From an uncultured Acidobacteriota bacterium (GTDB taxonomy: Bacteria; Acidobacteriota; CAIWXX01): a DNA stretch of 52,641 nucleotides. The position numbers and the translations under genes were made by a program. Shown here piece after piece: positions 1-52,641 of the stretch. How positions within the stretch are numbered: the first letter of the stretch is position 1; each line of letters starts with the position of its first letter. Below the pieces are notes generated by a model. The model did no database searches. It saw only the letters and a list, made by a program, of their open reading frames with translations, and was not told the origin of the DNA. The stretch is taken from NCBI GenBank assembly GCA_903916735.1, contig CAIWXX010000045.1, positions 1 to 52,641 on the forward strand, read 5' to 3'.

Positions 1-2267
1 AACAGAATGGATGCACCTTCCGAAAGACGAGCATAGTTGAGGTAGGGATAGTAGATCTGATCTGGAGCGCCACCCTCAATAGTGAGAATCGTGCCATCAG
101 CCTGGGAATAGAGGCGAGGCACTCCCTGAAGACTCCACCCGGCCCCATATGGACTATCGGTCGCGTTCACAAGAGTCAGTGGCTCTTCGATTGAACGGCT
201 CTCCTCAACGGGTGTGCCCGTGGGAGTGGAACTGACGCCAGTCGGCATACCGCCCCATCGATTCTGAATAGCATAATATCCAGGGTACCGACCAGTGACG
301 GTTGCTTTGTAGGTGTAGAGACCGGTTGGGGAAAGTTTTCCAGCCCCATTATGACCGTCCCAGTAGTATTCAAGTCTGGATGGAGCCGTTGTTGGCGCCA
401 AGTCCAAGTCCTTTCGCGCGCCGTTGATCTGGACCGAATAATGCCAGTTGATCAAGTCAGGAGAGAAATTGCCGAACGTGTTCATGACGTTGACAAGCTG
501 AAAAGGAAAGGCAGTTTCCGAACGGTATTCGAAGGAAACTCCTGGGGCACCGGCCACCCCGGGGAGACCAATAGACTTGTGGTAGCCGGAATCGAGGACC
601 GTGACACTGGATCCTGAGGAGGTCGATGGGCAGCAAAAGTTTTGCCCACAATTACCACCGGTGAAAATGTTTGTGCCTGTTCCCTCAGATGTGGCCGGAT
701 TTCCATCATGCGGGCGTCGTGGCACGTTTGGAGGGGTTGCTCCAAGGCCTCGGCTAACGGTCTCAGAAACCATCAATTTCTGGGCCGATACAATAGGTTG
801 AAGCTGCTCTTCCAGCATGGATCCGTCGGCCGAGACGACCTGGAAGTTACCCGTTGGTATCCACTTATTGACCGAGGCATCCCAATCGGCGGTTGGAATC
901 TTGAAGCCGGCTGGGAAGCTCCACTGATTCCGAACTCGGAGAGTCGTCGGCTGGGAGAGATCAGCATCAGCGGGCTCGATTACAACACAATTTAAAAACC
1001 CTATCGGGTATTCGACATTGTCGCCGGCGTCGAGCGGTCCGGGAAGAACTCGTGAATCCGGAATACGGGTCAATCGGAAATCGACGTCGCTCGTGAGAGC
1101 TCCCGACGGAATGACAAGCGACGCCTCGCCACTCGAATCCGTTACAATTCCGCCTGCTGCCCCGACGGTGGTCACCTTGGAATCAACCTGAACCAGACGT
1201 ACCTCTCCGATGTTCTCGTGTTGCCCCTCTGGAACATCGGCAGCTCGCTGCACGTCGATATACCCGGATTTCTGGAATGTAAGCCATTGCGCCCCACTTG
1301 AAGACATCTCAAGGAAGAAGGTGCCATCCGCTTTCGATGTCGCTGAATGGGCAGCACCGGGGCTCATGACGGTGACGTCGGCAAGAGGTGCGCCGGTTGA
1401 GTCGGCGACAGTGCCGAGAACAGATGTCTTTTGAATCTCTACGGGTGGTGCGATTATCGTAAAGTTTTCAGAGGCGCTTCCGCTATTCCCGGCCAGATCC
1501 TTCACACGCGCGGCAATTGTATGCGAGCCCTCAGAGAGGCCATCCAAAGAGCCGTGGGCTCCTGTGGAATCGATTGTAAGACCAGTCACAGCGCTGCCAT
1601 CGAGAGTCACCGAGCCGCTCGCTGCGTCAATGCCGCTGCCGGCATCATTCCACGTAACAGAAACTGGCGCTGATGAGCCGGTGATCTCTCCTATGGGTTG
1701 GCCAATTGAAATTGTCGGCGCCGTTCGATCGATACCGACGGTGCCGGTCCGTGTATCGTGTTTCAGCAGATACACCACATTGAATTTGTAAGAGTACTGC
1801 CCTTCCGGAACTGGCTGTCCGCCCTTATTCTTGCCATCCCAAGTCCAATTGAATGTGATTGTGGCTTCGTGATCCGATACCGTCTTCACTTCGGGCTTGT
1901 GCAGCCGACATGGAATCGTTTTGATTTCCATCCAGGAGCGAATCAGGTGGCCGCCGGAATCGGTGATTCTTAATTCGCCCATCACGATGAAGAGGGGGAT
2001 ATATTTATTTTTACAAAGAACTTCGCCGGTAAACGCGGTCGAGCCGGCTGTCAATGCGGGGGACCATTCGCTCTTCGTGATCTCGATAGAATACAAGTCC
2101 TCCGGCCGGATCCGTTCCTTCTTCTCCGGCGGTGGCGGCACGGCAATCCGTGCCTGCTGATTCATTAAATGCTGCCCGCCAATGTAGCAGCCGATGAGTA
2201 CACTGACTGCAAGAAGAACAGCACCGAGTTTCCCTGCGAAATTCAGACGACGAAACTTCTCAACCAT
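1..2267 (-). CDS. N-terminal part of a giant YD-repeat (RHS-like) surface protein, cut by window edge
   Basis: An open frame runs from an ATG at 2267 to the left edge without a stop (755 whole codons), preceded by a strong ribosome site (GGAGG, 5 nt before the ATG). Residues 11-27 are hydrophobic and end in LIGC, a good lipobox with Cys27, so the protein is probably a lipoprotein or N-terminally anchored. In order one sees an FlgD-like segment (about 55-175, with WDGKNKGG), an Ig-like segment beginning DRTAPTISI (about 180-270), a carboxypeptidase-regulatory-like fold (about 275-350), a segment resembling ZU5 (GGIVTDSSGEASLVIPSGAL), and a second FlgD-like unit (YYWDGHNGAGKLSPTGLYTY). The last residues (SPYGAGWSLQGVPRLYSQADG) match the lead-in that precedes YD repeats in large RHS/teneurin-like proteins. 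The YD repeats and any toxin tip would lie outside the window. It is last in an operon with a secretin, suggesting that the secretin may export or display it (inference). Confidence 0.8.
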   Translation of the reverse strand, partial: MVEKFRRLNFAGKLGAVLLAVSVLIGCYIGGQHLMNQQARIAVPPPPEKKERIRPEDLYSIEITKSEWSPALTAGSTAFTGEVLCKNKYIPLFIVMGELRITDSGGHLIRSWMEIKTIPCRLHKPEVKTVSDHEATITFNWTWDGKNKGGQPVPEGQYSYKFNVVYLLKHDTRTGTVGIDRTAPTISIGQPIGEITGSSAPVSVTWNDAGSGIDAASGSVTLDGSAVTGLTIDSTGAHGSLDGLSEGSHTIAARVKDLAGNSGSASENFTIIAPPVEIQKTSVLGTVADSTGAPLADVTVMSPGAAHSATSKADGTFFLEMSSSGAQWLTFQKSGYIDVQRAADVPEGQHENIGEVRLVQVDSKVTTVGAAGGIVTDSSGEASLVIPSGALTSDVDFRLTRIPDSRVLPGPLDAGDNVEYPIGFLNCVVIEPADADLSQPTTLRVRNQWSFPAGFKIPTADWDASVNKWIPTGNFQVVSADGSMLEEQLQPIVSAQKLMVSETVSRGLGATPPNVPRRPHDGNPATSEGTGTNIFTGGNCGQNFCCPSTSSGSSVTVLDSGYHKSIGLPGVAGAPGVSFEYRSETAFPFQLVNVMNTFGNFSPDLINWHYSVQINGARKDLDLAPTTAPSRLEYYWDGHNGAGKLSPTGLYTYKATVTGRYPGYYAIQNRWGGMPTGVSSTPTGTPVEESRSIEEPLTLVNATDSPYGAGWSLQGVPRLYSQADGTILTIEGGAPDQIYYPYLNYARLSEGASIL

Positions 2268-2331
2268 CGTTTCCTCCGGATGTGATAATAGCTGTGAGCC
2301 GATAGCCGGCTTTTTTGCCAATTCCTCTGGC

Positions 2332-4578
2332 TCATATGGAATCGTTCTCCCCGCTGACTCGGATGGTCGCGGGAATAAACGAGATATTCACAGGATTTTG
2401 TTTGGAGTCGAAAGCATGCGAGTTGTCGATAGCCAATTGCACCGTGCCCGGTTTCTTCCCTGTGAAAACCACGGTGCAGATTTCCCCATCGAAATTACCT
2501 TGAGCGTCGAACCGGATCGAGATGCGCCCCGGGGCTGCTTCGCTCTTAAAACCGGCTCCGGTTGTCGTTCCAGGCGTCACTTTCACAACCGTCAGCAGCG
2601 AATCATCATAGACAAAATCAAATGACGTATTCGCCAACTTCGCGGCTGTCTGAGCCGTGAGCATCATCGCAAACTGGGCGCCCGGCGGCACGATGACATC
2701 CATCGGCTCGATGCCGATGATGCAGGAGGGCGCTCCCACAGGCTGCGTGTCAGACAGTGCCGGGGCTGTCTCTGCAGCAGGACCTTCTGGAAGAGGCTGC
2801 AACTCCTCTTCCTCGTGGCCTTCAGCCGGGGAAATCGTCGCTTCCCTGCTTGTTTCCGTCCCGCTAACTTGCGTTTTGACCTTCTCCGCAAACGGAGGCG
2901 GTTCATCCGAAATCTGTAGCCGACGCTCCGTACCCATCCATACGGACTTACGCTCCTCTTCGCCGATCTCGGCCATGCACACGATGTGCGGAGTCAGAGT
3001 CATGACGATATCAGTCTGCGTCCCCGAATCCTGATTCGATGAGAGCAGATGGCCGAGGATCGGCAAATTCGAAATGCCGGGCAACCCGCTGCGGCTCCGG
3101 CGCTCCTCATCACGAATGAGCCCAGCGATGACGGTGGTTTCCCCGTCCTTCAGTCGGATGGTCGAAGAGAGGGAACGGTTGCCGAGGGTTGGAGGCTGGA
3201 CGGTCGTGCCTTCGCGAATTACAGAAGAGACTTCAAATTTCACGGACAGGGTCACTTCGTCGTTTAAATGCACATCGGGCGTGATTTCAATATTCAGTCC
3301 GATATCGGTCATCTGGAAAGATGTGATCGGTTGGTTGTTGACGCTTCCTCCGGAAACCGGAACGAAGGTCGTTACCGGAATCGGAATTTTTTCTCCGATC
3401 TTCACGGATGCTACCTTGCCATCAACTGATCGGATCTGCGGGCGTGCGATCAAATGTGTCCGCGTGTCGGTGCGGAGCAACCGAAAGACGACGCTGGGGA
3501 TGCTGAAAATCACATCGCTTATATCGATGTGCCCTATCATGTGGCCGCGTATGAGTGTACTCGAAGGGAATGTCGTTGTTGGCTCCAGCGCTATAGCACC
3601 ACCAGCGGCATAAGAACTGAAATCAAGGCCATACTGGCGCAGCCGGTCGCGATTGAATTCGAGTATCTCCATGTCGACGACAACCTCGGCGCGCCGCATG
3701 TCCTCTTTCTCGACCATGCGCCGTGCGAATTCGACCTTCATGGGGCTGTCCTTGACCGTGATCGCCCGAAGTTCCGGATGGATGATGATCCGCTTGAGAT
3801 CGATCATCGACTTCAAGTTGTTCGCGACGGCTCCGGGATCGGAGTTATGGAGATAAAAGGTCTTTAGTATCTGCTCCTCGTATTCCGCCCGCTTCGCTTC
3901 CGTGTCATTGGCGATGAGAATTGTGTGGCCATCGATCGGGCGGTAGAACATGTGGTGCATAAGCATGAGACGGTCGAGTGCTTCCTTGAAGGTGACTCCC
4001 TCTAAATTGATTGAGATTTTGCGCCCTTTGAAGTCTTGGTCGTAAATGAATGTCACGCCCGTCAGCTTCTCAATTGATGAGAAAACTTCCTGGATCTCCG
4101 CCTCCGACATCTTGAGCCTGACCGGCTTGCCTGCAAGCGGTACAAGTGGCGACGGGATGGGCGGCTCCTTCGGGGTCCTCTCTGCGATAGTCGCATCATG
4201 AATGCGCTTCTTGACGGCATTGCGTTTGAAAAGTGCGCGGTCATCCAGCGGGTTCTCCATGAAAGCCTCGTTGTATTCGCGATATGCGAGCTCCAGTTCG
4301 CCGCCGCGTTCCAAGGCCTCGCCTCTATCGATGCGTGCGTTGCCGTTTCTGATGAGGGCTTCGGAAAGAGATAAGCGAAATCTCGGGTCATTCGGATTCC
4401 GTGCAGCAGCCTCCTGCAAATAGCGGATTGCCTCACTGTATCGGCCGGCGTCTTCGGCGCGGATGCCCCGATTGTAGGCGCGGGTTGCTGCGCAGCCATC
4501 GAGCAGAAGCATGGATACCGCAACCCACAATAAGCAGCTCGATATCTTCAGAGCATGAGAACGCGAATTTCCGGTCAT
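2332..4578 (-). CDS. Secretin (PilQ/GspD family) lipoprotein with N-terminal TPRs and C-terminal cohesin-like domain
   Basis: This 748-residue protein should form the outer-membrane gate of a type II secretion or type IV pilus-like machine. A signal peptide ends in LLLDGC (Cys29), a slightly atypical lipobox. TPR-like helices (about 30-135) come next. An N0-type short domain (about 160-235, KLTGVTFIYDQDFKGRKISI) and an N1 domain (about 240-300, KTFYLHNSDPGAVANNLKS) follow. The secretin barrel is about 310-540 (RPQIRSVDGKVASVKIGEKI; later RLKDGETTVIAGLIRDEER and GLPGISNLPILGHLL). After a low-complexity Glu/Pro linker, residues about 613-748 form a cohesin-like beta domain (IGIEPMDVIVPPGAQFAM; FDFVYDDSLLTVVKV). 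The start overlaps the end of the PilP-like gene by 4 nt (ATGA), indicating translational coupling. Secretins with a cohesin tail are known from several environmental phyla. The substrate is not shown by the sequence; the downstream YD-repeat protein is the obvious candidate. Confidence 0.92.
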   Translation of the reverse strand: MTGNSRSHALKISSCLLWVAVSMLLLDGCAATRAYNRGIRAEDAGRYSEAIRYLQEAAARNPNDPRFRLSLSEALIRNGNARIDRGEALERGGELELAYREYNEAFMENPLDDRALFKRNAVKKRIHDATIAERTPKEPPIPSPLVPLAGKPVRLKMSEAEIQEVFSSIEKLTGVTFIYDQDFKGRKISINLEGVTFKEALDRLMLMHHMFYRPIDGHTILIANDTEAKRAEYEEQILKTFYLHNSDPGAVANNLKSMIDLKRIIIHPELRAITVKDSPMKVEFARRMVEKEDMRRAEVVVDMEILEFNRDRLRQYGLDFSSYAAGGAIALEPTTTFPSSTLIRGHMIGHIDISDVIFSIPSVVFRLLRTDTRTHLIARPQIRSVDGKVASVKIGEKIPIPVTTFVPVSGGSVNNQPITSFQMTDIGLNIEITPDVHLNDEVTLSVKFEVSSVIREGTTVQPPTLGNRSLSSTIRLKDGETTVIAGLIRDEERRSRSGLPGISNLPILGHLLSSNQDSGTQTDIVMTLTPHIVCMAEIGEEERKSVWMGTERRLQISDEPPPFAEKVKTQVSGTETSREATISPAEGHEEEELQPLPEGPAAETAPALSDTQPVGAPSCIIGIEPMDVIVPPGAQFAMMLTAQTAAKLANTSFDFVYDDSLLTVVKVTPGTTTGAGFKSEAAPGRISIRFDAQGNFDGEICTVVFTGKKPGTVQLAIDNSHAFDSKQNPVNISFIPATIRVSGENDSI

Positions 4579-5135
4579 TTTTTCACCAGAGTGATCGTCG
4601 CCGTGTTGCCGAAGGAATGGTCTTGCAGCAATACTGAATCGGGGCCAATCTTGGCAACGATGTACCTTTCTTCGAGGAGGCCGCCTTCCCTGAGCGGCGT
4701 AACTTCGTTTTTAAGGCTGAAAAGAGCGAACAATGCTCCTCCCTTCTGATCCACTGTGCCGATGAATCGGCTCTGTGGCTTGATCTCGGGAGGAGGCGGT
4801 GGTGGTGGTGGTGGTGGTGAAAGAGCAATTGGCGCGGGAGGAAGATCTGCAAACACAAACGGATTGCGCAGAGGCTTGGCTTCCGAAGGCGAGTCATGGT
4901 TGCGCATTTCCGGCTTATGAATTGATTGCACCGTAACGAATGCCGCCTTTTTTATGGCGGCTTGCTGGGCATGAACCGTTCGTGTCGATGCAGAGGGTAT
5001 ATTGGTGGGCGGCGTATTCGCGTACCAGGAAAGAATCACGGCACCTGCGAGGCAAGTGAGGAGAATGCCCGTTCGAATCGTCCCACCTGATGTGGATGCG
5101 GATCGAAATGAATCCAATGGCCTCCGTCTTAACAT
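4575..5135 (-). CDS. PilP/GspC-like inner-membrane secretin partner
   Basis: A 186-residue bitopic protein with one transmembrane segment (about 22-40, GILLTCLAGAVILSWYA), a periplasmic linker with a ten-proline run (about 108-120) and a small C-terminal beta domain (about 121-186, SRFIGTVDQKGGALFALFSL) ending VTPLREGGLLEERYIVAKIG. That layout (TM, Pro-rich linker, HR-type domain with FIG and LREGG) is typical of PilP of type IV pili and GspC of type II secretion, which bind the N0 domain of the secretin. The next gene is indeed a secretin and overlaps it by 4 nt. The start codon directly follows the stop of the PKD lipoprotein gene (TGAATG), so the three genes are tightly coupled. No pilM, pilN, pilO, ATPase or pilin gene is present within the window, so the machine must be completed elsewhere or be reduced. 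Confidence 0.8.
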   Translation of the reverse strand: MLRRRPLDSFRSASTSGGTIRTGILLTCLAGAVILSWYANTPPTNIPSASTRTVHAQQAAIKKAAFVTVQSIHKPEMRNHDSPSEAKPLRNPFVFADLPPAPIALSPPPPPPPPPPEIKPQSRFIGTVDQKGGALFALFSLKNEVTPLREGGLLEERYIVAKIGPDSVLLQDHSFGNTATITLVKK

Positions 5136-6383
5136 TCAGCGTTTCCTGCTTTGTGCGGAGGCCTTCGCTGCCAAGGTCACTGGTTTCGTGACGCAAGCCC
5201 GCAAACCACCATCATCCGTGACGCAGAGGACCACGTTGTATGTCCCTGCAGAGGCATAAGAATGTGACGGGCGCTCACCGCCGGCATCGGACCCGTCACC
5301 GAAGTTCCATTCGTATTTCACGATCCGGCCGTCCGAATCCAGAGAGAGTGTGCCATCGAAATAGACAGTTGAACTGACAATCGGCTCGGTAGGCGAAAAG
5401 GAGAAATCCGCGGTCGGCGGCGTATTCGTCGTGCTGCTCACAACTATTGAAGTGCCCAAGGAGCATGCACGGGCATGATCGTTATCCGTCACGCAAAGAA
5501 CGACGTTATATGTCCCCGGCTCGGAATAGGAATGAGACGGGCGTTCGCCGAGTGCCGTTTTTCCGTCGCCGAAGTCCCATTCGTATTTCACAATCCAGCC
5601 ATCCGGATCCGATGACAATCCGCCGTTGAAATAGATAGTGGTTTTTACCTGTGGGTCTTGCGGCGAATAGGAGAACAAAGGTACCGGCGGCTCATTTTCC
5701 GGATCGGTCTTTACGGTAATGTCCACGGTGTCTGAAACGCTGCCGGAGCGTGCGGTGACAGTGGCGTCCTCGTCGGTTGTCAGAACGTCCTTTGCAATGC
5801 CATCGCTGTCAGTTTTTATTTCATGGCCTTGTGATTTGAGTACGCCCGCGGTTGTTGTAAAAATCACTGGCGTGCCGGCCATTGGGTTTTCGTTGTCGTC
5901 GAGTACCTTCGCCCTGAGAGTAACCGACCCACCTCCAACCGGGAGCGTTGTCCGGCTTGCCGAAAGAAGCAATGAGCCGGCGGTGGCCCCGATTTGGATC
6001 TGTATCCCAGTGATGGCCACAGTCCCGGAGGTAGCGGAGATATTGGCTGTGCCTGTTTTCGAAGGCGCACGCAGGTATGTTACGGCTCGGCCATCCTGGA
6101 AAGTTGCCTTGGCTGGGTCGAGAGTCCCGATATCGGAAGAGAAATACACCTCGACGCCGTCCCAAATGGGCGCCCCAGTCGCCTTCGTGCCGATCGCCGT
6201 GATTGTTGAGATGCCCGTTTTTGAGGGGATCTGAGCTGGATTCGCCTGCAGAGTAATGTTTGCCTGATCGTTTGTAGCACTCGGCCCAGGGCTGGAAGAA
6301 CACCGTAGCATCGCAAGGCTGAACCACGCTATTACCAGAGAAAAAAGCGCAGTTGAGGCTCGCGCCTTCAATAGAATACTCAT
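5136..6383 (-). CDS. Exported lipoprotein-like protein with two Ig-like (Big_1) and two PKD domains
   Basis: First gene of the secretin operon, 415 residues from the ATG at 6383; a TTG two codons upstream is possible, and neither has a clear Shine-Dalgarno. A hydrophobic signal (about 8-26) ends in AMLRCSSS; Cys28 suggests a lipoprotein, but Arg at -1 is a poor lipobox. Residues about 42-130 and 135-225 are two invasin/Big_1-type Ig domains (the second contains LPVGGGSVTLRAKVLDDNEN). Residues about 235-317 and 324-405 are two near-identical PKD domains, each with KYEW(D/N)FGDG, ERPSHSYS/ASAGTYNVVLCVTD. The two PKD copies suggest a recent internal duplication. Such beta-sandwich strings act as spacers or adhesion modules at the cell surface or in the periplasm. 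The tight coupling to the PilP-like and secretin genes implies a structural role near the gate (inference). Confidence 0.82.
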   Translation of the reverse strand: MSILLKARASTALFSLVIAWFSLAMLRCSSSPGPSATNDQANITLQANPAQIPSKTGISTITAIGTKATGAPIWDGVEVYFSSDIGTLDPAKATFQDGRAVTYLRAPSKTGTANISATSGTVAITGIQIQIGATAGSLLLSASRTTLPVGGGSVTLRAKVLDDNENPMAGTPVIFTTTAGVLKSQGHEIKTDSDGIAKDVLTTDEDATVTARSGSVSDTVDITVKTDPENEPPVPLFSYSPQDPQVKTTIYFNGGLSSDPDGWIVKYEWDFGDGKTALGERPSHSYSEPGTYNVVLCVTDNDHARACSLGTSIVVSSTTNTPPTADFSFSPTEPIVSSTVYFDGTLSLDSDGRIVKYEWNFGDGSDAGGERPSHSYASAGTYNVVLCVTDDGGLRACVTKPVTLAAKASAQSRKR

Positions 6384-7123
6384 GATCAAAGAAATCTTAA
6401 ATTGCCGAAAAAAGGGGATTAATCAGGCATGCACTCGAATGTTTCATCTTGCCTCGTTGAATTCGATATGGGAAGTAAAAAATTGGAGGCAAAGGAATTT
6501 CATGCCCATGCCTCAAGGATCTTGCGACAATATGTTGCGGCATTCATCTTAATAGTTTCGCCAGAAAGAAAAATCTTTCCAACAAATCGAGCTAACAAAC
6601 AAAAAAATAGACCCGCGGGGCACAAACGGGCGATTTTCCGGGTTAGAGTATTATTCGCCATTTTTCTTCTGTCCCACATCAGAGGATTCCCCGGCCTACG
6701 AGCCCATCCAGCGGCATATTCTTCGGTATTTTCCAGTGATCTTAGCTGACCGAATAGGCCCTGACCCGACATTCGTGCCACCAGCCGCCAAGGAAGGGTA
6801 CCGACCAGATTGGTGTAATGATGCGCGCTAAAGACCCCGTCATCAGACCGAGTAACACCCGGCCGGAAGCAGAGTAGACTTCGGATTCTTGTGGGTATTA
6901 AAAACATACCCGCCCTTACAGAATTGATCCTGGGGCATCCTGGCGAGTCGTATTCGTTGTCTTGGCCGGCAATATTCCCGTGAAGGCTTTTCTCGCATGA
7001 TTAATTTCATGTCTTCCTGGCAAGGTTTTTGAGAATCGCGGAATCAGGTTGACTGCGCATGATAGCGTTTTTTATCGAGCGTAGGAATCGATACAAAATT
7101 ATCAATTTCCAAAACACAAGCGC
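6384..7123. other. Gene-free stretch upstream of the secretin operon
   Basis: About 740 bases without a convincing gene. The part nearest the PKD lipoprotein gene is AT-rich and should contain its minus-strand promoter, but I see no confident -35/-10 pair. A 135-codon open frame at 6500-6907 on the minus strand has no recognisable motif and odd composition; given the transposase debris immediately to the right, it is more likely decayed DNA than a gene. Confidence 0.5.
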
Positions 7124-7536
7124 GTCTTGCCAGAGGACGCGCCAACCGATTTTGTGTCGGAGCAGCTGCGAACCCTGGTCACGACAGAGGACGGTCGGGT
7201 GGACAAGCATGCATGTGAGAGTGTGCATTCTTGATCAACCTACGCGACGAGATCAAAGTGGGGAACCTCTCGGTTACCCACAGCAAGCGTTTTGGACGGT
7301 TAGACGAGTTCTTCATCCCCCAGCAGCGGTGGCGCTCAATGCAAGGTGACTTCTTTCGGCGCTCCGGCCTTCCTGCTAAGCCGAGCGCCGTTCGCGATCA
7401 TCTGCGCCAGCGGCTTAATGAAGCCGTCGATCGGTTTCTCGCCGCCACTCCCAATAACAGCTACGCCGTCGTGGATGAGCAGGGGTGGCATCACTCAGGC
7501 CGACGAACAATCCCTGCAATTTGCAGATATCTATGA
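7124..7536 (+). pseudogene. Remnant of a Tn3-family transposase
   Basis: Two out-of-register pieces read like the middle of a Tn3-type TnpA. The first, from 7124, gives VLPEDAPTDFVSEQLRTLV and then ends at a TGA after DGRVDKHACES. The second, from 7231 in another frame, gives INLRDEIKVGNLSVTHSKRF, then GRLDEFFIPQQRW, PSAVRDHLRQRLNEAVDRFL and NNSYAVVDEQGWH before reading out of frame again. Wording such as RDEIK-GNLSV-HSKRFGR-DEFFIP and VDEQGWH is what I recall from the region preceding the DDE domain of these transposases. A few more frame slips seem to carry the similarity to about 7560. Neither the catalytic DDE region nor inverted terminal repeats are visible, so the element is dead. Recognition is from memory; a protein search of the two joined pieces would confirm it. 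Confidence 0.7.
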
Positions 7537-7781
7537 GATCGGCGAGTTGGGGATCCATTGAATCAAGCGTATCATGCTGTGGCAGGGAGAAGAAGTGGTA
7601 TCTGAATGCCGGCTCAATCCGGAAAAGGCATATCGCAATGCGTCATACTATCAATCAGATGTTTGCTGCAGCCTTGAGAGCACTAACCTGGATAAAGGGC
7701 ATGTTTCGAATTGCGCCAAGAGGGGGATTGCCTGGTTCGTTCAACTGTGTGTGTGACTAATGTGCAGCGTGAGGGATGCAT

Positions 7782-8387
7782 ATGATAAAAACAAGCCTTT
7801 TTCACACCGCTCGCTACTGGATCGCACTGTGCCTGCTTCTCTGGACTCCAGGCGCGTTTTTTTACTGGTTTATCATCCATCCTCTTGCCGGCTTTTGGCG
7901 CCGGATCGGATATGGGTGGGGGTTCCTCGCCGGGTTTGGTGTCATGATCGCCACGGCCGTCATGATGGCTTTCATGCGAACGCAACTGCTTGCCATCGAG
8001 TTCGGCACGAATCCGGCAGTTATACTTGCGGGGTGCGCGGCGATCGTGATCGCGTTTGTGATTCGGCGCCGACGAGGCAAATTGCTTTCGTTTCGTACTC
8101 TGATGGGATTTCCGGAATTGGCTCCACAGAAGTATCCACCCAAGCTTCTGACCGAGGGCATCTACGGGCGTATACGGCATCCTCGCTACGCTGAAGTTTT
8201 AGTCGGCTTGCTGGGCTACGCTCTCCTCAGCAATTATCTGGCAGCCTATGCTGCAGTTCTTTTCGCCGCTGCGATGATTTCGATTTTGATCCCGATCGAG
8301 GAACGTGAGCTGCGCATTCGTTTTGGCGCGGAGTATGATGAATATTGCCGACACGTGCCGGCTCTCATTCCCAGGCTCCGCACGTAG
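7782..8387 (+). CDS. Integral-membrane methyltransferase, isoprenylcysteine carboxyl methyltransferase / PEMT-like
   Basis: A 201-residue membrane protein with four or five transmembrane segments (about 8-30, 40-62, 70-90, 140-180). The C-terminal third carries the family signature: LLTEGIYGRIRHPRYAEVLV (the G-x-Y-x-x-x-R-H-P-x-Y SAM-binding motif) and, near the end, IPIEERELRIRFGAEYDEYC (E-x-x-L-x-x-x-F-G-x-x-Y-x-x-Y). These are shared by isoprenylcysteine methyltransferases and phospholipid N-methyltransferases, so methyl transfer from SAM at the membrane is likely, but the substrate cannot be told. I chose the ATG at 7782 rather than 7776 because GAGGG (7771-7775) then sits 6 nt upstream. 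It stands alone between a transposase remnant and the kinase gene. Confidence 0.8.
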   Translation: MIKTSLFHTARYWIALCLLLWTPGAFFYWFIIHPLAGFWRRIGYGWGFLAGFGVMIATAVMMAFMRTQLLAIEFGTNPAVILAGCAAIVIAFVIRRRRGKLLSFRTLMGFPELAPQKYPPKLLTEGIYGRIRHPRYAEVLVGLLGYALLSNYLAAYAAVLFAAAMISILIPIEERELRIRFGAEYDEYCRHVPALIPRLRT

Positions 8388-8611
8388 ACCTCACCGAGAA
8401 GAACGGAGACACCGGCGACTCTCACCGGAATCCTTGACGACCGTGTTCATAGTGACGATGACGTCAGCGTTTGCAAGTGTCTTGCCGCTGGATATGGAAT
8501 AAGGACTCTCCTTGAGGGGTTTGCGGATGTCTGTTATAAAGTGGTGTTCATGATGCGGGGTGCGTTCCCGCTTGGGGGACGATCGATGCTGAGGGTCGGG
8601 AGATAAGAGAC

Positions 8612-11600
8612 GTGCCGGATGTAAGAGACCGATTCCCGCCGGGAGCTCGGATCCGAGAGTACGAGATTATCGAGCGGATCGCACAGGGCGGGATGGGCGC
8701 CGTTTACAGGGCGCGGCATGTGTACCTGGAGGAGGAGCGGGCGATCAAGGTCATCCGCGCCGGACTCGCCGAGGATGTCACTCCGATTGAAAGATTCATC
8801 CGTGAAGCGAAGATCCTGGTGCGACTGCGGCATCCCAACCTGGTTCAACTCCATGAATTCGGCACGCTGGAAGACGGATCATTCTTCATGGTGATGGAGT
8901 TTTGCAGTGGCGAGAGTGTCGCACAGCGGCTCCAGCGTGTCCAGCGACTTCCGATTGAACCGACAATCGCAATCGTTCGCGAAACGGCCCTTGGGCTCCA
9001 GGCCGCCCACGCCCAGGGAGTTGTTCACCGGGATATCGCCCCTGACAACCTGATCCTCGTCAAGGCCGAAGGCGATCGGGAAATCACCAAGATCATTGAT
9101 TTCGGGATCGCGAAGCCCGTCGCCGAAGATCTGCAGCAGCAACAAACCCTTGCTACCGGCTTCTTCATCGGGAAACCGCAATACTGCAGCCCTGAACAAT
9201 GCGGGATGCTGGAGCGGGGAGAGCACATCGATCACCGTTCCGACATCTACTCACTCGGCGTGACCTTCTATCAAATGTTAACCGGCAAGCTGCCCTTCAT
9301 CGCCGATAGCCCCTACGCACTCCTGCTCAAGCACGTGAACGAAGCGCCTCCCGCTCCCTCTTCCCACTTCCCCGAAGGACAGTTCCCGGCGGAACTGGAC
9401 CGTATTATCCTTCGCACTCTGGCCAAGAAACGCATCGACCGCTATTCCTCGATGGAAGATCTGCTGGCGGATCTCGACGAGTACTCTCCCCCCGCCGAAG
9501 CCAAGCCGAAGCCCAAAGCTATACTCACCGGCCTTCGCCCTGGAACCCTTTTCGCTGAGCGATATCGTATTGAGCGCCAGCTCGGAAAAGGAACACTCGG
9601 CGCGAATTTCCTGGCGATGGACACCCTCGTGGGCATTCCTGTGGTTCTAACGGTCCTGGATCCCAAAATTGCAGGCCATCAGCAGGTTATGGAGCAACTG
9701 ACAAAGGATGTGAACCTCACTCGCACCGTGACGCATCCAAATATCTGCCGTGTCTATGACCTCTACCGGCACGAGAACCTCGCCTACCTCACCATGGATT
9801 TCATCGATGGCCGCACGCTGAACGCCGTCTTACGCTCCGAAGGCGCCCTCCCCCTTCCTGTCGCTCTACCGATCATCCGGCAGATCACGGAAGCCTTGCA
9901 CGCACTCCACCAGGCCGGGCTGACTCATAGCGCTCTCAGTCCGCAGAATATCGTCATCGATGATCACCGCCGGGTATTCCTCATGGATGTCGCATTGACA
10001 CATGCCATCGCGGAGTGTCGCACAACCAAGGATGGAGCAGCCGCTGGTGATGCCAATTACAAGGCGCCGGAATTGCACGAAGGGAAAGATCCGGACCCTC
10101 GCTCAGACCTCTATTCACTTGGTGTGATCATGTTTCACATGCTCACCGGCCAGCCACCATTTGTGGCAGCTGATCCGATTAAGACAGCTGTCATGCACTT
10201 GCAATCAGTCCCGCCAAAGCCGTCCAGTATCAAACCTGATGTTCCGCTGGAACTCGACAGGATCATTCTGCAGCTTCTCAGCAAGGACACGGCCGGCAGA
10301 CCTGGGAGCGCCGAGGAAGTGCTGCGGGAGTTGGATGCGCTGGCTGTTCCGGCCGAGGTGGGAGATGCCAGCCGCGAAGTGCTGGTCCACAGGATGATGA
10401 TGGAAGGCCGGTATTCCCATGCCGCCAAGATTCTCAGTTCGTTGATCGAAACGGATCCGGGAAATGCTCAGTGGAAAAAATTGCTGGATACGGCTCTCAC
10501 CGAAAAGGCTTCGAAGGATGTTCGTCGAGCGAAACGCCTCATTAGAGAGAAGCAGTTCAAGCAGGCCGATATTTTCCTGGCTCGCATCGGAGCCGCCCGC
10601 ATTCCCGGCGCCCGCGTCAGCGCTCAGGTGAAAAAACTCCGAGAACAACTCGATCAGGAGATCAATGCCGCCGTCGATTTGTATTGCAATGAGGCTGAAC
10701 AAGGGCTGAAATCGGGCAACAAGACTGAGGCACTTTGCAGTCTGGAAGCTGCATTGGAAATCAAAGCCGTCGACCCGCGACTGGAAAAATTGAAAAGCAG
10801 AATCAACCAGCTCAAGCAGGCGCCCTCCTCGGCAGATGCAGACCTCAAGCTCACGCCTCATGACACGCTCACGCATGACCTCGAAGAAGCGGCCCGGCTT
10901 CAGCGTGACGAGAGATTACAGACGGCTCTGGAGAAGATTATTTCAATTCTGGAGCGTGACCCTGAGAATGAGAGAGCCCACGAATTGGAAATCAGCATCA
11001 GAGTATCGATTGAGGAGAAGGAGCTTTCACGGATCCTCGCGGAGCTTGTCGGAGCCGCGATCGGACTCTTGACTTCGGAAAGAGGCAACGAGTTGCCGGA
11101 GGCTTTGAAAGCCCTGCATTCGAGCGCCGCCGATACCAGTTATGAGCGCGATGTCGAAGTTCTCCATGCGGATTTACAGGCGTTTTCTGAAATGATCAGC
11201 ACCAGTCGCTACCAGGAAGCATTGACATTCGTCCGAGAGATGTCGATGAGACACAGGCTCATCCGACCGCATGAGAGGGTTCTCTGTGACTATGCCACGA
11301 AACTCCTTGAAGGTCATCAGACGCTTGTGTTCAGCGCGTCGCTGTCAGAAGGCATCCAGGCATTCCAGCAAAAGCGGTGGGAAGCCGCACGCACGTTTTT
11401 CGGAGAGGCACTCCAGGTCCGACCCGATGACCAATCGGCACAGCAGTACCTGACTGAAGCAGAGGGAAAACTGGACAATGCGACACGGATTCAGAAAAGG
11501 CTCCGCTCGACACTGTACCAGTTAGAACTGGCGGCGAACATGCAGAGCTGGGATGAAGTGCTGCGCCTTTGCGCCAAAGCCCTGGAACCCGAGTTCGCCG

Positions 11601-12556
11601 AATGCATGGCGGCGAAGGAGGTGCAACAGATTCGCCAATCAGAGGATCGAGCCCGCACCGGTCGAATCCAAACAGCCAGCATGCGTGCAGCACAATTGAC
11701 GGCCGAAGGCAATCTGCTGGGGGCGCGAGAGTTCTACAGAAAAATCCTCGAATGGGTCCCTCAAAGTCCACTCGCATTGGCTGGTATCCACGATGTCGAG
11801 ACCATGCTGCAAAGCGCGTTTCGCTCAAGCCTTGAGACGGGTGAGCGGTTTGCTCAGGAGGAGCAGTGGGAAGAAGCACTGACGTCCATCAAAGAGGCCT
11901 TGGCCATAGAGCCTCACGACAAGAGTGTTCAGAAAAAAATCGCGGAAATCCACGGCCGCCTCGATGCTGAAAGAAAGGCTCGAGATCTCTTTCGTAAGAA
12001 TGCGATTGCCGGCCGCAAACTGTTTGCGGGTGGAAATGTCGATGCTATCCAGAAGGCGCTATTTGAGTGTGAAAGATGCATCTCCGATCATGCACATCTG
12101 GATGATTTGCGGATCGAGCTCGGCGCTCTTCGCGAAGATGCGCAGAAAAATATCGAAAGAGAGAAGACGAAACTGAAACTCATAGAAGGAGTCATCGCAT
12201 CAGCGCGGAATCTCCGAGCAACCGGCGAGCTCGAAATAGCCCTCGAAAAACTCCTCGACCTCTTGAAGGCCATACCCAATCATCCCGACGCGCTCGCATT
12301 GAAGACTGAAATCCAAAATCAGATCAATCAAGAGAGGAAATGCCGGCAACAATTCGTGGACGACTCGCAGCGATGCAGCCGATTGATCCTGACCGGAGAT
12401 CTCGATGGGGCTCAGAAGGCCTTTCTTTCCTGCCAGGAATCTCTACCGCTCGGAATGGGACGACTCAATGATCTGAGCATCGAACTGGCGGCCCTCGAAG
12501 GCGATCTCCACGAAGCCACCGGCAAGAAAAAAAAGCAGCGCCAGCCTGACCTCTGA
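8612..12556 (+). CDS. Tandem Ser/Thr protein kinase - pseudokinase with long TPR-like helical tail
   Basis: A 1314-residue soluble protein starting at GTG 8612. Kinase 1 (about 14-290) looks active: glycine loop IAQGGMGAVY, beta-3 Lys46 (AIKVI), HRD with Asp141 (VVHRDIAPDN), DFG at 163-165, and SPEQ plus DIYSLG. The usual Lys after HRD-L is Ala, a variant seen in other bacterial kinases. Kinase 2 (about 313-580) keeps the fold (LGKGTLGANF, YKAPEL, DLYSLGVIMFHML). It has lost key residues: beta-3 Lys is Thr347 (VVLTVL), HRD is HSA (Ala441) and DFG is DVA (459-461). It should be a catalytically dead regulator. Residues about 590-1314 are alpha-helical with repeated TPR-like patterns (ALEIKAVDP, ALQVRPDDQSAQQYL, ALAIEPHDKSVQKKI). 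There is no transmembrane segment, unlike many PknB-type kinases. No partner phosphatase or FHA gene lies nearby. Confidence 0.93.
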   Translation: MPDVRDRFPPGARIREYEIIERIAQGGMGAVYRARHVYLEEERAIKVIRAGLAEDVTPIERFIREAKILVRLRHPNLVQLHEFGTLEDGSFFMVMEFCSGESVAQRLQRVQRLPIEPTIAIVRETALGLQAAHAQGVVHRDIAPDNLILVKAEGDREITKIIDFGIAKPVAEDLQQQQTLATGFFIGKPQYCSPEQCGMLERGEHIDHRSDIYSLGVTFYQMLTGKLPFIADSPYALLLKHVNEAPPAPSSHFPEGQFPAELDRIILRTLAKKRIDRYSSMEDLLADLDEYSPPAEAKPKPKAILTGLRPGTLFAERYRIERQLGKGTLGANFLAMDTLVGIPVVLTVLDPKIAGHQQVMEQLTKDVNLTRTVTHPNICRVYDLYRHENLAYLTMDFIDGRTLNAVLRSEGALPLPVALPIIRQITEALHALHQAGLTHSALSPQNIVIDDHRRVFLMDVALTHAIAECRTTKDGAAAGDANYKAPELHEGKDPDPRSDLYSLGVIMFHMLTGQPPFVAADPIKTAVMHLQSVPPKPSSIKPDVPLELDRIILQLLSKDTAGRPGSAEEVLRELDALAVPAEVGDASREVLVHRMMMEGRYSHAAKILSSLIETDPGNAQWKKLLDTALTEKASKDVRRAKRLIREKQFKQADIFLARIGAARIPGARVSAQVKKLREQLDQEINAAVDLYCNEAEQGLKSGNKTEALCSLEAALEIKAVDPRLEKLKSRINQLKQAPSSADADLKLTPHDTLTHDLEEAARLQRDERLQTALEKIISILERDPENERAHELEISIRVSIEEKELSRILAELVGAAIGLLTSERGNELPEALKALHSSAADTSYERDVEVLHADLQAFSEMISTSRYQEALTFVREMSMRHRLIRPHERVLCDYATKLLEGHQTLVFSASLSEGIQAFQQKRWEAARTFFGEALQVRPDDQSAQQYLTEAEGKLDNATRIQKRLRSTLYQLELAANMQSWDEVLRLCAKALEPEFAECMAAKEVQQIRQSEDRARTGRIQTASMRAAQLTAEGNLLGAREFYRKILEWVPQSPLALAGIHDVETMLQSAFRSSLETGERFAQEEQWEEALTSIKEALAIEPHDKSVQKKIAEIHGRLDAERKARDLFRKNAIAGRKLFAGGNVDAIQKALFECERCISDHAHLDDLRIELGALREDAQKNIEREKTKLKLIEGVIASARNLRATGELEIALEKLLDLLKAIPNHPDALALKTEIQNQINQERKCRQQFVDDSQRCSRLILTGDLDGAQKAFLSCQESLPLGMGRLNDLSIELAALEGDLHEATGKKKKQRQPDL

Positions 12557-12866
12557 AACGCAACGACGGCGATATTTTCTCGACAATACTCACCACCGTA
12601 GATCAAATCGCCGATGATCTCACGATATTAAACAACTCCCTGGCGTCTCATCCTGGGCATGGCAGGGCAATGTGAGCGGATGCAATGAGAGGCCACGCCA
12701 CCATCTTGGATCATGGCGCCATCGGATCTTTTCCCTGCATCGATCCGGAAAATTGTATAATTCAATCATGCGTTATGAATGGATCGCTCTTCCTTCTCCG
12801 GCTGTCCTATGTCGACAGAGCATTTTTTGAATTCAAAAGCAATCAACAAGCGAAAGGAGAAAACAC
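12557..12866. other. Intergenic region ahead of tpx
   Basis: About 310 bases with no gene. The only notable element is a perfect TATAAT at 12756-12761, about 105 bases before the tpx start, with only a weak match to a -35 box 17-19 bases upstream; it is a candidate tpx promoter. No terminator for the kinase gene is apparent. Confidence 0.4.
12756..12761 (+). promoter_or_regulatory. Candidate -10 box for tpx
   Basis: Perfect TATAAT in an otherwise unremarkable stretch; the -35 region (around 12731-12738, TTCCCTGC) is poor. This suggests either an activator-dependent promoter or chance. Confidence 0.35.
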
Positions 12867-13376
12867 ATGGAACGTAAAGGAGTCGTCACATTCAAGGGGA
12901 ATCCATTGACCCTGGTTGGGCCTCAGATTCACATCGGAGATAAAGCACCCGATTTTTCGGTCTTATCAAATGCGCTGGAGCCTGTCTCGCTGAAAAACTA
13001 CGAAGGCAAGATCAAAGTCATCAGCGTCACACCATCTCTTGATACGCCCGTCTGCGATGCTCAAGCGCGTCGATTCAACAAGGAAGCCGCCGGTCTCTCG
13101 CCCGACGTCGCCGTTCTCAACATCAGCATGGATCTGCCTTTTGCCGCAGCGCGTTTCTGCGCATCGGCCGGAATCGATCGCGTCGCCACGCTCTCTGATC
13201 ATCGTGATGCCTCTTTCGGCAACGCTTTTGGCGTCTTGATCAAGGAACTCCGCCTCCTGGCTCGCGCCGTTTTCATCCTGGATCGCCAGAACGTTGTTCG
13301 CCATATCGAGATCGTGCCTGAAGTGGCGCACGAACCCACCTATGAAAAAGCAATCGAGGCGCTCAAGAAAGTCTGA
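12867..13376 (+). CDS. tpx: Thiol peroxidase (Tpx, atypical 2-Cys peroxiredoxin)
   Basis: A 169-residue enzyme of normal Tpx length (E. coli 168). It reduces hydrogen and alkyl peroxides at the expense of thioredoxin in the cytoplasm or periplasm; no signal peptide is seen. The peroxidatic Cys63 is in TPSLDTPVCDAQARRFN and the resolving Cys98 in MDLPFAAARFCASAG, the spacing expected for Tpx. The N-terminus (VTFKGNPLTLVGPQIHIGDK) and GDKAPDF also match. AAAGGAGA lies 7-8 nt before the ATG. The gene is monocistronic: a good terminator follows within 20 bases, and the next gene converges. Confidence 0.95.
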   Translation: MERKGVVTFKGNPLTLVGPQIHIGDKAPDFSVLSNALEPVSLKNYEGKIKVISVTPSLDTPVCDAQARRFNKEAAGLSPDVAVLNISMDLPFAAARFCASAGIDRVATLSDHRDASFGNAFGVLIKELRLLARAVFILDRQNVVRHIEIVPEVAHEPTYEKAIEALKKV

Positions 13377-13395
13377 TTGACTTTCTTGCCTCAGA

Positions 13396-13419
13396 GGGCC
13401 GGGGAACGCCGGCCCTTTT
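13396..13419 (+). terminator. Rho-independent terminator of tpx
   Basis: GGGCCGG (13396-13402), a 6-nt loop, CCGGCCC (13409-13415) and a TTTT run: a perfect 7-bp GC stem directly downstream of the tpx stop. Confidence 0.85.
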
Positions 13420-13474
13420 CATTTCTCTTCTCGGGCGTCACGGAGCCATCCGTGCATGCCGCGCGGGATCCGGC

Positions 13475-14857
13475 TCAGTGCAGTAGCACTCTCTCAATAC
13501 TCTGCCCATCTTTCCGGCGTGCATCAGCCCATTTCAGCAGTAATGAGAAAACGAAACCGCAGAGGCCCAGGCCGATGAACATGAGCATCGTGGATGAATA
13601 ATCGATGATGCTCTCGCCGGCGGCATTGACGGTCGTATGAGCGTCGGCGATCTTGCCGGCAAGATAGGGGAACAGCATGAGTCCGACATTCTGTACATAA
13701 CCAACCGCACCGAAGGCAGTTCCAAGACGGCTTTCAGGCACCATCATCGGAATGGCCGCCCAGAGGGCAGCCGGAACAAGCGACAGGGCAATACCGACGA
13801 CGAAGATCGGCACAACAGGGGCGAAATGAGTGTAGCCGAGCAGCCAGTGCGAAGGGATCAGCAGAAGCGAGCCGATGACCATCAAGGTCGCCCGCTTGCC
13901 CTTGTGATCGACGAACCATCCGAAGATCGGAGTGAAGATCATTGTGCCGAGAATCAGAGCCGATGTATACATCCCCGCCTTCTCGACGGCGTAACCGAAT
14001 TTTTGGACCAGAATATCCGGAGCATACGCTTGGAATGGAAAGACGGCCGAGTAGAAAGTCACGCAGAGGAGGGAGATAAACCAGAAGGATACATCGAAGC
14101 TGAAAGCTTCCCGCAGGACGAACTTTTCCTCTGGAGCGCCGACTCCGGTTCTGTTCATGCCGGGCGCTCCAGGGTGCCCGATCGCCGATTTCTCCAGCAT
14201 CAGATAAATAAAGAAGGTCCCGAACCCGGCCAGCATGATGACAGCGGCAAACCAGAGCGATCCCCGCAGCCCGAACCAGCGAGCTGCTGGAGCCTGGATA
14301 TTGAGAGCGAGAAAGGTACCAAGGCGCATGATCGTGAGGTTAAGCCCGTAAGCAAACGCCAGTTCCTTGCCTTTGAACCAGCGAGCCAGCACCTTGTTGT
14401 TGACGACTAGAATCGCTTCCGCTCCAACCCCATAGATCATTCGCCCGAGCAGCATGATCTTGAGGGTCGTGCTGGCCTGTGGAAAGAAAGCTGTGTGCAA
14501 CCATGGATCAAGTGGCCCGAGCAGTCTCGGCAGGCCATGCCATGCCCCTAGCGCTGTCAGTGCGGCTCCGAGGAAACAGAGAAAGCCGTAGAAAATACCG
14601 GAGACCTTGAGGCCCAGCCAATCGACAAGAACGCCGGCAAACAGGAGCATCAGAAAAAAAACGTTGGCAACCGCATAGAACGAGAAAAGCAAGCCGTATT
14701 CAGAGCCGGTGAAGCCGAGCTCCTGTTTGATGAGCGTGCCGAGTGGAGTGATCGAGTCGTAGATGTAGTACTGAGCAAAGCAGATCAAGCTCATGATCAC
14801 GAGCACCAGCCAGCGATATACGGGCGAAAGTCCTCTTTTTGGTTCGTTGGAATCCAT
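13475..14857 (-). CDS. Major facilitator superfamily transporter
   Basis: A 460-residue protein with about 12 hydrophobic helices and the loop 2-3 type motif FAGVLVDWLGLK plus a second-half equivalent FGWFVDHKGKRATL. The two six-helix halves are separated by a hydrophilic loop around residues 220-245. The ATG at 14857 is the sensible start: it lies 4 nt after the stop of the REC-GGDEF gene, so it is translationally coupled to it; upstream codons in the same frame only read through that gene antisense of its true frame. The wording of TM1-2 (SLICFAQYYIYDSITPLGTL; YGLLFSFYAVANVFFLMLLF) recalls MFSD1-like or oxalate/formate-type carriers, but the substrate cannot be assigned. Its place at the end of a chemosensory operon may mean that it moves a compound linked to the sensed signal (inference). 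Confidence 0.85.
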   Translation of the reverse strand: MDSNEPKRGLSPVYRWLVLVIMSLICFAQYYIYDSITPLGTLIKQELGFTGSEYGLLFSFYAVANVFFLMLLFAGVLVDWLGLKVSGIFYGFLCFLGAALTALGAWHGLPRLLGPLDPWLHTAFFPQASTTLKIMLLGRMIYGVGAEAILVVNNKVLARWFKGKELAFAYGLNLTIMRLGTFLALNIQAPAARWFGLRGSLWFAAVIMLAGFGTFFIYLMLEKSAIGHPGAPGMNRTGVGAPEEKFVLREAFSFDVSFWFISLLCVTFYSAVFPFQAYAPDILVQKFGYAVEKAGMYTSALILGTMIFTPIFGWFVDHKGKRATLMVIGSLLLIPSHWLLGYTHFAPVVPIFVVGIALSLVPAALWAAIPMMVPESRLGTAFGAVGYVQNVGLMLFPYLAGKIADAHTTVNAAGESIIDYSSTMLMFIGLGLCGFVFSLLLKWADARRKDGQSIERVLLH

Positions 14858-14861
14858 CAGC

Positions 14862-15788
14862 CTATGAGTCTCCCTTCTTGACTTTGGATATGCAGACCTG
14901 ATTCCGGCCGCTCTTTTTTGCTTCATAGAGGGCATCGTCGGCCTGCCTGACAAGTTCATCAGAATCGGATGGCTCAGCCACAAAACAGTCGGAGATCCCG
15001 ATGCTGATGGTGACGGGCACGAGTGTTCCTTCTTTTTCAATACGCATAATTTCGCAGTTTTTGCGGAGTTTCTCAGCGAGTGTAGCGCCGCTTTCCATGG
15101 ACGTCGCCGGGCAAAGCACAACGAACTCCTCCCCGCCGTATCGCGCCGCCAAATCCACCTTCCGGATGTTGCTTTTAAGGATTCCCGCGACCTCCTTGAG
15201 AACATAGTCGCCGAAAGGATGGCCGTAAGTGTCATTGATTCTCTTGAAGCGGTCGATATCGAGCATGATCAAGCAGAGGTTCTGCTTGTAACGATGCGTC
15301 CGCTCAAATTCGATTCGCATCGTCTCATTGAAGCTCCGCCGATTGGCAAGTTGCGTGAGTTCGTCAATCGTCGAGATGAGCTCCAGGTGGTTGACGAGCC
15401 GATGCAGTTGATCCTGAAGTTCTTTTATCCGAAGCATGGACTTAACGCGGGCCAGAAGCTCATGAACATCGAATGGCTTCGTGAGATAATCATCCGCGCC
15501 CATCTCGAACCCTTTTATCTTGCTCGCCGTGTCCCCCTGGTTTGTCAGTAGTATAACCGGCGTAAAGACAGTCCCTGAATACTGTTTGATTTCGCGGCAG
15601 AGTGTCAGCCCATCCTTCTTGGGCAGGACGATATCCAGCAGAACGAGATCCGGTTTTTCAGAGATGAATATCTGCCAACCCTCTTCCCCGTCCGCTGCGC
15701 CAAGAGCCGTATGACCTCCGCCACGGAGTGCAAACTGGACCTTCATCGATTGGGTCGCACTGTCTTCGACGAGAAGTATCTTTCCCAT
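14862..15788 (-). CDS. REC-GGDEF response regulator, diguanylate cyclase (WspR/PleD-like)
   Basis: 308 residues. The receiver domain (1-122) has the acidic pair Glu8-Asp9, phospho-acceptor Asp52 (LVLLDIVLPKKDG), Thr82 and Lys104 (YLTKPF). A coiled linker (120-140) leads to the cyclase domain (about 140-302) with the active-site GGEEF at 218-222, the substrate motifs DIDRFKRINDTYGH, and an intact inhibitory site R-K-V-D (209-212) five residues upstream. It should make c-di-GMP from two GTP when phosphorylated and be product-inhibited. Its position 15 nt after cheB in a CheA-hybrid operon matches wspR, so the kinase CheA is its likely phosphodonor. The stop is followed by the MFS gene after 4 nt. 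Confidence 0.95.
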   Translation of the reverse strand: MGKILLVEDSATQSMKVQFALRGGGHTALGAADGEEGWQIFISEKPDLVLLDIVLPKKDGLTLCREIKQYSGTVFTPVILLTNQGDTASKIKGFEMGADDYLTKPFDVHELLARVKSMLRIKELQDQLHRLVNHLELISTIDELTQLANRRSFNETMRIEFERTHRYKQNLCLIMLDIDRFKRINDTYGHPFGDYVLKEVAGILKSNIRKVDLAARYGGEEFVVLCPATSMESGATLAEKLRKNCEIMRIEKEGTLVPVTISIGISDCFVAEPSDSDELVRQADDALYEAKKSGRNQVCISKVKKGDS

Positions 15789-15803
15789 TCTTCTTCACCC
15801 GGT

Positions 15804-16829
15804 TCATGAAAGCGCATCGACGAGAGCCTGTGCCATCTCATCGATTCTTAAGACACGATCGGCTGCTCCGGATTGAATAGCTCGCTGTGGCATCCCGAAA
15901 ACAATCGATGTGGATTCATCCTGCACCATTGTTTTCCCGCCCATTGATTTGATACGCGACAAGCCGCTGACGCCATCGTTCCCCATCCCGGTAAGAAGGA
16001 CGGCCAGCGACATCGGCCCGTAGGAGTCGGCAACGGCATTGAACAGGTAGTTGATCGACGGCCGAGCGCCTTCTATTTCAGCGCCTTCTTTCAAGCCGAC
16101 CCGGCCGTCGCTCGTCACTCCCGTGTGAACGCTTTCAGCAGCGATATAGATGGTACCGGCGTGCAGGAGCTCGCCGTGCTCGGCCACTTTGATCGGGTTC
16201 GGCGAGCTGACCGACAGCCATTCAGCCATGCCACCGATGAACCCGGGAGTCATATGTTGCGCAACGACAATCGGGACTGGAAACCGTGCGGGAAGGCGTG
16301 TGAAAATGGCATGTAGCGCACCCGGGCCTCCGGTTGAAGACCCGATGGCCACGATGCGAACTCGATAGGAAGCCGCCGCCATCGTATGGAGTGAGATCGG
16401 GGTGGGCAGGCGAGTGACCGTCTTTCTCCGAGTCACCTTCAGGCCGGACATCAACCTGACCTTCGTCAAAAGCGCGGCCTTGATTGATTCGTAGTCCTCC
16501 CCGACTTTAGGTTTGATCGCGATGCTCAATGCACCGGCCTGAATGGCATCGAACGCAAGCTTATCGGCGTGAGATTGAATCGCGCTGGACATGATCAGAA
16601 TCGGGGTGGGCCACGTTTCCATGATCTTGCGTGTGGCGTCGACCCCGTTCATTTCCGGCATCATGATGTCCATGGTGATGATATCTGGTTTCAATTTTTC
16701 GGCGAGATACAAAGCCTCCTTGCCATCCCTGGCGTAACCGACAACCTGAATATCCGTCTCGTGCGAAAAAACCTCGATCAATATGCGTCTTACAACCGAC
16801 GAATCGTCAACAATGAGGATCTTGATCAT
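15804..16829 (-). CDS. cheB: CheB chemoreceptor methylesterase / glutamine deamidase (WspF-like)
   Basis: 341 residues, normal CheB length. The receiver domain (1-125) has Asp8-Asp9, phospho-acceptor Asp54 (ITMDIMMPEMNG) and Lys107. The esterase domain (about 155-340) carries the catalytic triad Ser165 (IGSSTGGPGAL), His192 (VAQHMTPGF) and Asp285 (TGMGNDGVSGL). It removes methyl groups from receptor glutamates and so resets the chemoreceptor encoded at 19.6-21.3 kb. In Wsp systems loss of this enzyme locks the pathway on. It lies downstream of cheA after a 157-base gap, and 15 nt before the diguanylate cyclase gene. Confidence 0.95.
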   Translation of the reverse strand: MIKILIVDDSSVVRRILIEVFSHETDIQVVGYARDGKEALYLAEKLKPDIITMDIMMPEMNGVDATRKIMETWPTPILIMSSAIQSHADKLAFDAIQAGALSIAIKPKVGEDYESIKAALLTKVRLMSGLKVTRRKTVTRLPTPISLHTMAAASYRVRIVAIGSSTGGPGALHAIFTRLPARFPVPIVVAQHMTPGFIGGMAEWLSVSSPNPIKVAEHGELLHAGTIYIAAESVHTGVTSDGRVGLKEGAEIEGARPSINYLFNAVADSYGPMSLAVLLTGMGNDGVSGLSRIKSMGGKTMVQDESTSIVFGMPQRAIQSGAADRVLRIDEMAQALVDALS

Positions 16830-16986
16830 CCGCTTTACCTTGACCTGTCACAGGTGAAAAACGCCGAGTAACGGCTCCCAGCGTGGCTTTGTGCAAATGA
16901 CTTTCTCGCGCTCCCTTTTCATATTCATGCCGCAATTTCGTTGATAACGTATACTCGTTCCAGCCCGCATCGCAACAGTTTTCTAG

Positions 16987-19449
16987 TCAATCGGTGAGCT
17001 GCTCGATGGTCTGCAGGAGTTTTTCCTGATCGAAGCTGCTCTTGACGATAAAGGCATCCGCCCCGACTTCAATCCCGCGACGCTTGGCCTCGGCCGTCGC
17101 CAGCGACGTGACGAGTATCACCGGCAATCCCTTATGCTGTGGACTTCCTTTGAGTCTCTCAGTCAGTTCAAATCCATCCAGGCGCGGCATTTCGATATCT
17201 GTGAGAACGAGATCGCATGTTTCGGATTGAAGGACGGACAGTGCGTCCATTCCGTCGATGGCCAGCAAAACGTGGAATCCAGCTGTTTCGAGGATATTTT
17301 TTTCGAGCATACGCGTCGTGATTGAATCGTCCACAACAAGCACAGTTTTTGTTCGCTTGATTGACTGCTTCCTCGTCGCGGTTTGACGAACGGGCGCATG
17401 GACCTGCAGGCTGGCATTCACAAGCTCGGCGACATTCAGAATCATGACGATTTCGCCGCTTCCGAGAATCGTCGCCCCGGCCACATACCGGACTTTGATG
17501 ATCGGCTTGCTCAGCGATTTGAGAATGACCTCCTGCTCGCCGAGCAGCTCGTCGACTAGAAACGCCACCCTCTTTTCGACCGATCCGAGGATGACGGCAA
17601 CCAGTTTTTCGGCGGGCGGTTTTTGGCTTTCTTCAAGCCCCAGCAATCGGGCCATGCGCGCGAGCTGGATCGGGAGATCCTCGATCTGAATGGTTTCCGA
17701 AGTCCCCAGCCGGCGGATATCGCTTCGGGAAACTCGCCGGATCTGTTCAACCGAACTGATAGGGAGGATGAAAACCTGCCCGCCGAGCCGGACGAGCAGC
17801 CCCTGAAAAGTCGAGACGGTCAGTGGGAGCTGCATGATGAAGGTCGTGCCGGCGCCAGGAATGGTGGTGACATCCAATGTTCCATTCATACGTTCGACGG
17901 CGGATCGGACGACATCGAGCCCGATGCCGCGACCGGAAATGTCATCGATGATCGGCGATGTTGAAAAGCCGGACTTGAAAATGTGATTGATGATTTCCCG
18001 TTCGCTGAAGGTTCTTGCTTCCTCTTCAGACATGAATCCCCGCTTGATCGCTTTTTGCTTCACCGCGTCAAGATCGATGCCTGTCCCATCGTCCTGAACC
18101 GAGATGATGATGATATCACCCTTCTGCCGGGCCGATAAATGGAGCTTCCCTTGCGCGGGCTTTCCATGCCGAGTCCGTATGTCGGGGGATTCGATTCCAT
18201 GGTCAATCGCATTTCGGATCAAATGCATCAGCGGGTCCTTCAGGGCCTCGATGAGCTTCTTGTCGAGAGCGCACTCACCGCCTCCGGTCGTCATCACAAC
18301 CTGCTTCTTTTTGACTTCGCACAGGTCGCGAACCATCCTGTAGAAGCTGTCGAAGACGAGGCCGACCGGGAGCATTCTGATTTTCTTTATCTCTTCCTGC
18401 AGTTCGCTCGTGAGAGTGTGGAGGCGAGACATGTCGACGGAAAACACCTTCATGAATTTCTTCATGGTCCGGCTCACCGCGCGGGCTCTTTCCTGCCCTG
18501 TTTCGTACATCTTCTGGCTGCTGCCATTCAAGACGGACTTCATCGCCCTTCGCATCTCCGCCATAAATTTTTCAAGCTGGGTCGTGGCCGAGTAAATTCC
18601 TTTGATATCCTCGTGGAGTTGGGAGATCTTGATTTTTGCGACGAGCAGCTCGCCGGCTTGCGCCAGCAGGCTATCAAGCTTGGATGTGCTGACTCGAATC
18701 GTCTCCTTGGCGAGAAGCGCATCATCCAACCGTCGATCACGCTTCCGACGATCTTCCGGTCCAGCCCGGCGGTTGTCACCCATCCTCTTCGGGACGTCGG
18801 GATCGAGGGTAGACGGGTCGGTCGGAGGCGGCGGTTCGAGTTCAACAACCTGTGTCTGAGCTGAAGGTTGGGACTCTTCACCGGTCGCCACTTCGGGAGG
18901 CGGTTCGGAGTCCTGTTTCTTTGCGGTCCCGGACGATGGCACCGATTCGCTCGTCGCTGGAGCCTCGCGGCCCTGTTCCACCTGTACCAGCTTCCCGGCT
19001 CCGGCTTTGGCCGCCTTACTCGATGCGGTCTTTTTTTTTATAGGAGCGGCATCTCCTCCGGATCTGACCTTCTCGATCTTTTCAACAAACTCATGAACCT
19101 CCTGCTCAGAAAGACTCCCGCCGGCCAACCGTGCGGTCATGGCGGCGCTGAAAAAGTCGACACTTTTGAAAAGAACCGAGAACATCGGCTTCGTCATCGG
19201 ACGGCCGTTTTTCACTTCGGCCAGCAGGGTCTCCATCACGTGGGCGACCTCTTCGATCTCCTTGATCTCAACGGCTCGAGCCGCACCCTTCAGGCTATGA
19301 GCTTCGCGGAAGATCTGATCAACCAACTCGGCTGTGTCTCCGCCTCCTTCCAACGCCAGGAGGGATTTATTCAGCGATTCCACACGTTCATCTAGCTCAA
19401 CCTTGAAGGTTGCGAGAAGCTGCTGTAGGAAATCCTGATCAGAAGACAT
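16987..19449 (-). CDS. cheA: CheA-type hybrid histidine kinase with C-terminal receiver (WspE-like)
   Basis: 820 residues. The HPt domain (1-110) carries phospho-His51 in REAHSLKGAAR. A variable Pro/Glu-rich linker (about 130-240) replaces the usual P2 docking domain. The dimerisation helices (about 245-390) begin TIRVSTSKLDSLLAQAGELL. The ATPase domain (about 395-570) shows HLIRNAIDHGIESP (N box), DDGTGID (G1), FKSGFSTS and DISGRGIGLDVVRSAVERM (G2). The CheW-like domain (about 570-690) and then a receiver (about 697-820, LVVDDSITTRML, acceptor Asp in LVLTDIEMPRLDG, and KSSFD) end the protein. CheA fused to a receiver is typical of the Wsp, Pil/Chp and Frz classes. In this operon it should phosphorylate CheB and the REC-GGDEF protein. 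Confidence 0.95.
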   Translation of the reverse strand: MSSDQDFLQQLLATFKVELDERVESLNKSLLALEGGGDTAELVDQIFREAHSLKGAARAVEIKEIEEVAHVMETLLAEVKNGRPMTKPMFSVLFKSVDFFSAAMTARLAGGSLSEQEVHEFVEKIEKVRSGGDAAPIKKKTASSKAAKAGAGKLVQVEQGREAPATSESVPSSGTAKKQDSEPPPEVATGEESQPSAQTQVVELEPPPPTDPSTLDPDVPKRMGDNRRAGPEDRRKRDRRLDDALLAKETIRVSTSKLDSLLAQAGELLVAKIKISQLHEDIKGIYSATTQLEKFMAEMRRAMKSVLNGSSQKMYETGQERARAVSRTMKKFMKVFSVDMSRLHTLTSELQEEIKKIRMLPVGLVFDSFYRMVRDLCEVKKKQVVMTTGGGECALDKKLIEALKDPLMHLIRNAIDHGIESPDIRTRHGKPAQGKLHLSARQKGDIIIISVQDDGTGIDLDAVKQKAIKRGFMSEEEARTFSEREIINHIFKSGFSTSPIIDDISGRGIGLDVVRSAVERMNGTLDVTTIPGAGTTFIMQLPLTVSTFQGLLVRLGGQVFILPISSVEQIRRVSRSDIRRLGTSETIQIEDLPIQLARMARLLGLEESQKPPAEKLVAVILGSVEKRVAFLVDELLGEQEVILKSLSKPIIKVRYVAGATILGSGEIVMILNVAELVNASLQVHAPVRQTATRKQSIKRTKTVLVVDDSITTRMLEKNILETAGFHVLLAIDGMDALSVLQSETCDLVLTDIEMPRLDGFELTERLKGSPQHKGLPVILVTSLATAEAKRRGIEVGADAFIVKSSFDQEKLLQTIEQLTD

Positions 19450-19567
19450 GAATGCATCCCATTCTGAGTTCCGGATCCAGCGTTCCGGCTGTCACGCATT
19501 CAACTCGATATCGAGCGCGAGTCCTACCGGTGTTCTGGAACCGCATGTGCTCCATGACAGCTTTCGG

Positions 19568-21340
19568 CTAAATCTTGTATTTGGCGACGAGGTCATTCAT
19601 CCAGTTGCATTGTTCAGACAGGTTCTGCGCGATTCGCACAACCTGTTCGGCCGATTCCTGCGTTTCGCTGGCAGCCTGCTTGATCTCGCTCATCGCGACG
19701 GAAATCTGGCTCATCCCGATCGTCTGCTCCTTGACGGATGACACAATCTGCTCAGCGGCAATCGCGGCCTGAGTGATTGTTTCGAGCAGGTGATGGATCA
19801 CCTTGCCGGCCTGATTGACAAGATGAACCCCGCGATCGACTTCCTTGCTCCCCTGCTCCGTCACCATCACGGCCGCATTCGTTGCCTTCTGGATATCGTT
19901 CAGGATGGATCGCACCTGTGCCGTCGCCTGTTTGCTCTGCTCGGCGAGATTCCGCACTTCATTGGCAACCACGGCAAAACCCTTGCCATGTTCACCGGCG
20001 CGCGCCGCTTCAATCGAAGCATTCAATGCCAGTAGGTTGCTCTGTTCGGCAACATCGTTAACGGTCGAGATAATCTCCCCGATCTGCTGTGTTTGCTCGG
20101 AGAGAGCCAGGATGTTTTCGGCGATCGATTCGACCTTATCCTTGATCTGGGACATGCCCTTGATCGATTCCTCGACTGCCACCTCGCCGCTTTTCGACAC
20201 CTCAATGACCTTCTTTGTGGAGTCGGCGACGGAGCTCGCCAGGTTGCTGGTATGTTCCGATGTCAACCGGACTTCATCGACAGTGGCCGAGATTTCGTTG
20301 ATCGAAGAGGCCTGTTCAGTGCCGAGACTCGACTGCTGAGTTGTCGCCGTCAGGATCTGTGATATAGCCGATGTAATGCTCACAGTGGAATTCTTCACCT
20401 GCCCGGTGATCGACTTGAGGCTATCGATCATCTGGTTCAGATGACGGCTGAGGATGGCCAACTCATCATCGCCTTGTGCGTGTATCACCGCCGTCAGGTC
20501 GCCTCGCCCGATCTTTTCTGTAAACTGGACGAATTCCTCGACTTTCTCTTGCAGACGCTCCTTGGCGTGCTTCTCCGACTGCATCAGCTCTTCGATGCGG
20601 TCCTTGCCGATGAGAGAGTTCATGGAGGCCTGCAGATTTTCAGCAAGCCGGTTGATGCTCTCAGCCAGCACCCCGACCTCATCGTGTGATTTGATCGTTA
20701 TGCGCTTGCTGAGATCGCCTTCCGCCATGAGTCGCACGATTTGAGCCGTGTGTTCGACGGGTGTCACGAGTCGCTGGGCGAAAAAGTAAGCGACCACGAC
20801 ACAGATGATGAGGAGCAGGCCGGTCGCTCCAAGAATCCACTGCTGCAACTCCCTGCCGATGCGGTTTTGTTCGGCATAGCTGAAAACGATGCGCGCGTAC
20901 CCGAATGTCTTCATCCCGTCTCTGGCTGAGATAATCGGCATGTAGAGATCGAGATAATCATACCCACGATACGAAAACTTTTCAGGGATCGGTTCGTTGA
21001 GCTGGGAGTCGTAGTTCGGCTGGTGCTCTCGAGCAGTCCCGGAATCGCCCGTCTCGCTGAGCACCTGCTTTTTCGCATCCTGAAGAGCCACATAAGTTAC
21101 ATCCCGGCCGACACTGCCCGCTTTCACTCCGGTGATGGCGGTTTGTTGTACTTCAGGGTCGTTGAAAATGACCCCGGCAAGAGCGAAGGCGCTAAGGTTC
21201 TTCACCATCGCAATGCCTTTAATTTCAAACTGCCGTTGCATTGCCCCGCTCACCTTGTATTCAACAAGGATTGTGAACAGGGCGGAGATGGAGATGAGCA
21301 GGCCGCTTGTTCCGGCAATCAGCTTTTGCCTAATGGTCAT
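19568..21340 (-). CDS. Methyl-accepting chemotaxis protein with periplasmic sensor and HAMP
   Basis: 590 residues. TM1 is about 8-28, the periplasmic sensor about 29-167 (a single Cache- or CHASE8-like fold is possible: [20 protein letters not shown] and [15 protein letters not shown]), and TM2 is 169-188. HAMP (about 190-242, [20 protein letters not shown]) is followed by a second HAMP-like stretch (about 268-310, [10 protein letters not shown]). The long cytoplasmic signalling rod has the conserved hairpin tip [20 protein letters not shown] and [18 protein letters not shown]. Kinase control through CheW and CheA follows from family knowledge. The start is preceded by the periplasmic-binding-like gene (gap 11 nt), which suggests that this receptor reads the state of that protein. 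No CheR-binding pentapeptide is present at the C-terminus (ends LVAKYKI). Confidence 0.93.
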
Positions 21341-21351
21341 ACGTCACATCC

Positions 21352-21888
21352 TCATGGCTGGACCAACACGGTCGCATCATTCAAGATCTCCGGCGGGATC
21401 TGGATGTCGAGAGCCGCCGCGGCCCGCAGGTTGAGCAACACCTGGACCTTGTTATCCTTTATGACAAGTGCATAGACAGCCCCGTCCTGAACGGCCTCCG
21501 CGCTATCACCGATGACAGGGATCTTCTCGAGCATGCACTGCTGAATGATGAATTTCCGGGTATCCGGTGTCGAGATAATGGGATCAGGGAGCAGCAGGAT
21601 TGCTTCTACCTTCTCCTTGTTCAACAGATTCCGGAGACCTGAACCGACATCGCCGAGCGATTTGACGTTGGCGGCCTTCGACCACACCTGATAGCTCATC
21701 GCGGCTATGTCGATTTCACTGAGGTCGGCCTGCTTTTGATCCTTGTTACACAGGATTCCGAGTTTTGTCTTCGCCTTGAATACCTGCTTGAAGAAAAACA
21801 CCTGCTGACGATTAGAGACGTTCTGCGCCAAGAGACCAGAGGCCGCGAACAGCACCGCCAGTATCGCACTCCCCAAACCCCTGAACAT
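21352..21888 (-). CDS. Exported protein resembling part of an ABC-type substrate-binding protein
   Basis: 178 residues from the ATG at 21888, chosen because AAAGGAGGT lies 4-5 nt upstream; an in-frame ATG nine codons earlier is inside the gap after cheW and lacks such a site. A signal peptide (about 1-20, AILAVLFAASGLLAQ) marks it as periplasmic. The rest is one alpha/beta unit: LGILCNKDQKQADLSEIDIAA, then VKSLGDVGSGLRNLLNKEKV, VEAILLLPDPIIS, FIIQQCMLEKIPVIGDSAEA and DGAVYALVIKDN. This resembles the family of substrate-binding proteins often found alone (PF04392-like), but is only half the usual length. It sits between cheW and the chemoreceptor, so I infer a ligand-binding accessory of that receptor. 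Similarity is from memory. Confidence 0.65.
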   Translation of the reverse strand: MFRGLGSAILAVLFAASGLLAQNVSNRQQVFFFKQVFKAKTKLGILCNKDQKQADLSEIDIAAMSYQVWSKAANVKSLGDVGSGLRNLLNKEKVEAILLLPDPIISTPDTRKFIIQQCMLEKIPVIGDSAEAVQDGAVYALVIKDNKVQVLLNLRAAAALDIQIPPEILNDATVLVQP

Positions 21889-21911
21889 GTGACCTCCTTT
21901 GACCAAGTGTA

Positions 21912-22541
21912 TCATTCATCCTCCACCAACATCTTACGATCGGCGAGAAGCTCCATGAGGTTTAATACTGCCACAGAATCGGATGTGGTTCCCGAAATAT
22001 ATTCACTCTTGATTGTGGACAAATTCAACTTGACATCGTGGATCTCAGTAGGAAAGTAGTGAGAAATACCAAGCACCTCATCAACGAGCAGTCCCATCCG
22101 GCCTCCACTATCCTCGACGATTAATATGCTCTCGCATTGACCGGACTCCTCATCCGCCTGCACGGAGAAGAAGACACGTAAATTGACAACCGTGAAAATC
22201 TGCCCTCGGACGCTGATGACCCCCATGATGAAAGGCGGCGTTCCCGGGACAGGGGCATATTGCCCGAGCGACTGGATTTCGACAACCTGCACAAGGGGAA
22301 CTGCATAACGCTGGTCAGCAAGACGGAAAACCAGGACAACAACGGATTTCTCCTGCGACTCCTTCTCGACACTCTTCGCCAGGGCGCGAGCGCGAGCCTG
22401 TAGAATCTCCTGAACCCGCTCCGGAGATTCGGCGGAACCGGCCGGCGCCATCCCGGACGTGACGGCAAGGGGCTTGCGAATCCTGTCAAAGTGGGTTGCT
22501 TCATTCTCACTGATGGAGGATTCTAATTTTTTTAATGCCAT
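21912..22541 (-). CDS. cheW: CheW-family coupling protein (second copy, with N-terminal extension)
   Basis: 209 residues. A charged N-terminal extension of about 65 residues (predicted helical, QEILQARARALAKSVEKESQ) precedes a CheW domain (about 65-205): VVLVFRLADQRYAVPLVQVVE, PGTPPFIMGVISVRGQIFTV, and GLLVDEVLGI. CheW links receptors to CheA. With the shorter cheW at 23984-24502 it gives two adaptors per operon, as WspB and WspD in the Wsp pathway; the extended copy may correspond to WspD. The gene starts 12 nt after cheR and is followed by the periplasmic protein gene after 23 nt. Confidence 0.92.
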   Translation of the reverse strand: MALKKLESSISENEATHFDRIRKPLAVTSGMAPAGSAESPERVQEILQARARALAKSVEKESQEKSVVVLVFRLADQRYAVPLVQVVEIQSLGQYAPVPGTPPFIMGVISVRGQIFTVVNLRVFFSVQADEESGQCESILIVEDSGGRMGLLVDEVLGISHYFPTEIHDVKLNLSTIKSEYISGTTSDSVAVLNLMELLADRKMLVEDE

Positions 22542-22553
22542 GAGTCCAAGGGT

Positions 22554-23987
22554 TTATCGAAGGAGAGTCCTGAGAGCGTCCTTCAGCTGGCCGACGGACA
22601 CTCGTTCGCCTTCGCCGATCAGAGTGTCGTCAGGCAATTTTTCAATCAACCGCGTCATACTTTTGTAGCATTTCTCCGCCTTGCGGGACTCACCGGTACG
22701 CCTGTAGAGGCATCCGAGTTGATAGAGGAGAAGTATCGAATCGGCGTCCAGAAAAAGCCCCTTTCGAGCGTAGTCGAGCGCTTCCTCCACATGTCCTGTG
22801 GCTTCGCTGATCATCGAACACATGCGGTATGCTTCGACATTCAAACCATCGGCCTGCAGGAGACGATGGATCCAGAGCCCGGCCTCTTCGTATTTACCGC
22901 TTCCAGCGTATATCTCCGCAATAAGAAGATACAGCAAAGAATTGAACGTGCCTTTGGTCGCAAGCGGGAGGAGTGCGCTGAGGGCCTCTTCACCACGACC
23001 CGTCGCGAATAGAATCCGAGCTTCTGCCAGGGGATCTGTATCAGGAGGCGTCGCCGGTGCGGGAGGCGGCGGAGGGACCGCAGGCTTCGGCGCCACAACC
23101 GATTTCGTCTCGGCCGGCATCAGAGGAATAACCGTCGTTGCGACCGGCCTCTGAAAAAAAATCAAACCGCGGTCATTAACCTGCCGGAGGCGCTTGCTGA
23201 CGAGATGAGTCGGTTCCGAATGTCCCAACAGGAGATATCCCCCTTCAACCAGAGTATCACAGAATCGATGACTGATTTCACGAATGCGATCTTCATCAAA
23301 GTAGATCAGTACATTTCGGCACAGGATGAAATCCATATCGTGAATGCCGTGACCGATGGATGGATAGTCGTCGGCAACGAGGTTGAGAGGGTTGAAAACC
23401 ACACGATCGCGCACCGGTTTGATGATCTGGAACTTGTCGGCCATCGGTTTGAAATATTTCACGACCTTCTCTGGAGGCGTCGACCGAAAGGACCATTTAG
23501 TGTAAATGCCCATGCGGGCGCTTTGGAGAGAGGCCAGATTGATATCTGTCGCGATGATGTAAATTTTCCAGTCTTGTACCTCCCCAAGGAGCTCCATCAA
23601 CGTGATCGCCAGGCTGTAAGGTTCTTCGCCTGTCGAGCAACCCGCCGACCAGATGCGTATCTGCCGACTCCCCTGCTCTCTCTTGCGCACCACCAATTCG
23701 GGCAGAAGGCTGCTCTCCAGCAGCCTCCACTGCTCCTTATACCTGAAGAAATATGTCTCACCGATCGTCACTGCATTGATCAGTCTTTCGTCGAGCAGAG
23801 GATCGCTTTCGGGGGAGTGCAGCGCCTTATAATAATCACGAATGTGCGGAAAACCCGACTCCGCCGTCTTTCTCTGAATGATCCGCATCAAATCCTGCTT
23901 CTTGGCGTCGTGAAAAAAAATCCCTGTGCGAAGCCGCACAAAATCGCGGAATTTCTTGAAGTCATCATCGGTGTACGCCGAGCTCAT
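22554..23987 (-). CDS. cheR: CheR receptor methyltransferase with C-terminal TPR region (WspC-like)
   Basis: 477 residues. The N-terminal helical domain (1-75) and the SAM domain (about 76-275) show the CheR signatures: NAVTIGETYFFRYKEQW, IRIWSAGCSTGEEPYSLAI, IYIIATDIN, and MDFILCRNVLIYFDEDRI; it ends GHSEP. A Pro/Ala-rich linker (about 285-325) leads to TPR-like helices (about 330-470: AEARILFATGRGEEALSALL, YRRTGESRKAEKCYKSM). CheR methylates receptor glutamates using SAM. CheR fused to TPRs is the hallmark of WspC, which supports the Wsp assignment. The start overlaps the end of the first cheW gene by 4 nt (ATGA). Confidence 0.95.
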   Translation of the reverse strand: MSSAYTDDDFKKFRDFVRLRTGIFFHDAKKQDLMRIIQRKTAESGFPHIRDYYKALHSPESDPLLDERLINAVTIGETYFFRYKEQWRLLESSLLPELVVRKREQGSRQIRIWSAGCSTGEEPYSLAITLMELLGEVQDWKIYIIATDINLASLQSARMGIYTKWSFRSTPPEKVVKYFKPMADKFQIIKPVRDRVVFNPLNLVADDYPSIGHGIHDMDFILCRNVLIYFDEDRIREISHRFCDTLVEGGYLLLGHSEPTHLVSKRLRQVNDRGLIFFQRPVATTVIPLMPAETKSVVAPKPAVPPPPPAPATPPDTDPLAEARILFATGRGEEALSALLPLATKGTFNSLLYLLIAEIYAGSGKYEEAGLWIHRLLQADGLNVEAYRMCSMISEATGHVEEALDYARKGLFLDADSILLLYQLGCLYRRTGESRKAEKCYKSMTRLIEKLPDDTLIGEGERVSVGQLKDALRTLLR

Positions 23988-24502
23988 GTTGTTCGCTTCT
24001 CAATTGAGATCGCGGCCGTGACACGCTGCGTCATTTCGGCGGCCGTAGAAACGTCGTTGGCCGAGATGAGTTTCGACAGGTCGACACAAAAGATGATCTG
24101 GTTCTGTTGCTTGATCAAGCCGTTCACAAAAGAGAGGGACATATCAAATTCACGGGGAGCATCAACCTGCTCTCTCGTGTATTCTTCCACCTGAGCAACC
24201 GCATCCACGACGAATCCCAGAGTGCGTTCACCGGTACGCACAACCAGTATTCGGTGGTTCAGGCCGTATGTCGTCGGAGGCAAATTCAGCATACGACGAA
24301 GATTGAGGATTGGGAGAATTGTTCCCCGTAGATTGATGACACCTTCGATATGATCATGGTGAGCGGGAGTGCTCGTCAGAGCGACCATCCAGATCACTTC
24401 GACGACGTCTTCGAGGGCGAGCGCGTATTTCTGGCCGGCAATGTCGAAGAGCACATACTTCGACGTTGTGCTGATCGAGGATCGGTTAAGGCTGGATTCC
24501 AT
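23984..24502 (-). CDS. cheW: CheW-family coupling protein (first copy)
   Basis: 172 residues, normal CheW length plus a short tail. The CheW fold covers about 14-155: YVLFDIAGQKYALALEDVVE, THDHIEGVINLRGTILPIL-like HIEGVINLRGTILPILNLR, and ERTLGFVVDAVAQVEEY. It is the first gene of the chemosensory operon, about 45 bases downstream of a TTGACA/TATGAT promoter. An AGGGGG stands roughly 11 nt before the ATG, a somewhat long spacing. Its stop overlaps the cheR start. Confidence 0.93.
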   Translation of the reverse strand: MESSLNRSSISTTSKYVLFDIAGQKYALALEDVVEVIWMVALTSTPAHHDHIEGVINLRGTILPILNLRRMLNLPPTTYGLNHRILVVRTGERTLGFVVDAVAQVEEYTREQVDAPREFDMSLSFVNGLIKQQNQIIFCVDLSKLISANDVSTAAEMTQRVTAAISIEKRTT

Positions 24503-24546
24503 CCGACTCGTGCCCCCTGAAAACGTCTGCTTTTATTCCTGTGGAA

Positions 24547-24576
24547 ATCATAGTCGCAATATCCAGGGAGTGTCAA
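24547..24576 (-). promoter_or_regulatory. Sigma70-type promoter of the Wsp-like operon
   Basis: Read on the minus strand: TTGACA (24576-24571), an 18-nt spacer, then TATGAT (24552-24547). Transcription would begin near 24540, giving a leader of about 40 bases before the first cheW. Confidence 0.7.
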
Positions 24577-24590
24577 TTCCGCCCTCGAAT

Positions 24591-24756
24591 AACGTCTAAG
24601 TCAAGCCGGCGACTCATCAGGATATTTTGAATAGGTGAAGTCAAAGAAGAGAGTTAAAAGGAAAACCTTAGTCAGCACGCTTCCAGAAACTTTTGCTTTT
24701 TGCCTCTCATTTTTACATCGCAAAATCAGCGCATTTTTGCCGACTTTGGCATGGCC
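24591..24756. repeat. Dispersed MITE-like repeat, copy A
   Basis: A 166-bp segment related along its length to 40237-40403. Shared blocks include GTCAAGCCGG near the left end, CATCAGGA(T/A)ATTTTGAAT, CAGCACGCTTCCAGAAA against CAGAACGCTTCTGGAAA, and CAGCGCAT followed by GCCGACTTTGGC at the right end. Its ends are imperfect inverted repeats (AAGTCAAGCC against the complement of GCCGACTTTGGC). It lies between two divergent promoters. No open frame is conserved between copies. Confidence 0.6.
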
Positions 24757-24795
24757 GCAATATCCTCGGTCTCTGCCATCTCTCGATCGGATGCC

Positions 24796-24824
24796 TTGAC
24801 AAGCGCAGATTCCGATCATAGGCT
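24796..24824 (+). promoter_or_regulatory. Sigma70-type promoter of the nitroreductase gene
   Basis: TTGACA (24796-24801), a 17-nt spacer, and TAGGCT (24819-24824); the coding start is 33 bases further on. The -35 is perfect and the -10 fair. Confidence 0.5.
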
Positions 24825-24856
24825 CATCTCATGCAGAGGGCGCAAGGAGATACATC

Positions 24857-25378
24857 ATGGATTTTCTAAAGCTGGCCCACGTACGATACAGTGTCCGAGC
24901 CTATCGGCCTGATTCGGTGCCCGAGGCCATCCTTCAGCAGATTTTGGATGCTGCACGCATGGCTCCCACCGCTGCCAATCGGCAGGCCTTTCGACTGATT
25001 GTGGTTCACACGGCAGGTCGCGAGCAGGAGCTCAAGCGCATTTATTGCCGCGATTGGTTCGTGCAGCCTCCTTTGATTATCGGCATCTGCGCAATCGCAG
25101 CGGACGCCTGGAAGCGTTCGACGGATGGAAAAAACTATGGCGATGTGGATGCGACGATCGCCATGGACCACCTCATCATGGCGGCCGCCGACCTCGGGCT
25201 GGGAACATGCTGGATCGCGGCGTTCGATCCCAAGGCGGCTCGTGAAATATTGCACATTCCGGAAGGCATCGAACCAGTTGCCTTCACACCGCTTGGATTC
25301 CCTGCCGACAAACCGGGTCTTAAGAAGCGTCAACCGATTGAGAACTTGGTTTTATATGAAAGCTGGCCTCATCCTTAA
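24857..25378 (+). CDS. Nitroreductase-family flavoprotein
   Basis: A 173-residue FMN-dependent oxidoreductase of the nitroreductase fold; members reduce nitro compounds, quinones or enones with NAD(P)H. Visible signatures are the N-terminal RYSVRAYRPDSVP, the FMN-binding AARMAPTAANRQAFRLIVV, the conserved MAAADLGLGTCWIAAF (flavin-binding loop), and the C-terminal PLGFPADKP. At 173 residues it is a small single-domain type. AAGGAG lies about 8 nt before the ATG. It is divergent from the chemosensory operon, and followed by tRNA-Lys. Confidence 0.9.
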   Translation: MDFLKLAHVRYSVRAYRPDSVPEAILQQILDAARMAPTAANRQAFRLIVVHTAGREQELKRIYCRDWFVQPPLIIGICAIAADAWKRSTDGKNYGDVDATIAMDHLIMAAADLGLGTCWIAAFDPKAAREILHIPEGIEPVAFTPLGFPADKPGLKKRQPIENLVLYESWPHP

Positions 25379-25434
25379 AATATGGAGCCATGGAAGAAGA
25401 GCAGCTCAATCGCAACAGGACATTCAAAGCATCG

Positions 25435-25463
25435 TTGACTTGATCCGTCGTTCATGGTAGAAA
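25435..25463 (+). promoter_or_regulatory. Promoter of tRNA-Lys
   Basis: TTGACT (25435-25440), a 17-nt spacer, TAGAAA (25458-25463), ending 16 nt before the mature tRNA 5' end. Confidence 0.6.
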
Positions 25464-25479
25464 ATGCTCCGCTGCGGAG

Positions 25480-25555
<76 letters not shown>

Positions 25556-26185
25556 CTCCTTTCAATAACTGACAGCACAGTGCAACGTCGAGGGAAATTC
25601 CGCGCGCGCGCCATGCACGACGTAGAATTGACTTCGAACACCCCTGCGGGTTTCTCTTTTATGGTCCCATTTGTCTCACAGCGAGACTTTTCCGAAGCCG
25701 GTGTTTCCCTCCGCCGGTTGCCCTCGAAACGCTTCCCAAGCCCCCCATATTGTTCTGACTAGGGCTTTAGATAATCACCCCGTGAAATAAACAAGCAATG
25801 ACATTCAGGAACGTGATGGAAGGAAGTTCGAAAATTCATTTCACCTGAAAAGAAACCCGATTATTTTCCTGCTTATCAACCTTCACAAAAACGTCCTGGA
25901 ATCCCAAATCGACTTTTGGGATGGCTATCTTGAGTGATGTTTTCGGGACCTTCCTGATTTTGACTTTTTTTCGTTCCGAAATAGACGGCATCCTTTTTTC
26001 GGCTCCTCCATAGGGACGGCTGACTTTTTGTCGTTGGAAGAAAATATGGAATCATCTTGGGCGTTTCATATCAACAGGATAAAATGCGGCTTCTGGAAAT
26101 CAAAAAGCATATCGAATCCATGCAGCAAACAACAGATACGACAGTACGATCGAAAACGCTTCATCAATGAGATGAAACGCAAGAA
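25556..26185. other. Gene-free stretch after tRNA-Lys
   Basis: About 630 bases, AT-rich in the second half. I see no credible gene; a 28-codon frame at 26085-26171 (MRLLEIKKHIESMQQ...) is too short to call. Two similar blocks, TGACTTTTTTTCGTT near 25962 and TGACTTTTTGTCGTT near 26021, lie about 60 bases apart. The downstream side of a tRNA is a common integration site, but no integrase or att duplication of the tRNA 3' end is visible here. Confidence 0.4.
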
Positions 26186-26554
26186 ATGATTTATACCATC
26201 GGGTACGCCGGTCGCTCCGTTGCGGATATCATCCGCATCGCGAATGACATTGATGCAACAATCTTCGATATTCGTTATGCTGCACGTTCTCGATTCCCGG
26301 ACTGGTCAGGAGGCCGCCTCGCATCTGCATTAAGCGCGCGCTATCGCCATGTCCCGGAATGGGGAAACATCAACTATCGTGGCGGACCAATTTCGATCGC
26401 TGACTATCTCACCGGGCTCAGGACGCTTCGAGAAGTAACGACGCCATCGGTGATCTTGATGTGTGTCTGCCGGGATCCGGAATTCTGCCATCGGAATGTC
26501 GTCGCGAAGATGCTCCGGAGAGATGGCTACGAAGTGCGCGAGATTGACGAATGA
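26186..26554 (+). CDS. DUF488-family protein
   Basis: 122 residues, a compact DUF488 protein of unknown biochemical function. The family's hallmarks are visible: the N-terminal MIYTIGYAGRSVADIIRI (TIGY-GRS), DIRYAARSRFPDW (the D-I/V-R block), and the C-terminal VILMCVCRDPEFCHRNVVA (C-x-E/D-x-x-x-C-H-R). Some relatives are 140-180 residues; this one lacks part of the middle, where a conserved LGG-type segment normally lies. No clear Shine-Dalgarno is seen (AAGAAATG only), and it stands alone. Confidence 0.85.
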   Translation: MIYTIGYAGRSVADIIRIANDIDATIFDIRYAARSRFPDWSGGRLASALSARYRHVPEWGNINYRGGPISIADYLTGLRTLREVTTPSVILMCVCRDPEFCHRNVVAKMLRRDGYEVREIDE

Positions 26555-27022
26555 TAAGCCGATCATACGCCACAGCGATGGATTTCCTGCTCCGGCAAAA
26601 ATTTTCGGAAATGGAATTCGATCAATATGACGGAAGTCCCTAGCCTGGCGGAGCCAGAACCAAAGACGGTGGGCGCATCACCCGCGACTCCGGACCTCTC
26701 AGGAATGCAGGAAGGGAGGAAAGCAGGAACGGACTTTTATATCAACCAGCGGTGGCCTTATAGGTTATTCCTGCATTCCTTTCTTCCTGGCTTCCTGAGA
26801 GGAATTCACAATTATGCACTGTCACAGGTCTTGCCATTTTGTGACTGGTCAGACACTATGCTCCTTCGACGGCTGCGCCTTGAATGAGAGGCTCACCTTG
26901 CTCGCGAGCCAAGTAGACGTGGACGTAGTCGATCAGCACTGTTCGTCCACGTTCACGATTTCCTGCCGGACGGCTCTGAGAACATGTTGGTAAGGATTAT
27001 GCGCTAAGGCGCCTAACACGTT
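26555..27022. other. Gene-free stretch with a long inverted repeat
   Basis: About 470 bases. It holds the 35-base inverted repeat described separately, and no credible gene. The 86-codon frame at 26627-26887 runs through that repeat and is not supported. Confidence 0.5.
26695..26802. repeat. Long imperfect inverted repeat
   Basis: A left arm at 26695-26729 (begins CCTCTCAGGAATGCAGGAAG) is an imperfect complement of a right arm at 26768-26802 (ends GGCTTCCTGAGAGG), with a 38-base loop. The arms are purine-rich repeats of AGGAA. There is no T-run, so it is not a standard terminator. Confidence 0.6.
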
Positions 27023-28948
27023 TTACGGCCAGGATATCCAATAAACACCGTCGTTTCCGCCGGCATAGAGGCGCTTCTGTGCACTCTCGTAAGCGACTGC
27101 ATAAGTGATGGAATCAGCAGGAAGGCCATCCCCGGCCTTCTCCCATTTCGCCCCGCCATCTACAGACTTGAACACGCCTTGATTCGTTCCGGCAAACAGC
27201 GTTGATGGAACTCCGGTGATCAGGAGGAGTGATGTTACATTCGTGAGTTTCATTCCTGTGTTGGCTGCCCGCCAGCTGGTCCCGCCCGTGGTACTTTTGT
27301 AGATGCCGGCACTACCGGTCCCGGCATAGACCACATTCGGGATGGCCTGATCAAGCACCAACGTCTGTATCGGCGAACCTGCCGGCAGCCCTTTGCTCAT
27401 CCGAGTCCATACAGTGCCTCCATTGATTGTCTTGTAGACTCCATCAGAGGCAGTCCCTGCATAAACAATTTCAGGGTTGATCCTATCGGCCACGAGAGCC
27501 TGTATTGTTTTGTTGTTGACGCCTATCAACTGCCAGGTCGTGGCTGCATCCAGTGTCTTCCAAATCCCGATGTCGCTGCCGGCATACAGAATCTTCGGAT
27601 TGGTCCGGTTCACCACCAGGGCATAGATCGTTCGATAGCCGCGTTCCATTCCGCCGTCGGCCGGCAGCCAGCTTTTCCCGCCATTCTTGGATTTGAAAAC
27701 GGAGCCCGCATTGCCTGAGTAAATGATCTTCGAGTTCGTCGGATCGAGAACCAGTGTTAGAACACACGGGTACATCATCCCGCTCGATGACATCGTCCAA
27801 CTCGCCCCTCCATTGGAGCTAGTGAAAAAGCTGGGTCCATAGGTCCAGATGCCGGAATAAAGTCTGCGTGGCTTGGGGGATGCAATAAGGGAACTGACTG
27901 AGTTGCCGGCGAGGCCGATATTCGATGAGGTCCACTTTGCCGCACCATTCTCCCCTTTGTAGACACCATGTTGGAAGAGCCCGGCATAAACAATATTGGC
28001 AGTGGAATTGATCGCGAGCGCGTACGGATTGCTGTAGTCGGGCAGACCGGTACTCCGGAGCTGCCAGTTGGCTCCACCATCAGTGGATTTGAAGGTGCCA
28101 CCAGATTGTGCGCCCATGTAGATTGTGTCAGGGCGGCCAGGATCGATCAGCAACCTGAAGGCCTGGAGCGCCGTGAGCCCGTTCTGCATCGGGGTCCAAC
28201 TGCTCCCGCCATCCACTGTTTTGAAGACGCCGGTTTGGTTGGTCGCCGCATAGAGAATGTCAGGGCGAGTCGGATCCATTGCTAGATCCCGGATATTCAC
28301 ATCTGTTATTCCAGTGGATGCCCGCTGCCAGCTGCCGCCGCTATTGGTGCTTTTGTAAACACCATCTTCCCAAGTGGCGGCGTAGAGCATTGATGGAGTG
28401 TGGGAGTTGACGGCGAGGGCCATTATCTGTTTTTGTTCCAATCCAGCCGATGAATTGACCCATTTTTTGCCTTCATTGCTGCTCTTGCATAGGCCGCTGT
28501 ACCCTCCGACATAAATGACATTCGGGCTGACCGGATCAACGGCCATGGCGTTCAAGTAGGTTGTTGTCAGGCCGCTGTCGCTCTGAGTCCACGTATTCCC
28601 GCCATCGCGGCTGATATTAAACCCCCCGATTGTGGCGGCGTAGACGATCTGCGAACTGCCTGGCTTGAAGATGATCTTCGAGAAAATGGGAAGAGTTGCG
28701 AAGCTGGTTTTCTTCCAGCTCGCCCCGCCATCAGTGCTCTTATAAAGCCCGCCGCCGTCGGGCCCGGCAAGAATGGTTGAGGGATTCGCCGGATCCACTG
28801 CGATGGCGCTGACGTCGCCGCCATATGGACCGGTCGCGGTCCAGGCTTGTGCGCGACAATGAGCATATGGACAGAAAATTAAAGAAAGAGTCGCAATGAA
28901 GGAGAATGCAATCACAACGCATCGATAACCTTGATAGGTCCATTTCAT
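27023..28948 (-). CDS. Secreted Asp-box (BNR/VPS10-like) beta-propeller protein
   Basis: 641 residues. A signal peptide (about 1-34, VIAFSFIATLSLIFCPYAHC) is followed by thirteen units of about 45 residues. Each has an Asp-box S/T-x-D/N-G-G-x-x-W (for example YKSTDGGASW, SRDGGNTW, FKTVDGGSSW, FKSKNGGKSW, FKSVDGGAKW) and a partner strand of the type DP-x-x-P-x-x-I/V-Y-A-G. These build one ten-bladed or two smaller beta-propellers, as in sortilin-like and xyloglucanase-like proteins. There are no sialidase catalytic residues that I can pick out, so a binding role outside the cell is likelier. GGAGGG lies 5 nt before the ATG. It appears to be a single-gene unit with an extended -10 promoter. Confidence 0.85.
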   Translation of the reverse strand: MKWTYQGYRCVVIAFSFIATLSLIFCPYAHCRAQAWTATGPYGGDVSAIAVDPANPSTILAGPDGGGLYKSTDGGASWKKTSFATLPIFSKIIFKPGSSQIVYAATIGGFNISRDGGNTWTQSDSGLTTTYLNAMAVDPVSPNVIYVGGYSGLCKSSNEGKKWVNSSAGLEQKQIMALAVNSHTPSMLYAATWEDGVYKSTNSGGSWQRASTGITDVNIRDLAMDPTRPDILYAATNQTGVFKTVDGGSSWTPMQNGLTALQAFRLLIDPGRPDTIYMGAQSGGTFKSTDGGANWQLRSTGLPDYSNPYALAINSTANIVYAGLFQHGVYKGENGAAKWTSSNIGLAGNSVSSLIASPKPRRLYSGIWTYGPSFFTSSNGGASWTMSSSGMMYPCVLTLVLDPTNSKIIYSGNAGSVFKSKNGGKSWLPADGGMERGYRTIYALVVNRTNPKILYAGSDIGIWKTLDAATTWQLIGVNNKTIQALVADRINPEIVYAGTASDGVYKTINGGTVWTRMSKGLPAGSPIQTLVLDQAIPNVVYAGTGSAGIYKSTTGGTSWRAANTGMKLTNVTSLLLITGVPSTLFAGTNQGVFKSVDGGAKWEKAGDGLPADSITYAVAYESAQKRLYAGGNDGVYWISWP

Positions 28949-29002
28949 GGGATCCCTCCTCCTGGCAGCAGAAAATTCCTAAATGCCGGACACTATGCGA
29001 GC

Positions 29003-29011
29003 ATTATAGCA
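29003..29011 (-). promoter_or_regulatory. Extended -10 promoter of the propeller gene
   Basis: On the minus strand TGCTATAAT (29011-29003), a TGn-extended perfect -10, 55 bases before the start codon. There is no good -35 box, as is usual for extended -10 promoters. Confidence 0.5.
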
Positions 29012-29055
29012 TGACAGCGGTACAGGCGTATCGCGTCACTCCCGTTTAATCAGGG

Positions 29056-29110
29056 AAACGTCAAAGCCAAGCCGGTGCCTCATTCATCAGGAAATACGGA
29101 ATTAGTGAAG
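29056..29110. repeat. Partial copy C of the dispersed repeat
   Basis: Matches the left third of copies A and B: ACGTCAAAGCCAAGCCGGTG, then CATCAGGAAATACGGAATTA and GTGAAGTC. Similarity fades after about 29110. It lies upstream of serC. Confidence 0.55.
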
Positions 29111-29303
29111 TCAACTGGATGGGCTGCCGGTCAGAAACGGCCAAAAAGCCGCCAAACACTAGTAATTCTTGATGGTTGCATTCCAGTTTTGTTTCATTTA
29201 GCATAGCTTGGAAGTCAATGGAAAAGAACCGTGGGCATGAGTGGTCCGCGGATCGTATCCAAAACCAAATACCATTAACCGCACAGATAGGATAGTGAGG
29301 AAA

Positions 29304-30395
29304 ATGAGCAACCGCGCACACAACTTCAACGCCGGTCCCGCTGTTCTTCCACTCCCCGTATTGGAAGAGCTCCGAGACAACACAGTCGTCCTTGGCACGT
29401 CCGGGATGTCCATCCTGGAGATCAGCCACAGATCGAAACAGTTCGAAGAAATCATCCAGTCGGCTGAAGCTCGCCTGAGGAAGCTCCTGTCGGTTCCCGC
29501 CGACTACGGAGTCATTTTCCTCCAGGGCGGCGCATCGCTGCAGTTCTCGATGATTCCAATGAACCTCATGACCGTCTCCAAGAAGGCCGACTATATCCAC
29601 ACAGGGCACTGGGCTGCTTCGGCCATCAAGGAAGCCGCCAAGGTTGGAACAGTTCGCGAAGTCGGTTCGACAAAGGCTGAAAACTTCGCCCGCATTCCAC
29701 GCGAAAACGAGCTCACGTTTGACGGCGACGCCGACTACGTCCACTTGACGTCGAACAATACGATCGAAGGAACCGAATGGCTGTGTTCCGAGCCTCCGGT
29801 GGGCAAAGTGCCTCTGGTTTGCGACGCATCGTCCGATTTCTTGTCCCGTCCGGTCGATGTCACCAAGTACGGGGTTATTTATGCCGGCGCGCAGAAAAAC
29901 GCCGGGCCGTCCGGCGTGACCATGATCATTATCCGCAAGGATTTGCTCGAACGTTCACCGAAAAACCTTCCGACGATGCTTAACTACAATACACACGTCC
30001 AGAATGCATCGCTTTATAACACGCCTCCGTGCGGCGCGATTTACGTGGTTGAGTTGGTTTGTAAATGGCTCGAAAACCTGGGCGGACTCGCTGGCATGGA
30101 AAAATTGAACATCGAAAAAGCCCAGTTACTCTACGATGCGATTGACGGCTCCAACGGCTATTACAAGAACCCGATACCCAAGGACTGCCGTTCGCGGATG
30201 AATGTCGTTTGGCGCCTCGCGAGCGAAGAGCTGGAAGCAAAATTCCTGAAGGAAGCGTCCGCTCTAAAGATGGTTGGATTAAAGGGTCACCGCTCGGTCG
30301 GCGGTTGCCGTGCGTCCATTTACAACGCCTGCCCGAAGGAATCCATACAGGCACTGGTGGCCTTGATGAAGGACTTCCAAAAGGCAAACGGATAG
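29304..30395 (+). CDS. serC: Phosphoserine aminotransferase
   Basis: 363 residues, the usual SerC length. It transfers the amino group of glutamate to 3-phosphohydroxypyruvate in serine synthesis, and also acts on the matching intermediate of pyridoxal phosphate synthesis. The start MSNRAHNFNAGPAVLP is the family's N-terminus; ATG 29304 has GTGAGG 5 nt upstream, and an in-frame ATG 63 bases earlier adds unrelated residues. PLP-binding Lys198 is in YAGAQKNAGPSGVT. Other SerC blocks are FLQGGASLQFSMIPMNL, HLTSNNTIEGTEW, and the C-terminal KGHRSVGGCRASIYNACP. A strong terminator follows, so it is its own unit; serA and serB are not in the window. Confidence 0.96.
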   Translation: MSNRAHNFNAGPAVLPLPVLEELRDNTVVLGTSGMSILEISHRSKQFEEIIQSAEARLRKLLSVPADYGVIFLQGGASLQFSMIPMNLMTVSKKADYIHTGHWAASAIKEAAKVGTVREVGSTKAENFARIPRENELTFDGDADYVHLTSNNTIEGTEWLCSEPPVGKVPLVCDASSDFLSRPVDVTKYGVIYAGAQKNAGPSGVTMIIIRKDLLERSPKNLPTMLNYNTHVQNASLYNTPPCGAIYVVELVCKWLENLGGLAGMEKLNIEKAQLLYDAIDGSNGYYKNPIPKDCRSRMNVVWRLASEELEAKFLKEASALKMVGLKGHRSVGGCRASIYNACPKESIQALVALMKDFQKANG

Positions 30396-30417
30396 CGCTT
30401 TTCATTCCGAGTTCCGA

Positions 30418-30454
30418 GTTCCGAGCGTCCAGCTCGGGCTCGGAACTTTTTTTT
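30418..30454 (+). terminator. Rho-independent terminator of serC
   Basis: GTTCCGAGC (30418-30426) and GCTCGGAAC (30438-30446) form a perfect 9-bp stem with an 11-nt loop, followed by eight T (30447-30454). Confidence 0.9.
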
Positions 30455-30485
30455 GGGAACTCGTGAGACATCTTGGAGAAATTTC

Positions 30486-30935
30486 ATGGGTGATTCAAAG
30501 CTCTCCGACGATCCGATCACAGTACCGATCGAGGTCCAGTTCCGGGATATCGATGCATTCGGGCTGGTCAATAATGCTGTTTACCTCAGTTACCTCGAAT
30601 CGGCACGCATAAAATACTGGCTGTCAATGCGCGGCAAATGTGATCTCCAAGACCTGAACTACGTTATTGCGCACGTTGAAATCGACTACATTTCGCCGTC
30701 GCACCTGGGCGAGATTTTGCAGATCGGCGTCCGTGTTTCATCGATGGGAAAGAAGTCTTTCACCTTCGAGTTTTGCATTGTAGGTCCGGACCCGGAGCAT
30801 CCCGGCAAAGACAGGCTTGTCGCCCGCGCCCGTTCCGTGCAGGTCCTCTACAATCAAGAGACCCGGCAGAGTATGCTGATCAGCGATGCCCTGCGCACTC
30901 AGATCGAAAAATTCGAAGGGCGTCCGTTGGAATAG
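30486..30935 (+). CDS. Hotdog-fold acyl-CoA thioesterase (4HBT/YbgC family)
   Basis: 149 residues, normal for the 4-hydroxybenzoyl-CoA thioesterase family. The signature segment VQFRDIDAFGLVNNAVYLSY carries the conserved Asp and the VNNAVY turn of the long helix; the usual His of G-H-V-N-N is Leu here. It continues EIDYISPSHLGEILQIGVRV and VARARSVQVLYN. It should hydrolyse a thioester of CoA or an acyl carrier protein; the acyl group is unknown. I take the ATG at 30486 with GGAG 9 nt upstream; a TTG 33 bases earlier lies inside the serC terminator T-run. It starts 32 bases after that terminator, so its promoter must overlap the terminator or it depends on read-through. Confidence 0.85.
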   Translation: MGDSKLSDDPITVPIEVQFRDIDAFGLVNNAVYLSYLESARIKYWLSMRGKCDLQDLNYVIAHVEIDYISPSHLGEILQIGVRVSSMGKKSFTFEFCIVGPDPEHPGKDRLVARARSVQVLYNQETRQSMLISDALRTQIEKFEGRPLE

Positions 30936-30948
30936 AAAACGGCGACTC

Positions 30949-32553
30949 TCAATCTGTATCCCCGGCCGGCGCCACGAGCATCGTCTTGAATCGTTCGAGT
31001 CTGACCTGTCCCAGAACTCCACCTTTCATCTTCCGCACGTACTTCCGCTGGGTATAGCACACATCGACTCTGGTCTCGTTTTTTGCTTTTGAGAAGAAAG
31101 CGGCCAGTGATGCAGCGCGGACGAGTGTGTCGTGCGATGGTTCGCGCAAGCCGCGCCGGAGCTTCACAACAACATGTGATCCTGGCACATCATGCGCGTG
31201 AAGCCAGATATCCTGAGATGCCGCTTCCTTGAATGTGACCACCATATTTTCCGCGGCAGAGCGGCCGATGAGAATCGACCCATCGTCGCATTCGAATTCA
31301 AGATAGGGTCGCCGTTCAGCAGGGCGGTTTGGCGAAGCAGAGACGGCACGAACTCCCGGAATCAGATGCGCCAATCGGTGAAGATCATCGCGCGACTGGA
31401 TTGAATCGAGAGCGGATCGGATTCCCAGCAGAGCAGCGCGCCGGGCTTTGATCGTCTTTCGCCGTAAGGCGATGTACGAGGCCGAACGGCGGCATTTCTT
31501 GGCGAGATCGAAATACTTCTGAGCGCTCCCGCGCGCATCCAGGCCATCCGGAAGAGGCACAGCGATCTCATGCTCTCCGCCTTCGTCATACCATCGGGCC
31601 GCAACCGGGCTTGTGCGGACTTCAGGGGGGAGCCCGAGAAGTGCCTGACCGTACTGTTGATACAGGTCTGCTTTCCCAGCCTTCTCACGATCGGATGCAA
31701 GGCTATCTTCGGCGGAATCCAGCCGTCGGGCTGTGGCCGTCACATACTGACGGACACTTCTGAAAAGCGCTGTATCCTCGGCGATGCTCCTGGAGAGGCC
31801 AAGGTAAAATGACGCGGCGACTTCAATATCGGGAAAACGGCGACATTCACCGAGCGATAAATAGGGGAAAGGCGCCAGATAGGTTCGTCCGAGAAAGCCG
31901 GGAAGATCCGATGTCGGCAATCGATGCACAACAGGAACCGTCTGCCCGGCCAGGTAGGCTTCGAGTGTTTCCTGAAGCACACGAAAGACGCCGGGCTCGC
32001 GAATGGCCGCGATAACTTCGGCCCGGAAGTGCGGCGGCAATCTCGACCCCTTTTCCAAAAGCAATGTTTGAGTATGCTCGATGTCGGCACGAGACATCTC
32101 GGCAAGGATCGGTGTCACGTCATCCGATGCATGCGGAGTGAAAAGGGGCTGCAGAGTGTTGCGCCCGGTGCGGGAACCACCAGTCTCAAGCAGGAACCCT
32201 GCACGGCCAGGAACGAGGCTGACAAGCAGTCCGCGGCTCCCGGAAATTTCTCCAGTCCCGAATCGCAACACAAAGATCCTCTCCCCGGGAACGTATTCCA
32301 CGTTTTCCAGAGTACGACCGATAAGAGCGTCGGCGGCGGCCAAGGCTTCCACATCGGATGTGCGCGGGAGCTTTCTTGGAAAACCGTGCACGCAGAGAGC
32401 CACTGGATCGGCGAACGAGAGATGGATCCCCTTTTCCTCTTCGAACGCGAGGTAAAGATCCGTCCGGCGACTCCTCCAGACGGCCCTCACCCGCTGTTCC
32501 ATCAGTCGCGAGGCGAGAGCCTTGAGGATCAGTCCGAGAGATAAGCTGTCCAT
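30949..32553 (-). CDS. NFACT-family protein (RqcH/Rqc2/fibronectin-binding-like)
   Basis: 534 residues, average for the family. It has an NFACT-N domain (about 5-210), a helical coiled-coil stretch (about 265-400, AQKYFDLAKKCRRSASYIAL), and an NFACT-R/DUF814 domain (about 410-520) with the signature QDIWLHAHDVPGSHVVVKL, followed by AASLAAFFSKAKNETRVDVC and YVRKMKGG. Bacterial RqcH binds stalled 50S subunits and adds Ala tails to nascent chains. Two N-terminal features differ from what I expect: the opening lacks the common DG dipeptide (MDSLSLGLILKAL) and the Asp-Arg pair is Glu91-Arg92 (VPGERIFVL). It converges with the thioesterase gene (13-base gap). Confidence 0.88.
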   Translation of the reverse strand: MDSLSLGLILKALASRLMEQRVRAVWRSRRTDLYLAFEEEKGIHLSFADPVALCVHGFPRKLPRTSDVEALAAADALIGRTLENVEYVPGERIFVLRFGTGEISGSRGLLVSLVPGRAGFLLETGGSRTGRNTLQPLFTPHASDDVTPILAEMSRADIEHTQTLLLEKGSRLPPHFRAEVIAAIREPGVFRVLQETLEAYLAGQTVPVVHRLPTSDLPGFLGRTYLAPFPYLSLGECRRFPDIEVAASFYLGLSRSIAEDTALFRSVRQYVTATARRLDSAEDSLASDREKAGKADLYQQYGQALLGLPPEVRTSPVAARWYDEGGEHEIAVPLPDGLDARGSAQKYFDLAKKCRRSASYIALRRKTIKARRAALLGIRSALDSIQSRDDLHRLAHLIPGVRAVSASPNRPAERRPYLEFECDDGSILIGRSAAENMVVTFKEAASQDIWLHAHDVPGSHVVVKLRRGLREPSHDTLVRAASLAAFFSKAKNETRVDVCYTQRKYVRKMKGGVLGQVRLERFKTMLVAPAGDTD

Positions 32554-32694
32554 CTCAGTCGCTCACGATTGTCTCATAACTCCGGCCTCATTAAGAGCGC
32601 ACATCCCATGCCGTATAAAATAATCACCTGATATTCGCGCCTCTTGCATGATAACATCATCACTTGAGGCCCCGGCCCCTTCACGCTAATAATG

Positions 32695-32724
32695 AAAAAA
32701 GGCGAGAGGATCTCTCCTCCCGCC
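32695..32724 (-). terminator. Rho-independent terminator of the CsgG-family gene
   Basis: On the minus strand GGCGGGAGGA and TCCTCTCGCC pair (10 bp, one G-U) around a GAGA tetraloop (32711-32714), followed by TTTTTT (32700-32695). Confidence 0.88.
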
Positions 32725-32744
32725 CCTTCTGTTTATGCCTTGTC

Positions 32745-33878
32745 CTACTTGATCATCTGGAGAACGTCGCCGACCTTGAGTCCCTTGCATCCATTTGTGA
32801 TTTGAGCGATCGAGTATTTCTCCTGAACTTCGATCACTTGCAATGTGCCGATCGGCTTCATTTCAGAACCAAGCGACATCCCGGTTTCCGGATCAACAAG
32901 CTCCTCGCCTTTCGACATGGCGTTGAGCGACATCCCGGCGACGATACCCGAGTCAGAGCCTGCGTTGACATAGATTTTTCCGCCGGACACCTTCATCACG
33001 GCGCCGGACCAGGGGCGATCAGCAAGGGCCATCGCTATCTTGTAACAGGCCTTGTTGATGCACGATTGAACGGCATAGCTGACCGGTGAATTTTTTTCGA
33101 TACCGATCATGCCGCCACCCGCTCCTCCACCGCCGTAGCCGCCCGCTCCAACTCCAAGACCCCAACTCCCAGCCGTTGCACGTTCGGTCAGAGCCGTCAT
33201 GACTTCACCGGTTGTGGCATCCACGATGCGGAAAGACATCGCGACCTCGGCATCGCTCTTGCTGGCGCCCAAGCCACCCAAGAAACCGCCACCGATCCCA
33301 CCGCCGCCGCCGCTGACTTTTCCTTTCTCCGGCGTCCATTCATTGACGGCTGTGTAAATGAGGAATTGAGCGCCCAGCATCTTCCCGATCTTCGCGGCAC
33401 TCGGTTGCGCCACACGTCCGCTGTTGGCGAAATCCTGCTCGGCGAGTGTTTGATCCAGAGCCTTTCTTTCCAACAATTTGAAGCGATGGCAATTGACGAA
33501 CGCCGTTGTCATCAGCTCTTCAATGGCAGCCACGGGTACTTCCGCGACATGTCCGGTCCACAAGGTTGTGTTCTTGGTGTTGTCCGCCTGTTCGACGTTG
33601 GCCGTTTTGTTTTCGACACGCATGACGGCCAGCCGATTCTTCGGACCGGTGAAATCAGTGAATTGCAGGAACATCCAATCTTTGTCTTTGTTTTTCTCGA
33701 TCGGCTGTACGATGGGCTTGACTTCGCCCTTGTCTGTTTTGAAAAAGGCGCTCCAACCACCCGCCGGCGGCACATATGTTTTGTCGGCCGCTAGTGCGGT
33801 CACTAGCGTCAGGCTGATCATGGCGATCCCCAGCATTCCGCAGACCGCGTACCGCAAAGGCTTACTCGAAATCCTCAT
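32745..33878 (-). CDS. CsgG/HfaB-family exported protein
   Basis: 377 residues from the ATG at 33878, which has AAAGGAGG 7 nt upstream. A signal peptide (about 10-31, GMLGIAMISLTLVTALAAD) is not followed by a lipobox Cys, unlike E. coli CsgG. The CsgG core (about 80-285) is recognisable: RLAVMRVENKTANV, ELMTTAFVNCHRFKLLERKA, LDQTLAEQDFANSG, AAKIGKMLGAQFLIYTAVNE, and RIVDATTGEVM. Two glycine-rich loops (SGGGGGIGGGFLGGLGAS; GVGAGGYGGGGAGGGMIGI) interrupt it. The C-terminal 85 residues form a beta unit (GGKIYVNAGSDSGIVAGMSL, GTLQVIEVQEKYS) also seen in FlgT-like proteins. CsgG proteins form outer-membrane export pores; lack of curli genes nearby leaves the cargo unknown. Confidence 0.85.
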   Translation of the reverse strand: MRISSKPLRYAVCGMLGIAMISLTLVTALAADKTYVPPAGGWSAFFKTDKGEVKPIVQPIEKNKDKDWMFLQFTDFTGPKNRLAVMRVENKTANVEQADNTKNTTLWTGHVAEVPVAAIEELMTTAFVNCHRFKLLERKALDQTLAEQDFANSGRVAQPSAAKIGKMLGAQFLIYTAVNEWTPEKGKVSGGGGGIGGGFLGGLGASKSDAEVAMSFRIVDATTGEVMTALTERATAGSWGLGVGAGGYGGGGAGGGMIGIEKNSPVSYAVQSCINKACYKIAMALADRPWSGAVMKVSGGKIYVNAGSDSGIVAGMSLNAMSKGEELVDPETGMSLGSEMKPIGTLQVIEVQEKYSIAQITNGCKGLKVGDVLQMIK

Positions 33879-34176
33879 CTCATTGCCTCCTTTGAACATA
33901 ATTATGTTTCTTACTCATTTCGCCCTCTCACTGCCATAGTATGCTTCGCCCAGCGCATTTTCGCAGTGACGAGCGTCACCCGGAGCGGGATACCCGTACT
34001 CCCACATTCCAGAATTCATTTGTCCTCACCGTCAATTGTATCAAAAACATTTTGTACAGCAAACTCCGGTCGGGGCATTTCATCTCCCATTGATAACAAA
34101 CCATATTTTTCATAACGGATTTTTTAACTGTTCTCTCCGCCGCATGCTCCAGGATTATGAAGGAAATGCGATTGGA

Positions 34177-35331
34177 CTATCGATTGAGCGCGCTCTGGAA
34201 CATGCTATCGTATTTCGCCAGAATTTTATCCCAGGTGTAGTTGGCGAGGACATAACGTTTGCCGGAAGCTCCGAATTGCGATGCCTGATCGCGACGTCGG
34301 AGAATGTACTGCAGCGCCTCCCCAAACTCCTCAAAATTTCCATAATAGAGTCCCGCATTTCCACGCAGGCAATGATCACGCAGAACCTCGCAATGACCAT
34401 TCACCAGAACAGGGGTTCCGCAGGCAAGTGATTCGAGCGCGATGATCGAACGGCTCTCAGCCGTCGATGGGAGGACGGTCACCGAGGCATCCCGGTAGGC
34501 GCCGAATTTTTCCTCGTCGATGAGGGTGCCGAGCGCGTGGATCTCGGGGTGCTTCGGCGGCTGCAGCGGCAACATGCCCATCAGGTAGAGGCGGCAGAAC
34601 ATATAATGCACGCGGAAACGGATAAAATATTCAATCACCTCAGCGCACTCATTACCTGTATCAACCCCGCCGGCGTAGAGAATGCAGGGGGCTGCCAGCC
34701 GCATCTTCGACTTCATATGCGCGGGCAATGTCACTCCAGGCCCGGCCACCAGCCGATGTTTCGCCGACGGCCGGAAAAATTCGGTGACAAATCGCTCTTC
34801 AAGATGTGAGTTGAAAATCAATCCCTCAGGCCGCTGGAAGACATCGCGATAAATTCGCAAAGAGGCGGCTGGTTCACGATGAGCCAGAGGGACAAGAATG
34901 ATGGGTTTCTCAACGGCGTGCAAGCCGGCGACGGTCAGGCAGGACTGATAAGCGAAAAAAAGAATCACATCGAAAAGATCCTGTTCTCCGCGAAGCGCCT
35001 CCACCAATTCCGGACAGAAAGGCCCCCGCTCTTCCAGCCACTGCGCTTCTTCGATCTCAGTGTGCTGCTGAGAGGAGATCTGATGTGACAATCTTCTAAA
35101 GCTCTCGGCGTTCCGTTCACGAATCGGTTGGAAACGACGGATCGTCATTCCTTCATCATCTTCGACACCGACAGCGTAATGTCGGCGCCACGTGAGATGA
35201 TCGAGCGCCGTAGTCGTATAGACGGTGATGAAGTGTTTTCGGGCGAGCCTGCGCAGAGTTTCGCGACAGAGATTTTCAGGGCCGTCAGCAATCTCTTTCC
35301 CAAAGCGTTGGATGACAACGGCCAGTTTCAT
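34177..35331 (-). CDS. GT4-type glycosyltransferase (pair 1, copy A)
   Basis: 384 residues with two Rossmann-like domains. N-terminal MKLAVVIQRFGKEIADGPEN closely matches the start of the protein at 37630-38865, so the two are paralogues. The C-terminal nucleotide-sugar domain has ILYAGGVDTGNECAEVIEYF, ALGTLIDEEKFGAYRDASVT and the E-x7-E element TAESRSIIALESLACGTPVL, followed by VNGHCEVLRDHCLRGNAGLY. In contrast to its paralogue, the usual G-R-I-D in the donor loop is AGGVD and the family's NGGAE is ADGPE, so activity could be altered. It is last in a four-gene operon and overlaps the preceding gene by 4 nt. The likely job is adding a sugar to an O-antigen or exopolysaccharide. Confidence 0.87.
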   Translation of the reverse strand: MKLAVVIQRFGKEIADGPENLCRETLRRLARKHFITVYTTTALDHLTWRRHYAVGVEDDEGMTIRRFQPIRERNAESFRRLSHQISSQQHTEIEEAQWLEERGPFCPELVEALRGEQDLFDVILFFAYQSCLTVAGLHAVEKPIILVPLAHREPAASLRIYRDVFQRPEGLIFNSHLEERFVTEFFRPSAKHRLVAGPGVTLPAHMKSKMRLAAPCILYAGGVDTGNECAEVIEYFIRFRVHYMFCRLYLMGMLPLQPPKHPEIHALGTLIDEEKFGAYRDASVTVLPSTAESRSIIALESLACGTPVLVNGHCEVLRDHCLRGNAGLYYGNFEEFGEALQYILRRRDQASQFGASGKRYVLANYTWDKILAKYDSMFQSALNR

Positions 35332-36410
35332 TCATGTCCTCCATGAGCTTTCAGCAGGATCCCGATATAATCATCGAAAAGCATCTCCAGCCTTTCCGTT
35401 CGGAAATAATCAAGTCGTGTGCGTTGGTTATCGAGAACGCTTTCACGGAGATCCTGGTTCTCACAAACTTCGGCGACGACTTCCGCCACCTCCGGCGCAT
35501 TGTAGGAATCGATGAGGAGACCGGCATTGCCCAGAGTAAAAGGCACCGCGCATCTGGCAAGGGCAACGATCGGCACGCCCATATACATCGATTCAACAAG
35601 CGGCACGCAAAATCCCTCGTGCTCGGAAAGCGACAGAAAACAATGGCTGCATCGGTAGCACGTGACGAGCTCTTCGTGAGTTACATGCCCCATGAACATC
35701 ACGTCTTCGGGACTCAAATGCAGATCCATCGCCAATTGCATGAGACTTTTCATATAAGACGGCAGCAAGCTCGTTTTTCCGACGATGATGAGGCGGACAG
35801 CCGGCGAGATGAATTTCTTAAAATAATATAGTGTTTTGATGAGATGCTCGATTCGCTTGTTCGGAACGATTCGCCCGACAAACAAGATGTTCCGACGCCC
35901 ATCTTGCAGGCTCCGAGCCAGAGCGCCGCAGAGGCCGACATCATATCGGGCCAGGTTCATGAAAATGGGAAACTCACCCGTTCGGTGGAATCCCATGGCT
36001 TCGAGCTCGATGCGGTTGTACTCGGAGTCGGCGAGGGCCAGATCGGTGTTTTCTACAAGAGTAGTAATTTCGTGTTTCCCGATAAGACAGATTCCGGCCA
36101 GCTCGGTGCTGTAAGGCTCAAAGAAATGAGCCGGGGTGATGTTGTGATAGATGAGAGCGCGTTTGCCCCGAAAGCGGCGCAGCCGATCGGTCAGCGGGGA
36201 AGGAAGGGCAAAGTGCAAGAAAGCCGCATCGGCTTCATCGGCATCCGCATCGACGGGCAGGCCATCGAGCCCTTTGTCGACGGTGAGTGCGCGGATGTCG
36301 GAAGCATATCCGGCTTTGCGAAGGCGGTTGCGGATGAAAAAAGCGCTGTCTCCGATGGCGTCACCGCTATGAAGCGCCGGAAGCCATTGATCGATTCGGA
36401 GGGTGCTCAT
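35328..36410 (-). CDS. GT4-type glycosyltransferase (pair 2, copy A)
   Basis: 360 residues, GT-B fold. The N-terminus LRIDQWLPALHSGDAIGDSA parallels that of the next gene upstream (LSYGDAIGDDTLAIQ), so these two are paralogues. Acceptor-side IYHNITPAHFFEPYSTEL is shared too. The donor side has ILFVGRIVPNKRIEHLIKTL, DVMFMGHVTHEELVTCYRCS and the E-x7-E motif SEHEGFCVPLVESMYMGVP. These are GT4 features (retaining transfer from a nucleotide-activated sugar). It overlaps both neighbours by 4 nt. Confidence 0.9.
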   Translation of the reverse strand: MSTLRIDQWLPALHSGDAIGDSAFFIRNRLRKAGYASDIRALTVDKGLDGLPVDADADEADAAFLHFALPSPLTDRLRRFRGKRALIYHNITPAHFFEPYSTELAGICLIGKHEITTLVENTDLALADSEYNRIELEAMGFHRTGEFPIFMNLARYDVGLCGALARSLQDGRRNILFVGRIVPNKRIEHLIKTLYYFKKFISPAVRLIIVGKTSLLPSYMKSLMQLAMDLHLSPEDVMFMGHVTHEELVTCYRCSHCFLSLSEHEGFCVPLVESMYMGVPIVALARCAVPFTLGNAGLLIDSYNAPEVAEVVAEVCENQDLRESVLDNQRTRLDYFRTERLEMLFDDYIGILLKAHGGHE

Positions 36411-37474
36411 ATCCTCGCCGCCACCTGGTTCACATAGTCAAGCAGGAGGCGACCGGTGATCGCGGGATCGTAGGAAGCGAGCACCTCGCGCTGGCCTCGG
36501 AGAATCTCCTCACGAAAATCTTTATCCCGCCTCAATGTCTCGGCGGCTTTGGCCATGGCGCCATAGTCCTTTTCCTTGAAAAGAATGCCGGCTCCTCGCA
36601 AAGTCTCCCCCACGGCGCTCGATTGCCATGCAATGACGGGCAGCCCGAAGTGGAAGGCCTCAAGCAGCGGGACGCAAAATCCTTCATGTTCGCTCATGCA
36701 GATAAACAGGTCGCTCATTCGGTAGTAGGCCACGACCTCTTCGTTCGTCACATGGCCTGTGAAATGAACCCGCTGGACGCCGAGCTCAGCGACAAAATCT
36801 TTGAGAGCCCAGTAATAGCGTTCGAACCCCTGGTAATCGCCCACGATAAACAGCCGGCTGTCGGCGTTATGCCATTTCTGGTAGACATGGAAGACACGGA
36901 TGACTTCTTCGATTTTTTTATTAGGGATGATACGGCCGACAAAAACAAATGTGTAGCCGGAATCGCCGTGAATCCTGTGTGGCATCCGGCTCTCGCGCCT
37001 GAATTTGGAAAAGTCCACGATGATGGGGAGAACTCCGGTTGGGGAGAATCCGGATTCCTCAAGCTCGCGACGATTGAAATCGCTGTCGCCGAGCCCGAGA
37101 TCAACAACGGGAGCGAAACCGCGCAGTTCCCTCCGGCCGAGATAGCAGAGCTGAGCCAGCAGCATGTTTGTGTCGAGGAAGTACTGCATCGGCGTGATGT
37201 TGTGATAGATCATGATCTTGCGATCCGACAATTCGGGCACTATATGCGAAACGGGAGATCCGATTGAAAAGTGGAAGATGATGATGTTGTTGGGGGAAGA
37301 AATCTTCCGGTACAATTCGAACCTCTTCACATGACTCGCCATCCGCGGATGGTGAAGCTGGCAAAAGATGTCGCTCTCATGGCCGGCGTCGCGGAGAATG
37401 CGCTGGATCGCGAGTGTGTCGTCGCCGATGGCGTCGCCATAGCTGAGCGCCGTCAGAAGCTGGTGGACTCTCAT
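36407..37474 (-). CDS. GT4-type glycosyltransferase (pair 2, copy B)
   Basis: 355 residues, paralogue of the previous entry: DAIGDDTLAIQRILRDAGHE, IMIYHNITPMQYFLDTNML, TFVFVGRIIPNKKIEEVIRV, VHFTGHVTNEEVVAYYRMSD and SEHEGFCVPLLEAFHFGLP (E-x7-E). The shared wording runs through the whole length, indicating a tandem duplication followed by divergence. The gene begins about 155 bases after the stop of the glycosyltransferase at 37630-38865. Confidence 0.9.
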   Translation of the reverse strand: MRVHQLLTALSYGDAIGDDTLAIQRILRDAGHESDIFCQLHHPRMASHVKRFELYRKISSPNNIIIFHFSIGSPVSHIVPELSDRKIMIYHNITPMQYFLDTNMLLAQLCYLGRRELRGFAPVVDLGLGDSDFNRRELEESGFSPTGVLPIIVDFSKFRRESRMPHRIHGDSGYTFVFVGRIIPNKKIEEVIRVFHVYQKWHNADSRLFIVGDYQGFERYYWALKDFVAELGVQRVHFTGHVTNEEVVAYYRMSDLFICMSEHEGFCVPLLEAFHFGLPVIAWQSSAVGETLRGAGILFKEKDYGAMAKAAETLRRDKDFREEILRGQREVLASYDPAITGRLLLDYVNQVAARI

Positions 37475-37629
37475 GGCCTATCAGAAGGAAAAACCGGAAT
37501 GGATGCCTGTTTCACGGCATTTTCCGTCCACGTTCTCCCTTAACCCTTGATCTTCTATTTTCCCCTCTCTCGGTTTGAATCACCCTTGACGCATATCCCC
37601 TCTTAATCTCTGCTCTCAATGGCGTCTCG

Positions 37630-38865
37630 TCATTTTGAAAATCCCCATCTCTTCCAGAGCGGACGAATTGGAGGAGCGGGTGGCTTGGGTTGCTGTTGTT
37701 CGAGCGTCTCGATGAGGCTTAAATATTTTTTCTCGATCACATCCCAGGAATAATTTCTCCGGAAGAATTTCCGGCCGTTGAAGCCGAGCTCTCTCCGGAG
37801 CCAATCGCGCTGCTCGAGCATCCTCAACGCCTCGGCAAACTCGTCATAGTTCTCGTAGAAAAGTCCTCCATTGCTGCGGAGGCACTGCCCGCGCAGGACT
37901 TCGCATCGACCATTGGCGAGGACGACCTTGCCGAGCGCCCAGGCTTCGAGGGTCACCATCGAGAGACTTTCGTATTGGGAGGGCATCAGAAGCACTTCGG
38001 CGCCGGCGATGGCATTGAACTTGTCGTCGTCGTTCAGGAATCCAAGATGCAGGATCGACGGATGGTTGGGAATTGGAAGGACGCTGCTCCCGATGAGCAC
38101 CAGCTTGAGGCCGCTTTTCACATCGGCCACATAGCGCTGGAAAAAATCAAACAACTCCGCGCATCCTTTGTTTTGGTCGATTCGCCCAACATAAACGGCA
38201 AAAGGGCCTTGAATGTCGTACTTTTTCCTGAACTCCGCCGGATTCGTGCGCTCGGGTATATTGGATCCAACACCAACCACATCCCCAGGGATCGCGCCGG
38301 CGCTCTCTGAAAGCCCCACGATCATTTCGCGTTCTTCGATTGAGTTGAAGATGATGGCTCGCGGCCTTGCGAAGAGCGGCGGCCAGATCGAGAAAACCGT
38401 GATATCGTCCTTTTCGGCCGTGGGCACGAGGAGCGCTTTGTGGGAGGCGACGTGCATCCCATGGAAGGTGTGATAGTAGCGATAGCTGAAAAAGATGAAG
38501 TAATCATAATTGTCGCGGTTCTTTTCGATGTAGCGGACAAGCGACGGGGACCAGGGCCCTTCCAGGCGCAGCCACTTCACCTCATCTTCAGCGATATGCG
38601 GATAGCGGAGTAATCGTTCCTGCCAACGGCCGAAGGCCACGGGATCGCGAGGGCGCAGCACTTTGAAACGCCTCACCGGGATCTTATTGACAAAATCAAA
38701 AGAGTGCTGGTAGTGGTTTTTCCAGGTGATGTAATCAAGGGCGCAGGTCGTCAACACTTCGACATCGACATGCCCGGCGAGGTGCTCCGCAATCAGCCGG
38801 GCGTGATACTCAGCTCCGCCATTAATCTCCATGCCGTAGCGCTGAACGACGAGTGCGATCTTCAT
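37630..38865 (-). CDS. GT4-type glycosyltransferase (pair 1, copy B)
   Basis: 411 residues from ATG 38865 (GGAG about 9 nt upstream; an earlier in-frame start adds 45 residues with no family resemblance). N-terminus MKIALVVQRYGMEINGGAEY is the acceptor-side glycine loop. The donor side has FAVYVGRIDQNKGCAELFDF, LHLGFLNDDDKFNAIAGAEV and the E-x7-E motif QYESLSMVTLEAWALGKVVL, then ANGRCEVLRGQCLRSNGGLF. Those last blocks are the ones shared with the copy at 34177-35331. The tail is basic and proline-rich (KPPAPPIRPLWKRWG), possibly contacting the membrane. Confidence 0.9.
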   Translation of the reverse strand: MKIALVVQRYGMEINGGAEYHARLIAEHLAGHVDVEVLTTCALDYITWKNHYQHSFDFVNKIPVRRFKVLRPRDPVAFGRWQERLLRYPHIAEDEVKWLRLEGPWSPSLVRYIEKNRDNYDYFIFFSYRYYHTFHGMHVASHKALLVPTAEKDDITVFSIWPPLFARPRAIIFNSIEEREMIVGLSESAGAIPGDVVGVGSNIPERTNPAEFRKKYDIQGPFAVYVGRIDQNKGCAELFDFFQRYVADVKSGLKLVLIGSSVLPIPNHPSILHLGFLNDDDKFNAIAGAEVLLMPSQYESLSMVTLEAWALGKVVLANGRCEVLRGQCLRSNGGLFYENYDEFAEALRMLEQRDWLRRELGFNGRKFFRRNYSWDVIEKKYLSLIETLEQQQPKPPAPPIRPLWKRWGFSK

Positions 38866-39006
38866 GAATGAACTCCGTTGCGATGGCGTCGAGGAGCCGA
38901 ATCGACCGGAGAGAGAGCAATCGTGTGAAGAGCCTCCACTTCTTCCCTCAAACCCACATGCGACTCCATCTTCCTTGACAGCTGTGAATTCCAGTGACAA
39001 CCGTCT

Positions 39007-39858
39007 CTAGGAGCGGTCCGGATGCGCATCGGGAATATCATTTCCAGCTAGGGCCGCTGTTTCATCCGCCTGGGCGAGCGGCGTGCGTGTTTCCTCGATC
39101 CGCTGCACCTGTTCTTCCATAATGGCTTCGCGCTTGCCATGCAGATCCAGTTGATCGGTCATTTCGGCGAGGCGACTCCGAAGATTCTGGTTTTCAATGG
39201 CGAGCGTCGTCAATTCGGCGACGAGGTTGGTTTGGATTCCATGGAGGAGTTTCACATAATGGGCCGTCTGGTCGCGGAGCGTCTGCATCCACTCGATCCA
39301 CTCGCTCTGATAATCAATCCGCCGCAGCATCTGGTCATCACGATCGCGGAGATCGAGGATCTGCTGGTGAAGCCGTTCGTAGACAGTGATTGTCTGATTG
39401 CGCAGAACCTGATTAACATGTGCTTGCTCGTAAACATAAGCATCCAGGTTCAGGAAGAGCTTCAAGAGAGGTCTCGTGAACTTCCGGATGATCATAAGAA
39501 ACCGACCGGCTCCCCCTCGAGACGAATAAAAAAGCGCTTCCACCGAAACATTCGGCTTTTCAAACTCCAAAAGCGGCCGTGTAAAGGGATCGACAAGCTG
39601 CACTCGCGGTTCAGGATTTTTCATGCTGAAAGATCCTGTCCGCGGCCCGCCGGGCTCACCATAGAGATCCGGAGTCTTCAATGATTTCACCTGCTGCGGG
39701 TCGGGCAGCGGCTTCAGTTTCATGGCGGCAAGATCATCAAACTCGGTGCCGATTTTCAGATCCCGTTTCTTCTGTTCGATCCGCCGGCGGATTTGGGCCA
39801 TGATTTCAGCCACGTTGACCGGTCGACGCCTTTGCTGTTGTTGTCTCCTCTGATCCAT
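39007..39858 (-). CDS. Coiled-coil protein heading the glycosyltransferase operon
   Basis: 283 residues from ATG 39858 (GAGGGG 5 nt upstream). The N-terminus is Gln/Arg-rich (DQRRQQQQRRRPVNVAEIM) and leads into a helix IMAQIRRRIEQKKRDL, an opening I associate with proteins found in surface-polysaccharide clusters, often ahead of a methyltransferase domain that is absent here. A central basic hydrophobic segment (about 118-138, RFLMIIRKFTRPLLKLFLNL) may lie on the membrane. From about 140 to 260 it is a long coiled coil (QQILDLRDRDDQMLRRIDYQ; NQNLRSRLAEMTDQLDLHGK). No catalytic motif is visible. It starts 141 bases upstream of the first glycosyltransferase and may scaffold these enzymes (inference). 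Confidence 0.7.
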   Translation of the reverse strand: MDQRRQQQQRRRPVNVAEIMAQIRRRIEQKKRDLKIGTEFDDLAAMKLKPLPDPQQVKSLKTPDLYGEPGGPRTGSFSMKNPEPRVQLVDPFTRPLLEFEKPNVSVEALFYSSRGGAGRFLMIIRKFTRPLLKLFLNLDAYVYEQAHVNQVLRNQTITVYERLHQQILDLRDRDDQMLRRIDYQSEWIEWMQTLRDQTAHYVKLLHGIQTNLVAELTTLAIENQNLRSRLAEMTDQLDLHGKREAIMEEQVQRIEETRTPLAQADETAALAGNDIPDAHPDRS

Positions 39859-40536
39859 GTACACCCCTCTGGAACTGCGCTAATCTAGTGAAGTGGAAGC
39901 ATTTCTGTCAAGCCGGAAGAGAAGACCCAGGTCCGCAGGTAAGAATCTCATCCTCGATGCGCGAGCAGTTGGCGTCAATGCTTGCGTTGCATAAAAGGCA
40001 AATCCAACTTTTTGGAACTGGTCAAGGATTGCTTGATCTCATTCCGGTTTTGGGTTGTTCCCCTGTTCATGCCCGTGCACGAAAATGCTTGTCAGGCCCT
40101 CCAAATCAAGTCGGGAACTGGAGCGGGTATGGGTTTCTCGATGCGAATTTGAGCGAGATAAGGCTTGGACCCGGGGATCTGGGGAAGAGCGAGGATCACA
40201 CCAACCTCCCTCAAATGCAAACGAAATTCCTTCGAAGTCACGGCAAAGTCAGGCCGGTACCTCATCAGGAAATTTTGAATTGGCGATGTCGAAGTTAAAT
40301 GTAAAAAGGAGAACCTCAATCAGAACGCTTCTGGAAATTTTTATTTTTATTTTTCACTTTTTACTTTGCAAACTCAGCGCATCATGGCCAACTTTGACGT
40401 GACCTTGAAATTTCTGAGATATCCGGTTTGACGCCTCATACGCTTCATGCTGCCTCCGCATTCTTCAGAGTTGCCTCCCGAGGTCCACGTGAACTATATT
40501 CTCTGCACTTGGATTAATAATGAAACAGGAGGCCTC
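39859..40536. other. Gene-free stretch containing repeat copy B
   Basis: About 680 bases between the divergent coiled-coil and M20 peptidase genes. Apart from the repeat at 40237-40403 I see no gene and no clear promoter; it must hold the promoters of both flanking units. Confidence 0.5.
40237..40403. repeat. Dispersed MITE-like repeat, copy B
   Basis: A 167-bp segment with good terminal inverted repeats: GTCACGGCAAAGTCAGGCC at the left (40237-40255), and on the other strand GTCACGTCAAAGTTGGCC at the right (40403-40386). Interior blocks match copy A at 24591-24756. The inverted similarity extends a little beyond these ends (GAAATT-C on both sides). Confidence 0.65.
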
Positions 40537-41769
40537 ATGAAAGACAAAATTCTGCAGAAGATTGAAAGCTACAGGCAATGGGCGATCGAGCTCCAGCGCG
40601 GATTGACGGCGATTCCTGCAATCAGCCCGGAGAGCGGTGGTGAAGGTGAATATGACAAAGCGGTGTGGCTCCGGAACGAACTGGAGACGCTGCACTTCGA
40701 CAGCGTCGAATGGTTCGATGCCCCTGACGAGAAGGCCAAGAACGGCAAACGGCCCAACATCGTCGCCCGATATCGTGGTCAGAACTCAAGCCGGACCGTC
40801 TGGATCATGTCGCATCTCGATATTGTGCCGCCGGGAGAACGCAGCCTGTGGAAGACCGATCCCTATGTGGTACACATCGAAGACGGCAAGTTGATCGGAC
40901 GCGGAGTTGAAGATAACCAGCAGGCCATCGTATCGAGCCTGATCGTGGCGCGGGCGCTCATGGAGAGTGGTGTGCGACCTCCTGTGGATCTGGCTCTCCT
41001 GTTCTGCGCCGATGAGGAGACAGGCTCCGCACTCGGCGCCGATTACCTGGTTGAACATCACCGGAATCTTTTTGGATCCAACGATATGTTCATCGTGCCC
41101 GATGGCGGCAATTCAGACGGCACGATGGTCGAGGTTGCAGAAAAATCAATCTGGTGGCTCAAGGTGCGCACCCAAGGCAGGCAGTGTCACGCATCAATGC
41201 CACACCAGGGCATCAACGCATTTCGCGCTGCCAGTGAACTTGTGACGAAACTCGGCTCGCTCTATTCCACATTTGCCGGACAAGATCCTTTGTACGATCC
41301 ACCGATGAGCACGTTCGAGCCGACGAAGAAAGAGTCGAACGTCCCCAACATCAATACGATCCCGGGTGATGATGTCTTCTATCTGGACTCGCGGGTGCTT
41401 CCCGACGTACCGCTGGCAGCCGTCGAAGCCGAAATCCGCCGGCTGGCCCAGGAAGTTGAAAGGACGCACAATGTCACGATCAGCCTTGAGAATGTGCAGC
41501 GAGGCGAAGCCGCGCCGCCGACCAGCCCCGACGCGGATGTGGTGCGCTGGATTTCCGAAGCCATTCGCGAAGTGCTCGGCGTTGAGCCCAAGCCGCAGGG
41601 AATCGGCGGCGGCACCGTCGCGGCTGTCTTCCGCCGCATCGGGTTGCCGGCCGTCGTCTACTCCAAGCTCGATGATACGGCTCATCAGCCCGGCGAGTAC
41701 TGTATCCTCGATAACCTCATCGCCGACGCCAAGGTATTGGCACTTGTCGCGCTCAAAGCCTCTGCCTGA
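40537..41769 (+). CDS. M20-family metallopeptidase (ArgE/DapE/dipeptidase-like)
   Basis: 410 residues from ATG 40537 (AGGAGG 5 nt upstream; an upstream in-frame start adds 30 unrelated residues). Zinc ligands of the M20 fold are visible: His in WIMSHLDIVPPGE, the bridging Asp in GRGVEDNQQAIVSS, the Glu pair in CADEETGSALGADY, Asp in IVPDGGNSDG, and the C-terminal His in DDTAHQPGEYCILD. The lid domain (about 190-310) includes KVRTQGRQCHASMPHQGINA. Members hydrolyse amide bonds of short peptides or acylated amino acids in the cytoplasm; no signal peptide is seen. It is followed by the LplT-like gene after about 150 bases. Confidence 0.9.
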   Translation: MKDKILQKIESYRQWAIELQRGLTAIPAISPESGGEGEYDKAVWLRNELETLHFDSVEWFDAPDEKAKNGKRPNIVARYRGQNSSRTVWIMSHLDIVPPGERSLWKTDPYVVHIEDGKLIGRGVEDNQQAIVSSLIVARALMESGVRPPVDLALLFCADEETGSALGADYLVEHHRNLFGSNDMFIVPDGGNSDGTMVEVAEKSIWWLKVRTQGRQCHASMPHQGINAFRAASELVTKLGSLYSTFAGQDPLYDPPMSTFEPTKKESNVPNINTIPGDDVFYLDSRVLPDVPLAAVEAEIRRLAQEVERTHNVTISLENVQRGEAAPPTSPDADVVRWISEAIREVLGVEPKPQGIGGGTVAAVFRRIGLPAVVYSKLDDTAHQPGEYCILDNLIADAKVLALVALKASA

Positions 41770-41921
41770 TGTCGCTCCGACCCGCCGGGCAGAATCACGG
41801 ACAGTATTATCGAGCCGTGATGCTGCCCGGTGATATCCCGCCTGCCGAGAAAGCTCAGATATGAGTATCGCCCTGAAATTCACCGACTGATGAGAGACGA
41901 CAACAACCAGAAGGATGAAGA

Positions 41922-43181
41922 GTGAGCAACCAGGTCGAGCATGAGCAGATTCGACGTGCGCGAGGGAAGTTCGTTGCCATGGCAAGCGCTTATTTCCTCG
42001 GGGTTTATAACGATAATTTCTTCAAGCAGGCGGCTCTGTTGCTGGCCGTCGCCGCCGGACGGACGGAAATGCAGGGCTACGCCATTGCCATTTTCACGCT
42101 GCCTTTCCTGATCTTCGCAGCCCCCGCCGGCTGGCTGGCCGATCGTTACCCGAAACGCAACGTTGTCATCGCCGCCAAGTGGATCGAACTGGCCGCGATG
42201 ATTTGCGGTGCCATCGGCATCTGTACCGGTCAGTGGTTTCTCATCTTCGCCATGCTCGCAACAATGGGGACCCAGGCCACGATTTTTAGCCCGGCTCTGT
42301 GCGGCTCGATTCCCGAGCTCTATCCCGAAAGCTATGTCACCAAGGCAAATGGTGTGCTTCGCATGATTGTCACGATCGGAATTCTGTCGGGGATAGCGCT
42401 GGCTGGAATCGCACTCGATGTTCACGGCATTGGACCGTGGGGCATTGACAACGGCAGGTTCGTCGTGGCCGTAGTGATCATCCTCGTTTCGCTGATCGGC
42501 CTCGCGGTCAGCTATGGCGTTTTTTCACGGCCGGCGGCATCTCCACAGGCATGCTTTCCGTGGAAAGGGCCGCTTGATACGATTCGCACTCTTTGGGAAA
42601 CGCGCACAGATGCACTGCTGGCATTAATCATTGGCGCCGATGTTTTCATCTGGTTCGTCGGGTCTCTGCAGATCCTGCTGATTAACCCTCTCGGACTCCA
42701 GCAGTATAAGCTCTCCGAGACTCTGACCAGCGCCCTGATCGTTTCGCAACTTTTGGGGATTGGAATCGGGGGGCTTGCAAGCGGCCGTCTTGCAACCGGA
42801 AAAAAATGGTTTCGTGTCTTGATCCCGGCCGGCTTCGTGATGTCCGTGCTGATGATGGGTGTGGCCGTCGTGCCATCGCTTCCGGCTTCAGTGCAACTGG
42901 TTTTCCTTTTCATTCTGATCGGGTTAATTGGAATTTTCGGCGGGCTTTTCCTTATTCCTTGCGAGAGCTTCATTCAGGTGCGACCGGCAGCCGACCGGAA
43001 AGGCGCTATCATTGCTTCTTCAAATTTCGTGATTTTTGCCGGAATTCTGCTTTCTGGTCCTCTCTCCAACGTATTTAATGCTGTCTGGAAACCCACGACA
43101 GGCTACGGCATCGTTGGAATTGTGTCATTCATCGTCAGCATTTTTCTGTGGCTCATATTCAGAAAAAGAGAATGGTCATGA
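41922..43181 (+). CDS. LplT-like MFS lysophospholipid transporter
   Basis: 419 residues starting at GTG 41922 (AAGGA 8 nt upstream), with about 12 transmembrane helices. The first helix ASAYFLGVYNDNFFKQAALL carries the N-D-N-F-F-K motif of LplT. Others are APAGWLADRYPKRNVVIAAK and GTQATIFSPALCGSIPELYP, both typical of this family, which flips lysophospholipids across the inner membrane. The next gene overlaps its stop (ATGA) and encodes the acyltransferase/acyl-ACP synthetase, exactly as lplT-aas in Enterobacteria. So the function is well supported by context. Confidence 0.88.
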   Translation: MSNQVEHEQIRRARGKFVAMASAYFLGVYNDNFFKQAALLLAVAAGRTEMQGYAIAIFTLPFLIFAAPAGWLADRYPKRNVVIAAKWIELAAMICGAIGICTGQWFLIFAMLATMGTQATIFSPALCGSIPELYPESYVTKANGVLRMIVTIGILSGIALAGIALDVHGIGPWGIDNGRFVVAVVIILVSLIGLAVSYGVFSRPAASPQACFPWKGPLDTIRTLWETRTDALLALIIGADVFIWFVGSLQILLINPLGLQQYKLSETLTSALIVSQLLGIGIGGLASGRLATGKKWFRVLIPAGFVMSVLMMGVAVVPSLPASVQLVFLFILIGLIGIFGGLFLIPCESFIQVRPAADRKGAIIASSNFVIFAGILLSGPLSNVFNAVWKPTTGYGIVGIVSFIVSIFLWLIFRKREWS

Positions 43182-45805
43182 TCACGGCACTCTTGCGAAT
43201 GACCGGCCGGGCCTTGCTGCGGCTGCGGTATCGAATCAAGGTGACAGGCATCGACGCCATCGCCGGCAAGGGCCGATCGGGAATTCTTTTTCTGCCCAAT
43301 CATCCGGCGCTGATCGATCCAATTATCATCGTTACCGAGATGAATGCGGCATTCGCACCTCAAGCCCTTGCAGACAAAGATCAGATCGATTGGCCGGTTG
43401 TCCGATGGATCGCTCGTCAGGTTGGAGCCCGTCCGATTCCCGATCCCGCGCGCTACGGCGAAGCCTGCCGGGAGGAGGTTGAAAAGGTCCTGGCCGACGG
43501 CATTCAGATGATGAAAGCAGGCGGGAATCTCCTCTTCTGGCCGGCCGGCCGAATCTGCCATCAGAGATACGAGGACATCGGCGGCAACAGCGCCGTTGAA
43601 ACGGTTCTCAAAGAGGCTCCTGATGCTCGAGTGGTAGTGATCAGGACTCGAGGGCTCTGGGGGAGCAGTTTTTCGCGCGCCGCAGGAAGACGTCCCAATT
43701 TTGGAGGAGCTCTGCTCCAGGGCTTGAAATACCTTCTATTGAACGGAATCCTTTTTGGCCCGCGACGAAATGTGTCGATTGAGTTGGTCGAGCTTGCGGA
43801 CGTGCCAAGGGCGGACGGGAGAGCTGTTCTGAATCGATATCTGGAGCATTTTTACAACGAAGACGCTCCACCGAACACCTATGTGCCACATACGATCTGG
43901 GAAAGAGGGGGGACGAGGGTTCTGCCCGAGCCGCAGTCATCGGGAATCGAAGGCGATGTCAGCGAGGTGTCGACAGCCACGAAAGAAATCGTCATCGGCA
44001 GGCTGAAGGAAATATCCGGGGTCGGGACGATTCGCGAAACCGATTCGCTGGCGCGTGATCTGGGGATGGATAGCCTATCGCGCGTCGAAGTGCAGACATG
44101 GCTTGAAGGAGAATTCGGCTTACCTGTTGGAGACCCTGAATCACTCCAAACCGTCTCCGATGTTCTGCTGGCGGCCTGTGGAATGGCCGTCAAAGGAAGC
44201 CAATCGGCCTTGAAACCGATCCCATCCAATTGGTTTGTGAACGCTTCGGAGACAGGGAGTGTTTTCGTTCCAGATGGAACGACGATCACCGAGGTTTTTC
44301 TCAAGCAAGCAAAACGATCAATCAGCAAGGCAGCTGTTGCTGACCAGACATCGGGTGTGAGGACCTACAGGGACATGATAACGGCCATCATGGTTCTAAA
44401 ACCGATTTTTCAGAAGCTCGACGGACAGTACATCGGGATCATGCTGCCGGCGTCGGGAGGCGCCGCCGTTCTCTACCTTTCGGCACTCTTCGCCGGAAAA
44501 ATCCCCGTCATGGTGAATTGGACTGTCGGCTCGCGTAACATGACTCACTCGCTTGATCTGCTGGGTGTGAGGCATGTTCTCACAGCCGGGCAACTTGTCA
44601 GCCGCATCGAATCCCAGGGCGTCAATCTGGAAGAAATCCGCGATAAATTGGTGTTACTCGAAGATATCGGCAAGAGAATCTCACTTGTGAGCAAACTCGC
44701 TGCCTGGGTCAGGAGCCGGATCAGTTGGGCATCTCTCGAAAAACAACCTGCATCCGACATCGCCGTTGTGTTGTTCACGAGCGGTTCTGAAAGTTACCCG
44801 AAAGCTGTCCCTCTGACCCACACCAACATTCTCTCAAATGTCCGCGACACGATCAGTATTTTCAGGCTCTCACCAAACGAGCGCATCATCGGGATCCTCC
44901 CTCCTTTTCATTCTTTCGGGCTGACATGCACATTGGTGCTGCCGATCTGCTCGGCTATCAGCACCGTCTACCACCCCAACCCAACGGAAGGCAGCATGCT
45001 GGCGAGGCTCATCGACGCCTATCGCGTCACGATGCTGATCGGCACACCCACTTTCCTAAACGGCATCGTCCGCGCTGCCGAAGATCCCCAGTTGATGACA
45101 CTCAAACGCGTCATCTCAGGCGCCGAAAAATGCCCGGCACAGCTTTTCGAAACAATCACTCGCCGCTGGCCCGGAATGATGGTCCTTGAAGGATATGGAA
45201 TCACCGAGTGCTCACCTGTCGTCTCGGTGAATCGAGAAGAGAAGCACCGGCTGGCCAGCATCGGCCAGGTGCTTCCATCGGTGCATTATGTCATAAAGGA
45301 TCTGGACACGGGTCAGAAGGCAGCCATCGGAAAACCGGGGATGCTGTTGGTCAGGGGACCGAGTATTTTCGGCGGGTACCTGCACTACGATGGCCCTTTA
45401 CCGTTCGAGGAGTTCGAAGGTAAACAGTGGTACCGTACTGGAGATCTCGTTGTGGAATCTTCTGATGGGATGCTTTCCTTTTCCGGACGCCTCAAGCGAT
45501 TCGTGAAGCTGGGCGGCGAAATGGTATCACTCCCCGCGGTCGAAGAGGCACTCGCGAAACGCTACGTCCGAGACGATGACAACGAACCGGTCCTGGCTGT
45601 GGAAAGCACGCCATCTGAATCCAACCCTGAACTGGTGCTCTTCACAGTGCGCGACATCATCCGTGAAGAAGCCAATAGCACGATTCGGGAAGCCGGGCTG
45701 TCGCCGATTCATAACATCCGCATGGTGAAAAACATCGACAAGATTCCGACCCTCGGCACCGGCAAAACCGACTACCGTGCTTTGAAAGGGATGCTCTCGC
45801 AATAG
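43178..45805 (+). CDS. Aas-like fusion: PlsC acyltransferase - acyl carrier domain - acyl-ACP synthetase
   Basis: 875 residues if started at ATG 43178, which overlaps the preceding stop (ATGA); an ATG two codons earlier is equally in frame. Residues about 1-235 are a PlsC-type acyltransferase with the N-H-x4-D motif NHPALID (41-47); the third motif, usually F-P-E-G-T-R, is FWPAGRI. Residues about 266-335 form an acyl carrier domain with DLGMDSL, Ser299 being the phosphopantetheine site. Residues about 365-875 are an AMP-forming ligase: TSGSESYPKAVPLTH (534-548), LEGYGITECSPVVSVN, and YRTGDLV. E. coli Aas has only acyltransferase and ligase (719 residues) and borrows free ACP; here a carrier appears built in. 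The job would be re-acylation of lysophospholipids delivered by the LplT-like neighbour. Confidence 0.9.
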   Translation: MITALLRMTGRALLRLRYRIKVTGIDAIAGKGRSGILFLPNHPALIDPIIIVTEMNAAFAPQALADKDQIDWPVVRWIARQVGARPIPDPARYGEACREEVEKVLADGIQMMKAGGNLLFWPAGRICHQRYEDIGGNSAVETVLKEAPDARVVVIRTRGLWGSSFSRAAGRRPNFGGALLQGLKYLLLNGILFGPRRNVSIELVELADVPRADGRAVLNRYLEHFYNEDAPPNTYVPHTIWERGGTRVLPEPQSSGIEGDVSEVSTATKEIVIGRLKEISGVGTIRETDSLARDLGMDSLSRVEVQTWLEGEFGLPVGDPESLQTVSDVLLAACGMAVKGSQSALKPIPSNWFVNASETGSVFVPDGTTITEVFLKQAKRSISKAAVADQTSGVRTYRDMITAIMVLKPIFQKLDGQYIGIMLPASGGAAVLYLSALFAGKIPVMVNWTVGSRNMTHSLDLLGVRHVLTAGQLVSRIESQGVNLEEIRDKLVLLEDIGKRISLVSKLAAWVRSRISWASLEKQPASDIAVVLFTSGSESYPKAVPLTHTNILSNVRDTISIFRLSPNERIIGILPPFHSFGLTCTLVLPICSAISTVYHPNPTEGSMLARLIDAYRVTMLIGTPTFLNGIVRAAEDPQLMTLKRVISGAEKCPAQLFETITRRWPGMMVLEGYGITECSPVVSVNREEKHRLASIGQVLPSVHYVIKDLDTGQKAAIGKPGMLLVRGPSIFGGYLHYDGPLPFEEFEGKQWYRTGDLVVESSDGMLSFSGRLKRFVKLGGEMVSLPAVEEALAKRYVRDDDNEPVLAVESTPSESNPELVLFTVRDIIREEANSTIREAGLSPIHNIRMVKNIDKIPTLGTGKTDYRALKGMLSQ

Positions 45806-46176
45806 ATTCGATTTCAAGGAAAGATCGACCGGGGCGCCGGCGTGTGGTCGACATCGAAGCCTGCAATTACGGCAGCGACTCATCCCCGATCCGTGGGTGA
45901 GAGTCTCATCTCACAGAAATTCACATCGAAGAACCCGCGCCCATCGGCGCGATCCAATACCGAAGAGCGATGGCGCAAAGCGATGAACGGCTTTGCATCT
46001 TTGGATTGAAAGGGGGATAGGCGCGCCGGTGAGGTTCCTGGTACAATGAGGTGGTTGGGAAAGCAGAGGATCTACTTCATGCTTGCAGAAGCGTTATATC
46101 TTGGCTGGAGATATGCAGCGGAAACGGAATTTGGGCAATCGGCCCTGGAAGCCTTATTGCTCACGGAGAGTTTGAA
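45806..46176. other. Gene-free stretch upstream of the S9 peptidase
   Basis: About 370 bases between two co-directed genes. I see no gene, no clear terminator and no clear promoter. Confidence 0.4.
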
Positions 46177-48153
46177 ATGAAAAAAACGATTCTTCGTCTT
46201 GCATGTGCGGTTCTTGTCACGGCATTCATGGGAGTGAGCGGATCAGCTCAAGAAACCGCCACATCGCCCGGCTACAAGGGCCTTGGCGCTCAGAGTGTCT
46301 CGCCCGAGACAGTCGCCAAGTACGCGCCTCGGCCGCTTGACCCGGCCATCTCGCGCCACATCCAAAACATGTTCGACATCCGTTCTCCAGGCTCCGGACT
46401 ACTCTCGCCCGACGGCAAGCGCCTCTACTTCACGTGGAACGTCACCGGCATCTCCCAGGTGTGGCGCATCGATACTCCAAAGGGCTTCCCAGTGCAGATG
46501 ACCGGAGGCGAGGATTCGACCTCGCTGGATGACATCACACCCGACGGCAAGTGGCTGGTGATCTCGCGGGATCGCAAGGGCGAAGAAAACCCGGGGCTCT
46601 ATCTTCAATCCGCAGACGGAGGGCCTCTCGTTGAGATCCAACACAAGCCGGACGTGCAGACATTCGCTTCGCTGGTGACGCCTGATTCGCGATCGCTTTT
46701 CTTCGAAGCCAACGATGTGGCGCCGGACTCATATGCGATCTATCGCCACGATCTGCAGAGTGGTGCACGGGAGACCGTGTGGACGGAACCCGGCCTGTGG
46801 ATTCTTGCTGATCGGCTTCCAGATGGTCGATTACTGTTACGCAAAGAGACAGGAAGCATATGGGCCGAGTACTCGATCCTGAATCCGGCGACCAAGAAAC
46901 TTGAGCCTCTTTTCGGGCAGAACGAACATGAGGATTATGCGGCGTCATTCGGGCATCATCCCGGAGAAGTTCTGGTGCTCACTCCGAAGTTCGGCGAATT
47001 CCGGCGGCTCTATCGATTCCAGGATGGAAAGTTCACGCCGATCACACCCGAACTGCATTGGGATGTGGAAGGCTTCACAATCGATGAAGCTCGGACGCGG
47101 ATCCTGTACCAGGTCAACGATGGAGGCTTCAGCCGCCTCTACGCTCTTGATGCCGACACACTTCAGCCGGTGAAGACACCGGACTTCGCGGGTGCCGACA
47201 GCATCGAAGCAGGTTCGACCACGCGCGACGGGCGAGTGACGATGTTCCTTGTCGAATCGGCTGAAGCGCCAATGACCAGCTGGGCATACGACTGGCAAAC
47301 AGGCCGGCTCACTCAGTGGGTCCTCCCCAGCGCACCCGAGATCGATCTGAAGAGATTTGCCAAGGTCAGCATCGAATCCTACCCCGCTCGCGATGGCACA
47401 CCCATCCCGATGCTCGTGTGCCGGCCGACTCATCCCTGCGACGGCCCATGCCCGGTGATCGTCTCCTTTCATGGCGGTCCCGAAGGCCAATCGCGTCCCG
47501 GCTTCAGCCCCAACAGGCAGATATTTGTGGACGCCGGGTTCATCTATGTCGCACCTAATGTGCGCGGCAGCGAAGGATATGGAAAGACCTGGCTCAATGC
47601 CGACAACGGCCCAAAGCGACTCGATATCATCACCGACATCGAGGATTGCGCCAAGTATATTCGCGCCAACTGGGGCAAGGACGGGAAGGCTCCTAAAATT
47701 GGAATCATGGGCGGGAGCTACGGCGGCTATTCTGCGCTCATCGGCATGACCATGTTTGCCGGCGACTATGATGCGGGGGTCTCGATCGTCGGCATCGGCA
47801 ATTTCGATACGTTCCTGCGCAACACGGCCCCCTATCGCCGACTACTGCGGATCACAGAATACGGCGACCCGGATAAGGACGCCGAAGCGCTGCGCAAGCT
47901 TTCGCCCATCACATACCTCAATCGCGTGAAAGCACCGCTGATGCTGATACAGGGAGTCAGCGATCCTCGAGTGCCCGTCGGCGAGGCTCTGCAGATCCAC
48001 GATGCTCTCGCCACTCGAAACATCCCTGTCGAGCTGATCCTCTTCGCAGATGAGGGACACGGCGCGCAGCAGCGCGAAAATCGCGTGTATCAGACAGGGC
48101 ATGCTCTACGCTTCTTCAAAGAACATCTGCAGGGGGAAAAGAGCGGTTCATAG
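46177..48153 (+). CDS. Secreted S9-family peptidase (prolyl oligopeptidase / acylaminoacyl peptidase-like)
   Basis: 658 residues from ATG 46177 (GGAGAG 5-6 nt upstream). A signal peptide (about 1-25, CAVLVTAFMGVSGSAQ) sends it to the periplasm or outside. A beta-propeller (about 60-390) shows TolB-like repeats (SPDGKRLYFTWNVTG, TPDGKWLVISRDRKG, TPDSRSLFFEANDV). The alpha/beta-hydrolase domain (about 400-655) holds the triad Ser514 (GIMGGSYGGYSAL), Asp596 (QGVSDPRVPVGEA) and His628 (FADEGHGAQ). Family members cleave short peptides, often after Pro or at an acylated N-terminus. It appears to be a single-gene unit. Confidence 0.93.
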   Translation: MKKTILRLACAVLVTAFMGVSGSAQETATSPGYKGLGAQSVSPETVAKYAPRPLDPAISRHIQNMFDIRSPGSGLLSPDGKRLYFTWNVTGISQVWRIDTPKGFPVQMTGGEDSTSLDDITPDGKWLVISRDRKGEENPGLYLQSADGGPLVEIQHKPDVQTFASLVTPDSRSLFFEANDVAPDSYAIYRHDLQSGARETVWTEPGLWILADRLPDGRLLLRKETGSIWAEYSILNPATKKLEPLFGQNEHEDYAASFGHHPGEVLVLTPKFGEFRRLYRFQDGKFTPITPELHWDVEGFTIDEARTRILYQVNDGGFSRLYALDADTLQPVKTPDFAGADSIEAGSTTRDGRVTMFLVESAEAPMTSWAYDWQTGRLTQWVLPSAPEIDLKRFAKVSIESYPARDGTPIPMLVCRPTHPCDGPCPVIVSFHGGPEGQSRPGFSPNRQIFVDAGFIYVAPNVRGSEGYGKTWLNADNGPKRLDIITDIEDCAKYIRANWGKDGKAPKIGIMGGSYGGYSALIGMTMFAGDYDAGVSIVGIGNFDTFLRNTAPYRRLLRITEYGDPDKDAEALRKLSPITYLNRVKAPLMLIQGVSDPRVPVGEALQIHDALATRNIPVELILFADEGHGAQQRENRVYQTGHALRFFKEHLQGEKSGS

Positions 48154-48702
48154 TCAATCCCCAAGGCGCCTCAGCCTTTGATGAGCCGGATGAGAGCATT
48201 CTCCAAAGGCTGGGGCTCATCTCTCCAGCCGCCCCGCGATGATGTCACGATGGCCATTGAGGAGGCGGCGGAACAGGAGAGGGGTATGCAGACTGAGAAA
48301 GATATCTTTGTTCTTCCAAAAAAACCGTACCCTGGATAGTATGAGGCCGCTCGATCGCAAAAATTCTAGGTGAAAAGGCATTGGCAGGCAGCATCATGGA
48401 GAAACTCCACACACGCGTGACTCCTCGGCGACGCAACCATGCAGCTATTCTTCTTCTTCTCGCGATCGTGCTCCAGTGTATGCTGCCATGGCATCTTTTC
48501 AGCGATGCCTCCACTTCACCACGGACGGTACGTTGCGGATGGATCATCGATCCCAATCTTCGGGCATTCCGAGTGGTTCATCATCAGGTGTCTTCATTGG
48601 TCACTCATGAAGACAATCCCTTGGGATTCAGCGCGCAGTTGCTTTGCAGAGCAGATCATGGCCATCACACCAACCTTTTTAAAAACGTGAATGGAGAACT
48701 CA
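48154..48702. other. Intergenic stretch with one hairpin
   Basis: About 550 bases. CAGCCTTTG (48172-48180) and CAAAGGCTG (48204-48212) can form a 9-bp hairpin just after the S9 peptidase stop, without a T-run. A 125-codon frame at 48381-48758 begins with a plausible hydrophobic segment but overlaps the rubredoxin gene and has no family features, so I do not call it. Confidence 0.45.
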
Positions 48703-48867
48703 ATGAAAAAGTACGCATGCATTCCCTGCGGGTGGGTTTACGATCCGGCCATCGGTGATCCTGATCAGGGGATCGCGCCGGGCACGCCATTTGAAAATCT
48801 TCCTGACAGCTGGATCTGCCCCGTCTGCGGCGTCGGCAAGGACATGTTTGAACCGGTGGATGAATAG
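48703..48867 (+). CDS. Rubredoxin
   Basis: A 54-residue one-iron electron carrier. The iron is held by Cys6 and Cys9 (CIPCGWVYD) and Cys39 and Cys42 (CPVCGVGK). The middle [18 protein letters not shown] and the end DMFEP are standard rubredoxin sequence. The ATG has GGAG 7 nt upstream (ATGGAGAACTCA). Rubredoxins pass electrons to oxygen- and peroxide-reducing enzymes or alkane hydroxylases; no partner gene is adjacent, though tpx and the nitroreductase are elsewhere in the window. Confidence 0.95.
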
Positions 48868-48969
48868 GGGAAATGGAGATTGTTGCCGGTTCCTCATCCC
48901 ATGTGCATGCAATGAGCAGGGCTGGGGAGCCGGCTGAACCGACGCCGAAAGCTTTACATAACGGTCCCC

Positions 48970-49155
48970 TTATTCCCGAGAGGCCTGATTCCCCGCGATC
49001 ACCATTTTGTGCTTGTGCGGGAGTCGGCCGATCCACTCATTGAATTGGCCGATTTCGGCCCTGCCCCTGCGACACGAAATGTCCCATGCATGGATGAGGA
49101 TGTCACCGTCGGGAACCTCCAGCTTGTCGTGATAACCATGTGTGTCGCCGATCAT
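48970..49155 (-). pseudogene. Truncated calcineurin-like metallophosphoesterase
   Basis: The frame gives GDTHGYHDKLEVPDGDILIH, then AWDISCRRGRAEIGQFNEWI and GRLPHKHKMVIAGNQ before ending after 61 codons. An intact enzyme would have D-T-H-G, H-A-G-D and A-G-N-H-D in this region and run to 200 residues or more. Here H-A-G-D is HAWD and G-N-H-D is GNQA, and the C-terminal two thirds are missing. The extreme N-terminus also appears displaced: a stretch reading NIVCL lies just upstream (about 49165-49185). It is a dead fragment in a mobile-element-rich stretch. Confidence 0.75.
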
Positions 49156-49180
49156 CTTGGGTAGATTTAAACAAACGATA

Positions 49181-49309
49181 TTAAGGTCCCCGGGATGATA
49201 GGCCTAGCGGGCTGGATTTCGATTTCATCATGCTTGCCTTTTTAAGTGCGTGGAGCTGTAGATCAAGACGCAGTTCTTCTGTAGAGATTCGGGCGTAGCC
49301 GATTTTCAT
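49181..49309 (-). pseudogene. N-terminal fragment of a serine recombinase (resolvase/invertase)
   Basis: The ATG at 49309 starts MKIGYARISTEELRLDLQLH then ALKKA, the typical opening of Tn3-type resolvases and DNA invertases, including the catalytic Ser of the R-(I/V)-S-T motif. After about 25 residues similarity stops, and the frame ends at 49181. A full resolvase has about 190 residues. It is a relic of a transposon, possibly of the same class as the Tn3 transposase remnant at 7.1 kb. Confidence 0.75.
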
Positions 49310-49753
49310 GATTGCGTAACATATTGCAAAAGAATTTTCTTTTGCGACTAATTTTTGCGACACGAAAAGCCATTATCTTTCATCTGCCGGGGCCGGTCGC
49401 GCAAATTTGGAGTTTTGCGAAAGCTCTGGATGGCTCAACATAACGAAACGCGGAGCCCATCGAGGGTTCCACATGGTTATAAGGATTTGCTTTTTCGACT
49501 GGATACCGAGAACTCTACAGATGTAGTAATATTGGGTTAATAGGACCACTCCAGGCGCTCTTCCGACATCCCCGGGAGCGGTGGAAGGGGCTTGGAGGAT
49601 ATGTTTTCGGTTGTGTGCGACGGAAACATGAGTTCAGAGTAGGGGATTTTGCAGGCTCAGTCAAGAGCCACTATTGACCCCTTATCCGCGAGTAAGCAAA
49701 CGCCTATTGCGACAAAATGGCTTCGGAGCCTCTGCGGAACGACTCGCGAGGAT

Positions 49754-49812
49754 GCCGAGCCCTCCCCTCCGTATATCACGATGGTTTGGGAGGGCGAGGC
49801 TCCTGCCGAGCC
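49754..49812. repeat. REP-like palindromic element
   Basis: GCCGAGCCCTCCC (49754-49766) is the near-complement of GGGAGGGCGAGGC (49788-49800), so the segment can fold back; the right arm continues TCCTGCCGAGCC, itself partly palindromic with GGCGAGGC. Read as protein the right arm gives WEGEAPAEP, a phrase common in spurious short proteins predicted from REP-type repeats in Verrucomicrobia and Planctomycetes (from memory). Confidence 0.5.
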
Positions 49813-50013
49813 GTCATGCCGGGTCTATCGAGACTATCTGATGGCTTGCCGCCATTCCTTATCCGCGGATTTCGGTTGACGATAAGGTATTTCAGATAGA
49901 GGTTGGCCGTCGCGTGCATGTTCAGGGCGGATTAGAAGCAATAGGCGTCTGAGCCGGCGACATCCTCTTGGAGCTTGAGTACCTCGAAGACTAACTTACC
50001 ATTGTCCTGGTGC

Positions 50014-50056
50014 GTCAATTTAAGTGAGCAGACCCGGGTCAATTTTGGTGAGCGGC
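50014..50056. repeat. Direct repeat resembling an IS end
   Basis: Two units, GTCAATTTAAGTGAGCAG and GTCAATTTTGGTGAGCGG, lie next to one another separated by ACCCGG. Multiple short repeats of a GTCAATTT-GTGAGC type occur inside the ends of IS21-family elements. No istA or istB gene is present. Confidence 0.4.
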
Positions 50057-50113
50057 ATAGTTTAACAAAAACCACATACGATTTGGCCAGCCGGATTTTA
50101 CGGTAATAGCGGA

Positions 50114-51835
50114 CTATCGTTGCATTCGTTGTCTGATACGATAGTGAGCAATGAGGATGGTTCGGGTTGCGACTAGCCGAACGTCGATGGATTCCCGTGA
50201 CCAGCTGCAGTTACCTGCACCGACGACCGTGTTGGGCAACCCGTGGCTATCTCGAGGATCGTCCGCGATGTTGACAAAGGTCCAGGTCGTCACCCCGTGC
50301 GATGAAAGCCGTCCGAGAAGATCAGTGACTGTCTTGGGGGAAGAGCAGTAGAGGAAAATCCGCTCCGACCAGGCAGGTGCTGCCAGTTCGGGGACGAAGA
50401 AGGTATCGGTGATGATCACCTCGCCGCGTTGCGTCGATTCGAGCAGATCCTTCAGCACCGCCGCGTTGCCGCGGGAGACATGAAGCGAAAACGCGAGGCC
50501 GAAGAATTGAACGGCGATCCCTGCCACCACTGCGATCGTAATCGACGCGCGTCTCAGGCGTTCCCACGGAAGTTCTGCCGGGGGCGCCGTCAGCAGCAGC
50601 AGCGTGCTCAACACCGCCGTCAGCAGGTAGAACCGCGCACCCCACTGGAAACCGCCATCGACGGGGCTCGCGAGCAGACCTCCGACAACCAACCACGCGG
50701 CGGTGCAGCCCAAGAGCAGCCGATTCCTTCTCTGGCCCTCGCTCGCCTTTGCCCCGGTCAGCGCAATCGGCAAGGCGCTCAATACCACCCATACGGTGGT
50801 GACAGAGCGGATCGGGAAGGCCGTTGCGGGCTTGGCGCCGCCGAGGAAACGTAGAGCCGGCAAGCCGATGGCTGCCAAAAGCCCGGAGGCCAAGGCGATC
50901 AACGCGAGCCATCGCACGAGCTTGCCTGATCTCTCACGCGATGCCAACACAACAGAGAGGGCGATCAGCCAGGTCGCCAACACCAGCGCACTCACCCAAT
51001 CAGGGGCGAAGAGGTGGTTGAGAGCCATGGTCCTCGTCTCGGCGAAGGAGAGATTGAAGACCTGTCGTTCCACACAGCGAGTCAAGTGGACGGGTAGCCA
51101 TAACCCAATTGTCACGTGTTGAACAATGCTCCCAGCCACCAAACCGGCGACTGCCCCCGCACAAGCGACAGCGGCCGATAGGAAGCCGCGTCTCCGCGGC
51201 GCGAATGCTATGGGCATGGCAACCAGTGGAAGCAACACGGCCAGCTCACTTCTTACCCAGAAAACCAAGCCGAAGGCGATCCCAAGCGTCGTCCATGCTC
51301 GATGCGGTGCCATTGCCGGGTCTCCCCATTTCACCACTGCGAGCAGCCCGGCGAGGACGATCGCCACACTCAACGAGTGCTCCGAGAAATTCACGCCGTA
51401 GAACGCGAGTGGAGTAGCCAGGAGGCAAATGGCCGACACTGCTTCTCCGCTTTCCCCGATATTCTTTGCCAGGCGCCCGGCGAGGAGCGCCGCGGCAAGC
51501 GCTCCGAGGAATGGGAAAAGAAGCATGAGGCGCTCCCCTCCTAGAGCCATTGCAGGTGCACAGGCGAGTGGAAAGAGCACGGGAAACATCGACACGACGC
51601 CGCCAGGAGCTGCCGCCATTGAGACTGTAAGATGCTTGTATTCAGGGTCGATGTCCACGGCCGGGTATGCTATCGGCCGCGGCCAGCCGTGCCCTTCGAC
51701 GAACGCCTTCGCCTGGAGATACTTTGTTCCACAGTCCCCCGCGAAGAATGCAAATGGGGGCGAAAATACCCACACGACTACCATGAAAAAACTGGCTGAC
51801 AGCATGGCGATGATTTGGCGATCGATGCGTATCAT
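50114..51835 (-). CDS. Polytopic membrane protein, probable GT-C glycosyltransferase (LA_3751-like)
   Basis: 573 residues with about 11-12 transmembrane helices and a C-terminal periplasmic domain (about 455-570). The first loop carries the acidic FAGDCGTKYLQAKAFVEGHG, then AYPAVDIDPEYKHL. An Asp-rich loop after TM1 is the hallmark of GT-C enzymes, which use polyprenyl-phosphate sugars. The wording recalls the LA_3751/LA_3752 family first named in Leptospira. Cys35 and others in the C-terminal part (FLYCSSPKTVTDLLGRLSSH; GAGNCSW) could form periplasmic disulfides. It is isolated, has no clear Shine-Dalgarno, and appears a little richer in G+C than the DNA on either side. Acceptor unknown. Confidence 0.72.
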   Translation of the reverse strand: MIRIDRQIIAMLSASFFMVVVWVFSPPFAFFAGDCGTKYLQAKAFVEGHGWPRPIAYPAVDIDPEYKHLTVSMAAAPGGVVSMFPVLFPLACAPAMALGGERLMLLFPFLGALAAALLAGRLAKNIGESGEAVSAICLLATPLAFYGVNFSEHSLSVAIVLAGLLAVVKWGDPAMAPHRAWTTLGIAFGLVFWVRSELAVLLPLVAMPIAFAPRRRGFLSAAVACAGAVAGLVAGSIVQHVTIGLWLPVHLTRCVERQVFNLSFAETRTMALNHLFAPDWVSALVLATWLIALSVVLASRERSGKLVRWLALIALASGLLAAIGLPALRFLGGAKPATAFPIRSVTTVWVVLSALPIALTGAKASEGQRRNRLLLGCTAAWLVVGGLLASPVDGGFQWGARFYLLTAVLSTLLLLTAPPAELPWERLRRASITIAVVAGIAVQFFGLAFSLHVSRGNAAVLKDLLESTQRGEVIITDTFFVPELAAPAWSERIFLYCSSPKTVTDLLGRLSSHGVTTWTFVNIADDPRDSHGLPNTVVGAGNCSWSRESIDVRLVATRTILIAHYRIRQRMQR

Positions 51836-52196
51836 CGAATGATCACGACGGCCTTCACTATATCAGACACTCAGAATTGGATATGGGAATACCATTTCCT
51901 TTTCCGTTCTGGATGCTCAAATGCCACGGATGTAGTAAATTGAGTATCCCTGCGTCGACAATGACCCTCATCCTCCGTTTCCGGGGACGGAGGATGGCGC
52001 GGCCAGCCATTATTTTGCGATTGTGGATGGCGGAACACGATCAAAATGTAGACTTTCGGCGCGCTGGCGTCAAGGCAAATCGAAAATCGGACAGACTTGG
52101 CCTGAGAATCCGGATACATGCGTTAGAGTTAAAAAATATCCGATGTGTACCGGACATCGGCGTGCGGCGACCTGATACTGCTCTGAACACGCGAGC
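51836..52196. other. Gene-free stretch
   Basis: About 360 bases between the start of the GT-C gene and the RND remnant. I see no gene, repeat or clear promoter. Confidence 0.4.
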
Positions 52197-52340
52197 CTAT
52201 TTCTTGCGGCCATCCCAGCGGACGATGCGCAGATCCAGGACGAAAATGGCGTAGAGGGCCGGCACTAGGAGCAGCGTGACGAAGGTCGCGACCGTGAGGC
52301 CGCCGATCTGGGCGAAACAGAGCAGTTCCCAAAGCGGGCC
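52197..52340 (-). pseudogene. C-terminal fragment of an RND efflux transporter (AcrB/CusA-type)
   Basis: Reading leftwards from about 52340 to the TAG at 52199-52197, the frame gives GGPLWELLCFAQIGGLTVAT, then FVTLLLVPALYAIFVLDLRI and VRWDGRKK. This is the last transmembrane helix and tail of an RND pump (normally over 1000 residues). To the right of about 52340 similarity ends and the DNA becomes AT-rich. The other ~95% of the gene is absent from the window, so the fragment is almost surely a remnant cut off by an insertion or rearrangement. Confidence 0.8.
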
Positions 52341-52517
52341 CCCGCGGGCGCAATGGCATTCGTTTTTATTCTACGAAGCAACCATTTCATAGATTTGCAG
52401 ACCAAGTGTTTGATTTTTAGGTAGTGATGGTTGTGATAAGTAAGGTTATTTTTTTTTGCTTGACTTTCTGAGCATTTTTCATAAGAATAGATTCGACAAT
52501 CGTGCTCAGGAGTCGCG

Positions 52518-52641
52518 ATGAAATTGGTAGAGACGCTACAGAAGACCACATTTAGCGGTCGGAGATTTACGAGGAAACAACTCGAGGGAATTCAAGAGAC
52601 GGTTCACCAATTTAGAAACCTGAGCCGCAAGGAGTTGGCCA
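52518..52641 (+). CDS. Start of a DUF4338 / DruA-like protein, cut by window edge
   Basis: 41 codons from the ATG at 52518 (AGGAG 5 nt upstream): MKLVETLQKTTFSGRRFTRK, then QLEGIQETVHQFRNLSRKEL. The pattern R-x-F-T-x-x-x-L-x-x-I-x-x-x-V-x-x-F-x-x-L-S-R-x-E-L-A is the N-terminus I associate with DUF4338 proteins, annotated as DruA of the Druantia anti-phage system but also found alone with transposases. Only the first tenth is visible, so function rests on this weak match. It lies 180 bases from the truncated RND gene, so it may belong to the element that cut it. Confidence 0.5.
   Translation, partial: MKLVETLQKTTFSGRRFTRKQLEGIQETVHQFRNLSRKELA

Follow-up and report, generated by a model that had tools for sequence, protein, structure and literature searches.

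An acidobacterial chemosensory operon with a diguanylate cyclase output and an exported half substrate-binding protein encoded next to its receptor

The Wsp system is well known as a surface-sensing system. Among the chemosensory systems with alternative cellular functions, Che3 of Rhodospirillum centenum (CheA3, CheS3 and CheY3) serves in cyst development (PMC3868531); in that system the REC-PAS kinase CheS3 is the target of CheA3, which is a hybrid of CheA and REC (PMC3868531, PMC2890560). The activation of receptors by substrate-binding proteins (SBPs) has general precedent (PMC9602780). Single-domain SBPs, of which RmSBP from Rhodothermus marinus is an example, have solved structures and an unknown function: their genes are often found close to those of MCPs, a proximity that has so far remained unexplained, and soaking of RmSBP with metals and amino acids yielded no physiological ligand (PMC10805632).

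The DNA analysed here (the window) is a stretch of 52,641 nucleotides from an uncultured Acidobacteriota bacterium (contig CAIWXX010000045.1), whose genome is available as a 5.37-Mb draft. Nine open reading frames follow one another on the minus strand, from position 24502 down to 13475, and all nine products have Pfam domains above the curated cut-offs (Table 1). The genes are tightly spaced and some overlap: the overlap is 4 nt for the first CheW gene and the CheR gene and likewise 4 nt for the second CheW gene and the gene of the exported protein, which is separated from the receptor gene by a gap of 11 nt. The catalytic and phosphorylation motifs of CheA, CheB and the cyclase are intact, and the active-site motifs of CheR are also present. 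In CheA, H51, N413, the G boxes and the Asp motif of the receiver were all found; the cyclase has a GGEEF of the active type (motif RKVDLAARYGGEEF at residue 209) with an RxxD I-site five residues upstream of the GGEEF. A preliminary description of this locus had listed the nine genes and proposed a chemosensory pathway with c-di-GMP as output. The reading frames and domains confirm the former, and the domains together with the intact motifs, those of the cyclase included, support the latter.

Table 1. Genes of the operon, listed from the first gene onwards. Lengths are in amino acids; domains and E-values refer to Pfam.
Product	Length	Coordinates	Strand	Pfam domains (E-value) and other evidence
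CheW (first coupling protein), first operon gene	172	23984..24502	-	CheW (9.3e-32)
CheR methyltransferase with C-terminal TPR repeats	477	22554..23987	-	CheR (2.9e-52), CheR_N, TPR_2
Second CheW, N-terminal extension of ~60 residues	209	21912..22541	-	CheW (1.4e-28)
Exported single-domain ABC_sub_bind protein (half SBP)	187	21352..21915	-	half ABC_sub_bind (5.1e-9)
Receptor: TM, single-Cache-like periplasmic domain (~28-167), TM, HAMP, 40H MCP signalling domain	590	19568..21340	-	HAMP (5e-22), MCPsignal (2.1e-38)
CheA hybrid kinase: Hpt, dimerisation, HATPase, CheW, REC	820	16987..19449	-	Hpt, H-kinase, HATPase, CheW, REC; motifs
CheB, REC and methylesterase	341	15804..16829	-	REC, CheB_methylest (6.6e-58)
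Output response regulator, REC-GGDEF diguanylate cyclase	308	14862..15788	-	Response_reg (2.7e-24), GGDEF (2.6e-49)
MFS carrier	460	13475..14857	-	MFS_1 (2e-30)

The exported protein has an N-terminal signal-peptide-like stretch of its own. Its residues 36-155 correspond to positions 118-235 of the 293 positions of the ABC_sub_bind profile (5e-9), that is, to the C-terminal half only, and the earlier designation as half of a substrate-binding protein is thus correct. The mature protein of ~160 residues consists of the C-terminal ABC_sub_bind lobe alone, as in single-domain SBPs of the RmSBP type, and is devoid of the lobe that in ordinary SBPs closes onto the ligand. Homology to RmSBP was detected with an E-value of 2.3e-11 using a two-sequence profile and of 5e-8 from the single sequence (residues 22-178). 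A tree of C-terminal lobes (142 columns) grouped the exported protein with RmSBP and the single-domain SBPs of one other family of the phylum, at a moderate split support of 87/86. The structural model had a pLDDT of 58 and its top Foldseek matches were RmSBP structures; since the model was derived from a two-sequence alignment and none of the matches was below 1e-3, it supports the fold only weakly.

Related operons were obtained from three sources: (i) a search with CheR-TPR as query, first in 60 and later in 396 genomes of the phylum; (ii) a search of a plasmid collection with CheA and CheR, which supplied proteobacterial operons; and (iii) the other CheB loci of the same genome. The genomes searched include a single relative of the same family, an acidobacterial MAG (G001; record JACPPM010000082 of JACPPM01), in which the operon is complete and the exported gene occupies the identical position. 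The exported proteins of the two genera are 61% identical in a full-length alignment, with the signal peptide kept, and the identities are 47% for the receptor and 58% for CheR-TPR. Conservation of the two extra genes in relatives had been named as a check in the preliminary description; for the exported gene, the only close relative shows it. No orthologue of the exported protein was found beyond G001 among the 396 genomes, and no match was obtained in the plasmid collection. A scan of the whole collection also returned G001 alone, which is weak evidence of rarity as it made use of two peptide patterns only. The combination of exported gene, receptor and cyclase output is known from two genomes only, in a sample that represents an even draw from one phylum.

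The descent of the operon was determined from a tree of the concatenated P4-P5 region of CheA, CheB and CheR (36 rows, 970 columns); a tree of a smaller set likewise separated the window operon from the Wsp operons. The Wsp references were the plasmid- or chromid-borne operons of Azoarcus sp. KH32C, Mesorhizobium (pMLb), Variovorax and Cupriavidus campinensis, to which a Burkholderia operon in Wsp order was added; no GGDEF was found after the CheB of the latter. In the 36-row tree, the proteobacterial Wsp operons form one clade (100/100) together with an operon of the host genome itself (C82), which is located at another locus and has REC-SpoIIE as output. The operons of the window and G001 (the window pair) fall into a second clade (99/96) with 15 further operons, and the order CheW-CheR-CheW-MCP-CheA-CheB is present in nearly all members of that clade. 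The AU test rejected a placement of the pair inside the Wsp clade, with p=0.0075 for the smaller and p=0.0052 for the larger set, and also a placement with the flagellar and related set (p=0.012). Within its own clade the pair branches off deepest, on a long branch, and for that reason its exact place can be given with less certainty than its separation from Wsp. Two plasmid operons of Azospirillaceae (L048, L124) are found inside the clade of the window operon. A REC-GGDEF protein is also encoded in two other chemosensory operons from the phylum, G039 and G371, which represent a third lineage.

Compared with the 36H receptors Tar and Tap of E. coli, the hairpin of the receptor carries an insertion of 14 residues on either side, two in all, which makes it a receptor of 40 heptads (40H). 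Its gene is located between those of the second CheW and CheA, and its sensor gave no 4HB match. A CheA outside the flagellar classes, a 40H receptor and a REC-GGDEF output are features of the (Che3-like) systems with alternative cellular functions. The best explanation of the sequence data is that the operon is of this alternative-function, non-flagellar type, in the lineage CheW-CheR(TPR)-CheW-MCP-CheA(REC)-CheB, and is not Wsp by descent. The membership in Wsp that had been proposed from the gene content is not supported. In the phylogeny suggested as a check, CheA does not group with the flagellar classes. The gene order indeed differs from that of the Pseudomonas operon, as the preliminary description had noted, but it is the norm of the operon's own lineage and not the mark of a Wsp variant.

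The outputs of the sister operons are of another kind. Most have REC-kinase outputs: the proteins encoded downstream of CheB were assigned by Pfam or similarity as REC-PAS, REC-kinase or REC-PAS-kinase-REC, and in the remaining operons the stretch gave no output; within this lineage a two-domain REC-GGDEF protein directly after CheB was seen in the window pair alone. The exported gene is missing from all 16 other operons of the lineage, and the three receptors scanned from such operons have CHASE3 or 4HB domains. The simplest reading of these comparisons is that the Wsp-type REC-GGDEF output arose separately in the lineage of the window pair and would be convergent with that of Wsp. A chemosensory pathway that ends in REC-GGDEF apparently arose outside Wsp, which suggests that a Wsp-like parts list alone is unfit for the annotation of Wsp.

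The N-terminal part of the receptor was modelled as a Cache-like domain (pLDDT of 73), for which Foldseek returned CitA and the periplasmic domain of LuxQ in its LuxP-bound form. A receptor of the CHASE8/YfiN type was considered and rejected: Pfam gave no CHASE8 match for residues 1-189, and a match to the model of a YfiR-associated kinase (7e-7) was lost without HAMP. For the full-length SBP relatives of the exported protein in the phylum, a gene for a HAMP-containing sensor was present on the 3' side, at -8 to +27 nt, in all 15 distinct loci, which represent 8 families; these loci were found via the exported protein or via the Pfam family and are not all independent, as four are from one family. 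The sensors have TM segments and HAMP, with a histidine kinase, MCP-like or SpoIIE output. None of the conventional ABC_sub_bind genes unmatched by the exported protein is followed by such a sensor. One further, weak SBP match (L122) has no open reading frame in the stretch downstream. With the TM-periplasm-TM-HAMP part of the receptor as query, the 396 genomes yielded, besides the pair, one match at 1e-20 (G100:C51:34434, 1.5e-21), and this sensor is encoded 5 nt downstream of an SBP that had independently been found with the exported protein. Without HAMP, the receptor matched the same sensor at 7e-10 (among ten sensors compared). Three indirect lines, namely this match, the sensor linkage of the relatives and the adjacency of the two genes with short gaps in two genera, make the Cache-like domain of the 40H receptor the most likely target of the exported half SBP.

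In the preliminary description, the system was thought to sense a small ligand and also to move it. Sensing through the exported protein receives indirect support, but transport does not, as the MFS gene is outside the module. The MFS reading frame as listed, from 15235, begins within the cyclase gene and overstates the length of the MFS gene; translation probably starts at the ATG at 14857, which is preceded by GGGAG and located 4 nt past the cyclase stop, and the MFS gene may be co-transcribed in this organism. In G001 the operon ends with the cyclase gene, after which comes the 3' end of a convergent reading frame and no MFS gene. The MFS orthologue of G001 (80% identical) is on another contig, and those of three further genomes (G042, G033 and G029; 75-79% identical) stand alone among unrelated neighbours. 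The MFS gene lies downstream of the conserved module without being part of it, and a transporter as part of the system is not supported by the operon of G001 or by the stand-alone orthologues.

We consider it probable that the operon specifies an SBP-coupled 40H chemosensory pathway with a diguanylate cyclase output, built on the CheW-CheR(TPR)-CheW-MCP-CheA(REC)-CheB lineage and with the MFS gene as a neighbour. Within this acidobacterial family, a diguanylate cyclase of the REC-GGDEF type would have taken the place of the usual REC-kinase output, and a Cache-like sensor domain would have been acquired by the receptor together with a dedicated exported partner. The single-domain SBP would be secreted into the periplasm and dock on the Cache-like domain of the receptor, either alone or with a small ligand between the two. 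Docking would alter the array of 40H receptor, CheW and CheA; CheA would phosphorylate the REC domain of the cyclase and thereby set the level of c-di-GMP, while CheR-TPR and CheB would adapt the receptor and the receiver of CheA would tune the flux. The sequences themselves show which genes are present, that the motifs are intact, the length class and lineage, that the SBP is conserved with the receptor, and that sister operons have neither the SBP nor a two-domain REC-GGDEF output. The binding of SBP to receptor, the phosphotransfer from CheA to the cyclase, a ligand, the sign of the response and the behaviour controlled, for which the preliminary description had proposed attachment, are inferred. 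The combination of parts is new, and so is the operon context for single-domain SBPs.

The exported protein could alternatively be YfiR-like, which we regard as unlikely: a periplasmic inhibitor would sequester the receptor and be freed by an envelope or redox cue, without a small ligand. The layout, with a small periplasmic protein and a membrane sensor governing c-di-GMP, agrees with such a role, as does the fact that a single lobe is unable to close on a ligand in the way a two-lobed SBP does, and the C-terminal third of the exported protein has weak YfiR/HmsC-like matches (DUF4154, 8.6e-4; NCBIfam YfiR models, 0.003-0.005). However, these matches are under the curated cut-offs (19.9 versus 24.9 bits for Pfam and 16.9 versus 85 for NCBIfam), ABC_sub_bind and RmSBP are matched far better, and the similarity of the receptor to the YfiR-associated kinase model resides in HAMP. 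Moreover, only one of the two cysteines is conserved in G001, so that there is no conserved disulfide. A broader proposal, which we think quite unlikely, is that single-domain SBPs are general co-receptors of chemoreceptors, the Cache domain of the receptor being the missing second lobe and the ligand being held between the two proteins, and that here they would control c-di-GMP via an independently evolved Wsp-type output.

It is highly unlikely that the exported gene is a bystander, or the remnant of a full SBP gene, with no role in the pathway. Half a protein, found in two genomes only, might suggest so, but the gene is translationally coupled by overlap on one side and closely spaced to the receptor gene on the other, and its product has been conserved over the full length, signal peptide included, across genera. 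In addition, single-domain relatives occur in other bacteria, one of them with solved structures, and the full-length relatives are linked to sensors. Still less probable is a true Wsp variant that both senses and transports a small ligand. The TPR on CheR, the REC on CheA, the REC-GGDEF output, the 40H receptor and the short distance between cyclase stop and MFS start would be in keeping with it; the placement with Wsp is rejected by the tree, however, the gene order is that of another lineage, and the MFS gene is missing from the operon of G001 and stand-alone in other genomes. With an SBP-coupled pathway as the preferred reading, the half SBP belongs to an operon that is complete and conserved, whose receptor is defined and whose output, c-di-GMP, can be measured; this makes the role of such half SBPs directly testable.

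Overall, the operon shares with Wsp of Pseudomonas (WspA-F, WspR) the presence of CheR-TPR, two CheW, CheA-REC, CheB and REC-GGDEF in a single operon and the 40H class of the receptor. It differs in the clade of CheA, CheB and CheR, in the position of the receptor gene, which comes first in Wsp, in having a Cache-like sensor instead of the 4HB domain of Wsp, and in the exported half SBP encoded before the receptor. With Che3 of R. centenum it has in common a CheA hybrid with receiver, two CheW, CheR, CheB and one MCP, a likeness in composition, with related Azospirillaceae plasmid operons as the sequences covered by the tree; the REC-REC-PAS-kinase or REC-kinase outputs of the sister operons resemble CheS3, whereas the window operon has REC-GGDEF in place of CheS3 and CheY3, plus the exported protein. 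YfiR-YfiN likewise combines a small periplasmic protein with a membrane protein on which it acts, leading to c-di-GMP, but YfiN is itself the cyclase and the sequence link of the exported protein to YfiR is weak and sub-threshold. RmSBP (PDB 5Z6V, 6K1W, 8WGK and others) is, like the exported protein, a single alpha/beta domain that equals the C-terminal lobe of tryptophan/phenylalanine SBPs, and its gene is reported near an MCP gene (PMC10805632), although the two proteins are only ~20-25% identical. In LuxP-LuxQ, the SBP, LuxP, has both lobes and the sensor, LuxQ, is a hybrid histidine kinase; as in the window operon, the SBP gene is next to that of a Cache/PAS-like periplasmic sensor with HAMP, and it is the periplasmic domain of LuxQ that the receptor model matches.

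The genome from which the window derives carries its own Wsp-clade operon on another contig (G000:C82, locus L090:2145-13749), with the gene order MCP-CheW-CheR-CheW-CheA-CheB. A phosphatase-type REC-SpoIIE output takes the place of the WspR cyclase, and a second MCP closes the operon. A third chemosensory lineage, distinct from both Wsp and the window operon, was found in two other genomes of the phylum (L085 in G039:C8 and L188 in G371:C8); its genes run in the order MCP, CheB, CheR, CheA, and these operons too are terminated by a REC-GGDEF protein.

One group of full-length ABC_sub_bind genes in the phylum lies directly 5' of HAMP sensors (loci L010, L011, L012, L015, L016, L017, L018, L028, L031, L035, L037, L045, L102, L104 and L107), with outputs that vary between kinase, MCP-like and SpoIIE. 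This arrangement is a recurrent SBP-sensor module in the phylum. No sensor adjoins the single-domain SBPs in genomes of f22, a different family within the phylum (L009, L013, L019, L021, L027, L029, L036, L039); the one at L013 is close to where a TonB-receptor-like ORF terminates, and close to a PepSY-like ORF.

Other genes in the window, with positions in the window
Feature	Position	Strand	Size	Basis
Single protein: two Ser/Thr-kinase-like domains in tandem, then long repeat-like region	8612-12556		1314 residues	
Four glycosyltransferase-like genes in a row	34177-39000	minus		by eye only
LplT-like MFS gene, then acyltransferase/acyl-carrier/AMP-ligase fusion	41922-45805			by eye only

Judged by eye only, the glycosyltransferase-like run is possibly a polysaccharide locus. 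The LplT-like gene and the adjoining fusion, likewise compared only by eye, resemble LplT-Aas, but with an added carrier domain.
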